A stretch of 64,000 bases of DNA from assembly GCF_009389715.1 (NCBI RefSeq), contig NW_024068007.1, positions 75,001 to 139,000 on the forward strand, in the 5' to 3' direction. The DNA is from Phoenix dactylifera. Its lineage: Eukaryota; Streptophyta; Magnoliopsida; Arecales; Arecaceae. The translations under genes and the position numbers were made by a program. Positions 1 to 64,000 of this stretch are shown piece by piece (the stretch's first letter is position 1; every line of letters starts with the position of its first letter). The notes beneath the pieces were generated by a model. That model was not told the origin of the DNA. It searched no databases and saw only the letters and a list, made by a program, of their open reading frames with translations.

Positions 1-100
1 GAGGTTAGGAGAAGTGGAGGCATTTTTGCCTTTTTTTTTTTAATAAAAAAGGCTCAAGGATTGAGAATTAAACTTGGCGTGGTTATTAGACCGAAGATTT

Positions 101-455
101 TGTAGAGAATACAGGGAATAGAAAAACAAGAACCTGCTATGGAGGATACAGAAAATCTGAAAAAACAAAGACTCAGTTGTATTGATAAATCCTTTTTTTT
201 TTTTACACACCTAGAACACATAACAGAGTACTCTTAAATAAACTCGATGACTTGACAAGGAAGTAAACACGTTCTACACTTGCCCTGTTTTTTCTCTAAC
301 AAACACAAATAGTCCTACATCATAGCATTAGTTAAAACTGTCCTACATACTAGCAAACAGGCCCAACATCCTAGCAACGAACTAGACACGTTCTAACTTA
401 TTCAAAAAACAAAATGCAATTGATTATTCTCTTCAGGTTTGAATTATTTCCAACA
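101..455 (-). repeat. Copia LTR (3' LTR in element orientation)
   Basis: It starts TGTAGAGAAT and ends TTTCCAACA. It matches 4578-4930 almost base for base (A/G near position 139 and T-run length are the differences I noticed). Confidence 0.95.
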
Positions 456-3400
456 CATCCCCTTAATTCAAACTTGTGGCTGTACTCCCATCATGTAACT
501 GAATTTCTTGAACTTTTCTTCTGGCAGTGCTTTTGTGAGAATGTCTGCTAATTGATCTTCTGTGTTGCAATGCTTTAACTCCACTTCTTCTTTAGCCACA
601 GCCTCTCTAATGAAGTGCTGACGAAGTTCAATGTGCTTGGTCCTCCCTTGATGAACTGGATTTTTTGTTATTGCAATGGTAGATTTGTTGTCACAGAACA
701 TCCATGTTGCCTCAACTTGCTTTTCTTTCAAATCACACAGTATCCTTCTGAGCCAAATTACTTGACATGCAGTGGTTGTGGCTGCTATATACTCTGCTTC
801 CGTGCTTGAAAGTGCCGTGGCCTGTTGCTTCTTTGATGCCCATGATATCACTCCAGAGCCAAGATTGAAGACATAACCTGTTGTACTTTTTCTATCATCT
901 ATACAACCTGCCCAATCACTATCAGAAAAAGAAATTAGCTTAAAGTTAGTAATCTGGGAGTATTGAATCCCAAAGTTGAGAGTGCCAGCTATATATCTCA
1001 TAATCCTCTTTGCTGCCCCAAGATGATGCTTGCTAGGATTATGCATAAACCTGGATATAATGCTCACAGAAAACATAATGTCGGGTCTTGTATGAGTGAG
1101 ATAAATCAATCCTCCCACAATACTTCTGAAGTGCTTCTCATCAGTCTTTCCACTGCCATCACACAGACTAAGCTTCTCATTCATATTCATTGGTGTCTTT
1201 GCTGGAGTACAATTTGACATACCAAATTTTCTTAACAAATCAGAGGCATATTTTCTCTGGCATATGAAAATCCCATTCTGATTCTGAATGACCTGAATTC
1301 CAAGGAAATAATGCAAGAGACCCATATCTGACATTTCAAAATTTTTCATCATCTTGTCCTTAAACTCTTCTATCATTTTTGATGAACTCCCAGTGTATAT
1401 CATGTCGTCAACATATAAACATACAATCAGAATATCATCATGGGCATGGCATTTCACATAAAGAGTCGGTTCACTAGCACTCTTATGAAAACCATTGTCT
1501 AGAAAATACCTGTCAATTTTGCTATACCATGCTCTTGGCGCTTGTTTAAGCCCATAGAGTGCCTTCTTCAACCTGTACACTTTGTGCTCCATCCCTTTTA
1601 TCTCATATCCTTTGGGTTGTTCCACATAAACTTCTTCATCAAGTTCCCCATTAAAAAAAGCTGATTTGATATCTAATTGAAAAACTTGCCAACTTCTTTG
1701 AGCAGCTAGAGCCAAAACAGTTCTAATAGTGTCAATTCTAGAAACTGGTGCAAAGGTTTCAAAGAAATCTATACCTTGCTGTTGTGAATATCCCCTTGCA
1801 ACCAATCGTGCTTTGTGTCTTTGAAGAGACCCATCGGCATTAAACTTGGACTTGTAGATCCATTTGAGTCCAATAGCTTCCTTACCAGGAGGTAGATCCA
1901 TCAACTTCCAACTGTTGTTCTTCTCGATTGCTTCAACCTCCTCATTCATTGCATCACACCATTCTTTCTTTGTCACTGCATCTTCAAAAGAGGTAGGCTC
2001 CATAGCAAAACAAGCAAATTCACATGAATTATATATGTCAGCAAGACTTCTTTCCTTGATAGGAGTTGAATCACAGGATGAACTTGATAATTCACTAGAG
2101 TCTTGGGAAGAAATCACAGTGGTAGATGGTTCAAGGGAAGTATTATCATCTTGTACACAAAATGGAATTTTTTTCTTCATTCTTCCAATTCCATGCTTCA
2201 TTTTCATTGAATATCACATCCCGGCTTATGATTAATTTTTTAGAAATAGGATCATAAAGCCGATATCCTTTAGTTTCTTCACTATAGCCAATGAAAATGC
2301 ACTTTGAGCTTTTATCATCTAACTTTTGCCTTTTTTCAGATGGTATAAATACATAGGCTATAGAACCAAAAATCTTTAAATGACTTACATTGGGTTTCCT
2401 TCTGCTCCAAGCTTCATATGGAGTTCTCCCTTGAACTGCTTTTGTAGGAAATCTGTTGATTAGGTACACTGCTGTTGCAACAGCTTCAGCCCAATAACTA
2501 TTTGGAAGTCTTTTGTCTTTTAACATACTCCTTGCTGCTTCGACTATGGTCCTGTTTTTGCGCTCAGCCACACCATTCTGTTGTGGCGTATAATTTGCTG
2601 TCAATTGCCTTTTAATACCCATAACACTGCAAAACATACTAAATTCCCTAGAAATGAACTCACCACCTCGATCAGTACGCAATATAGTGATATAGTGACC
2701 GCACTTCTTTTCAACAAGGGATTTAAATCTCTTGAATATAGGAAGAGCCTCAGATTTTTCTTTCATGAAATACACCCAAGTCATTCTTGTACAATCATCA
2801 ACAAAAATAATAAAATACTTATTTCCATTCAAAGACAATGTCTGCATTGGACCACATATGTCAGCATGTACAAGCACCAATGGTTTATTTGCACGCCAAG
2901 CTTTTCCTACTGGAAATTTTTCACGATGATGCTTTCCAAATACACATGCTTCACAGACTTTACCATCATGTTTCACTAATGGAAAACCAATTGCCATATT
3001 CATTTTATGCATTAGATGCAATCCACCAAAGTTCAAATGAGCAAACCTTTTATGCCATAACAAGGATTCATCAAAAAATGCTGTAAATGCATTAAATACA
3101 ACCTTAGAGAACAAGATTGGGAACATCTTATTTTCTGCCATTTTAACAGAGAACATTAACATCTTGCTTTTCTTATCATAAATCATGCATTCATCATTAT
3201 CAAACATGGCATAGTAACCCTTTTTCATCAATTGACCCAAACTTAACAAATTTTGAGTCAACTCAGGAACATACATGACATCTGAAATAAGTTTCTTCCC
3301 TGTCCTTGTATTAACAACAATGGTACCAAGTCCATGCACCTTCACTTGATTGTTATTACCCATTCTTACTTGTGTTTTGACAAATTCATCAATTTCCACA

Positions 3401-4561
3401 AAATAATTTTTGTTTCCTGTCATGTGATTACTACACCCACTGTCTAAATACCACACTTCATCATTCATTTCAGCAAGGCAAGAAAGAAACAATATATCTT
3501 CATTTTCATCCTTTTTGATTTCTTTTTCTTCATGAAAATGAGCTTGTTCTCTAGTTTTTTGGCGACAATACTTTTCAATGTGTCCATACTTTTTACAGTA
3601 AAAGCATTATAGTAGTTCTCTATCTCTATTCTTATACCAGCAATCCTTATCAGCATGATTTGTTCTTTTACAAATTGAACATGACAGAGAAGTAGAATCA
3701 GTGTTACCTTCATTGAAGTTTCTCTGTTTTTGATGAAATTGGACTCTTCCTCTTCCTCGGAATTCATTTCCACGGCCACGGCCTCGTCCTCTTCCTCTGT
3801 ATCCCCTTCCTGAATTTTCTGACCCTTTCTTCAAATCAAGTTTTGACTGAAATGCTTGTTCCAAAGAGTTCTCTGAAGCCCTATTCACCCGCTGCTCATG
3901 TGCTTGAAGAGAACCCATTAGTTCATTCATAGAATATATAGACAAGTCTTTGGACTCCTCTATAGCAGCAACTACATGATCATACTTAGGAGGAAGGCTC
4001 CTTAGTACCTTTTCAACAATTTTTTGATCAATCAATTCCTCTCCATAAGCTCTGATTTGATTCACAAGTGAACTAACTCGTGAAAAAAATTCCTGTATTG
4101 TCTCAGAATTTTTCATAGACAAGTTCTCAAAATTACGACGGAGAGTCTGTAATTTGACGGTAATTACCTTTGATGTACCTCGATATTCCTCCTTCAACAC
4201 ATCCCACGCTTCTTTTGCAGTAGTGGCAGCCATAATCCGTGGAAATACGGTATCATCCAAGGCTTGTTGAATGATATACAAAGCCTTTGCATCCTTCTTT
4301 TGTTTCTCCTTCAACTCATTACGTTGAGCTGCTGTTAACCTTTCATGTACTGCAAGTTCTTCATATCCATTGTCAACTAAATCCCATAAATCAAAAGAGA
4401 TAAACAGAGTTTTCATCTTGATGGACCAAAATTGATAATTGTCACCATTCAGATTTTTGTACATTCTGTTGAGATCCACTTACTGCATTCATATTACCTG
4501 CCATGAAGTTTGAGGAAACACCCACTACTAGATCTGTCCGGCCACCTTTCTCACCGAACCA

Positions 4562-4574
4562 GGCTCTGATACCA
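4562..4574 (-). promoter_or_regulatory. Copia primer-binding site (tRNA-iMet type)
   Basis: Minus strand reads TGGTATCAGAGCC, the usual complement of the initiator-methionine tRNA 3' end, three bases inside the 5' LTR. A purine-rich tract (AAGGGGATG, complement of 456-464) abuts the other LTR. Confidence 0.9.
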
Positions 4575-4577
4575 ATC

Positions 4578-4930
4578 TGTAGAGAATACAGGGAATAGAA
4601 AAACAAGAACCTGCTGTGGAGGATACAGAAAATCTGAAAAAACAAAGACTCAGTTGTATTGATAAATCCTTTTTTTTTTACACACCTAGAACACATAACA
4701 GAGTACTCTTAAATAAACTCGATGACTTGACAAGGAAGTAAACACGTTCTACACTTGCCCTGTTTTTTCTCTAACAAACACAAATAGTCCTACATCATAG
4801 CATTAGTTAAAACTGTCCTACATACTAGCAAACAGGCCCAACATCCTAGCAACGAACTAGACACGTTCTAACTTATTCAAAAAACAAAATGCAATTGATT
4901 ATTCTCTTCAGGTTTGAATTATTTCCAACA
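4578..4930 (-). repeat. Copia LTR (5' LTR in element orientation)
   Basis: Direct repeat of 101-455, and it begins and ends with the same bases. The primer-binding site lies immediately inside it. Confidence 0.95.
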
Positions 4931-5096
4931 GATTTAGGACCGGGTCAACATAGACTTTTTGTTATGCCCGGGTCTTTCGGAGGGAGGGGATTAATGTCCC
5001 CTTAAATTAAACATTAAACAAAGGAAGGCAGGCGGCCAGGCTTATCAGCACCAACTTCGCTCTTGCACATATGAAGCTCCCATGGCCATCCCCACC

Positions 5097-5104
5097 TATT
5101 TAAA
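5097..5104 (+). promoter_or_regulatory. TATA box of YUCCA copy 1
   Basis: TATTTAAA in the context CACCTATTTAAACACC, identical to the parental gene's TATA at 32692-32699 and about 180 bases before the copied ATG. It is preserved, so this arm of the inverted repeat may still be transcribed rightward through the hairpin. In copy 2 the matching site reads TATTGAAA. Confidence 0.6.
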
Positions 5105-5279
5105 CACCCCACATCCTCTCGACTACTTCCCATCTTCATTCCTATCTCCACAGACCAACTCCATTGGCAACAATACTACTAATCTTTGATTTCCTCTGGT
5201 CACAAACTCAACCTCATTATTCCCAACCACTCTTCAAACCAACCAACCAATCTCTCCAGGATCACGCATCCATTTGAGC

Positions 5280-6153
5280 ATGGCTTATCAGTTCGATTTC
5301 TTCTCTCGACGGTGGGTGTGGGTGAATGGCCCGATCATCGTCGGAGCTGGCCCGTCCGGCCTAGCAGTGGGTGCATGCCTGAAGGAGCAAGGCGTTCCCT
5401 TTCCTTCGTGATCCTCGAGCGCTCCGACTGCATTGCCTCCCTCTGGCAAAAGCGTACTTACGACCGCCTGAAGCTCCACCTCCCCAAACAATTCTGCCAG
5501 CTTCCGAGGCTCCCCTTCCCGGAGGACTACCCTGAGTACCCGTCCAAGAAGCAGTTCATAGACTACTTGGAGTCATACGCTAAGAACTTCGACATCAACC
5601 CAAGATTCAACCAGTCAGTGCAGTCCGCGAGGTACGACGAGACGTGCGGATTATGGCGTGTAAGGACTGCCGGGTCTGGTGCCGAGGTGGAGTACATTGG
5701 CCGGTGGCAGGTGGTGGTCACCGGCGAGAATGCCGAACGAGTAGTCCCTGAGCTGGAGGGACTGGGGCAGTTTGGTGGCGATGTCACGCATGTCCGTGAC
5801 TACAAATCCGGCAGGGCCTACCAGGGGAAGCGGGTATTGGTGGTCGGATGCGGCAACTCCGGCATGGAGGTCTGTCTCGACCTCTGCGACCACAATGACT
5901 TCCCATCCATGGTTGTTCGCGATTCGGTGAGCGATCACTGCTGAAAAAATAACGGTATCAGACAATTGTTTCTAGTACAAAAATCTCCAGTTCTTCTGAT
6001 GGATCTCTGATTTATTTAACAGGTTCATGTACTGCCAAGAGAAGCTCTCAGGAAATCGACGTTCCCAAGAGATGAGCGCCCTGGGGAAGATAAAGTCTGG
6101 TGACATCAAGGTGGTTCCTGGGATCAAGAGGTTTATGCGGGGAAAAGTTGAGC
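5280..6153 (+). pseudogene. YUCCA copy 1: exon 1, intron 1 and part of exon 2, frameshifted
   Basis: Near-identical to the intact YUCCA gene at 32900-34737 from upstream of the TATA box through part of exon 2. The copied ATG at 5280 opens [12 protein letters not shown] 5-base insertion at about 5401-5405 shifts the frame after the FAD-binding motif GAGPSG. The rest of exon 1, including GCGNSG, is preserved in the shifted frame. The exon 1 donor (GTGAGC at 5937) and the acceptor (ends 6022) are intact. Exon 2 has lost roughly 170 bases, replaced by about 11 filler bases resembling nearby sequence, and stops after GTTGAGC where the hairpin loop begins. It cannot make an active enzyme. Because the intron is present, it arose by DNA duplication, not retroposition. 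Confidence 0.93.
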
Positions 6154-6171
6154 TCATCTCATAATTGAAGT

Positions 6172-6942
6172 GCTCAACTTTTCCCAGCATAAACCTCTCG
6201 AACCTGTTAAATAAATCAGAGATCCATCAGAAGAACTGGAGATTTTTGTACTGGAAAAAAAATGTCTGAAACTGTTATTCTTTCAGCAGTGATCGCTCAC
6301 CGAGTCGCGAACAACCATTGATGGGAAGGCATTGTGGTCGCAGAGGTCAAGACAGACCTCCATGCCGGAGTTGCCGCATCCGACCACCAATACCCGCTTC
6401 CCCTGGTAGACCCTGCCGGATATGTAGTCACAGACATGCGTGACATCGCCGCCAAACTGCCCCAGTCCTTCCAGCTCAGGGACTACTCGTTCGGCATTCT
6501 CGCCGGTGGCCACCACCAGCCACCGGCCAATGTACTCCACCTCGGCACCAGACCCGGCAGTCCTTACACGCCATAATCCGCACGTCTCATCGTACCTCGC
6601 GGACTGCACTGACTGGTTGAATCTTGGATTGGTGTCGAAGTTCTTAGCGTATGACTCCAAGTAGTCTATGAACTGCTTCTTGGATGGGTACTCAGGGTAG
6701 TCCTCCGGGAAGGGGAGCTTCGGAAGCTGGCAGAATTGTTTGGGGAGGTGGAGCTTCAGGCGGTCGTAGGTACGCTTTTGCCAGAGGGAGGCAATGCAGT
6801 CGGAGCGCTCGAGGATCACGAAGGGAACGCCTTGCTCCTTCAGGCATGCACCCACTGCTAGGCCGGACGGGCCAGCTCCGATGATGATCGGGCCATTTAC
6901 CCACACGCACCGTCGAGAGAAGAAATCGAACTGATAAGCCAT
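6172..6942 (-). pseudogene. YUCCA copy 2: full-length open exon 1, intron 1 and 32 bases of exon 2
   Basis: On the minus strand ATG is at 6942 and exon 1 runs to 6301 (642 bases, 214 codons, the same length as the parent) with no stop or frameshift. It retains GAGPSG (FAD) and GCGNSG (NADPH). A few replacements set it apart from the parent, such as PIIIGAG for PIIVGAG and DYISGRVY for DYKSGRAY. The intron occupies 6204-6300 with GTGAGC..CAG ends. Exon 2 is cut to 32 bases by a deletion that joins its first four bases to the GAGGTTTATG segment. It lacks the ATGYRSN region and exon 3, so it is not a working enzyme. A LINE disrupts its upstream region. Confidence 0.92.
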
Positions 6943-7148
6943 GCACAAATGGATGCGTGATCCTGGAGAGATTGGTTGGTTGGTTGGCTTGAAGAGTGGT
7001 TGGGAATAATAAGGTTGAGTTTGTGACAAGAGGAGATGAAGGGTTAGCAGTATTGTTGCCAATGGAGTTGGTAATGAAGTCTTTGTTGAAGTTGGAAAGG
7101 ACGAGAGGATGGGGGGTGTTTCAATAGGTGGGCATGGCCATGGGAGCT

Positions 7149-8763
7149 GCAATTTTTTTTTTTTTTTTGGTGTTCAAAAAAGCATTTAATTACCAATAAC
7201 TTAAGTTTGAGTACATCCTGCCAAATGAAAAGAAAATAAACAGGGCAGTAGGTAGGGAACACCTGCTGAACTCGTCCAGATGATATCCCCTATGAGGCGA
7301 TCCAGTCTGCTGCTCTGTTCGCCTCTCGAAACACATGAATAATTTGGATAGCGGACAACTCCTCGAGAGTAAAGGCGTAGATAAATAGCTCCAAATCTGT
7401 ACAGCCTTAGGACAGTGAAATAAGACATGGCATATGGACTCTTCAATATCCGGGCATACCTCGCAGTACTGGGTCATCCTCGCTCCCCGTCTAACCAGTA
7501 CGCTCTTGGTTGGAAGACAGCCCCAAGCTACCTTCCAAAGGAAGAGCGCCACACGAGGATGCACCCTCAGCCTCCATATCCAACCCGCATCGATCTGTTT
7601 GCCTGGCTCCCTACCAATTCATGCTTGAAGATCTTTAGCCCAGTCAGCTCCCAAATCAGTCTATCTAGCTCCTCCCGTAATGGTACACATAAAGCCATAA
7701 CCCTCGCCGCAAGCTGCTCCCCAAAAACTTTCCGTATCAGCCCCTCATGCCATCGTCCCTTTCCGAGGACAATCAGGTCACTAACTCTGAGCTTTGTAGC
7801 ATGTTCGTGTCCACCATCATCGGCATGCGACTGATAGGTAACTCCGTCACCCAGCTATCCTCAAGTACATCAATAAATCTCCCATCTCCCACTACCCATC
7901 TAATCGCCGGCAACACCATAGGGACTCTGGCACAGATCTCCCTCCAGATAGGTGAGTGGTGACGCCCTACACGCCTACTAGACGGTAAACTGCCACACTT
8001 GGCCCTTATCAAGGAGGACCACATACTATCAGGCTCCAGCAGAACTTTGGCTGCATGTCGCATCATCAATGCATCCCATCTCACCATCAAAGAAGTCACC
8101 CCTAAACCATCCTACCTGATCGGCTGGCATACCACCTTCCAAGCCATCAAATGAATGCCACCTCTATCACCATGCCTCTCCCGTATAAAATCCCTGATGA
8201 ACCTCTTAAGTGATCTCAACAACGCCACTGGAAGAATGGAATTGGATAGGAGGTATATCAGAATGGAGCTCAAAACTGACCGCGACCGAGTGACCCTACC
8301 CATCATGGATAGAGTATGCATCTGCCACTCCTCCAGCCTGTGTCTGATACTAGTATCTAGGGAGAGGCAATTCCCACTACGTAGTTGTCGTCCCGTGATT
8401 GGAACTCCCAGATATCTCAGCCTACTCTCCTGCTGCCTCATCTCTAAGATCTCCATAATGGCTCCCTTCGCCTGTGATGTGGTCTTCGGGTTGAAGTGGA
8501 TTGTTGACTTTGCTAGGTTGATTTATTATTCGGAGGCAGCACAATAGACACTAAGAATCGATCTAATCACCTGGGCAGCCTGCCTGGTCGCTCGGGCCAG
8601 GAGCAGACTATCATCTGCAAATAGTAGATGGGATATCGGTCTGGCCCCCTGCACCGGCTTGTAAACCTCCAGCCGCTGGGAGTTCACAGCACACCGTAGA
8701 GCCCTAGAAAGAGAATCATCACATATAATAAAGAGCAAAGGAGATAAAGAGCACCCCTGGCAT
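7149..8763 (-). mobile_element. LINE A: 5'-truncated L1-type retrotransposon inserted in YUCCA copy 2 promoter
   Basis: Flanked by a 14-base target duplication TGGCCATGGGAGCT (7135-7148 and 8764-8777), which is single-copy in the parental YUCCA. The 3' poly(A) appears as T's at 7152-7168. Minus-strand reading frames give the C-terminal part of ORF2: reverse-transcriptase motif FADDSLLLA (about 8610), a connection region with RYLGVPITGRQL (about 8410), then the zinc-binding domain with HPRVALFLWKVAWGCLPTK and CEVCPDIEESICHVLFHC (7560-7400). Frames are broken in several places. The endonuclease and first half of the reverse transcriptase are missing, as expected of 5'-truncated insertion. Confidence 0.93.
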
Positions 8764-8777
8764 TGGCCATGGGAGCT

Positions 8778-9525
8778 TCAAAAGTACGAATTTGGTGCTC
8801 TCAAGGTCCTTGTCAAATGATAAGCTCGGCCGCCTCCTTCCTTTGTTTAATGTTTAATTCAATGTATGCTTTAGATAATATCCAAGATGAGGTTTTCGAG
8901 ATATTCTGCTGAAAGTTTTGAAGATCGATCACAAGATCTGAGGGGCGTTATTGGTGACTTTTATAATTTCTTCTAGTGTTTTAAATTTATTCTTTTTTTG
9001 TGCCTGTAGATATTGTTACACCTGTTGTTTCCTTTTTTTTTGTCACAGCCTCAGAAGAGTGGGCGATCAAATGGTTTATCGCAAGCAAACATGCTCGCAT
9101 TCAATCTATGACTCACTCAAATACATTCTTTTTTCTTCCTTTAGGAAGCAATTGGGAGCATAAGTAGCCAGAAGAAGGCAAACAAAAAAAGCAAGAGAGT
9201 TAGAAGAGAAAAGAAAATAGTTATAAAGAACTTATTTGATTTACTGAAAGAGGAGAGAGAAAAGTATGGTCAATAGGAAGATAGAGAAATTTCTTATATT
9301 TGGTTAGATTTTTTAAAAGAGAGAGATGAGAAGTAACTTTCTTATAGAAATAAGATTCTCGTATTTATGAAAAAGAAAAACCCATTTAGAACATAAAAAA
9401 AATATAATTCTTATTGGTTTTGAAATTAGGATATTTTTTTTATCTAAAAGTACACTTAAGTTTTTAGATACAAGGAGGCAAGATCTTTTCCTTTATTAAG
9501 AGCATAATATGAATTTTACATAATT
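8778..9525 (-). repeat. Inverted copy of the YUCCA upstream region
   Basis: Reverse complement of about 31965-32680, the DNA upstream of the intact YUCCA. Shared landmarks include the TTAAACATTAAACAAAGG block and the TAAAAACTTAAGTGTAC block. It continues right-arm copy 2 beyond the LINE. Identity looks lower here (about 85%) than in exon 1 and the intron. Homology ends near 9525. I see no gene in it. Confidence 0.85.
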
Positions 9526-9569
9526 TTATGAGAGGCCTCTCCTTTGTGCTGGTGCACTAGATAGACCGC

Positions 9570-11291
9570 TGATGAGAGCACAAAAGTGCGTTATACACGT
9601 TGCTTAAATTAATATTATTGCTAACAAATAATGATAAAAGGGCTGCATTAATTTTATATTTTATTTGGCACAGATTATCGTAAATCAGAGTTTAAATGTG
9701 AATTTGGTTGACTTCTAGCTTGATTGCACTGGAACAGAATTGAACCTGGTCAAGCACACTTGCACAGGGACACATAGCAGCCATCCGGAGGCAGCGCAAG
9801 ATGGATCCACTAAGGGTCTAATTTCATCATTCGGGAGGATCCAAAAGCCCGCAACACCATCCACGTCTGCATCTGATGCTTCCGGACCCGTTTCAGCTCC
9901 AACGTCGCAGCAACTGTGATCAAAGCCTCCTCCTTCCGCGATCAGCTCCTTCTTCCACCCGAACCCGTGAAACTTCCGAGCATCCCGTCCACCATGTCAG
10001 TCTTCTCCCACGTTCCCATCCATTCCAGCCGAGATCAGCGCCTCCCAGCAGCCCGTGACCAGCTCCCGTGCACAATCCCAGCGTCCGCCTCCTCCTCGAG
10101 CCTCACGCGTCTCACCCTCCATGTCACAGATCCCAGCATCCCGTCTCCATAGCGTCCACGAAGCATCCGTGATCAACGCCCTCTGCTTCCACCATCTCCC
10201 AGCTCCAGCCATGATCCAAGCAGCGGATCCCAGCTTCCTTCCCAAGTCGAATCCGCGTCCATCCCGTGTGAAAACAGGGAGAGTAACGATCCCCACCATC
10301 CCGTGATCCACTCTTCCGACTGCAAGCATCCTCTTCCGTCCGCATTCACCAGCGTCTGCAATCAAGGATCCACTCTAGCCCATGATTCAAGCCATCCTCC
10401 GTGCCGGATTCACATCTTCTTCAAAGCAATCCCGCGGCCAGCTCCATCGATCCAGCCGATCCCGTGCATTCCGCCCCAACCATCACGCAGGCGTTCTTCC
10501 TCCTCTCCACGCAAAATCAGATCCATCGCTGGCTGATCTCTGGTGGGATCTATAAGAGGAGGAGAAAGGGGCTCCGATTTGAGGGAGAAAACAGGAGGAA
10601 GAACAGGGGTGGCGGCTGTTGCGGTTGAGGGAAAAGAGAAGAAGGAAACAGGGTATGCCCTGTTTCCGAAAAGAAAAAGAAAAAAAAAGGAATAAGAGAG
10701 GGAAAGGCTAGAGAGGGAAAGGCTAGTGTTTTTGTAATGGGAGGCTAACACCCTTGGTCAAGGGTGATGGAAGAACCCTTGATAGTTTGCTTTCTTCAAG
10801 TAAATTCTGAACGATTATTTTCTTTGATTTACATCTATTATATGCTCTTGGTTCTTGCATACTTATTTGTTAGATAGATCTTGTACGGTTTATATTTATT
10901 GATGCATGGGTTGTTTCGATTTTTTTGATTTATTGTAGACGTAACCGGCACGATAAATACTTGAATGTTGAATTCATGTTTTCAAAGTATATATTCCATG
11001 CTTAGAACTATTCTATCTAATTAATTCTTAATCAAGAATCGCAAAAATTTAATTGTTGAAAATAATATTATCAAAGGGGAATCCAGATCCCTAGCCTTCT
11101 CTATATTCTTGAACGTTGTTTCATTATCTATTATTCTCTGCTTTTAATTTTTGAAGATCAACTAAAAATTACATCTAAAAATTACGCTAATAATCTATAG
11201 ATCGTTCCCTGAGGAATCGACCTCGGACTTCCGAGTTATACTACTTGTGCGATTCTCCTGCACTTGGGAGAACAGTTTTATTTTTGCACCA
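9570..11291 (+). repeat. Athila-like 5' LTR
   Basis: Starts TGATGAGAGCACAAAAGTG and ends TTTTTGCACCA. It holds a CT-rich stretch, a stable short hairpin (10644-10667) and an A-rich tract. Short open frames inside it have no recognisable product. Confidence 0.94.
10644..10667 (+). promoter_or_regulatory. Conserved LTR hairpin (5' LTR)
   Basis: Stem GGAAACAGGG / CCCTGTTTCC with loop TATG, 1,074 bases from the LTR start and followed by an A-rich run. The 3' LTR has the same hairpin, and the diverged solo LTR at 61347-63041 has it with paired changes. Its function is unknown; an RNA element in the LTR transcript is my inference. Confidence 0.6.
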
Positions 11292-11297
11292 AGTTTT

Positions 11298-11312
11298 TGG
11301 CGCCGTTGCCGG
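11298..11312 (+). promoter_or_regulatory. Athila-like primer-binding site (tRNA-Asp type)
   Basis: TGGCGCCGTTGCCGG, complementary to the 3' end of plant tRNA-Asp, six bases after the 5' LTR. Confidence 0.9.
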
Positions 11313-12372
11313 AGAACGGCTGATTTATTAGTATAATTTTAGATTTAATTTTTACCTTAGTAGTTAGTATTTTTCTTTTGAAAAAAAAATTAAATTACAT
11401 CTTTACTACTATTTTTAATTCCCTGCACAGTCTGCATCAAACTCTGATATCATAGAAATTAGCCGTCTGATTGGACTCAAATTGACATTCTGAGACTTTT
11501 AAAACCATTAGATTAATACAAAATCTTGCTGCTTTCTGCTTAGAATTTTCTGCATTTAATTTTTTTAGAATAAGAAATTTGTTGTTATCATATCTTATTA
11601 ACCCTTGTTGCTAATTGAATTTAGAAAAAAAAAACTTTAAGAAAAGATCAAGGGTGATTATTCAAAAATTAAAAAAAAAGAGTGGAAAAATCTAAAATTT
11701 CAAATTTCAAATTTCAGAATTCAAATTTCAAACGTCAACTCATAAAATTTAAAAATAAATAAATAAATAAATAATTTGCTTGATCACCTATTCAATGAAA
11801 TTTAATGTCATGTCATAACACATTAAAAAAAAAATCTCTTGATTGTTGCATATAGGATAAGGCATCAGCATAAAATATTTTAAGGGCAGAATCCATTTAA
11901 AAAGATAAGGTCGGGATTTCATCACTCGTCCTTAGCCCAAAAATCACCCCAATGCATAAATATCCTAAGCTTAACTAAAATCAACTAGACGTTGGCCCCT
12001 AAGGACATTCGAGCTCAATAGGACGAAGACCACCGAAAGTTGCACCAATTTTGCTCTGTGGCTTTGTCCCTATAAGGGAGACAGTTCATCTGTTCGAGGC
12101 AAGTGGATTTTAAGTGGAACCTTTGCGAATGCATCGTGACCCCTCCACTTACCTGGGAGCTTACCTGGTCAACTCGGTTCATTAGACCGGATTGGAGGCT
12201 TAGGTGCCCCCTTCAAACCAGTTAGGAGCTGTCTAGAAATTTAAGAAAAACATTAGAAATTGAGGTGTAATGTTTTGTTGCATGTTTGATTGTAAATAGA
12301 TTTTCGTTTTTGGGTATCTTTAGTTGGTACTTATATTTATTTTTTTAAAAAAAAGAGAGAAAAATATTTTGC
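11313..12372 (+). other. Athila-like leader between primer site and gag
   Basis: AT-rich, with short homopolymers and AATAAATAAATA repeats near 11755. I see no coding potential; it is untranslated leader of the element. Confidence 0.6.
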
Positions 12373-15300
12373 ATGCTAAAATGGAATAGGGACGACACCG
12401 GTCGATTAAGTCGTACAACTTTAGATCATCCCTTAGGACATACCCCTGAAATTCCTTCTCAATATCTCACACCTTGTGAGATGGCTGATTTAAATGAAGA
12501 TGCGGGGAGTCACCACAATCGAGAACGAGAACCCCATGTTATGACTCTAAGACAATACCTACAACCGGCTAGGACTAGTCAGCCTTCATGCATAATTTTT
12601 CCTGATAATGTAGGACATTTTGACATCAAACCGGGGGTAATCCAATTGTGGCCCAAGTTTCATGGGTTAGAGTCCGAAAGTCCGTATCTTCATTTAAAGG
12701 ATTTTGAAGAATTGAGCATTACATTTAGAGTATCAAACGTCACCGAGGATGTCCTCAAGTTGACATTGTTTCCTTTCTCTCTAAAGGATAAGGCTAAAAC
12801 ATGGCTAAACTCTTTGCGACCTAGATCAATAAGAACTTGGCAAGATATGCAGAGAGAATTTTTAAAGAAGTTCTTCCTCACACAAAGGACCAACTTTTTG
12901 AAAAGACATATCAGCAATTTCCAACAAAAAGATAATGAAACATTTTATGAGTGTTGGAAAAGATTTAAAGACCTTCTTCTCTCATGTCCTCATCACGGGT
13001 TCGAAACTTGGAGAACCATTAGTTTCTATTATGAAGGTTTATCTCCCCAATTGAAACAGTTTGTAGAGACCATGTGCAATGGTAGATTTTTAGAAAAACA
13101 CCCTGATGAGGCGTGGGAATATTTGGATTCCCTTGTTGAGACTGCCCAACTTTGGGATAACGGGGATAGAAACAACAAGTCTTTGCCTAAGCCTACTAGC
13201 TCTGTACAGGGAGGCCTTTACAACCTCAGAACTGAGGATGATCTTCATGCTAAAATGGCAGCCCTCACTAGGAAGGTAGAAGAAATTGAGCTTAGGAAGG
13301 CTGAGCCTGTCAAAACTATAGAGGTTAGAAACGAGTGTTGTAGTATCTGCGATATGTCGGGTCATACCACTACAGATTGCCCCACCATACCGGCATTCAA
13401 AGAAGTCTTACACGATCAAGCAAATGCTATGAACTCCTACCAAAAGCCTTATAACGATCCATACTCGAATACATATAACCCTGGTTGGAAGAATCATCCA
13501 AACTTTAGGTGGAGAAATGATCATCCTCAACAGTCACAACATTCAGCTCCTCCACCCGCACATCCTACTTTTGCATCACCACCCTCTCAAAAGCCAAATA
13601 TCGAGGATACCTTGCAATCCATACAAACTTTTCTACAAGGTCAAGCTAATATCAATGCTCAAAATACTCGAAATTTTGAAGATATAAGGAACCAATTGTC
13701 AATGTTGACTACCGTCCTAAGTACCCAAGAGAAGGGTAAGCTTCCAGCTCAACCCCAACCTAACCCACAAGTGCACGGTAGTAATAATACGGCTCCTTCT
13801 AGTTCGCATACAGAGCATGCAAAGAGCATTATGACTTTGCATAATGGGAAAGTCATTGATCAAACCGTCCAATTGAGACCGCAGGTCACTTCTAATTCTA
13901 ATGCTCCCAAAGCCGATGAAAGGGACAAAGAAGAAGTTGAGGTCCCAACCTCTACCGAGAAAGTTGAATGTCCTTTTTCTCCACCTTTTCCACAACGGTT
14001 AAAGCCGTTGCAAAAGCTCGAACCTAATTCTGAAATTCTTGAGCTTTTTAAACAAGTAAAGATCAACATACCTCTTCTTGATGCAATCAAACAAGTACCC
14101 TCATATGCCAAATTTTTGAAGGACTTGTGTACTGTTAAGTGCCAATTAAATGTTAAGAAGAAGGCATTTTTAACTGAAAATGTGAGTGCTATTTTGCAGC
14201 ACAATATTCTCTCTAAATATAAAGATCCAGGTTGCCCAACCATCTCATGCATCATAGGCAACTTTAGGATAGAGCGAGCATTGTTAGATTTAGGAGCGAG
14301 TGTGAATTTGTTGCCATATTCTGTATATGAGTAACTTGGTTTAGGTGAGTTGAAGCCAACCTCCGTCACTTTGCAATTAGCTGACAAGTTAGTTAAAATT
14401 CCAAGGGGGATTATCGAGGATGTATTAGTCCAAGTAGACAAGTTCTACTTTTCTGTCGATTTTATTGTATTGGACACACATCCGGCTTCGAACTCACAGT
14501 CTCAGATTCCGGTTATTTTAGGACGTCCATTCCTTGCAACTTCTAATGCATTGATTAATTGTAGGAATGGCGTCATGAAGCTTTCTTTTGGTAATATGAC
14601 CTTAGAACTGAACATTTTTAATGTATGCAAACAACCCAATGATTCCGAAGAGAGTAAGGAGATTGATTGGGTTGAAACCATCGCAGAAGAATATTTGTTA
14701 GCTAAAGCAATTAACGACCCATCCAATGATAGCTTAATTGATTGATGTCCTAATGGAACCGATGACGATGATTTGTCAGTCACACCTATTGTGGATAATC
14801 TGGATATCAAGATGGTCAATGGGTGGAGACCAAAAGTAGGAGAATTTGAGAGGTTGTCGCCTCGAGAGGTGAAAATAGTACTATCCCATGAGCAAGCACC
14901 CAAGTTCGAATTGAAACCCTTACCGAAGGAACTCAAGTATGCCTTTCTTGGACCCGAGGACACTTACCCTATAATTATCTCGTCTGATCTTAATCATGAC
15001 CAAGAAAGAAAATTACTTGGTGTTCTAAAGAATCATAAAGGAGCTTTAGGGTGGTCTATTGCCGACTTGAAGGGGATTAGCCCCTTAGTTTGCACGCACC
15101 GGATATATTTGGAGGACAATGCCAAAACCACAAGACAAATGCAACGAAGGTTAAATCCTACAATGAGAGATGGTTAAGGCAGAAGTCCTCAAGTTGCTTG
15201 ACGTGGGTATTATTTACCCAATTTCCGACAGCAAGTGGGTAAGCCCTACTCAAGTCGTTCCTAAGAAATCGGGTTTGACGGTAGTAGAAAATGAACAAGG

Positions 15301-17749
15301 TGAACTAGTTCCAACTCGTGTCCAGACGAGTTGGCGCATGTGTGTTGACTACCGAAAGCTGAATTTGGTCACACGAAAGGATCACTTTCCTCTACCCTTC
15401 CTAGACCAAGTATTGGAGAGGGTTGCAGGGCATGATTTCTATTGTTTTTTCGATGGCTATTCGGGATATTATCAAATTGAAATTTTACCGGAAGATCAAG
15501 AGAAGACTACCTTCACTTGTCCTTTTGGCACATTTGCTTTCCGACGAATGCCATTCGGGTTGTGTAATGCACCTGCAACATTCCAAAGATGCATGCTCAG
15601 CATCTTTGAAGACATGAACGAGAAATTTTTGAAAGTGTTCATGGACGACTTCTCCGTTTTTGGCGACACATTTGATGATTGCCTGTCACATTTACAAGCT
15701 GTCTTAGCTTGATGTATGGAAAAGAATTTGATACTGAATTGGAAGAAATGCCACTTCATGGTGCCAAAGGGAATTGTCTTAGGACATATTGTTTCATCGA
15801 AGGGCATGGAAGTAGATAGAGCTAAGACTGATTTAATTGCTAAGCTACCTGCACCCAAGACGGTTAGAGATGTTAGATCATTTTTGGGTCACGCCGGATT
15901 TTATAGAAGGTTCATCAAGGACTTTAGTATCATATCTTGACCATTATGTAATTTCCTATCCCTTGATATACCGTTCAATTGGACTGAAACCTGTCAGGAG
16001 GCATTCAAAAAGTTGAAGTCTATGCTTAGCACTGCACCCATCGTGCGACCACCCGATTGGTCATTACCTTTTGAGATTATGTGCGACGCTAGCGACTATG
16101 CAATAGGAGCTGTCCTAGGACAACGAAAGGATAATAAGCCATATGTCATTTACTATGCAAGCAAAACCTTAAACGATGCTCAAATGAATTACACTACCAC
16201 CGAGAAGGAATTGCTTGCAGTAGTATTTGCCTTAGATAAATTTCGCTCTTATATCCTTGGTGCTCCTATTGTTATCTTCACGGACCATGCGGCACTAAAA
16301 TATTTGTTGGATAAGAAAGAAGCCAAACCACGCTTAATACGATGGATACTTCTACTCCAAGAATTTGACATCACTATCAAAGATAAAAAAGGAGTAGAGA
16401 ATGTGGTTGCTGACCATTTATCACGATTAGTTTTTCATGATTCAGTGCCACAGTTTTCCATCAAGGACTCATTCCCTGAAGAGCAGTTGTTTGCACTTTC
16501 TAGTATACCATGGTATGCAGATATTGTAAATTTTCTTGTTACAAGCCGGATGCCGGAGCATTAGGGGTCGACAGATAGAAAAATTTTCTTGCGCGAAGTA
16601 AAGAATTATTACTATGACGAACCCTATTTGTTTAAATATTGCAATGATCAAATCTTTAAAAAATGCATACCGGATCATGATATACAAAGCGTACTTTCTT
16701 TCTGCCACACTGATGCTTGCGGTGGACACTTTGCCTCTAAGAAAACTGTTGCAAAAGTTTTGCAATGTGGTTTCTATTGGCCCACTATGTTCAAAGATGC
16801 CCACGAGTTCTGCAGGACATGTGATCCATGTCAACGTATTGGAAGTCTAACTCGTAGGCAAATGATGCCTCTTCAACCCATTGCTATTATCGAAATTTTC
16901 GATTGTTGGGGCATCGATTTTATGGGCCCATTCCCACCATATTTTGGATATGAGTACATTTTAGTCGGTGTCGAATATGTGTCCAAATGGGTAGAAGCTG
17001 TTGCTTGTAAGACCAATGATCACAAACCCGTCCTGAAGTTTTTAAAAGAAAATATTTTTTCACAATTTGGAATGCCTAATGTCATAATTAGTGATGGTGG
17101 AAAACACTTTTGTAATAAGCCTTTTGAGACATTATTAAAAAAGTATGGTGTCACCCACAAAGTTGCTACCCCATATCACCCGTAAACTAGTGGCCAAGTA
17201 GAATTAGCCAATAGGGAGATCAAGCGTATTTTAGAGAAAACGGTGAACCCATCACGAAAAGATTGGTCCTTGAAACTATCAGATGCATTATGGGCCTATC
17301 GTACTGCATACAAAACCATTCTTGGCATGTCTCCCTACCGGCTAGTCTATGGAAAAGCGTGTCATCTGCCTGTAGAAATAGAACATAAATCGTATCGGGC
17401 AATTAGAAAATTGAATTTTGATTTACAAGATGCCGGTCTAGCTAGAAAATTGCAATTAAACGAGCTTAATGAGATTTGCAGAGATGCTTATGACAATGCT
17501 AAAATTTGCAAAGAACGAATGAAGATCTTACATGATAAATCAATTTTAAAAAAATCTTTTGAACCTTTGCAAAAAGTTCTTTTATATGATTTCCGCTTAC
17601 ATCTGTTTCCTGGTAAGTTGCGATCGAGATGGATAGGTCCTTACATTATAAAAACTGTTTTTCCACATGGGGCGGTTGAGATTGAGAATCCACGGGATGG
17701 TAGAATTTTTAAGGTAAATGGACATAGGTTAAAACCCTTTTCTTGAGAA

Positions 17750-19252
17750 TTTTGCAGATGAAGAGGACTCCTTTTCCTTAGGGGAGCCTTCTTATGACTG
17801 AGCATGAAGGCAAAGGTATGTGTATATTAGTTAGGATTATTTTTTCTAGTTTTGTAGGTTTTATTTTCTGGATATCAACAGCTCAAGGTATTCTTCTTCT
17901 CTTCAATATTATTTTCTCTACTGTCTTTCATTATAGCTTTCTTGTATCTATTACATTGAGGACAATGCAATGTTTAAGTTGGGGGGAGGGAAGTATTTTG
18001 CAAAAAAAAAAAAAAAAAAATTGCATTCTTTTCTAAGCAAATGCACATGTATTTTCATATTGAGTTTGTGCAACTATTAAGGCAAGGAATACATGCGTAC
18101 TATGACTGATCAGAGACCTATTATTAGATCCCCGCACATGTATTTAATGATTATAGGAAGGCCTCAGGAGTTCACATTTGTTTAATGCATTTTTATTAAG
18201 CCATATCTGTAAAAGAAGTACGAGTATCTTTGTCCGTACTATAAGGTTCTTGATTTGGTTTTCACATAAAGATAGAGATTGAATACCCGGCTAGATCATC
18301 TAAGTGCCTTATGTTCCGACCTTGGTTGACCTATAGTCACGTTGCAGTCACATTATATGGTTCAGTTTACCTTCTCTATCTTTAAAAAAAAATAAAAAAA
18401 ATAAATAAATAAATGAGGAGATGACAAGTCTAACCTCGTGGCGTAGTCTGGTTCGAGTAATTAAGCCCGAGGGGTGTTTTACCTAATGCCTTGAGCCAAC
18501 TGGATCAGGAGTCATTGGCCGAAAACTCGCTACATGGATCTTACTAGAGCCTAAGGGGGTTGGACTATTGTAATCGTCATATTTGTTTAAAAATAAAAAT
18601 AAGCATGAATAAGGTTGGTTGGACTGAACCCAGTGACATGTGGTAATGGCTGGTTTGACTCCATTAACTTGGAACTCTGTGTACTTTGGACGTTTAGCTG
18701 GGCTTGATAGCTCCTTCTTTATATGCGAACCATTTTTGACAAATTTAGACAACATGAGATATTCTGAAAATTTGATAGATCAGGCTCTAATAAACTGTAG
18801 TAAACACTTGTGAACTTGAGTAGTGCACCTAAAATTCAAGCAGTGCTATGTTGTGGTGGAGGTATTAGTGCTCTAAGAAAGTCATACTCTTTTATGCACA
18901 CTACACTTTCATATTTTCCTTGCTTTGATAGTTGCCATGCTTAAAAATATATATTAGTTACATGAGTATTAGCTTAAAATTTAGGACCTCATGTCATATC
19001 ATTCATGATGTTTGTGGGTAACATCTCTACAAACCCTCACGAGACAACACTCGTCCGCTAGGGTAACCTAGGGGTTTAACGGCTTGTTGCACGAGCTAAG
19101 TGCAATCGTGATGTCCTACGAAAGTGGGTACGTATCTTAGTTTTGTGTTTTTAGCTTCAATAAAAAGTCATAGGTTAGACCACACCTTTTGTGCTCTCAT
19201 TATTGTTTGCTCGTTAATTACTAGAGACTAGCAATAAGCTAGTTGGGGGATA
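17750..19252 (+). other. Athila-like 3' internal tail, no gene seen
   Basis: Lies between the end of the integrase region and the 3' LTR. In Athila relatives an env-like frame can sit here, but I see none. It contains A-runs (18001-18019) and ends in a polypurine tract TTGGGGGATA abutting the LTR. Confidence 0.7.
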
Positions 19253-20976
19253 TGATGAGAGCACAAAAGTGTGTTATACACGTTGCTTAAATTAATATTA
19301 TTGCTAACAAATAATGATAAAAGGGCTGCATTAATTTTATATTTTATTTGGCATAGATTATCGTAAATCAGAGTTTAAATGTGAATTTGGTTGACTTCTA
19401 GCCTGATTACACTGGAACAGAATTGAACCTGGTCAAGCACACTTGCACAGGGACACATGGCAGCCATCCGGAGGCAACGCAAGATGGATCCACAAAGGGT
19501 CTAATTTCATCATCCGGGAGGATCCAAAAGCCCGCAACACCATCCACGTCTGCATCTGATGCTTCCAGACCCGTTTCAGCTCCAACGTCGCAGCAACTGT
19601 GATCAAAGCCTCCTCCTTCCGCGATCAGCTCCTTCTTCCACTCGAACCCGTGAAACTTCCCAGCATCCCGTCCACCGTGTCAGTCTTCTCCCACGTTCCC
19701 ATCCATTCCAGCCGAGATCAGCGCCTCCCAGCAGCTCGTGACCAGCTCCCGTGCACAATCCCAGCGTCCGCCTCCTCCTCAAGCCTCACGCATCTCACCC
19801 TCCATGTCACAGATCCCAGCATCCCGTCTCCATAGCGTCCGCGAAGCATCCGTGATCAACGCCCTCTGCTTCCACCATCTCCCAGCTCCAGCCATGATCC
19901 AAGCAGCGGATCCCAGCTTCCTTCCCAAGTCGAATCCGCGTCCATCCCGTGCGAAAACAGGGAGAGCAACGATCCCCACCATCCCGTGATCCACTCCTTC
20001 CGACTGCAAGCATCCTCTTCTGTCCGCATTCACCAGCGTCTGCAATCAAGGATCCACTCTAGCCCATGATTCAAGCCATCCTCCGCGCCGGATTCACATC
20101 TTCTTCAAAGCAATCCTGCGGCCAGCTCCATCGATCCAGCCGATCCCGTGCATTCCGCCCCAACCATCATGCAGGCGTTCTTCCTCCTCTCCACGCAAAA
20201 TCAGATCCATCGCTGGCTGATCTCTGGTGGGATCTATAAGAGGAGGAGAAAGGGGCTCCGATTTGAGGGAGAAAACAGGAGGAAGAACAGGGGTGGCGGC
20301 TGTTGCGGTTGAGGGAAAAGAGAAGAAGGAAACAGGGTATGCCCTGTTTCCGAAAAGAAAAAGAAAAAAAAAAGGAATAAGAGAGGGAAAGGCTAGAGAG
20401 GGAAAGGCTAGTGTTTTTGTAATGGGAGGCTAACACCTTTGGTCAAGGGTGATGGAAGAACTCTTGATAGTTTGCTTTCTTCAAGTAAATTCTGAACGAT
20501 TATTTTCTTTGATTTACATCTATTATATGCTCTTGGTTCTTGCATACTTATTTGTTAGATAGATCTTGTACGGTTTATATTTATTGATGCATGGGTTGTT
20601 TCGATTTTTTTGATTTATCGTAGACGTAACCGGCACGATAAATACTTGAATGTTGAATTCATGTTTTCAAAGTATATATTCCATGCTTAGAACTATTCTA
20701 TCTAATTAATCCTTAATCAAGAATCGCAAAAATTTAATTGTTGAAAATAACATTATCAAGGGAGAATCCAGATCCTTAGCCTTCTCTATATTCTTGAACG
20801 TTGTTTCATTGTCTATTATTCTCTGCTTTTAATTTTTGAAGATCAACTAAAAATTACTTCTAAAAATTACGCTAATAATCTATAGAACGTTTCCTGAGGA
20901 ATCGACCTCGAACTTCCGAGTTATACTACTTGTGCGATTCTCCTGCACTTGGGAGAACAGTTTTATTTTTGCACCA
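19253..20976 (+). repeat. Athila-like 3' LTR
   Basis: Direct repeat of 9570-11291 with about 2% divergence. The hairpin is repeated at 20328-20351. Confidence 0.94.
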
Positions 20977-23900
20977 ACCGCAAGGATATATATATATTTA
21001 TAATAATAATATAATAATAAATAATATAATAATAGAAAATAGTGAAAATAAATTAATAATAAAATTATAATAAAATAAATAATTTTATTAATTATTATAT
21101 AAGATATCATATAATAATATGATAATTATAATAAAATTATTAATATAACATATTAATTCTAATAAAATTATATTAGAATAAATTAAAATCCTTTGTGCCG
21201 GTACACTAGGTGGACCGTAAGGAGGACTCAAAGTTCAAGATAATGTAAAGTGAGGAACAAAAGTAGGGATGCACATTGGGCCAACACAGCCAGCCTTATA
21301 AGAAAGTTGGGTCAATATGTTTATAGGCTTACATGCAAAATCGGCCCCAGATTGAGCCAGTGATTTATAGCCCAATGATCAGGCCCAGTCCGGCCCTTAA
21401 CTTGCATGGCATGTTCATGTTTATTTGGCATGTATGTTATATAAATATAGTCAAAATATAATGCTAAAAATTGTTTGTCATGTAGGATTGGTGTGTATTA
21501 CTGCTGGGACACTTGTTACACTATAAAATTTCTGTGGAACTACCTCACAACTATCAAGCTCAGTCTACACCATCAATGGACAACGGTTTAGCCAACAATA
21601 TATGATGATCTCAACCAGTCACATTGTATCAATATCATAGATGTGTCGTCATCTTTTTTTTTTTTTTTTGTGGTAGAACAAGTGTTATTCTTAAATGCAC
21701 TTGATGTTTTCTCCCTTAGATTGCTGGTATGGTGGGGCCTTTTTAATCCAAGTTGGAAGGAGGGAAAAAATGAGGCCTCAGAACTTTGTTTATAGCCCAA
21801 TAAGAATCAAGGATTAAGTATTAGAGCCCTAAGTAGCCCATTATGTCATCACTAATGCAAGTGCCTCATTTTAGGATCTTCAATTAAGACAATGTTGGCA
21901 CGGGGTATTTTATTTCTTTCCTTTTTTTTTTAATTTAGGGGAAGGAATAAAACATACAACCAGTAAAATCACTGTTGACCAATATTCAGGGAAACACTTT
22001 CAAAATTCAAACCTGGAAAATACTCCATGGATAAGGGTTAAGCAACCTTTGGGCTGTTGCTTAGTTTATAAATGATAGTTTTCGGATGGTTGATTTCTTT
22101 TTTCATAAATTAGAAAGAGGTGGCTTGATTACTTTTTTGAACTTGTTGAGCTTTCAAGTATTCTAAATGTGTTGATATTTTTTTTCCTTTGAAATATTAG
22201 TATTATTTGCAAACAAGACTATATTGCTTCCATAAAAAGAAAAAAAGTACTGTATCCTACTAGGTGCACCACCTTCTATGGCTAGGAGGTTTCATATGCA
22301 AATCTCAGAAGATGGGTGTTCAAGTGTTTCTCATGGGTTATTTTTCCAATGAATTCAATAAAATGAGTGGTGACACTCCACCTAATACTCTTAACCAATC
22401 CATCTCAATAACTTCATCAATTTAGCGGTCGACATGTAATTGCAAACATGTTGCAACTTCGAACCATGCAAATCCATTCTCCAGTGAAAACTCAATTCTA
22501 ACACAAACTCTAATGTTTCAGTGAGTTTTAAGCAACCAAACGTATTTATGATTAAAGATAATTAATAGAAATTCATTGTGAGAACTAGTCCATTGAACAT
22601 CATAGGAAAAAAAAAAATCATTGAAACATCTTCTCGTCACCTTTCAAGTGTCACTCTTCAACATTTGAACACAAACCCCAATTAGCAACAAATGCATGAA
22701 CCAACCGAAGCATGAAGAGTATTCTGGCGGTTGTCTCCTAGTAGGGAAGCAAAGCATGAACCCAAATCTTGGAGTCCTAATTAATGGCATCATATCCATT
22801 TGAATCTAGGAGAATCAGTGCCCTAACATGTGTCATGTGTCTGGGGATGGTGGGGAATGCTTCACAAGTGGGAGTAAGTTAATAAATAAATGAATAATAA
22901 TACACAGAAATAGATGCACCTACTTTATATATGCTCTCCTTTCTCCGGGTCAATAAGAAAAAACTCATATTAATACTTTGCTTACCATGTGATGCACCTC
23001 GGAAAAGGGTTTTCTGGATAAAATGATAGCCCCTCTATGCACAGAGCCCCTGAAAAACAACCACCACATGCCCCTCCTTCCCCTCTGTTAAAACTGACTG
23101 AGATAAACTATCTCTTACTCCAAGAAATTAGCTTAGTTTGATAAAAGAAAGAAAGAAAGCATAAGCATAAGCATAAGATGTATTATGCCACATGGTAGTC
23201 AAACAGTTATAAACCGACCAAATGAGGAGAACCTGGCCATTGGGAGGTGGTCAAAGTGGGAGGGAATGAAGCCATGGAGTGAGTGATGAGATCAACCACA
23301 TTCATATACTTGTATTTTCTATAACATATAGGGGAAGGGGTGTGTGGGTTTAGGGATCAGTCAATGGCAAGAAGGTTGGGATTTTTGTATTTCTCAAGGC
23401 AATGTGCCACCAAATGACTTGATTCTCAGTATTCTTACGTGCCATGTGACCAACTAATTGATTCTAGTTTGGCACCAGAGCATATTGCTAACCTCCTGAT
23501 GTTTAATTAAAGTGGCTATGAAACCATTTGATGCACTAAAAAAAAAAACTTCTAGTTTGGAAGTTGGTCGACGTAGTTGGTTTTAGCTCCAAATATGTTT
23601 GGATTTCTGTTAGATATTTTAAACCCACATGCCAAGAATTGTGAAGAAGAACAAGAGGTGATGCATGCCTTCATCCATAATGTCAGCAATTCATGCCACG
23701 TTAACCAAGATGCATTCACAACTTCAGATTTCGGCATTGTGGAACTTGAGTATGGATTGGGGGATTCAAATCACTCTGGCAACCAAGAATGAAACCAAGT
23801 TAAGTCAGCCCATCAAGCTAATCATGCATTAGTTGCCTTATCGATTCACCAAATAACTAAGAAATTTTATTGATGTAACTCTGAAGGTGCAATTCATCTT

Positions 23901-25129
23901 CAGCTTGTATGTTCTGCATCTCTGTACGACTTGACGAAGTAGCTCCACATGATCTTTCCTTTATTTTGGATCAAAGCTTGGGTCTTGCAAGGTAAGGTTG
24001 GGTCTTCACTTGAAAGCCAAAGCTTTTTTCTGATGAATAATAACTTAGATGCTTCATAGATGTACTTAATTCCTAAATTAAGCCTATGGTGAATTTCTTA
24101 CAAGGGTTGGTAGATTAAGGTGGGTAGAATAACAAGAGTTTCTAAATTGAACTAAGCAAAAGTTATAAAATCGCTTTAAATATTTATAGTGATGTACTGG
24201 TGGCAAAAAATGCCTTTATAGCTATTATAGCTCCAATTTAGCGAACAATATTCATATTTTGACTCAGAAAAGGTTGTAGCCATATAAAAACTGCCATTAT
24301 AGGGACCATTTTTTGCCGCTATAATTATTCATAATTCTTAGAGGTAATTTTTTTTATCGCTATACACACAAACTGTTTTTAGATACAAATATCATTTAAC
24401 CTCTATAAAACTCATCACTAGGACTCCATTTTCTTGTAATGAGAAAGTCCAATTGTTTCCCATTTGTTCTTATTAATCATCAGCGAGCTAGCTAAAGAGA
24501 AGCTCGACAACATTTAGAAGATACAAAGCTCCTGATCAACAGACAAAAGAGACTTAGTGGTTGGTGGGAGACTCATATCAAACAAATGAAGCTACAAGTA
24601 ATGTCCTTGCCTATGTTCGCAAGTGCATCTGTGACTTGGTTACCCTCCCAACTCCCAAGAGACACTGATAGCCTAGAACTAGTACAAGTCTAGCAAAGTG
24701 GTCCAAATATTCTAAAGAGATGAGTGGTAGCTGTTAAACATTAGGTGGCTCACTGGATCATCATTAGTGAGTCCCTTTCCATCTGGATCCTAGCAGCTTG
24801 AAGGGCTTCAACCGTATAAATGACAGGGACAGTGTTTTAAGCTGCTACTAATTCAACAAGTGGGACATTGTAAGGTTGAGAAACCACTTGCCATAAAAAC
24901 GAAATCTTGTTGCTTTTGAATGAAAGTACCAAAGTTAATTATGTAATTAAAGGCCTTGATGGGTGTCCAACCAGTCTGGTTGCACTTAGGAGAGGTCCAG
25001 GATTTGAATCTCGCAGGTGGTGATATCTGCACTGTATTTCTCAAAAGAACAAGGCTCCAAGAGAACAGGATGACCAAGCTAGCAGAGAATATAATGGTGG
25101 TTATCTTTCGTAGTGATAATAAGGTGCAT

Positions 25130-25209
25130 GGATGTTGTGGTTGAAATGTTAGAATATAGAGCATGGATCCATGTTGTGGTTGAAATGTTAGAATACAGAG
25201 CATGGATCC
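25130..25209 (+). repeat. Short tandem duplication (unit about 40 bases)
   Basis: Two adjacent near-identical copies of a unit containing ATGTTGTGGTTGAAATG and AGAGCATGGATCC. Confidence 0.8.
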
Positions 25210-26886
25210 TCTATAATGCATGAGATGCACTATAGAGTGTTGTGCGGCTCTTGATGGCCGCAATCAAATAGTACATGCTATGTATGACATGGTACGTGCG
25301 CATGGACCATTTTATTTGATGGACGTCCATCTTTTGATGGTGGCCGCCAAGAGTTGTAGTACTTTGCAGTGTAGCCCGTGCACCACAGAGGATCGTAGTT
25401 GTAGAATATATACTAGAACGTTGGAGTTGGTAGGTATTTAGACATTTTAGGAGTTAGTTAATGTCTGCCAGATACCAAAGAAAGATGAGGAAAATTGAAG
25501 AATATGATGAGCAAAGCTGTAAAACAAATAGCTAACCCTAGCACTGCAACCATAAGTAATTGGAATCATAAAATAACCAAAATGTCATTACATATAGGGT
25601 GGGCATACAATCAAGGTATTAAGCTCAAATCCAATATTACTATATGAATTTTTGTTTGGATCCTACTTTTCCTTTCGATATATATTTATCATTATTTATC
25701 ATATTGCCTTAGGATTTTGAAGATGTGCCCGCATCTTTACATCTCTAGTGGAGACAGCGGTTATATCTTTCGCATGAAAGTAGGATTTATTTTTCTTCGT
25801 ATGAATTTATTATTGGATCATGCAATGGTCACTTCAAAATTTGTGTAGATGGATGAATGAAAAGGTTTAAAATATTTTGAGATTCATGTTGGATGCGATT
25901 CAAGGATCAACAGCGTCAAAGACAATCATTCTTTCACGCGAAAGACAACCTTAACCCCCCTACTAGTGCCTGGCATCCAAGCAGTCTTCGTTGAACGGGT
26001 GTGAATAAGGTTCCTACCACGTTATTGGTGCTAGTTATTAAACATTTTTGTCACTTTCTGATGCTGTCTCAATTATGACAAGCAGTTAAATATTTGTACT
26101 CGAAAGGCGCCATCAAACTTCGTGTGGAAGCAACAAATTGAGTATACACACACTGAAACATAGAAGACTCACTGAAAAAAAAAAAAAAAAAAACACTATC
26201 TTCCTCTCTTAGAAATATAGGGGGACCCCTCTAATTAATCATCAACTAGAATCCAGAACTATACTCTATATGTGCCTCACCATTCATGAATATAATAAAG
26301 AATCCCCTCCGTACGTAGATTTTTACAGAGAAAGGAAGGAATCCGGTTTAAGGAAATATAATCCAGGCCTACAAAGATTGTGAGAAGCCCTTCTTTTGAG
26401 ATTGAGCCCCCCCAAGAAATGCTTAACAAATAATCCCACTCATTCCTCCTTTTGAACCATCTTTTCCAAAGCATACCGATAGGTTAGCCGCGGAGATCTC
26501 AAAGAAGTCCCCAGGAAGCCACTAAGATGCTTCTCTAAACTCATTTCAGAAAAGAAAGAAGCATATCTAAACTGGTCGGCAGCTCATCATCCCATGATTT
26601 CGACTTTTCATAGCCTTTTCACGCGTGATCAAAACCCTCCTCTTGCACCATCTTAGTTTAAGTTAAAAGCTGGAGTGCAGAAGGAAGTCTTGCCAACTAG
26701 CGAAGCCGCCTTTACCCATAGGAAGTGCCCTCGAGAAACATGGGATTCAACATTTGAAAAAGAGGGTTAAGACACGTTTTGATACGTGGCCATGGTGTTC
26801 ATCCTCCATCCATTTGACTCCCCTAGTTCACACACCTCTATCTAATCATGCATGGAACGATGGTCCCAATATCATGATATCAACTT

Positions 26887-26890
<4 letters not shown>

Positions 26891-26929
<39 letters not shown>
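26891..26929. repeat. (TA)n microsatellite
   Basis: About 19 TA units followed by three GTAT units. Confidence 0.95.
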
Positions 26930-26941
<12 letters not shown>

Positions 26942-27879
26942 TGCACTAGGAGGCTTTGGTTATAAAGAATGGCCTAGCTCGGAGGGTGGAAAGAAGGTTG
27001 TACTCATTTCAAGGCCCGTAGAATAAGAGCTTAGAAGTTCCAAGTTCCTATCCTCTCTCTTCTTTTAACATGAAAATAAGAGACTCTTAGGAAACCAAGG
27101 TTTCATGCACATGCTACCCCACCAAGGGCTCTAACTCTCAAAGAAATTGACGAGTGGCGTTTCACGATCATTCCCTGGAACTTCCAACTCGATATAATTC
27201 CCTCTTCTCACCTCTGAAATCTCGCACCGTCTTGAAGAAGCATAGGAACCCTAAATGATGGTTTACCACTTACTAGGTCTACTTTAATCTTTTTCGATGA
27301 TTGCATAGCTATAAGTTCATGAACCTACTCTTTGCACGAGGAGAAGAGAATGTTAGGACTTAACTACAAACCATTTTAAAAATATAAAGGGTCCAATAAG
27401 ATGTACTATAGAGTGAATTAAATGCTTAAAAAATTTCATTTCCAAGTAACCGACATGTAAATTTTCATTTGCTCTTTTGACTAACAGCTTGTATCGACAC
27501 TTTATGCGCTGTTCATAAATCATACCAGTCTCCTCTCGCATCAAAAAAGAAAAAAAAAACACTTTATGAGATGAGTAAAGTAATAAAAAAGTTCCACATG
27601 CATCAACAATGCAATTTTTTTAATCCAAGTTTCCTATACATAATTTAGCAAAAGAAAAAAAAAAATTGAACATCGAACAAAATAACCTTCCCTCATTTTA
27701 GGCCTTAAAGAATTTATAAAAAACTATTTGATATTATCATCAAACACCCCATTTGGTAAGCTTTTTTTTTTTTTTTTTGTGGGAGGTGCAACTTGGATTA
27801 GAAGAATCTTAGGACAGGAAATGATGAGTCTTAACAAACGCACTTTGGACTCCATACATTAACACAAAAAAGGCAGCTA

Positions 27880-28150
27880 AAAGCCAAGGGTGGCTATGGC
27901 AGTGGGGAGGCGCCACCTGTCAATAAAGGTCGTCAATAGAGATTCAGTGGGCCCACACCAGGGATGGGTGGGACCCAGGCCGGTACTTCGGTCCCAACCA
28001 TTCCAACCTGGGAAGAGATTCGGCGGTCCCCACGTCCACATGGCGGAAAGTGGCGAAAAATGTTCCAGCCTGGCAGGTGGGACCCGCTATGCAGCTGTGG
28101 ATTTGGTTGGCCCGTTTCTTTCCGTGAGATGGCGGTGAAGTCCTTTCTCG
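27880..28150. promoter_or_regulatory. GC-rich promoter-like island without an obvious gene
   Basis: Roughly 270 bases of GC-rich DNA inside AT-rich surroundings. It contains GTGGGCCCACACC (site-II-like GGGCCCAC), GTGGGACCC twice and CACGTCCACATGG. Such motifs occur in plant promoters, but I see no following coding exon. It could also be a piece of a gene or an element. Low certainty. Confidence 0.3.
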
Positions 28151-28535
28151 AGTTAAGCATTCGGCGTTCTGAGGATAATAATTGAGAAAATGCTCTTTTT
28201 TCTCTCTTTTCGCTCTCTATTTTTGTCACGTCAGTCTTGTCAATGATTGTGAGATTATTATTTGTGAGCATGACAGGACTTGAAATATAATGATAGCTAA
28301 AAAAACGTTGCAACTCTGCAAGGCTTTCAACTTTGCTGAGGCATCAGATTCTATCAGTACAAACCACCCGCCCGTGCTATGGAATCCATATCTCAGCTTG
28401 TGTTATGTCGGACAATGTTGACATGATATTAGAATATCAATTAAGTTGAATTTTATTCATGATTCTTGATTTGGATGCTCTTTTAATAATAACCTCTCAT
28501 ATGCGTATAAATATGACCAAAATTTGTATAACTAT

Positions 28536-28921
28536 TGTGAGGACTCAGATTTATGTTTAGTTCCATATCAGTTATTTATCGAGAAGATCCTATATATTTA
28601 TATAGGATCAAATGATCCAAATAATAGATTGGGTGAGGTCCTAGATTGTAACAAAGATATCAGAGTGGACTCGGCTCATATTCTATATAGACTAGAGGAC
28701 ACTGCAGTACATATTTATGGAGGCCAATCACGGGCTGATCGTGGTGCTTGTAATTAGAATTGAATGGATTTAAACTCTTAGTCTGACGAATACATCAGAA
28801 CTTGAACATGGAGGGTATGGGAGGACCCAAGATCCTGGATAGTTATATAGAATCAAGTAATCCAAATAATATCTTCCAGTTAACCTTTTTGGATGAGATA
28901 CTGAGTTGACAACTATATAAA
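28536..28921 (+). mobile_element. TRIM element (miniature LTR retrotransposon), degenerate
   Basis: Flanked by a 5-base duplication ACTAT (28531-28535 and 28922-28926). The first LTR (28536-28653) begins TGTGAGGACTCA and ends TTGTAACA, followed by a methionine-type primer site (ATATCAGAG). A short non-coding internal region and a 5'-shortened second LTR ending GTTGACA follow. It is the same family as 45097-45536 and the solo LTRs. Confidence 0.82.
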
Positions 28922-29142
28922 TTAAATAGAACGAACTATATACAAGAGACTAAATATCGCATGCTAATTATATAAATACAAAGCAAAATGGCAACTAAAT
29001 TAAGTACTAGGTATTAATTTAATCTTTTTTATTAAAATAATGGTTAGATGAATGATGGGACCTAAAGTTGTCATTGTATTTTATCTGATATTTCATTATT
29101 GTATGTATGACAAATATCAGATTAAAAGATATCATCTAGATA

Positions 29143-29819
29143 CACTACAAGAAACTTGAACATTAGCGACGCTTTTTTTGGCTATTAGCGACGCTTAAAA
29201 GCGTCGGTAAAAATCATCCCGACGCTTTCCAAAGCGTCGGTAAAGCGTCGCCTATGCTACAGTGGAAAAAATATTTTCCGACGCTTTTAAAAGTGTCGCT
29301 CTTTCCCGACGCTTTAAAGCGTCGCGAATTCCCGACGCATTAAAGCGTCGCGAATTCCCGACGCATTAAAGCGTCGCGAATTCCCGACGCTTTAAAGCAT
29401 CGCGAATTTCCATTTGCAAAAAAAATACCATTTGCGGTCTGCATCTTCTCCTCTTCCATTCAGAAATACAAACAACCTCTCCAATCGATACCTTCGTTCC
29501 ATCCGTGCAGAGTGGTTGGGTTTGGCTATATAAACAGTTTTTTTTTTCAGATCCGCCGATGTGGGACTAAAATGAGGTGATTTTTTTGGCTTCCGACGAC
29601 GCTTTTAACGACGCTTTTAAGCGTCGTTATTTAACAACGCTAAAAAGCGTCGTTAAAAGTGTCGTTAATTACATATTAACTTCGACGACGCTTTTAAACG
29701 TCGTCATTAGCCGACGCTTTTTAAAAGCGTCGGCAAATGTTGACGGGAAAAATTTTTTGCCGACGCTTGGAATAAGCGTCGGCAAATAAGAGTCGGTAAT
29801 GTTCTTTTTTTATGTAGTG
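29143..29819. mobile_element. CACTA-type miniature DNA transposon
   Basis: Begins CACTACAAGAAA, ends TATGTAGTG, with a 3-base duplication ATA on both sides (29140-29142, 29820-29822). Both ends carry many inverted copies of a subterminal motif CGACGCTTT..AAAGCGTCG, typical of transposase-binding arrays in CACTA elements. There is no transposase, so it is non-autonomous. The middle has a TATATAAA box (about 29537) and some non-repetitive sequence of unknown origin. Confidence 0.88.
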
Positions 29820-29822
29820 ATA

Positions 29823-31490
29823 GTATAACCGCTTAATAAGTTGGTTATTTTATCTGCATCTTGATTATGATTAAAATTCCTATTTGTGACTAATTATATG
29901 ATGTCTTCTGTAGAGTTGTATCAAGGTACATTTTCTGATGAAACAAGGTAACTTACGATTTGTTCATCATTCTTGAACCAATTATGGACAATGGAAGGGC
30001 CTTGATTGTTTTCTTTTGTTATGCTAGCCAATTGTGACAATTGTGGCGCCTACAGTTACCAACATGTAATCCAAACACTAGTGTTGAGCAAGTTCCAAAT
30101 GGCTTTCATCTTTCTACCACATCTTAATGTAGATAATTTGTCTAAACAAGGATTTTCCACACAAAAGTCCATGTCTTCCATTTACACTAAAGTCAGAACC
30201 AATTAAAACATTGTGATTTTAGTAGCAGGGACTTCTTGTTATATTGTTTTGTTTTCATCAACTCATCATAGATTCTCTGGGTTGCAGGTGGAAAAAGGCA
30301 TGATTTCACTTCTAGCCGAAGCCACCAGGCTCTTATACGAATATCACTAACTAGAAATTGCCATTTAACTAAGGAAAAGGGCTAGAAATGGAGTGATGAT
30401 ATCTCCAGATTCCTACATGATAGCCAAGGCAAAGAGTGGCTGATTGATTGGGACATACAAGATTTATCTTGGCCCAGTCTAACCTAATATGCACTTCAAT
30501 TATGAGATGAGAACGGAGGAAACTCAAGACGAATAGCAGTTTCTTCTTATACCTGCATCAGTTTTGTGAAAAATGTGATACGGCCAAAGCTTCCCTGCAT
30601 TTCTAATGTTTCATCTATAATTAAATCTGTAATGAAGTGCATGGTACTCCTAAAGTCCTCTGTAAAGACATACAGTCCCTTATTACTTCTGCAGTCTTCT
30701 GCAAGGACATACAAGTAACCGTAGGACAGCTTGGATTAGTCTCTCTGGGAAACAAAGTAATACTGTACAAAGTAATACTGCTGTTATGAAAAACTTTTTC
30801 ATGCGACATTCAAAAAAATAGCAAAGAAGGCCTGAAATTTTTCAGTAATAAGAATTGTGACAAAAAATTAACAAAAATAGCTTTCTCTTTGATCTTTTAA
30901 TGGTTTTAGATTAACCTATTTCATTTGTTTTAACTAACTAGTTATGATCCAAGCTATTTAGTATAACAGAAGTATGCTGCCATCTTTTACATTACATTGC
31001 ATTTGATACTAATCAGAGCTCTGGTCAGAAGCAAGAGAGAAGCGAAACATGTTAGTCCTATTAGATGCATAAGATACAGTGCCTAAAAAACCTGTTCAGA
31101 GATATATTAGAAGTGGAGAGAACTCTTATTAGTGAAGATCTCATTTTTTTGAGGCGAAAGGGAGGGAAAACCATCTCACCCATAATAGTTAAGATCTCAA
31201 TACTACATGACGACGTCTTTGAGACATCAACAAACTAGTTATGACAGCAAGTGGCGCTAGAACTTGTGGCCCTTGGAGGAGAAATTGGAGGAGAAAAATT
31301 GGTCCTTTGCAAAAGAATTGAGAGGTCCGAAGGGGCTCTAAATAGTAACCCGAATGGAACAAAAAGTGGGTCATAGCCTCCAAACCAATCATACTGATCA
31401 GCCGTAATATTCTGGCAAAATGAAATTTAAACTCTGATCATTATCTGAAAGTGATTGATAAAAGAGCTACTGATGCTTAATATTGAAACA
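29823..31490. other. No gene recognised
   Basis: AT-rich DNA with short open frames lacking recognisable domains. I see no RNA gene or structured repeat. Confidence 0.5.
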
Positions 31491-31499
31491 GATCTAGCA

Positions 31500-31770
31500 T
31501 TTGCTCAAAATTCGATGATGACCAAAATTTTGGATCTCTGCGGATATTGGAGACAAAAGAGGATAAAGAAGACAAGGTCCAAAAGGCTGGAATATGCCTG
31601 TTGCTGCTGCGGCTAGTTGGCATATCTGGTTGGAGAGGAATAATAGAATTTTCAGAAATTCTTGATCCGGTACTAGAGAGTTGCATTGTGAGATGAAGAG
31701 CAAGTTAAGATCATTGGTTGTTTTGGTCAAGAAACTAATTAGAGTGAAAAGAGCCACTGGATTATAAAAT
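31500..31770 (+). mobile_element. LINE 3'-end remnant
   Basis: The plus-strand frame reads SWHIWLERNNRIFRNS, a sequence typical of the C-terminus of plant L1-type ORF2, with stops around it. A small decayed fragment. Confidence 0.6.
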
Positions 31771-31964
31771 TTGGATGACCATATCTACTTTGGACTCGTT
31801 TGATTTGCGGAAAAAAAATTCTCTCACTAAAATATTTTTCCTAGAAAGCCAATGCCTGGATATATGATATATGAAAGAACAATTTTTTTATATTTGGTTG
31901 AAAATATAAAAATGACACATTTTAGAGTGGCTTATGTTTAGTTGAGCATTTACTTTTTTGAGAA

Positions 31965-32590
31965 AATTATGTAAAATACCTATTATACTCTTAATAAAGA
32001 AAAAATCTTACCTTATTGTATCTAAAAACTTAAGTGTACTTTTAGATAAAAAAATATATCCTAATTTCTGGCCAGTAAGAATGGTATTTTTTCATGTTCT
32101 ATTTTCCAATAAATGTAAGAATCTTGTTTCCGTGAGAAAATTACTTTTTTCATCTCACTCTTTTAGAAATTCTAACCAAATATGAGAAATTTCCCCATCT
32201 TCTTATTGGCCATACTTTTCTCTGTCATCTTTCAGTAAATCAAACAAGGTCTTTATATCCATTTTCTTTCCTCTTCTAACTCTCTTATTTTTTTTGTCTG
32301 CCTTCTTCCTTTCTCGACTACTTGCACTCCCAATTGCTTCCTAAAAGAAAAAAAAAGAATATATTTGAGTGAATCATAGATTGAATGAGAGCATGCTTGC
32401 TTGTGATAAACCATTTGATAGGCCACTCTTCCGAGGCTGTGATAAAAAAATTTTTTTTGTTAGGAACGGTATCTACAGGCGCAAAAAAATAATAAATCTA
32501 AAACACCCCTCAGATCTTGTGATCTTCAAAACTTTCGGTAGAATACCTCGAAAGCCTTGTCTTGGATATTATCTAAAGCATACATTAAAT
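31965..32590 (+). repeat. YUCCA upstream region, copied inverted at about 8870-9525
   Basis: The two stretches align as reverse complements with small indels (about 85% identity by eye). This sets the outer limit of the segment that gave rise to copy 2. No gene is seen in it. Confidence 0.8.
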
Positions 32591-32691
32591 TAAACATTAA
32601 ACAAAGGAAGGAGGCGGCCGGGCTCATCATTTGACAAGGACCTTGAGAGCACCAACTTCGCTCCTTTGAAGCTCCCATGGCCATCTCCACC

Positions 32692-32699
32692 TATTTAAA
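32692..32699 (+). promoter_or_regulatory. TATA box of the intact YUCCA gene
   Basis: TATTTAAA about 200 bases before the ATG at 32900, implying a 5' UTR of about 170 bases. Confidence 0.7.
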
Positions 32700-32899
32700 C
32701 ACCCCCCATCCTCTCGTCCTTTCCAACTTCAACAAAGATTTCATTGCCTACTGCCGTCCTCTCAACTCCTTCCCATCTTCACTCCTATCTCCTCAGACCA
32801 ACTCCATTGGCAACAATACTACTAACCTTTCATCTCCTCTGGTCACAAACTCCACCTCATTATCAACCAATCCCTCCAGAATCACGCATCCATTTGAAC

Positions 32900-34737
32900 A
32901 TGGCTTATCAGTTCGATTTCTTCTCTCGACGGTGTGTGTGGGTGAATGGCCCGATCATCGTCGGAGCTGGCCCGTCCGGCCTAGCAGTGGGTGCATGCCT
33001 GAAGGAGCAAGGCGTTCCCTTCGTGATCCTCGAGCGCTCCGACTGCATTGCCTCCCTCTGGCAAAAGCGTACTTACGACCGCCTGAAACTCCACCTCCCC
33101 AAACAATTCTGCCAGCTTCCGAAGCTCCCCTTCCCGGAGGACTACCCTGAGTACCCGTCCAAGAAGCAGTTCATAGACTACTTGGAGTCATACGCTAAGC
33201 ACTTCGACATCAACCCAAGGTTCAACCAGTCAGTTCAGTCCGCGAGGTACGACGAGACGTGCGGATTATGGCGTGTAAGGACTGCCGGGTCTGGTGCCGA
33301 GGTGGAGTACATTGGCCGGTGGCTGGTGGTGGCCACCGGCGAGAATGCCGAACGAGTAGTCCCTGAGCTGGAGGGACTGGGGCAGTTTGGCGGCGATGTC
33401 ACGCATGTCTGTGACTACAAATCCGGCAGGGCCTACCAGGGCAAGCGGGTATTGGTGGTCGGATGCGGCAACTCCGGCATGGAGGTCTGTCTCGACCTCT
33501 GCGACCACAATGCCTTCCCATCAATGGTTGTTCGCGATTCGGTGAGCGATTACTGCTGAAAGAATAACAGTTTCAGACAATTTTTTCTAGTACAAAAATC
33601 TCCAGTTCTTCTGATGGATCTCTGATTTATTTAACAGGTTCATGTACTGCCAAGAGAGGCTCTCGGGAAATCGACGTTCGAGCTGGCTGTTTTCCTGCGG
33701 AAGTGGCTGCCACTCTGGCTGGTGGACAGGATTCTACTGGTACTAGCACGGCTGGTTCTTGGTAACGTAAAGAAGTATGGTTTGAAGAGGCCTTCCATTG
33801 GTCCTCTGGAGCTTAAGAACACACGAGGGAGGACCCCTGTTTTGGATATCGGCGCCCTGGGCAAGATAAAGTCCGGTGATATAAAGGTGGTTCCTGGGAT
33901 CAAGAGGTTTATGCCGGGAAAAGTTGAGCTCGTCGATGGCCAGATCCTTGATGTTGATTCAGTTATCTTGGCTACTGGGTACCGAAGCAACGTTCCTCAA
34001 TGGCTTCAGGTTTTAAGCCTTTTCCCTTCTTTTTCTTCTTAGTCTTTAGTTCTATGAGGGAGGGTAGCTCTGTTTTGGCTTTTTCCATCATTATTTTTCA
34101 AATCCATAGGATTGTAGAATTTCTTTTATAAAAGCTAAGCTTGTTCTTCCCCATGTTGCTGACAGTTAAAAGAAGTTAGATGCCTCTCTCAAAATTTTAT
34201 ACAATGTTTTCTTAAGAAGAGGTGGGATTTGACTTAGAACTGCAGTTATGGGACTTCTCACATGGTTCTCCATGATATTGAGATAAAATAATACTAGAGA
34301 TGATCAGACACTGTTCCTGAATAAGTTTGGCACGGTTTGGTGGTCTTGGTTTTATCCCACCCATAGGAAATAGTTAGTGACAGTTGAGGTATTGGACTAA
34401 ATTGGAAGTTTTGAGGGTGCTTTGGAGAGAAGTTATTAGTGTGCTTTACTAATTCCATGTATATGTTTGAAAAGCATGGGGAGTCACTTATTTTTTGGGT
34501 TTAATTTTTCAGGGAACTGACTTCTTCTCTAAAGATGGATACCCGAAAGTGCCATTCCCAAATGGGTGGAAAGGGAACTCAGGGCTCTATGCTGTTGGGT
34601 TCACAAGGAGAGGGCTCTCTGGTGCCTCCTCAGATGCTGTGAGGATAGCAAAGGACATTGGCAGGGTCTGGAAAGAGGAAACAGAGCCAGCAAAGAGGCA
34701 CACTGCTTGCCATAGGAGATGCATCTCACAGATCTAA
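32900..34737 (+). CDS. YUC: YUCCA flavin monooxygenase (auxin biosynthesis), three exons, intact
   Basis: Exons are 32900-33541, 33638-34009 and 34513-34737; introns of 96 and 503 bases have GT..AG ends and keep frame, giving 412 codons, normal for the family. YUCCA enzymes convert indole-3-pyruvate to indole-3-acetic acid using FAD, NADPH and oxygen. Visible motifs: FAD site GAGPSG (residues 22-27), NADPH site GCGNSG (188-193), ATGENAE, ATGYRSN (326-332) and the C-terminal [10 protein letters not shown]. The N-terminal [18 protein letters not shown] and C-terminal HRRCIS resemble the YUC3/YUC7/YUC8/YUC9 group. The ATG was chosen because it matches the family start; an in-frame upstream ATG at 32744 lies in the presumed 5' UTR. 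Two broken inverted copies of exon 1 lie at 5280-6942. All key residues are present and I see no defect. Confidence 0.96.
33542..33637 (+). other. YUCCA intron 1
   Basis: Starts GTGAGC, ends TTTAACAG, phase 0. The same intron is present in both inverted copies, proving they are DNA-level duplicates. Confidence 0.93.
34010..34512 (+). other. YUCCA intron 2
   Basis: 503 bases, GTTTTA..TTTTTCAG, joining ..WLQ to GTDFF.. in phase 0. It is absent from the inverted copies, which end before it. Confidence 0.9.
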
Positions 34738-34740
34738 TGA

Positions 34741-37085
34741 CATCCCCTTCTGCTGTTCATTTCCTGTTAATTTCCTTCCTTTCTTCTTTTCCTCTTCTGG
34801 TGAAACTGACCGTAGAGTAGTGTAAAATAGAGTAAAGTAAGTGCAGAGCCCTCTCTCAATGGAGCCAGAGTTTTGGACAAAGATTGGGCCTCTTGTACAG
34901 AGAACCGTTGAAGATGATGAGGCTTTATTCCCTTTTGAGAACTTTGTACAACAATTTCAAATCTTTTACTTCAGTGGAAAGAGTACATTTCTTTTTATCT
35001 GGCTGGTATTTTTCTGAGCTTCTCTGCGATCCATCTCTTCTATTCTCCCTCCCACTAACCAACATACTGGACAAAACAAATGGGCTTCTGTGCTTTGTTC
35101 CTGTTCTTCGAATCTGGGATTGCTTTCCCCTTCACCATGTACATCTGAAAAGGCTGGTTAAATTCCACAGCAAAGTCTTGCAGGACTCGAGGAGTAAACT
35201 CTGTTTCACAGCAGGACAGTATCGGTCATTTCATACGATTTAATGTAAAGTGAATGCAATGACAATGCACTAAAAGCTACTGCAATCTGTATGAATTATT
35301 CCTTGAAAATTAAAGAACTCCCACTAGAACCAGAAACACCCAGCCACATGCCGAAGGCCCACCAAATCATTAGCTCCTAAGAAGCGCATCAGATTACTTT
35401 GAGTATACTGCTGTAAAGTTTTGAGCCTCATTAAACCAGGAGGGAAAGTGGGTTGAAGAGCAAAGGAACCATGGCCATATTCTCAAGCTCTACGCATTTT
35501 CTGATTTCTAATGCTTGTAAAAGAATCCTAAAGTGCTATTCTTTCAATCATTGCAGACCCTGAAATTAGCACTAGTTCTGGCCAATGGTATCATCCAACT
35601 TTGCTGCACCATTTACCCTTCTTTTGATCATTGGAAGGCTGTCCTTTCTATCTATGTGGATCCCCTGGGATCCTTCTGAGTAGTCCTGGTTGCACAGCCC
35701 AGAGTGCATGGCCACATGCATCTCGGGGCCCCGGACACATGGCCTGGCCACCGCAACCTCCATATCTCCAACCCCAGCCCGGCCCCCCACTTTGTGAATG
35801 CACACATGCTTGTGCCCGTGCGAGCAAACATACTCACACCTGCGTCATTTGATGCCCACTACATATGTTTGGAATGCTCTGTCTCTTTATGGGCTTTAGA
35901 TGCTCTTCATTGTGAATGCTGACGTTGAAAGTTCGGTAGTTTTGGTGTCATTGTGTGATCAGATTCACCCCAGGCGTCTCTTTCTGGAAATGAGACTAAA
36001 GCTTTGCCAGATCTTAGCAAATTTAAGGCCATTAGCAGTTATCATAACCAAAGTAGTTCTTTCTTTCTTAACAACAATTAGTCCATCCATTCGGGCTTTT
36101 GCATCTGCATATTAGAGGCAATAGAATCCTTTGTTTTCTGCTTCTCAACTTTCTCTGTTTTGAATCCGAGGTACAAATTCATCTTCGAAGAAATGTACCA
36201 GTTAGGGGAATTAATTATGTTTCAATAGAGCGCGTCACTAATGATCCATAATCTGGAAACTTGTTGAGGTTTGCATGGAAGGAAGTATACTTCGTAGAGA
36301 TCCTTCTGGGATTGCTAAAAGCTTCATTTTAAAGCATCTGTTACGAAGTTGGTACCTCAGGTGACTAATATTATTCTCAAGTTTTCCTTCACAGAGATAT
36401 TTTGAGACCGAAATCTTAATCGATGCGTTCTGAGACAGAGATATCTCAATCGACACTTTTGGAGACAGATATCTCATTCGATACTTTCTGAGACAGATAT
36501 CTTAATCGATGACTCAGCTAGGAGTGATGCAAGGCTTCTCTCTCAGGATACCTAACAAATGTTGTGGCTCTGAAATGCAGTCACAATTCATGTCTTTTCA
36601 CCTATAAGAAATGCTTTTCCAATTTCCAAGACATTAAGTATACACAACTGCATCCTCAGATGCTGTCACATTCTGTGTAAGAACAACATGCACAATTGTG
36701 GATAACCATTTCGAGGGAATCGACTCTCTATGTTCTACTTTTTCATGTCATCAAAAGCAAGGTAAGATTCAGCATTTCTATGTCTAGTCCTAGCTTTTCT
36801 TCATTTTATTTCTATATATTCTTTCATAGGTGATGTATCACATATGCCATTAGTGAAGGCTTCTCAAGGTAGAGATGCAGTAGAGGGAGGGTGAGAGAGA
36901 GAGAGAATATTTATATTTTTCTTTTGAAGCTTAAAAGAATGCAGTAATTTGCTCGAGGATATTTGCCTAATGCCGTATGGGAAAAAATCGATAAAGCCTG
37001 CAAAAGTCTTATGGGAGCAGGGAAAGTTAAGATGAATAGATAATCCAAAGAGAATGCTAATTTGTGAAGACCGATCAATAGGATT
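34741..37085. other. YUCCA 3' flank and intergenic DNA, no gene recognised
   Basis: The first few hundred bases probably include the YUCCA 3' UTR. Short open frames on both strands have no recognisable product. Confidence 0.6.
36395..36515. repeat. Minisatellite, about 32-35 bases x 3-4
   Basis: Tandem imperfect units containing GAGACAGATATCT(C/T)A(A/T)TCGA with spacer TTCT or CTTT. Confidence 0.75.
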
Positions 37086-37785
37086 GTCACGCCCTGAATC
37101 CAATATCCAAGTCGGCTATGTGACATGGCTGCATACTCCCTAGGGCCAGGCCCTACACAATATGCAAGGCCTAAGATGAATAATATCCATATAATTTCAA
37201 AAATTTAAAACAACAATTAATAGTCAATTTAATCCAATAAAACCATTATAATTAAATAACTAACTTGCTCAATTACAAAATTTCAGATGTTCACCGGTAT
37301 CAAAAAAATAGAGATAGCTAACTAATAAACTAATAACTCTACAGCTCGAACTTGATGTCTCACTCATTCAAGATTACGCACCCTATGACTCTGGAAAAAA
37401 AATATAAAGAAGAATATGAGTTTTTCCAGCCCAGCAAGAATTTCCAACCACTACACCATAAATAATACAATAAAAAATATTTAAATAAACAATACCAGAT
37501 AAAATAATTACCTTAATCATAACCGAAAAGCTAATTTCGAAATAGCATGCACATAAGGACACAAATTAATCAAATGCCTGTTCGGGGAATTCATCCAATT
37601 AGCTAATCAAATTCATCAACTAAACTCTAATAGATCTCGGGGCATTTAATTGATTATTTTGAATTCTATAATCAACTACCTAGCATATGTTTTCGATCAA
37701 AAATTTGATTACATGTTTGCAAATGAATTAATAGTGTACACAATGATTCTAGAAAGAAAACGGTTGGTATGAAGTAGTCTTTTTA
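37085..37785 (-). mobile_element. LTR-like fragment
   Basis: Begins on the plus strand TGTCACGCCCTGAATCC, a form typical of the inverted 3' end of plant Gypsy LTRs. The block with CATACTCCCTAGGGCC recurs at 63950 to the window end, just past kiwellin unit C. No coding region is attached. It could be a solo LTR or a piece of the kiwellin repeat unit. Confidence 0.4.
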
Positions 37786-38125
37786 ACACCACCCTTGGAG
37801 TTGAAAGGTGATTTTATGTTTATGGTCCAGAGTTCAGAGGATGTGGAGGAGATTTGATCAATGTGGCAATCCAATCTCACCACCCACATGTGATGCCCCG
37901 TGGGCTAGTAGTTAATCATAATGCTTAAATTCGGTGAGCTGCTGCTTGCTACTTGTGGATTACATATGGATTACATTGGCAGGGCATACACATTCCCTCC
38001 GGCGATTGATAGATTGGAATGTTAGTGGTGGCTCCTCTGGATATTTAGCTAGCCATTGTAGCCATGATCATAATACCGAGATTGCCCTAGTAAAAGGAAA
38101 TAACAACTAATGTGTATTTCTTAAT

Positions 38126-38269
38126 TGTCTCCAGACATCCCCTTGCTGGCACGTGTTTAGTTTCACACTGGTTATTCATCGAGAAGATCTTGGGTACTTA
38201 TACAGGACTAAGAAATCCAAAAAAATACCTTTCGACTAGTATTTTTAGGTAAAGTCCTGGATTGTTATA
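38126..38269 (+). mobile_element. TRIM-family solo LTR (in unit A)
   Basis: About 144 bases matching the TRIM LTR (CGTGTTTAGTTTCAC, GATCTTGGGTACTTATACAGG, CCTGGATTGTTATA). It is shared with unit C (60850-60993) but missing from unit B, so it inserted after B split off. Confidence 0.75.
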
Positions 38270-38289
38270 TCCCCATCATTTGTCACTTC

Positions 38290-39350
38290 CTTTTTTTTTT
38301 TTGGGAAAACAATGGAGATACTTAAGGTTGATGGTATCTCCACTGGCGATTACATATTGATATAATTGATATCACATAGGGCAAACAAAGCCAGAGAGTG
38401 ACTTTGGAATTTATTATAGGTGCACAGCATAGGTTTCCAATGTAAGATCATGGGTGCAGGCCTGGGTTGTTACATCCCCATCTTTAGTCACTTTCTGTTG
38501 TTTTTTTTTTTTTGGGGGGGGGGGGGGGGGGGGAGGGGACAATGGAGGTACTTAAGGTTGATGGTATCTCCACTGGCGATTACATATTGATATAATTGAT
38601 ATCACATAGGGCAAACAAAGCCAGAGAGTGACTTTGAAATTTATTATAGTTGCACAAAATAGGTTTCCAATGTTAGATCATGGGTGAAGTCTTCGGTTGT
38701 TACATCCCCATCATTAGTCACTTTCTGTTAATTTTCTTTTGGAAAAAACAATGGAGGTACTTAAGGTTGATAGTATCTCCACTGGCGATTACATATTGTT
38801 ATAATTGATGTCACATAGGGCAAACAAAGCTAGAGAGGGACTTTGGAATTTATTATAGGTGTAAAACATAGGTTTCCAATGTGAGATCATGAGTGAAGAC
38901 CTGGGTTGTTACATCTCTATCGTTGGTATTTTTCTGTTTTTTTTTTTGTTTTGTTTTTTTTTTGGGAAAAACAATGGCGGTACTTAAGGTTGATAGTATC
39001 TCCCCTAGCGATTACATAATGATATAATTGATATCACATAGGACAAACAAACAAAGCAAGAGAGTGACTTCGGAATTTATTATAAAACAATATTGGAGGT
39101 ACTTAAGGTTGATAGTATCTCCACTGGCGATTACATAATGATATAATTGATATCACATAGGACAAACAAACAAAACAAGAGAGTGACTCGGAATTTATTA
39201 TAAAACAATATTGGAGGTACTTAAGGTTGATAGTATCTCCACTGGCGATTACATATTGATATAATTGATATCACATAGGGCAAACAATTTAAAGCCAGAG
39301 AGTGACTTTGGAATTTATTGTAGGTGCACAACATAGGTTTCCAATGCGAG
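38290..39350 (-). repeat. Tandem repeats from the kiwellin 3' flank
   Basis: Six copies of a segment with TACTTAAGGTTGAT and GGAATTTATTATA. The first three intervals are about 230, 210 and 222 bases; the last two copies are shortened to about 119. Copies start near 38310, 38540, 38750, 38972, 39090 and 39209. Unit B holds only one diverged copy, so the expansion arose in the A/C lineage. One copy contains a long T-then-G run. Confidence 0.88.
38500..38538 (+). repeat. Poly-T to poly-G junction
   Basis: About 13 T followed by 20 G, then AGGGG. Similar junctions occur at 61034-61064 and 61251-61280. The run length may be unreliable in any assembly. Confidence 0.85.
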
Positions 39351-39365
39351 ATCTTTGCTAATGTA

Positions 39366-39929
39366 TCATGCATCGGACCAAGTAATCTTATGCTCTCCAA
39401 CGTGCGAAGGGATCCTGAGAGCCTTCCACACTGCCGGTGAAGCATCCACTATATTGTGAGGACATGGTGGCTGGAAATCGTGCTCGGCGTCGCAACCATG
39501 TACAGAATCACACTCATCAACAACTTTAGCCAGTACGGACTTACCATTTGCATGGATCCTGATGTTTTTGCCGCATCGGCTGCCGTGATGGTACCAACCT
39601 GTTGAGAGGGCCACAACTCTCTCATGATCACTGTGGTAACTATTGTCGCACTCCGAAGGTCCACCCCCATCCCCACCTTTTTCGAAGCTGTTGATGGTCA
39701 TCGTTGCACGGGTGGCTTCGGTCACCGGCGGCGAGCAACGGTACTGTGGGTACTTCTCTCCAGCCTTACAACACTCGGATTCGTTCTCGGGGTTGCACTT
39801 GCCAGCCTTGCCTTTAAGGAACCCACTAGGTCTGCATGCTTCAGCATGGGAGGTGATGCGAAAGCTAGCGCCGAGACCCAAACTTGATAGCAGTAGTACT
39901 AGAACCAGAGATGGTATATAGCTCACCAT
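39366..39929 (-). CDS. Kiwellin (ripening-related protein), gene A
   Basis: 187 codons, single exon. An N-terminal signal peptide (about residues 1-31, hydrophobic [12 protein letters not shown]) is followed by a cysteine-rich secreted domain: [48 protein letters not shown] and the C-terminal ITWSDA, with ten cysteines. These are hallmarks of kiwellins, apoplastic proteins with a double-psi beta-barrel related to barwin; in maize a kiwellin blocks a fungal chorismate mutase, so a defence role is plausible here by analogy only. Length fits the family and the frame is intact. A TATA box lies about 90 bases upstream. It is nearly identical to broken gene C over the shared part and clearly diverged from gene B. 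Confidence 0.94.
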
Positions 39930-40015
39930 GTCTCAACTAAAAGGCAAAATGATCTACTATGGTGCTCCTGCGATGAGAGGAGTGGATGATGTCCTCAAGG
40001 ATGTGTGTGGGGTTT

Positions 40016-40025
40016 GCTTATATAG
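40016..40025 (-). promoter_or_regulatory. TATA box of kiwellin gene A
   Basis: Minus strand CTATATAAGC about 90 bases before the ATG, conserved at gene B (54546-54555). Confidence 0.7.
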
Positions 40026-40144
40026 ATGCGATGCCGGAAGACTAGTGGAACTACTTGGCCTCGGTTTGCAAGTAGTTTCGATATGAAAGAGAACCATATC
40101 GATGAAATCCACGACGTGTCCGGGGGACGGGTCTAACTAAAGGG

Positions 40145-40210
40145 TCCTCCAAAAGAAGTGGATGATGTGCTCAAGGATGCGTGGCGTTTGCTTATATATT
40201 TATGTGCAAT
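40145..40210 (-). promoter_or_regulatory. Second, orphan kiwellin promoter remnant
   Basis: Repeats the block GTGGATGATGT(C/G)CTCAAGGATG..GTTTGCTTATATA found immediately upstream of gene A (about 39970-40025), but no gene follows. It suggests a further kiwellin copy whose body was deleted. Confidence 0.55.
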
Positions 40211-40734
40211 GCCAAAAGACTAGTGGAACAACTGGAGGTCTCATAACTTTCTCAGTTTGCAGGTAATTCCTATATGAAAGAAAACTATGCGGGTAAAAGT
40301 CATGACGTGTCCGTGGAGATGGATTTGTCGATTATTGTGTTAGGACCTACGCGTGCACGCAAAAATGGCCAAAACCCAGCTCGTGCCGGCTTCTAGCAGC
40401 AGCAAGTCTGTCCACCAAGTTTCTAAAAGGCAAGTCATCGCACAATTACTGCTTCTAGCAGCAGCAAGTCTGTCCACCAAGTTTCTGTTATGATTCCTCT
40501 TCTTCAAAGCTTATGGTCCCAATTGGTAATTTCATGGCAGGTTCTTTGCAACTCAAAAGACCAGCTCTATATGATACTTACTTCTGGTCACCAGCTAGAT
40601 TGTTGAGATAAGGTATAAATAATATTCAGCAAATTTGAGTAGAAAAACATGGTAATATAGCTTTAACAGAGGATGGATGCAGCGCTTAGGAGCATTATGT
40701 TGCATTGCAGAGTGGTTCAGTCCTGGATAGCTGC

Positions 40735-41846
40735 TGTCACGCCCCCGCCTCTGCGAGGCACGTGAGGCACCTAGTGCCCACGTGGGGGCCACATGAGGGG
40801 GGAACACGGGGCTCCCCTGCCAGATATTGTCCGGTTCTGGGGCTTCACGCAAGCGTCCTTCACCCCTCCCCGGTTTTGTTTTCCACCCAAAACGCGTCTA
40901 CAGGATTTGGAGACACCCGCCTCATATGCCCAGGCTCTGGAACGAGTCTTTCCGATGTGGGACTATTGGGCCTCACACCCTTCCCACCATCGGACAAGAG
41001 TCGTCCTCGGCTCTGATACCAAATGTCACGTCCCCGCCTCTGCGAGGCACGTGAGGCATCTAGTGCCCACGTGGGGGCCACATGAGGGGGGAACACGGGG
41101 CTCCCCTGCTAGATATTGTCCGGTTCTGGGGCTTCACGCAAGCGTCCTTCACCCCTCCCCGGTTTTGTTTTCCACCCAAAACGCGTCTGCAGGATTTGGA
41201 GACACCCGCCTCATATGCCCAGGCTCTGGAACGAGTCTTTCCGATGTGGGACTATTGGGCCTCACACCCTTCCCACCATCGGACAAGAGCCGTCCTCGGC
41301 TCTGATACCAAATGTCACGTCCCCGCCTCTGCGAGGCACGTGAGGCATCTAGTGCCCACGTGGGGGCCACATGAGGGGGGAACACGGGGCTCCCCTGCCA
41401 GATATTGTCCGGTTCTGGGGCTTCACGCAAGCGTCCTTCACCCCTCCCCGGTTTTGTTTTCCACCCAAAACGCGTCTGCAGGATTTGGAGTCACCCGCCT
41501 CATATGCCCAGGCTCTGGAACGAGTCTTTCCGATGTGGGACTATTGGGCCTCACACCCTTCCCACCATCGGACAAGAGCCGTCATCGGCTCTGATACCAA
41601 ATTGTCACGCCCCCGCCTCTGCGAGGCACGTGAGGCACCTAGTGCCCACGTGGGGGCCACATGAGGGGGGAACACGGGGGCTCCCCTGCCAGATATTGTC
41701 CGGTTCTGGGGCTTCACGCAAGCGTCCTTCACCCCTCCCCGGTTTTGTTTTCCACCCAAAACGCGTCTGCAGGATTTGGAGTCACCCGCCTCATATGCCC
41801 AGGCTCTGGAACGAGTCTTTCCGATGTGGGACTATTAGGCCTCACA
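40735..41846 (-). mobile_element. Tandem TRIM array: four LTRs, three 46-base internal regions
   Basis: Four LTRs (40735-40977, 41024-41266, 41313-41555, 41603-41846; 243-244 bases, TGTCACG..CCTCACA on the plus strand) alternate with internal stretches of 46-47 bases. Each internal stretch contains, on the minus strand, a methionine primer site TGGTATCAGAGCC and a purine tract GGTGGGAAGGG. The whole array is flanked by GCTGC (40730-40734 and 41847-41851). Period is 289 bases and copies differ at only a few sites. Long open frames through it are by-products of the repeat. This TRIM family is different from that at 45097. Confidence 0.93.
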
Positions 41847-42064
41847 GCTGCCATGTCATCTGAACAAGGACATAAATGCCCTCTTGGGCTAGTATTTAAC
41901 TGTAGTGCTTAAATTTGATTAGTTGCTGCCTGTCGCTTGTCGATTACTCATAGATTATGTTCACAGGGCATACACATTCCCGCTGACAATTGATAGATTT
42001 GGAATGGAAGTGGCGGCTCCCTTGGATATTTAGCTAACTATTGTTGTCACGATCATAATATGAG
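41847..42064 (-). repeat. Kiwellin unit B, 3'-flank segment left of the insertions
   Basis: Similar to about 37900-38085 of unit A (GGGCTAGTA, TTGATAGAT..GGAATG, GGATATTTAGCTA). It continues at 53181 after removal of the LINE and everything nested in it. Confidence 0.8.
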
Positions 42065-43384
42065 GTTGGAGAATCCATCGACTTGAATGAATTGGATAAA
42101 CTTTTTTTGGAAGAAGAGATCAAGAACCCGAGAAAATTTCCCGGGCTCTTTTTATCGGCAACACTGACATGTGATGAAGGAAGATCTCCTGGAATTATTT
42201 GATGGAATCTACAACTCTACAAACATAGCTAGGTTGAACTATTCCCATATTACACTTATTCCAAAAAACAAAGCCAGGGAGCAAATACTACAGGCTGACA
42301 TGTTTAATCAATGGAATCATGAAGATTTTCTCTAAAATCCTAAGTAATTCTTTGTTCAATCTCTTGAGGTCGAAGAAAGGATTGACGGCCTGTTGATCAA
42401 GGAAAGCCAAAATTCAGTCTTGCTTCTGGACTTAGATCAGAAGAGAGGTAGCGAAGTGAGTTTAGGTATTTCTTCAAGCCAGTTCCAGAGTGGAAAGGGT
42501 AGCTCAGTAGAATATGCCAGAAAGCAAAGAGGGGTGCCTCGAAGAAGGCAATTCACGAGGAAAGGTCCCACTCAGACATTCAGACACACACAAACACAAA
42601 GATGACAACCGTGGCACGTTGCTAAGGATAGGCTCCTACTTTGACTATAGAATAGATGAGCATAGTACAACTTGGGCAATTTCTAATGTCATTAGAATCC
42701 ATAGAAGAAAGAGAGAGAAAAGAAGAGGAAACGTACTAGACTGGCAAAATTCGTGGATGAACTAGTCTCTGAATCTTAGATCGTGTTCATCAAAGGAAGA
42801 CAGATTGTGGATAGTTTCATCCCTGCAAAGAAAATCATTTCCTATTATATGAAAACTAATTGGTCTGAAAGGCCCCTTCCTCAAGATTGATTTTAAAAAA
42901 GATTTTGACAGAATAGATTGGAGATTTTGCATTGCGCTTCTAAAAGCTCGAGGATCTGGTCACAAATGGTATCCTTCGGTCCATGGAATTCTGTACTCAA
43001 GTAAATTAGCTTTGCTGATTAGTGGTGAACTAACCAATTGGTTCACTGCCAAGAAGGGTCTCAAACAAGGAGGTTCATTATCACGGTTCATTGGTGAGTG
43101 ATATTCTTAACAGGTTGCTAACATTGGCTGCAGGCAGTAATCTTGTTTCGGTATTAGCTCGGCAAATACGACAGAAAACATTCTCTCATTACAATATGTA
43201 GATAAGACCATCATATTGTGCAATGCAGAACAAAAGTGGGCCTCAAACTTCAAGTTCCTCTTGCTCTCTTTTTTTTTTTTTTGTCCACTTGCTGCTCAAC
43301 TATTCTCGCATAAGCACAGCCAGCTGAATCACTAGAAAAAAAAACTCCTCTTGTACTCCTTTAAACTCCACATTGGACAAAAGA

Positions 43385-43519
43385 TGTGAGGACCTCTGCG
43401 GGCATATGTTTAGTTTTATTTTAGTTATTCATTGGGTAGATCTTGGATATTTATACAGAATCAAAAAATTCAAATAATACCTTTCAGTTAGTCTTTTTGG
43501 ATGAGGGCCTATTGTGACA
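43385..43519 (+). mobile_element. TRIM-family solo LTR in LINE B
   Basis: 135 bases, TGTGAGGACC..TTGTGACA, aligned over its length with the LTRs at 45097 and 28536. Flanks AAAGA/AAAAA fit a decayed 5-base duplication. Confidence 0.7.
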
Positions 43520-43632
43520 AAAAATCAATTTTGAAAAGAGCTCATAGTGGTAAGGTCCCAGTCAAAGCTAGCTAGCAATCGCAAAAAAGGGTAGCTGTTC
43601 TGCTTTGGGTGAGAACAAACCACAAGATAAGT

Positions 43633-43810
43633 TGTTGGATAAATTTCTCTATAAACTTTTATTGACCTTCGGAGCTTATTTATACAATTAAACTTAACGA
43701 ACTATTCGGCTATCCAGCCGAGAATAAAGCCTACGTGCATAACAGAATTAACGTAAACATAAGTAAACATGCAACAAAATAATAACAGAATGACTACACT
43801 CTCTCCAACA
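43633..43810 (-). mobile_element. LTR-like segment (178 bases)
   Basis: Ends TGTTGGAT..CTCCAACA; on the minus strand it has a TATA-like TATAAATAAG and AATAAAA near the expected end. No clear target duplication and no internal domain, so it is uncertain. Confidence 0.4.
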
Positions 43811-45096
43811 ATTGGTTGACGCGGTAAATCAGCATCTATCCGTTGCTGAAGGTGGCTCCGGGTCTTTCTCCCTTGCATGCACGGATTTCACGTCCTGCAT
43901 GTCCGGTTCTCACGCCTGGTCTTCACCCACTATACTTGATGTTTGGCTTTGGCACTCTTATAGTTCTGCGTGGCTGCCTATCACATAGACTCTCTGAATC
44001 CCAGAGCAAATAATTAGCATGATACTTGGCTGTTTTCGTTATCAATTCCTAGTAAGATATCTCAGCCTCCTACTCTGAAACCCAAAAAAACGCCCTTTTG
44101 ATTGGAAATTCTTAGAAGAAAAGATTGAAAACAAGCTATCGGGGTGAAAAGATAAGCTGTTATCTATTGGAGGGAGGTTGGTAGTTGTTAATGTCGTGCT
44201 ATATATATTTATTGGATCTGCAGTACTATCAGATGAAACAGTTTCCAGAATTTATAGATCAAGGACGAACTTCCTTTGGAGAGGAAGCAGCACTTGCCCA
44301 AGAGTTTTTTTTTCCTTGCAAAATGGTCTGATGTCTATAGGTTGAAGCAACGTGGAGGATTAGGCGTGATAAACCTAAGCCTTTTTAATCAATGCTTGCT
44401 GGTGAAATGGTGGTGGAGGTTTTTAATCAATCGCCAAGAAATCGCAGACAAGCATCCTCAGTTTGGAAGGACATGGAGCATGTAAGGTCCTTATTCATCC
44501 CCAGTATACGGTTCATTCTTGGAGATAGGAGTCACATTGCATTTTGCCATGATGCACAGGTTCGAGAAGAACCATTAAAATACCTCTTCCCAACACTTCA
44601 TCCTCATCTTCAACTCGGCCATCTCAGTTTGAGACTTTTTTAGAGCAGGAGATGGCAGGTCTCTCTTTATGACGCCCCTCTCATCTAGTGGGATGGAAGA
44701 ACTAGGGTAGCAATCGGGTCGAGTCGGGGTCGGGTTGGATGCGTATCGAGTTAAAAATTCGTCAACTTGCAATTGGAAACTGCCCCTTCCAGAAAGGTTG
44801 AAGTTTTTATTTGGCTTGCATTCAACAACAGGATTTTGACAGGTGAGAGTATGAAGAAGCAAAATTGGAATGGCCCCAGCTTTTTAGCTACCTGGAAAAG
44901 AAGAGGCGGTAAACCATCTCTTTATTAAGTGTGAATTTTCAACATCCAGCTGGTAAAGGTGTTCGAGAATCTTATTTCTCCAAATTTTAACTTGTACCAT
45001 TAAGGAGCTTTGGACTAGTTGGAGAAATGTAACAACCGAGGATCTCACCCAACCTTTAGCTTGTACCATTAAGGAGCTTTGGACTAGTTTGAGAAA

Positions 45097-45536
45097 TATA
45101 GCAACCCAAGACCTCGCCCAAAATGGCTAGCCGGAAGGTATTATTTAAGATCCTTAGTCCTGTGTAAGTACCCAAAATATTCTCGGTAAATAACCGATGT
45201 GGGACTAAACACACGCCTGTATGAGTCCTCACATACTTTTTCCATTTAAGCCCTGACGTCTTTGTCAGGCTAAGGGTTAAAATCTATTCAAATCTGATCA
45301 CATGCACCATGATAGGCCCGTGGTCAGCCTCCATTAACCCGTGTTGCAGTGCCTCTTAGTCCACATAGGCTATGGGTCGAGTCCGCTCTGATACTATTTT
45401 ATAACAATCCAGGATTTCGCTCAAAATGGCTAGTCGAAAAGTAATATTTGGGTTCCTTAGTCCTATATAAGTACCCAAAATATCCTCGGCAGATAACCGG
45501 TATGGGACTAAATACACACCCACATGAGTCCTCACA
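45097..45536 (-). mobile_element. TRIM element, complete, inserted in LINE B
   Basis: LTRs of 137 bases at 45097-45233 and 45400-45536 flank a 166-base internal region. On the minus strand the primer site AGTATCAGAGC (about 45385-45396) follows the 5' LTR. No coding potential. Flanks AGAAA/AGGAA suggest a 5-base duplication with one change. A 67-base tandem duplication just left of it (containing GGAGCTTTGGACTAGTT) has copied the first bases of the LTR. Confidence 0.85.
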
Positions 45537-46003
45537 AGGAAGGCCATTGAAAAGAATGAAGTGAAGCTGGCTTGGGAGTGTCTTCTGTCCACGATGTGCT
45601 GGGCTCTTTGGAAAAAAAGAAATAATCGAAGCTACTTCATCGAAGAAAGTCATGCAACAATGCCTCTTCCTTCTTTGTAGCTGGACATATGCCACTCGAT
45701 CGGCAAGATATCAGATGCCTATGCAATAGCTTCTTAGGATGCTAACTACTGTAAATCTTCAGCACCAAGCTCAAGTGCTAACTACTTCCTTCCCTCGACC
45801 CTATTGTCGAGGCCATGAGTAAACCTCGGCTCCTGGAGAAGACAGTAGGGAACTTCTTAATCTCCTTGTAATATACTTTGTAAGTATTAACCTCTAGTAA
45901 TAATAATAACTGGGCGGTTATGTAATACCCCCCCCCCCAAAAAAAAAAAAAAAGAGGGCGGATGGGCTGGCCCGAAAAGACCGGGCCCATCCCCCTTAAA
46001 AAA

Positions 46004-46028
46004 ACGATCGTGCCTAGGGCACGATCGT
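46004..46028 (+). repeat. Perfect 25-base palindrome in LTR
   Basis: ACGATCGTGCC / GGCACGATCGT around TAG, 84 bases from the LTR start and repeated at about 50579. Just upstream GATGGGC..GCCCATC forms another stem. Confidence 0.85.
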
Positions 46029-46339
46029 GACAGAGAGGGGCACGGGAGAGAGGCGGCGGCGTTGGAGAGGGTTCGCCGGAGGGATGTGAGCGTCGGGGAG
46101 AGGCGACCAAGAGCCGGCCGGCCGCGGAGGAAGGCCACTTCCCTTCAAGAAGATCCCCACAAATCGGTGAAGAGATCTTGGACCCGTGCGTGTTTGCTCA
46201 CGGATTTCTTCCTCCGATTTCTCGCCGGAAAGGTTGCCGGAGCACGCCGTCAGACCGAGGTAAGTGGGGCTCCCTTTCTTATGCTTCTTTTTGGGTGGCG
46301 TTGGAGGAGTTTTTTTGGCCGGTGAATCGTCGGAGAAGA

Positions 46340-46366
46340 GCCGAAACAGGGTACCCCTGTTTCGGC
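46340..46366 (+). promoter_or_regulatory. LTR hairpin with the same core as the Athila LTR hairpin
   Basis: 12-base perfect stem GCCGAAACAGGG / CCCTGTTTCGGC around TAC. The core GAAACAGGG..CCCTGTTTC equals that at 10644-10667 although the LTRs are otherwise unrelated. Repeated in the 3' LTR at about 50916-50942. Confidence 0.55.
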
Positions 46367-47452
46367 CTCTTCTTTCCAGTTTTTGGCCGCCGCCGGCCGC
46401 CGGGATGGCCGAGATGCATGGCGGTGGGGCTGGTCGGGTTCATATGAAGGTCGGAGAAGGTTTTCTAGGATGGGTATGTGATGAGGGAGGGTGGATCCGA
46501 GGTCCTCTTCCTCGGGATCCCATCCTCTCCTCCTCTTCCCCTCGTCGGATGGCCACCGGCGACGACGACGGCGGCGGCGGCGTGGGCCACCGTGGCTGCC
46601 GTCGGGTGGGGGGGGAAGCCGAGCCACCATCACGGTGGCCTTTCCGTGGAAGAAATGGAGGAAGGGGGAGGGGACAGTGTCGGTTTTGGGGGAAGAAGAA
46701 GAAGAAGAAGGAGAAGAACTTTTCTTCTCTTCCTCTCTTGGTCGGCCACCATCGCCGGTGACAGCAACAGTAGCGGCCGGCGACGGTCCGACCAGTGGTG
46801 GCTGAGGGTTGGGCAGGTGGCGATTGTTGCCCTTGAATCAAAAAGATTTGAGGAAGGGAGATGTATTCCCAACCCTGAAAAGAGAGGGATCATCCCTTTC
46901 TTTTGGTTTCTTCACCGGGACCGGCCATCATCGCCGGCGTGGCAGCGGCCACGGCCGGCGACGACATAGGCCGGTGGTACAAGGGTGGGAGTCGGGCCAC
47001 TCCGACTGCCCTAGATTTGGAGGGATTGAGATGTTTGGAGACCTGGTGATGGACCCCATAATAGATATGAATTATGGTTTAGAATATTTAAATATTAAAT
47101 GATTTAGTTTGTGATTTGCAATTGATGTTGTAGAGGAAGAGTCGGCGGAGCCAGAAGGTTTTGATCGGGGGACTCAGCACCCCAACGCGTAGGTTGTGAT
47201 TCGGACCGTGTTGAGTCAGTCTACAATTTCTGTAAGAATCCTTGTACGCCAATCCTACATGATATACATATTTTTGCACTATATATGTTTGATATGCTAT
47301 GATCCAGACAAAGCAAAATAGTTTTATATTTAATTATATTTTGATCGTGTTGGCTTGTGGTTGGTAGTGTGATGGATGCTTGTATGTGTATAACTTATAC
47401 CTGCATAATTGAATTTATGGATGTGGTGGTATGGACTAACACCGGTCGGTTT

Positions 47453-47785
47453 TGGTGTAACGGTAGCGCTTGATCCTGACAATTGGTATCAGAGCCAGAG
47501 GTCTCGAGTTCGAAACCCAGGCATCGCGTTGGGGGGGGAATGTTGGACATACTCGGCCGCTGTGCGGGCCATACCCGCGGGGTCCCTGAGCAGCACAGGG
47601 AGGGTCACTGTCAGCATGTCCTGCCGCCTGCCAACGGCGATGGCCTGGTTAGTAGGTGGGTCATACCGAGGGTCCCTGAACCTATGGCGAGGCCAGGTCA
47701 GAGTCCGGGGTTGGGCGAGGCCTTGGTCGGAGTCGACTCGTGGCGCTGTCTTTGGTGGGGTTTAAGGAAATAGAGTTGCGCCTTC
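47453..47785 (+). mobile_element. SINE-like insertion inside the LTR
   Basis: Flanked by an 18-base direct repeat ACTAAYACCGGTCGGTTT with one mismatch (47435-47452, 47786-47803). It starts with an RNA polymerase III A-box-like TGGTGTAACGG (47453-47463), and a B-box-like AGTTCGAAACC lies at 47507-47517, the spacing seen in tRNA genes and tRNA-derived SINEs. It also contains TGGTATCAGAGCCAG, which resembles a retroelement primer site. There is no clear poly(A) tail. The same insert is in the 3' LTR, so it predates this copy's transposition. Confidence 0.5.
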
Positions 47786-48580
47786 ACTAATACCGGTCGG
47801 TTTGGAATGGATGTGTGGATGTGAAATTGATTAAATGAACATTGACTTTGGGCCGTCTCGTTATTATGGGTTTGCCCGTCACAGGCTCTAAGTGTGACAA
47901 TGTTTGCCCGTCACAGGCTCTAAGTGTGACACTATTGGTTTGCCCTGTCACGGGCTGGAAACGTGACCGGGATTTGGCCCAAAGTCGGAAAGATAATTGA
48001 TCCGGATCAAGTTAATATAGAATGGAAAGAAAAAGCATTGAAAACATTAATGAAGATTTATGAGCTATCGTATGCTATATCATTCTTGCGTGGTTGGACT
48101 TTCATTGATATTGGACGTACATACTTATATTGATTATTTGAGTCTTTTGATAGCCGGTTTATGATTTCATGAAATGTGCATCGATTTGTCGTGGCTTTCA
48201 AATTTATATTATTATTGTGTTGGTATGGATATGTAGGGATTCTTACTGGGCTGTAAAGCTCACCCCCTTTTCTTCTTTTTCTTTACCAGAGTTGCAGGTT
48301 GCATAGTTTTGGATGGGATGGGCGCAGAGTGCGAGCACCAGAGTCATTAGTTAGTTAGTTGTTTATCCTTCTTTGATGTCGATGAACATTTGAAGAGCTC
48401 GTAATTGAACTAATTTGTTTATTTGGACATGTCGGATTTGTCTATTTGAATTTCTAAATTAGTTGTGGATTTATTGGAATTCTTGTTAATCATAGGCCTT
48501 GCATGATCTTTAGGGCACTGCTCTAGGGCTCATGCAGCCGGTCGCGTACCGGACCCGAGTGCTGGGTTCGGGGCGTGACA

Positions 48581-50500
48581 GAGAGGTTAAGGTATCCTAG
48601 GGTTTATGTTCAGGTAAGTATCAGTGGAGAATTATAATAGAAAAACTATTAGAGATTTGGTTTATAATCACTTGAGATTGTAACAAGAATGATATGATGA
48701 TCTAAGGTTTAAGACCACTAGGGACTGTGGCCTTAGTGGCATTAAAGTTTGAGGTTTAAGACTATTGGAAAATGTGATAAGTTGGAATCTGAGCATATGT
48801 TTAAGATCACTAGGGATCGTGACAGAAATATATCATAGCTTAAGGTTATGATCACTTAGGACATGACAATTAAATTCAGTGCTTAAGCTGTAAGATCACT
48901 GGGCATTGTGATAAAATGTATGCATCGGTTTGGTCTTCGATGCATGCAGAAGGAAAGTATAAATTGTCTTTGATGATGATAAGAGAGGTTTGACCTAAGG
49001 TAAGTGTAGGTCAACAATGGCATATCGAGTATACTATGTTCAGATATTATTTAAATGATTTAAAAGTCAAATTTGATATGGGTTTTGATGTGACTGTACT
49101 TTTGGATGTTGCTGCTAATTATTAGAGTGGGATTTGTACGTTGATTTAGTATTGGAGTAAGCTAAGGAGATTTCATAATATTGAAAGGAACGTTCTTCGA
49201 AGTTGAAAATGTATGTGGATTATATCTGGTGTTGGCATGTTGGATATTGCAAATAGGTCTATTTCCTATGGATGTATTTGATTATTTTGAGGCTATAGAG
49301 TATGCATATTGATGGGAGAATTCTAATTATTGAATTCTCATGTTTGGATTGGGCTACTGGATTTTACTTATAATTGTGGAAGACTATTTGATGTGTTAAT
49401 TTAAAAAAAAACTCAAGCCTAGGTTTAAGATTTGAGTAGGGATCTTTTGTCGTTGTTGATGAAGCCACTAATAAATGTCATATTGAGTAGAGACTTCGGT
49501 CATAAGATGCTTACATGAATTATCATATATGGCATTGTTGATGGATGTTAAGAATCTTGGTGAAGGAAGATCAGGAGATCGATAGAGTTAATTTCTAATC
49601 ATAGTGTATTGGCTCAATGACCTCTAATCCATTGAATTTGAAGAAAATCTTTTTGGAAAAAAAAGGATCAACGTAGATTGTCTAATCGAATTGCGGAGGA
49701 AATTCAAGGTTAATTTATTTTAAATTAAACCTAGATATTTTGGATTCTAAAATGGTTGTGAAGATCATGTAGTGACCTTAAACATGATTAATGGCTTGAG
49801 TGCTAGTTATGGTCAGTATACTCTACATAAATTGAGGACAGAGAGATCTGGAGGTTCTACTCAACTAAAGTTTTGAAATTTGGATTTTCTTACTCCTAGT
49901 GCAAAGCGGTATATCGGTCATAAATCATTTAAAGGCTTTAGAGTATTTAATGAATTAAATCAGAGTGTGCAGCGGAAGTGTGGTGGTTTGATTTATTTTG
50001 AAATTGGTTAAGGACATTAATATTTGATGTAAAAGGCATTATGATGAAATACTTGAGTTAGTTTCAGGAGAATGTTGTTGATTCGATGGATCTCTTATTT
50101 GTTGGAATGATGTGGGAGAAAGAAAAGAAAAATGATTACAGAATATTAAGAGCATTTGATACTAAAGATTTCTCCTATTTCTGTCAAGCCAATTATGATC
50201 TCTGTGTAGAATCAAGAGAAATTAATTTCTTGGGATATCATTATGGCATTTCAATCTAAGGTTGGAAGTTTGGAATTCTTTTGAAGGAGATCAAAAGAAC
50301 TTACTACGTGTGGTAAATAGAAAGGATCAAGTTTTGAGACGCTGTGATTTTTGTATGTCAAAATCTTAAGAGTGGTACTCCAAGAGGGAGACTATTTGAG
50401 ATCTCAGGAATGATATGATGGATGTATATTTTTTTTAAAAGCTTGAGGCTTCAAGTAAGTTAATTTCGAGGACGAAATTTTTTTTTAAGGGGGAGAGTAT
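48581..50500 (+). other. Internal region of the Del/Tekay-like element, no gene seen
   Basis: AT-rich, about 1.9 kb, without recognisable retroviral domains. Ends in the purine tract AAGGGGGAGAGTA. Confidence 0.75.
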
Positions 50501-53156
50501 GTAATACCCCAAAAAAAAAAAAAAAAAAGAGGGCGGATGGGCTGGCCCGAAAAGACCGGGCCCATCCCCCTTAAAAAAACGATCGTGCCTAGGGCACGAT
50601 CGTGACAGAGAGGGGCACGGGAGAGAGGCGGCGGCGTTGGAGAGGGTTCGCCGGAGGGATGTGAGCGTCGGGGAGAGGCGACCAAGAGCCGGCCGGCCGC
50701 GGAGGAAGGCCACTTCCCTTCAAGAAGATCCCCACAAATCGGTGAAGAGATCTTGGACCCGTGCGTGTTTGCTCACGGATTTCTTCCTCCGATTTCTCGC
50801 CGGAAAGGTTGCCGGAGCACGCCGTCAGACCGAGGTAAGTGGGGCTCCCTTCCTTATGCTTCTTTTTGGGTGGCGTTGGAGGAGTTTTTTTGGCCGGTGA
50901 ATCGTCGGAGAAGAGCCGAAACAGGGTACCCCTGTTTCGGCCTCTTCTTTCCAGTTTTTGGCCGCCGCCGGCCGCCGGGATGGCCGAGATGCATGGCGGT
51001 GGGGCTGGTCGGGTTCATATGAAGGTCGGAGAAGGTTTTCTAGGATGGGTATGTGATGAGGGAGGGTGGATCCGAGGTCCTCTTCCTCGGGATCCCATCC
51101 TCTCCTCCTCTTCCCCTCGTCGGATGGCCACCGGCGACGACGGCGGCGGCGGCGGCGTGGGCCACCGTGGCTGCCGTCGGGTGGGGGGGGGAAGCCGAGC
51201 CACCATCACGGTGGCCTTTCCGTGGAAGAAATGGAGGAAGGGGGAGGGGACAGTGTCGGTTTTGGGGGAAGAAGAAGAAGAAGAAGGAGAAGAACTTTTC
51301 TTCTCTTCCTCTCTTGGTCGGCCACCATCGCCGGTGACAGCAACAGTAGCGGCCGGCGACGGTCCGACCAGTGGTGGCTGAGGGTTGGGCAGGTGGCGAT
51401 TGTTGCCCTTGAATCAAAAAGATTTGAGGAAGGGAGATGTATTCCCAACCCTGAAAAGAGAGGGATCATCCCTTTCTTTTGGTTTCTTCACCGGGACCGG
51501 CCATCATCGCCGGCGTAGCAGCGGCCACGGCCGGCGACGACATAGGCCGGTGGTACAAGGGTGGGAGTCGGGCCACTCCGACTGCCCTAGATTTGGAGGG
51601 ATTGAGATGTTTGGAGACCTGGTGATGGACCCCATAATAGATATGAATTATGGTTTAGAATATTTAAATATTAAATGATTTAGTTTGTGATTTGCAATTG
51701 ATGTTGTAGAGGAAGAGTCGGCGGAGCCAGAAGGTTTTGATCGGGGGACTCAGCACCCCAACGCGTAGGTTGTGATTCGGACCGTGTTGAGTCAGTCTAC
51801 AATTTCTGTAAGAATCCTTGTACGCCAATCCTACATGATATACATATTTTTGCACTATATATGTTTGATATGCTATGATCCAGACAAAGCAAAATAGTTT
51901 TATATTTAATTATATTTTGATCGTGTTGGCTTGTGGTTGGTAGTGTGATGGATGCTTGTATGTGTATAACTTATACCTGCATAATTGAATTTATGGATGT
52001 GGTGGTATGGACTAACACCGGTCGGTTTTGGTGTAACGGTAGCGCTTGATCCTGACAATTGGTATCAGAGCCAGAGGTCTCGAGTTCGAAACCCAGGCAT
52101 CGCGTTGGGGGGGGAATGTTGGACATACTCGGCCGCTGTGCGGGCCATACCCGCGGGGTCCCTGAGCAGCACAGGGAGGGTCACTGTCAGCATGTCCTGC
52201 CGCCTGCCAACGGCGATGGCCTGGTTAGTAGGTGGGTCATACCGAGGGTCCCTGAACCCATGGCGAGGCCAGGTCAGAGTCCGGGGTTGGGCGAGGCCTT
52301 GGTCGGAGTCGACTCGTGGCGCTGTCTTTGGTGGGGTTTAAGGAAATAGAGTTGCGCCTTCACTAATACCGGTCGGTTTGGAATGGATGTGTGGATGTGA
52401 AATTGATTAAATGAACATTGACTTTGGGCCGTCTCGTTATTATGGGTTTGCCCGTCACAGGCTCTAAGTGTGACAATGTTTGCCCGTCACAGGCTCTAAG
52501 TGTGACACTATTGGTTTGCCCTGTCACGGGCTGGAAACGTGACCGGGATTTGGCCCAAAGTCGGAAAGATAATTGATCCGGATCAAGTTAATATAGAATG
52601 GAAAGAAAAAGCATTGAAAACATTAATGAAGATTTATGAGCTATCGTATGCTATATCATTCTTGCGTGGTTGGACTTTCATTGATATTGGACGTACATAC
52701 TTATATTGATTATTTGAGTCTTTTGATAGCCGGTTTATGATTTCATGAAATGTGCATCGATTTGTCGTGGCTTTCAAATTTATATTATTATTGTGTTGGT
52801 ATGGATGTGTAGGGATTCTTACTGGGCTGTAAAGCTCACCCCCTTTTCTTCTTTTTCTTTACCAGAGTTGCAGGTTGCATAGTTTTGGATGGGATGGGCG
52901 CAGAGTGCGAGCACCAGAGTCATTAGTTAGTTAGTTGTTTATCCTTCTTTGATGTCGATGAACATTTGAAGAGCTCGTAATTGAACTAATTTGTTTATTT
53001 GGACATGTCGGATTTGTCTATTTGAATTTCTAAATTAGTTGTGGATTTATTGGAATTCTTGTTAATCATAGGCCTTGCATGATCTTTAGGGCACTGCTCT
53101 AGGGCTCATGTAGCCGGTCGCGTACCGGACCCGGGTGCTGGGTTCGGGGCGTGACA
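50501..53156 (+). repeat. 3' LTR of the Del/Tekay-like element
   Basis: Near-identical direct copy of 45921-48580, including the hairpins and the SINE-like insert. Confidence 0.92.
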
Positions 53157-53449
53157 GGTTAAACCTTCCATTTCATAAAAAATATGAGCTTGCCCTGGTA
53201 AAAGGACAGAACAATTAATTCGTATTTTTAAAGAATTTCTTGACATTCCCATCATTCATTTGTTTCCTTTGTAGTACGGCCACATCTTCCTTCTCCAATC
53301 AAATACAAGACCCAGGATCCTCATCGTTACAAAAGCGCACCGCCAAGCATCCGTGCTCCAAATACGGAGCCTCCTATCCTTTTTAAACCAAAAAACGGAG
53401 CAATTCTCTCAGCCCACACCGCGCGCTTAAAGTTATTGGCGTGTGAAAA

Positions 53450-53716
53450 CTTGTACAAACATAAATTTAGTCACACATTGATTGTACACTGAGTAAATTT
53501 TGAATATTTATGTATGACCAAAAAACTCAGATAATACCTTCCGGATAGTATTTTTAGATGAGATGCTGAATTGTTATAAATGATATTAGAGCGGATATGA
53601 TGTATGGCCTATGTGGACTAAAAGACATTGCAGTACAAATTTGTGGAGATTGACCATAGATAGATCGTATTGCTTGTGATTAAATTTTAAATGAATTTTG
53701 GTTCTAGGTTGTTATA
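53450..53716 (+). mobile_element. Degenerate TRIM piece in kiwellin unit B
   Basis: Matches the TRIM LTR (ATAATACCTTCCGGATAGT..GAATTGTTATA) and its internal region (TATTAGAGCGGA, GCCTATGTGGACTAAAAGACA). It is more diverged than the other copies. Confidence 0.65.
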
Positions 53717-53891
53717 TGGTGTCCCCACTGGTTTGAGATAAAACTAGAGGATAACATTAGTACATAACATGCGAGCAGAGAACTTCATATTGATATTGAT
53801 TTATTTAACATAGGGCAAACAAAGCTAGACAGCGACTTTGGAATTTATTATAGTTGCATAACATGGGCTTCTAATACGAGATCATCTCTCA

Positions 53892-54461
53892 TCATGCATC
53901 GGACCAAGTAATCTGATAGTCCCCAATCTGCGAATCAGGGATCCCGAGATCCGTCCACACTGCCCTTGATGCATCCACTATATTGTTATGACATGGTGGC
54001 TGGAAAGCGTGCTCGTCGTCGCAACCATGTACAGAATCACACTCATCAACAACTTTAGCCAGAACAGAGTTACCATTTGCGTTGATCCTGATGTTGTTGC
54101 CGCATCGGCTACCCTGATTGTACCATCCAGTTGAGAGGGCCACAACCCTCTCATTGTCGCTGTGGGATTGACCGTCGCACTCCGAAGGTCCACCACCGTC
54201 CCCACCTTCTTCGAAGCTGTTGATGGTCATCCTTGCACTGGTGGCTCCGGTCACCGGCGGCGAGCAAAGGTACTGATCGTACATCTTTCCATCCTCACAA
54301 CACTCGGAGTCGTTCTCGGTGTTGCAGTTGCCAGACTTGCCTACAAGTTGGCCACTAGGACTGCATGCTTCTGCAAGGGAGGTGAAGTGAAAGCAGCTGC
54401 CATGACCAGAACTTGCTAGCAGCAGTGCTAGAAGAAAAGATGGTATATAGCTCATCACCAT
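53892..54461 (-). CDS. Kiwellin (ripening-related protein), gene B
   Basis: 189 codons, one exon, intact. Signal peptide (hydrophobic [14 protein letters not shown]) then the kiwellin domain: [63 protein letters not shown] and C-terminal ITWSDA. The ten domain cysteines of gene A are all conserved. Roughly 80% identical to gene A, so the duplication is older than A/C. Expected to be secreted to the apoplast. Its 3' flank carries a single, unexpanded copy of the repeat that is tandem in units A and C. Upstream it keeps the same TATA spacing as gene A before a LINE truncates the conserved region near 54850. Confidence 0.94.
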
Positions 54462-54545
54462 CTCTCAACTAAAACGCACAATGGTCTACTATGGTTCTCC
54501 CACAATGAGAGAAGTGGATGATGTCCTCAAGGATGTGTGGTGGTT

Positions 54546-54555
54546 GCTTATATAG
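54546..54555 (-). promoter_or_regulatory. TATA box of kiwellin gene B
   Basis: Minus strand CTATATAAGC about 85-90 bases before the ATG. Confidence 0.7.
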
Positions 54556-54961
54556 ATAAAATGCCAGAAGACTAGTGGAACAACTTGAGGCCTAGTAACT
54601 TCTCAGTTTTCTGGTACTTACCTGCGTGAAAGAAAGCTATACGGGTAGAAGTCATGACGCGTCCGTGAGCCAAAAGCGACCAAACCCAGGTCACGGTGGC
54701 TAAAAGGCAAGTCATCGCACCATTGACGTTGCCGTTCTAATGCTTCTAGCAGTAAGTCTGAACCAAATTTTCTTCGTCGTGATTCCCCTTCGTCAAAACT
54801 CGCGTTCCCCTTCGGTACTTTCATGCGTGATTTCCGCATCCCAACCTAAACAGACTGGTGCCGACTTCAAAGGCTAGGCACAAGGTTTTTCGGAAAGTCT
54901 TGGAGGACTATTGCCGTGCCTCGGGTCAGAAGGCGAATCTTTAGAAGTCGACCATTGTGTT

Positions 54962-56074
54962 CACTACAAAAAAAGGAAGAACTCGCGACGCTTTTTTATG
55001 TCTCTACCGACGCTTATAAGCGTCGGCGAATTCCCAGCCCACGCTTCACAAAGCGTGGGTCAAACGTCGGGCAGGTGGGCGTGGGTACGGTTTTTGCCGA
55101 CGCTAAGGGAAAATGTCGGCAAAAACAGGACTTTCCCGACGCTAATGAAAGCGTCGGGAAAATACTCAACGCCGACGCTTATAAGCGTCGGCGTTAGCAA
55201 CCTGTTTTTAAAAAAAAAATTAAAAAAGAAAGAGGGGAACCTGTTCTTGCCCCAGGAGGGGTGGAAATGTGGATTCTACAACCAGAGTAGCCATGGCATC
55301 CATGACGTGGGGTGGAAATGTGGAATGCAATGGCCGGCCTCCTTTAGCCGGCTCTCCAGAAGGGCGACCGTTCTCTGGTGCCGGACGGTTCCGTCGGAGA
55401 TGAGCACGACCTGGTCGAGGACCTCTTCTTTCCCTGGAGCACGGCCATCGACTTGAGCAAGGCGACGATGTGGAGAGCCGAGGCAGAGTCCAGCCCCGAC
55501 GTCGGCTCGTCGAGCAGGAGCACGGCCGGGTTGTGCACCAAGTCGACGCCGACGGACACCTCGATGGAGCCGTGTGGTGGCTGGGCTGGTTCAGACGGCG
55601 ATCCGAGGAGCCCTCGAGTGCCCCTGCTTCGAAGCCCAGGCGGCGGCGGATTAAAAGAAATTAGGGGAGAATGGGTGGGGTCTCCGGTGTGGGATTAAAA
55701 GAAGAACGATGGTGGGGTGGGCGGATGGTGGGGTGGGCGGATGGAGCGGCAGAAAAAGGAGGGATCGGGGGAGCGGCTGGGTGAAGAAGGAGGGACCTCC
55801 GACGATGCTTTAAAGCGTCGTCGTCTCTAAGATCGGGGGTGCGGCTGGGTGAAGGAGGAAAGGCCAAGAGTTGGGCCCCTTTTGGCCTCCGACGACGCTT
55901 TAAAGCGTCGTCGTATCTTTTGGCCTTCGACGACGCTTTAAAGCGTCGTCGTCTCTAAATTTCACCCGACGCTAACAGAAAGCGTCGTCGAGTTTCGACC
56001 CCGCTTGAAATTCGCCGACGCTTTTTGATAGCGTCGGCGGGAAAGAGTCGGGAAAAGTCTAATTTTTTGTAGTG
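54962..56074. mobile_element. CACTA-type element with a captured ABCG gene fragment
   Basis: Starts CACTACAAAAAAAGG, ends TTTTTTGTAGTG, with 3-base duplication GTT (54959-54961, 56075-56077). Subterminal regions hold many inverted CGACGCTT / AAGCGTCG motifs, the same as 29143-29819. No transposase. The middle (about 55322-55560) is host-gene sequence. Removing it restores the LINE C reading between STIVF and SPKTEVQ. Confidence 0.93.
55322..55560 (-). pseudogene. Captured fragment of an ABCG-type (WBC) transporter gene
   Basis: Minus strand reads [20 protein letters not shown] then [18 protein letters not shown]: the Walker B motif (LLLDEP) and D-loop of an ABCG half-transporter, just after the position of its ABC signature. 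In another frame it continues [26 protein letters not shown], also typical of ABCG proteins. The H-loop segment (LTIHQP) expected between them is missing, so two pieces were joined with a deletion and frame change. It is a fragment within a transposon, not a gene. The donor gene is outside the window. Confidence 0.85.
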
Positions 56075-58271
56075 GTTTAGCCCGAAGACCGAAGTGCAGG
56101 TACGACAGGAGATCAGGAGATTACTTGGGATGAGGGAGCAGGATAGACCGTGGAGTTATCTGGAAGTCCCTATCACTGAGAGGAGGTTGCGGGTCTCAGA
56201 CTGCTAGGACTTGGTGCACTGGGTGCAGCAGAGGCTGGAGGGTTGGAGGGCGGCCTCACTCTCCATGATGAGCAGGGTGATATTGGTTAGATCTGTGCTT
56301 TGCTCCATGCCAATCTACATGATGTCCAACACCATGGTTTTCAAGACGGTGTTGAGAACGATTAAGAGGCTTGCCCGGAGTTTCATTTGGGGGACACAAG
56401 GTGGTGGCCGGGGGTGCATCTGGTGGATTGAGAGTCCGTCTGCCGACCGACTAGGGAGGGGGGGCTGGGGGTCCAATCCCTGCTAACCAGAAGGGAGGAG
56501 CTGATTGCTCGGCATGCTGTCAGGGTTATCTTGGAGCCCTCGTGCTTTTAGAGTCAGACGATGGTCGCGCGGTACAGCTATGTTGGGGGCGATGTGACCT
56601 CACCCGGGGGCTGGAGAGCATCACTGATTTGGCGAGAGATTTGCAGATACGCCCTCAGTCCTGTCGAATGTAGATGGCTGATTGGTGACGGTCAGAGGGT
56701 TGATTTGGTGGTGGATGCTTGGGTGGATGAGCTCCCATTGAGGTGCTGGCCAACCCTACTCAATGTCGAGGCAGAGGAGGGGCTGCGGGTGAGTGATCTT
56801 CTTCTTCCCGAAAAGGGAGGGTGGGATACTGATCGAATCGGATGATTGTTCAGTAAGCCACTTGCTGAGCGGATTTGGGCGATCCCAGTTCTGGTGCAAC
56901 CCTACCCTGATGTTAGAGTGTGGAGCACGTCCTGCACATCTACAATCAGGGTGGCCGATGTCTGCGACGTCGTCCAGGGTGGTGGGCAGTTGGCGGTGGA
57001 CTTCAGCTGGATATGGCAAGTCGAGCTGCACCCCAGGGTGGCCTTATTTCTTTAGAAAGTCGCCTGGGATCGGTTACCGACGAGACTCCTGCAGTCTGAG
57101 AAGGGCATAAGTATCCCCCCCAGTGCCCGGAGTGTCAAACCATTGAGTTGCTAGACTACGTTATCTTCCAATGCCACTGGGCTAGGAGGGTCTGGGGGAG
57201 AGCGGGCTTCCCCACGGAGATGTGGCGTCACGCAGCATCCTTTCTGCAGGTTCTTGGACATCTGGTTGGGGCCTCGCAAGGGAGGTCGGAGGTGGTGCGG
57301 ACGATCTATACCGCCTACCAGATCTGGCTTGCAAGAAACGCATGGACTTTCGCAGGAGTGGTGCCCCTCTACAGTGGTGGTGGTGGAGAGGGCATGACTG
57401 CTGGCAATTGAGGCCTTCCTAGCTGCACATTCGGATAAATCTTTGATGGCTCAGGACACCTGGGGCTCTACCTTTGCTCGTAGAGCGCCCTGTATGGTGA
57501 CTTTCACCTGGGAGCCCCCATCCTCGAGTTTTCTCATGATCAACTTCGATTGCTGCATCCTAAGGAGGGCGCGAGAGGAGGTGCAGGCTTTGTGATCAGA
57601 TGCCCAGATTCCAGGGCGATTGCAGCTGGGGGTTGCCAGCAGTTTGATACCTCGATGCCGGAGGCGGAGCTGCGAGCGACCTGGTCGATCGGGACTGTGT
57701 CATGTGCGGCGTAGCATGCGGACGAGGGAGGTCCTCCTGGAGGGGGATTTGCAATGACCATCGGATGGATCCAGCAGGCCTCGGGGGGGTTGGCGACTAC
57801 CCCCCGCTGCTGAGGGATATCAAGGCCATGGCCAATGATGGGATGACTATCCAGGCGCAGCATGTCTTTCGAGACGCCAATGGGGTGGCCGATTGGGTGG
57901 CGTCCTTTGTCGCCAACCACTCTGGAGACCGCCTTGGGGTGGGTGAGGCAGAGCTGCCAAGTGCTCTTCGGAATGTACTACTTTTTGATTTTCTTGGTTT
58001 TATCCGTACACATTTTGTATCATATTATCGTTTTCCGCAAAAAAAATGGCTGGCTAGTGGCGAGGGGGAAAACTCGGATATTTACGCCACCAAGCTTGCA
58101 TGGGCTAGACCTAGATGCATACATAAGCGTGACATCAATATTGGACTAGTCAAAAAGATGTAGGTCGAAAAAAGGATTGAGAATAGCGCAGATTAAGATA
58201 CCATGATTTTCAAGGACTGTCGCCACTATCACACTGTTCGAAGGAGATGGAAATGGATAGAGGTGTAGTAT

Positions 58272-58520
58272 CACTACAATAAAAATAAGTTTTTTCGGTG
58301 CTTTTTAAAGCCTATACCGACGCTTATAAGTATCGGTAATTTTTCTGCTGACACTTTTTAAAGTATCGCAAAAGTTTCAGCTATGTAAGGATGGAAAATT
58401 TTTTTGCCAACACTTCTAAAAAGCATCGCTAAAGGGTCGATTTCTAGCAATACTTAAAAACGTCTCTAAAAGCCGAGCTCAACTTTTTATAACGACGCTT
58501 TAAAGCGTCATTATAATTAT
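58272..58520 (+). mobile_element. CACTA-type terminal fragment
   Basis: Begins CACTACAATAAAAA and carries degraded subterminal motifs (CCGACGCTTATAAG, ACGACGCTTTAAAGCGTC). I could not find a matching GTAGTG end; it may lie beyond the PH1-like fragment or be lost. Confidence 0.6.
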
Positions 58521-59261
58521 TTTTAAAAAAAGTTTTTTTTTTTTGAAATGTATAACTATTTTCTCCTGGATAGTTTTGCAAAGAAATTATCTGAAGAATT
58601 GCTAAATATTTACCCATTTGTACATATCATCAACGATCATGCAGGGAGGCAAAGCAGGGAGTGAAGCATTGAACACATAAATTGTAGGATACAATAAGAA
58701 GAAGGCAAAGTAGGGAGTGAAGCATGCGATAATTTATAAAGATCGAGACCCAACCAACAAGTATAGATCCATACTGATTTCCAGCACTGCCAAATTACAA
58801 TAGCAGTCAGAGAAAGGAGAAAAAATTTATAACTATTTTTTGCATGAATTATCTAAGAGAGTCTCACCCACCAGGAGTTATCTTCTATTTAATTAAGATA
58901 AATAAAAAAAACACTGTGATGTTTAACACTGGGACATGTAGCTTCTAAGCATTCCATAAAGAGGGAGGGTTTGTTTAACACAATAGAGAAAGAGAGGGGA
59001 GGATTAACAAAGTGCTCAGGCAGCTTCCTTCTTCATATCATAACGACGGTGCTCGGATGCAGGAAGGAAGGCAGCGGGCTCCGAAGCGACGACCGCAGTG
59101 TGGGTACCTCCGATAGCTTTCTCACATCGGCGTCGTAGTAAATAATGCCAGAGAAATCCAGCGGCTATAGGTCCTATACATTGATTCCCTATAGCTTCCT
59201 GCCAACACCATCAAGAAAAGCACACCCAAAAAAAAAAGAAAGGAGAAGAAACCCTCGAAGT

Positions 59262-59445
59262 CAGTGACAGAGCGGGAGTGCTGGACGATGGAGCCGATGG
59301 AGTTGATCCACTCCTCCTCCTCTTTCTCGGAGTCGGTGATAAAGTTGAAACCCTAGATGATGGAGTGGCCGATGGAGTTGAAACCCTCGGCACCCTTCAC
59401 GGTGAGGCAGGAAGCCATGGGGATCACTCCCCGCGAGACTGACAC
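59262..59445 (-). pseudogene. Fragment of a PH1-like (pleckstrin-homology) gene
   Basis: Minus strand reads SRGVIPMASCLTVKGAEG, then after a divergent segment with a stop, FITDSEKEEEEWINSIG and SIVQHSRSVTD. These closely resemble the C-terminal half of plant PH1, a small single-PH-domain protein, with its middle part missing. It lies about 1 kb inside a CACTA-type end (58272), so capture by a transposon is likely but unproven. The adjoining minus-strand frame at 59530-59720 (VSLGFSTSSVAMYDDNFVRL) is unrecognised and may be another fragment. Confidence 0.75.
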
Positions 59446-60029
59446 TCATCTTGCTGTCGGGGTTTCTGACGACGGAGGTGACGGCGTTGGGCCCGACTGC
59501 CGGGGGAGAGACTCCCACGCACCGCCGTGAAGCTCAACTTTTTGTGATACCTATTTGCTGGCCGCCTCAGTTTCATTACTAATGTGATCTGACGTGGGAT
59601 CACTGAACCATTGATGGACAGTCGCACAAAGTTATCATCATACATAGCAACGGATGAGGTACTAAAACCAAGAGAGACGCTGAGATTTTTGCCAAAGTAT
59701 ACAAATGGTAACCAAGGCATAGTACGTACAGCAATATGTTAAAATCTAATGCAGTCTTGGGATGAGTTAGTACAGGACTGTCAGCATAAGTGGTTGTTAA
59801 TTAGATCTAGTTAAGTCTAAGTCATTGGATGCCATTATAGAATATTCATTAATTAAATTCAAAGAAGTTTGAAGTCTTAATTAGTGCTTTCCTCGCTTGT
59901 TGAATCAACCTCGAATTAGGACATACAACAATGTTCTGATCATAGTCACAAGTTCAGAAGCGAAAAATGTTTACTATTAGAAGTGAAAAATGAAAAAGAT
60001 GCAACCTTATTGGTATATTTCTAATATTT

Positions 60030-60290
60030 TCTTTCAAGCTGCCCACGTGCGTCAGGGGTTTAATAAAGCTGCTGACTGAGTTATCTTTTTTGTAGCTCGG
60101 CATTTTGAAGAGGTCTTTCGGACGAGTGTGATAGCTGTCCCTCCTCCTCTGTATTATTTTTTTTTTTTTTTGATTTTGCTAGTTGTACTTATGTAAGAGC
60201 TATATGAGCCGCTATTATACAAAAAAAAAAGAAAAAAAAAGAAAAAAAAAAGAAAGAAAAGAAAGAAGAAGAAGAAGAAGAAGAATAGAG
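60030..60290 (+). mobile_element. LINE 3' tail with A-rich microsatellite
   Basis: A decayed RNase-H-end reading (VRQGFNKAAD, ARHFEEVFRTSVIAVPPPLYY) is followed by T- and A-runs and (GAA)n at about 60220-60285. Confidence 0.65.
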
Positions 60291-60849
60291 GTAAGAACAA
60301 ACATGAATGAGGCGTGTAAGACAATGAACACCTCCAGCGCCAGCAATAGATAGCATCGTTCAATTGATGTCGATAACTTCTTAAATATGTCACCGTCAAC
60401 CTGCCATCAGTATATCACGTCAGGGGCCCCACGTCTCAGAGAGAACGAAGACGCCCATCGTGCCCGATGTAGCCATCCTTGAGTTATTCTTTGAGCCATC
60501 CTTAACACCGCCCCTGGAGTTGAAAGCTGATTTTATGTTTATGGTCCTTAGTTCAGAGGATGTGGAGGAGAATTTTGATTAATGTGGCAATCCAATCGCA
60601 CGAACCCACATGTGATGCCCCCATGGGCTAGTATTCAATCATAATGCTTAAATTCGGTGAGCTGCTGCTTGCTACTTGTGGATTACACATGGATTATGTT
60701 GGCAGGGCGTACAAATTCCCTCCCGTCATTGATAGCTTTGGAATGTTAGTGGTGGCTCCCCTGGATATTTAGCTAGCCGTTGTTGCCATGATCATAATAC
60801 TGAGTTTGCCCTAGTAAAAAGAAATAACAACTAATGTGTATTTTTAAAT

Positions 60850-60993
60850 TGTCTTCTAACATCTTCGTGCAGGCATGTGTTTAGTTCCACATTGATTATT
60901 CGCCGAAAAGATCTTGGATACTTATACAGGCCTGAGAAACCCAAAAAAATACTTTTCAACTAGCATTTTTGGGTGAAGTCCTAGATTGTTACA
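60850..60993 (+). mobile_element. TRIM-family solo LTR (in unit C)
   Basis: Same insertion as 38126-38269, duplicated with the unit. Confidence 0.75.
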
Positions 60994-61033
60994 TCTCCAT
61001 CATTAGTCACTTCCTGCTTTTTTTTTCTTTTTC

Positions 61034-61280
61034 TTTTTTTTTTTTGGGGGGGGGGGGGGGGGGGACAATGGAGGTACTTAAGGTTAATAGTATCTCCACT
61101 GGCGATTACATATTGATATAATTGACATCACATAGGGCAAACAAAGCTAGAGAGTGACTTTGGAATTTATTATAGGTGTACAATATAGGTTTCTAATGTG
61201 AGATGATCATGAGTGAAGTCCTGGGATGTTACATCTCTATCATTGGTCCCTTTTTTTTTTGGGGGGGGGGGGGGGGGGGG
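61034..61280 (+). repeat. 3'-flank repeat copies with two T-run/G-run junctions
   Basis: G19 at 61046-61064 after a T-rich run, and T10 then G20 at 61251-61280. They separate copies of the kiwellin 3'-flank repeat. Confidence 0.85.
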
Positions 61281-61346
61281 AATAATGGAGAAGGTTGATA
61301 GTAACTCCAATGGCGATTAAATAATGATATAAGTGATATCACATAG

Positions 61347-63041
61347 TGATGCATTCGCAAAATTGCTCTTCCAAGTGCAGAAGAATCGCAAAAGCAGTAA
61401 AACTCGGAAGTCCGAGGTCAAATCCTCAGGAAACGGTATAGGTATTATTAGCATAATTTCATATGTAATTTTCAGTGGATTTTCAGAAATTAAAAGCAGA
61501 GAATAATAGGTAATTAAACAAAATTCAAGAATATAGAGAAGGCTAGGGATCCGGAATCCTCCTTGACAATATTACTTTCAATAAATAAACTCGGCGATTC
61601 TTGATTAAGGATTAATTTGATAGAATAGTTCTAATCATGGAGTATATAATATGAAAACATGAATTCAACATCCAAGTATTTATCGTGCCAGTTACGTCCA
61701 CGACAAATCAAACATCGAAACAATCCATGCATCAATATATATAAACCATACAAGATCTATCTAATAAATAAATATGCAAGAATCCAAAACATACCAATGG
61801 ATATAAATCAATTAGAATAAAAGTTTAGAGTGTACTTGAAGAAAGCAACATGACAAGGGTTCATCCATCATCCTTTGCTAAGAGAGTTAGCCGGCCATTA
61901 CAAACATCACCTCCTCTTTTGTTTTTTTTTCTTTTTCTTTTCAGAAATAGGGCATACCCTATTTCTTTGTTTCTTTTTTTTTGAATGGCAGCCCCGCTTC
62001 CCCTCTCTGTTTTTTTTTTCTTTGAATAAGAGCCCCCTTTCCAGCTGAGAGAGCTCTCTTCATATAGATCCCCAGAGCCCATGGACCAACGATGATTCCC
62101 CTGATCGCGCGTGGAGAGGCTGATCACGGGAAGCGGACGCGGAGGGGTGGATCTGGGATCGAAGGGTGCTTCGCGGACGGCTGGGCTTTTGCTGGGACTC
62201 GGATGGACGAACGGGATGACTGGGGCTGATCGCGGGTGCGGACGACGCGCGGATGGGTGCAGAAGATTCTTGCGGACGCTGCGACGCTTCATGGGATGCT
62301 GGGAATCCTAAACATTGCTCGCAGACGTTGATCGCGGAAGCTTTGAAACAAGGAAAGAGGCAGACGCGGAAACGGAAGATTGCAGGGAATTGGATGCAGG
62401 AGAATCACCACGGACGGCTGGATGTTGGGCTCGAGATGCTGGGTGGAAGCTGATAACGGAGGATTGCACGCGAACGGGATGAGATGCGGATCTGGAAGAT
62501 GCCCGGATGAGGGCTAATCACGGATGCTGGGATCGGTTGATATGCCTGGGAGCTGAACCGTGGACGGCTGGATCGCACGGGATGAGACTAATGCGGAAGA
62601 AAGGAGCGTGGACTCGGAAGCGAGCTGATCGCGGACGCGAAAGCTTGGACGCTAAGCTCGGCTGGGAGGAAGGCTGATCGCGGGACAATGCAGACGTGGA
62701 ACCTAGGACGGTGAAGATGGAAAAAGCTGAGGCTGGCGCTTGGGATGATGCTGATTTGGAATCACAAAGTCAATTGACTGGAGATGGCTGGAAGCTTGGG
62801 ATGCATCGCGGAATATGGGAAGTCGCTCGGGTGCGCGGAAGAAGAGTCATGGATTCTGTTACGTAGTTGGGAAGATGCATTCTTTTTAGATGAATTTATA
62901 TAAAATAACGATAAAAATTATAATAAGTGCTAAGGATAAAATATTTAATCATGCAAATGTTAACACCTATTATTTATCATTATTTTGCTAGCATTAGACT
63001 AAGTTAATTGGTACTTAGATCGTACTTTTGTGCTCTCATCA
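61347..63041 (-). mobile_element. Solo LTR related to the Athila-like element
   Basis: 1,695 bases, minus-strand ends TGATGAGAGCACAAAAGTA..AATGCATCA, with target duplication CATAG (61342-61346, 63042-63046). Its ends, especially the last 600 bases, match the 9570 LTR at perhaps 85%; the middle is strongly diverged. Internal region and second LTR are gone, as after LTR-LTR recombination. The LTR hairpin is kept at 61943-61966 at the same offset (1,075 bases) from the LTR start. Confidence 0.9.
61943..61966 (-). promoter_or_regulatory. Covarying LTR hairpin in the solo LTR
   Basis: On the minus strand the stem is AGAAATAGGG / CCCTATTTCT with loop TATG. Compared with 10644-10667, two base pairs changed on both sides (G-C to A-T and C-G to T-A) while the loop is identical. 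Confidence 0.65.
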
Positions 63042-63252
63042 CATAGGACAAACAAACAACGCAAGAGAGTGACTTCGAAATTTATTATAAAACAATATTG
63101 GAGGTACTTAAGGTTGATAGTATCTCCACTCGCGATTACATATTGATATAATTAATATCACATAGGGCAAACAATTTAAAGCCAGAGAGTGACTTTGGAA
63201 TTTATTATAGGTGCACAGCATAGGTTTCCAATGCAAGATCGTTGCTAATGTA

Positions 63253-63635
63253 TCATGCATCGGACCAAGTAATCTTATGCTCTCCAACGTGCGAAGGGAT
63301 CCTGAGAGCCTTCCACACTGCCGGTGAAGCATCCACTATATTGTGAGGACATGGTGGCTGGTGGTCGCGCTGGGTGTCGCAACCATGTACAGAATCACAC
63401 TCATCAACAACTTTAGCCAGTACGGACTTACCATTTGCATGGATCCTGATGTTTTTGCCGCATCGGCTGCCGTGATGGTACCAACCTGTTGAGAGGGCCA
63501 CAGCTCTCTCATGATCACTGTGGTAACTATTGTCGCACTCCGAAGGTCCACCCCCATCCCCACCTTTTTCGAAGCTGTTGATGGTCATCGTTGCACGGGT
63601 GGCTCCGGTCACCGGCGGCGAGCAACGGTACTGAC
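63253..63635 (-). pseudogene. Kiwellin gene C, 5'-truncated
   Basis: Matches gene A from YRCSPPV to the terminal ITWSDA with few changes (for example DTQRDH for DAEHDF). About 61 N-terminal residues, including the signal peptide, CRPSG and ECC, are deleted. The deletion joins the remaining exon to promoter-like DNA (TTTGCTTATATATGG). The frame stays open for 160 codons back to an ATG at 63735, but those first codons are upstream DNA, not kiwellin. Without a signal peptide and four cysteines it is unlikely to be functional. Confidence 0.88.
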
Positions 63636-63949
63636 GTTTGCTTATATATGGATCGGCGGCGAGCACGGGTGGATTTCTTTTTAGATGAAATCCACGACGT
63701 GTCCGGGGGACGGGTCTAACTAAAGGGTCCTCCAAAAGAAGTGGATGATGTGCTCAAGGATGCGTGGCGTTTGCTTATATATTTATATGCAATGCCAAAA
63801 GGCTAGTGGAACAACTGGAGGTCTCATAACTTTCTCAGTTTGCAGGTAATTCCTATATGAAAGAAAACTATGCGGGTAAGAGTTATGACGTGTCCGTGGA
63901 GATGGGTTTGTCGATTATTGCGTTAGGACCTATGCACGCAAAAAATGGC

Positions 63950-64000
63950 TGCATACTCCCTAGAGCCAGGCCCTACATAATATGCAAGGCCTAAGATGAA
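63950..64000 (-). repeat. Start of a repeat matching 37130-37180, cut by window end
   Basis: ATGGCTGCATACTCCCTAG..GCCAGGCCC as at 37130. In unit A this block lies on the other side of the gene, so another repeat unit may begin here. Confidence 0.6.

Follow-up and report, generated by a model that had tools for sequence, protein, structure and literature searches.

The locus examined here raises the question of whether two facing partial copies of a YUCCA auxin-synthesis gene act as an RNA silencer of the intact gene to which they are linked, or whether they are simply decaying side by side. The window, that is, the whole stretch of DNA that was analyzed, comprises 64,000 nucleotides of the date palm (Phoenix dactylifera) genome (contig NW_024068007.1, positions 75,001 to 139,000). 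The features on which the argument depends are listed below by position in the window, with the strand given as + or -.

101-4930, -: LTR retrotransposon, probably copia-type, adjoining the left arm; target duplication GATTT; Pfam RVT_2 and integrase
5002-6158, +: left arm (L), a partial YUCCA copy matching parent 32585-33679 and 33852-33934
5097-5104, +: TATA box TATTTAAA of the left arm, intact; same element in the parent
5400-5404, +: 5-bp insertion, a frameshift in the left arm, placed from alignments and ORFs; position approximate (repeated TTCC motif)
6159-6166, no strand: centre of the inverted repeat, 8 nt
6167-7152, -: right arm (R), inner part, matching parent 33937-33897 and then 33641-32666
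7119-7126, -: TATA box of the right arm, mutated to TATTGAAA
7153-8764, -: LINE fragment inside the right arm; A-tail (reads as a T-run) at 7153
8765-9527, -: right arm, outer part, a copy of parent promoter region 32683-31963 at 80.4% identity (BLAST)
9570-20976, +: LTR retrotransposon, probably gypsy-type, adjoining the outer end of the right arm; target duplication ACCGC
32900-34737, +: intact parent YUCCA gene (P); CDS 32900-33541, 33638-34009 and 34513-34737; 412 aa

The parent encodes a full-length FMO-like protein close to named YUCCA flavin monooxygenases: it shows 100% identity over 412 aa to P0001, annotated as 'probable indole-3-pyruvate monooxygenase YUCCA9 [Phoenix dactylifera]', and matches the Pfam FMO-like family with an E value of 4.3e-28. 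Homology of the arms covers exon 1, intron 1 and part of exon 2 of the gene at 32585-34737. The first-pass annotation had placed an intact gene about 26 kb from the repeat; the spliced parent ORF is indeed intact, and the distance measured was about 25 kb. A MITE-like sequence with inverted ends around TTTGATTT/AAATCAAA was noted by eye in the parent promoter region (31796-32250), and the promoter copy of the right arm stops inside it, near parent 31963.

Comparison of the two arms bore out the proposal that two copies of the YUCCA 5' part face each other. The main stem pairs 5072-6026 with 6200-7151, about 955 bp at 93.3% identity across 960 alignment columns (51 mismatches, 13 gap positions and a BLAST E value given as 0.0), in agreement with a predicted stem of about 900 bp over exon 1 and intron 1. 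Two details of the original description needed correction. The 18-base spacer shrinks to the 8 nt at 6159-6166 once an inner 38-bp palindrome (6121-6158 / 6167-6204, 87% identity) is recognized, and the right copy does not end at 7148 but is cut by the LINE, with homology returning at 8765-9527. By BLAST, the arms end at parent positions 33934 and 33937, the same parent point within 3 bp.

The left arm extends from about 95 bp 5' of the TATA box through exon 1 and intron 1 into part of exon 2. Its TATA box is kept, as first described, and its intron splice sites are intact. The exon 1 reading frame of the right arm is open, with zero indels relative to the parent; spliced like the parent, the right arm yields an ORF of 223 aa whose stop adjoins the repeat centre. 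Both arms are without most of exon 2 and the whole of exon 3, and the part of exon 2 that is gone differs between them. With the frameshift in the left arm and these losses in both, the locus consists of two disabled copies in opposite orientation, an inverted pseudogene pair. Both arms also carry a stretch without counterpart in the parent 5'UTR at 32863, which measures 23 bp in the left arm (from 5220) and 27 bp in the right.

Transposons have inserted in and beside the repeat. The LINE lies about 30 bp upstream of the right arm TATA box and is bounded by a 17-bp target duplication with one mismatch, GGCCATGGGAGCT[G/T]CAA, at 7136-7152 and 8765-8781. One piece of it matches Pfam zf-RVT (PF13966, E 2.5e-16), and a second matches RVT_1 (PF00078) at 27.7 bits, below the Pfam cut-off of 29.6. 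On its far side, the outer right arm stretch 8818-8862 pairs with the outer end of the left arm, 5002-5047. From domain order, we read the 101-4930 element as copia-type (integrase before RT) and the 9570-20976 element as gypsy-type (RVT_1 then integrase). The LTR pair of the former differs at 2 of 356 sites and that of the latter at 35 of 1719.

Several further features were observed elsewhere in the window. Copies of a gene for a small secreted protein lie at 39366-39929, 53892-54461 and 63253-63735 (-); those at 39366-39929 and 53892-54461 match Pfam Kiwellin-1 (E 5.7e-70 and 3.4e-69), and the one at 63253-63735 is alike by ORF translation and duplicated DNA. A tandem array at 40735-41846 repeats a unit of roughly 289 bases at roughly 98% identity and contains repeated ORFs. 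A direct repeat pair of 2.66 kb (45919-48581 / 50498-53157) differs at 10 of 2659 sites and may be the LTR pair of a young element or else the product of recent duplication.

The divergence of the copies was assessed in a three-way alignment of 895 sites, a set that drops three right-arm differences at 33642-33645, beyond the collinear segment. The left arm alone differs at 15 sites, the right arm alone at 22, both arms together differ from the parent at 11, and all three copies differ at 1, which gives pairwise differences of 38 (L-R), 27 (L-P) and 34 (R-P). Jukes-Cantor distances over 249 non-coding sites are 7.6% between the arms (18/249), 5.8% for L-P and 6.7% for R-P. Because the non-coding L-R distance of 7.6% compares with LTR pair distances of 2.1% for the gypsy-type and 0.6% for the copia-type element, the inverted repeat looks older than both flanking elements, provided that rates were similar. 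A candidate process of gene conversion keeping the arms alike was rejected, no clustered tracts being visible by eye in the site list of L, R and P differences.

Individual residues point in opposite directions as to how the copies are related. Both arms share Asn101, produced by a C-to-A change, where the parent has His, and this is the single nonsynonymous position at which they agree against the parent; among seven other YUCCA proteins, residue 101 is His in six and Ile in P0145, so the shared Asn101 favours a common origin of the arms. Against sister arms, Val178 and Ile21 point to the right arm as the older branch: Val178 of the right arm (Ala in L and P) is Val in three of the seven other proteins (P0002, P0003, P0008), Ile in one and Ala in three, and Ile21 (Val in L and P) is present in one of the seven (P0002, Elaeis). 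Both of these changes are of the C-to-T type and easily repeated. The rooting of the three copies is weak.

The promoter copy of the right arm differs from the parent at 91 of 675 sites, counted in 100-base windows from 32000 on and omitting the edge window from 31900 (19/60 sites differ); the right arm UTR and intron together differ from the parent at 16 of 249 sites, below the rate of the promoter copy. Parent-to-right-arm changes in the promoter copy include 39 C>T/G>A against 26 in the reverse direction. In exon 1, 8 of the 12 changes unique to the right arm are C>T/G>A (4 at CpG), compared with 2 of 7 unique to the left arm (1 at CpG), the sites being few. A methylation scar as a sign of siRNA activity was considered and rejected: the changes are too few, and the transposons beside the right arm could explain the C>T/G>A excess.

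Selection on exon 1 was evaluated by placing changes at random, with base change and CpG class kept, in 5,000 draws. Five runs were made (R; L; L=R versus P; R without one site; R plus L=R versus P), and P values are raw. The left arm, with 2 synonymous and 6 nonsynonymous changes, agrees with the neutral expectation (means of 2.2 and 5.5); judged by this codon pattern, its exon 1 gives no sign of coding constraint and decays neutrally. The right arm carries 9 synonymous and 4 nonsynonymous changes, where neutrality predicts means of 4.4 and 8.2 (P 0.004; dropping the one site with three different bases raises it to 0.019). For the changes common to both arms relative to the parent, the counts are 4 and 1 (P 0.007), and for these combined with the right-arm changes they are 12 and 5 (P 0.0002). 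This pattern suggests past or present protein constraint on right arm exon 1, a constraint that is hard to square with an arm truncated from birth.

Exon 1 has also changed more slowly than the UTR and intron in both arms taken together (19/1284 versus 18/498; Fisher P 0.008). Taken singly, the left arm gives 7/642 versus 8/249 (P 0.04) and the right arm 12/642 versus 10/249 (P 0.09). The joint result indicates more constraint than free decay predicts and counts against an explanation by decay. Conservation of left-arm nucleotides without codon bias is odd and provides the sole hint of a sequence-level role, the numbers being small and the UTR hard to align.

To gauge silencing capacity, we considered the RNA that the repeat would produce. 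The predicted fold of 5128-7151 is one long stem, at -1887 kcal/mol unspliced and -1751 kcal/mol spliced; if transcribed, a left-arm transcript read through the right arm would form an almost perfect hairpin. With the parent transcript start assumed at 32725, exact 21-mers of the parent 5'UTR and exon 1 are found in the left arm in 380 of 797 cases, in the right arm in 361 of 797 and in either arm in 497 of 797; the arms match 11 of 352 in parent exon 2 and 0 of 448 in exon 3 and the 3'UTR. The locus has two features of a hairpin-siRNA locus, namely inverted copies with long dsRNA stem potential and an intact target with exact matches of siRNA length, so that its capacity on paper is clear. 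A search of the window against 4227 Rfam families at gathering scores gave 0 matches, and thus no MIRNA gene of a known family.

Canonical AATAAA signals lie just beyond the centre in each direction, at +6210 and -6016. The motif is present in the antisense of intron 1 because this intron ends in TTTATTTAACAG. With AATAAA past the centre both ways, transcripts might end before the long stem forms; on its own, the motif has little predictive power in plants. The first-pass interpretation as a hairpin-siRNA locus finds partial support: the anatomy fits it (long stem, tiny loop, left TATA box, splice sites and shared 21-mers), and the evolution of the arms gives no clear sign of a hairpin kept for silencing. 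Silencing of the parent by the repeat is possible but unproven, and arm evolution does not favour it.

A public protein model bears on the right arm. A search with right arm exon 1 retrieved P0121, a protein of 265 aa named 'probable indole-3-pyruvate monooxygenase YUCCA7 [Phoenix dactylifera]', which maps on the window as follows.

6174-10526, -: P0121 model, in pieces 10526-10414, 8512-8481, 6923-6301 and 6203-6174

The piece 10526-10414 falls inside an LTR (9570-11291) and 8512-8481 inside the LINE; 6923-6301 is right arm exon 1, and the final piece, 6203-6174, ends at the stop adjoining the centre, beyond which the model does not extend. GT/AG ends are present at the first and last introns but absent at the 8481/6923 join. 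The record from which P0121 derives may run directly from 8481 to 6923. Such a record would lack the right arm start codon, and an automatic annotator would be forced to seek another start upstream; since the start exon can be explained in this way, we do not take P0121 as proof of transcription. For the stretch 6924-8480, the join suggests that date palm records may differ by a structural variant. An exon 1 search with the left arm (179 aa; 765 candidates of similar length, E <= 1e-95) returned only P0121 and no model derived from the left arm.

Inverted duplications at soybean CHS and maize Mu killer reportedly cause silencing; the date palm repeat resembles them as an inverted duplication able to silence relatives, a capacity that is here predicted only. 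Silencing inverted partial copies of intact relatives are already known from poplar ARR17 (PMC7403218, PMC9636151) and Arabidopsis Cvi (PMC13213937). The poplar ARR17 inverted repeat lies on the Y and is reported with siRNA, methylation and an effect on sex; in P. euphratica, of three small ARR17 segments, only the two inverted ones have small-RNA reads, and the exon 1 homologues of ARR17 show relaxed selection (PMC7403218, PMC9636151). The likeness lies in inverted partial pseudogene copies, there of a response-regulator gene, with an intact target elsewhere, whereas the date palm repeat is linked to its parent at about 25 kb. In Arabidopsis Cvi, the genes of the VIM4-VIM2 repeat have been moved nearer to each other by a deletion that permits read-through transcription; small RNAs were measured from the Cvi repeats, and VIM2/VIM4 homology is near-perfect (PMC13213937). 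VIM4-VIM2 and PAI4-PAI1 share with the date palm locus facing gene copies with homologous genes elsewhere, but the date palm copies are both truncated and 4% apart at aligned sites. In rice, 145 of 11,956 pseudogenes have antisense small RNAs, and 2 inverted pseudogene pairs able to form hairpins, with stems of 185 and about 155 bp, have small RNAs (PMC2708354). These pairs are likewise two neighbouring inverted pseudogenes from one parent, whereas the date palm repeat has a stem of about 950 bp, hardly any loop and a linked parent. In contrast to the poplar, Arabidopsis and rice systems, the date palm locus is known here from sequence alone; we place it among inverted pseudogene pairs with the potential to act like the known silencers, not among the proven members of that group. 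No inverted YUCCA repeat or date palm YUCCA hairpin appeared among the literature titles listed, from a search with most subscription journals outside it.

Taken together, we consider it reasonably probable that the locus is an old inverted partial duplication of the date palm YUCCA gene that is now decaying, with its silencing capacity unproven. A gene copy, sister to the present parent, would have formed a head-to-head inverted dimer in one event, with its centre in exon 2, where the two arms break off at one parent position to within 3 bp. The truncated arms would then have lost pieces of exon 2 separately, the left arm would have taken the frameshift and the right arm the promoter mutation and the LINE, and the LTR elements would have landed beside both arms. 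Transcription through both arms could yield a hairpin RNA. Most likely, the locus is silent or methylated, or gives off some siRNA incidentally, and has no maintained part in the control of the parent. Decay is favoured because divergence between the arms (38/895) exceeds that of either arm from the parent (27 and 34) and because the right promoter is broken by the LINE and the TATA mutation; the match of P0121 to the right arm and the synonymous excess in that arm count against it. An active silencer would have Pol II run from the left TATA box, or from an LTR or LINE start on the right, through the centre, with siRNAs cutting transcripts of the linked YUCCA gene or methylating it and lowering local auxin synthesis. 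We regard this as unlikely, for all that the single-stem fold, the 497 shared 21-mers, the undamaged TATA box of the left arm, the intact intron splice sites and the slow exon 1, in the left arm without codon bias, agree with it, as does the same anatomy at poplar ARR17 (PMC7403218, PMC9636151) and at Arabidopsis Cvi VIM4-VIM2 and PAI (PMC13213937). Mutual divergence of the arms beyond that from the parent with no conversion tract by eye, the mere 95 bp or so left upstream of the left TATA box, the AATAAA signals just past the centre, the neutral codon pattern of the left arm, the broken right promoter, an apparent age of the repeat above that of the adjoining LTR elements, and a coding-like pattern of right-arm change that a hairpin would not need all speak against it. 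We give only a slim chance to a structural-variant auxin switch present in some date palms, in which a join like 8481/6923 would drop the LINE end and the dead right-arm promoter and so place the right arm under an LTR start; read-through into the antisense left arm, as likened to that at VIM4-VIM2 in Arabidopsis Cvi, would then yield siRNAs repressing the linked YUCCA gene.

That the right arm is, or recently was, a truncated coding gene (the 223-aa ORF or the 265-aa 'YUCCA7'), with the left arm a dead by-product and their pairing incidental, appears quite unlikely. The open, indel-free exon 1 with its 9 synonymous to 4 nonsynonymous changes, the splice sites leading to a stop adjoining the centre, and the public protein P0121 speak for such a gene. 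Yet YUCCA activity is unlikely in a product that lacks exon 3 entirely and exon 2 for the most part, the arm's own promoter is broken, P0121 needs a non-GT/AG join, and the selection test rests on 13 changes and is one of five runs. An assembly artefact, whether a palindromic read or misjoined copies, is very improbable. The P0121 join 8481/6923 mismatches the window, and the underlying record may differ here; but a false palindrome would give near-identical arms, whereas these arms differ by 38 substitutions in 895 sites and by different deletions, only one of them holds a LINE with a target duplication, and one public record probably contains both the parent protein and the right-arm protein. 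We rejected the assembly palindrome as the arms are too different.

If the locus is inactive, it has value as a negative case, in which the shape of a hairpin and good matches to a target went together with the evolution of ordinary decaying copies. If it is active, it would be a natural example, in a crop plant with a long life, of RNA silencing directed at a linked auxin-synthesis gene; as its arms and insertions can be dated, the working lifetime of such hairpins could then be studied.
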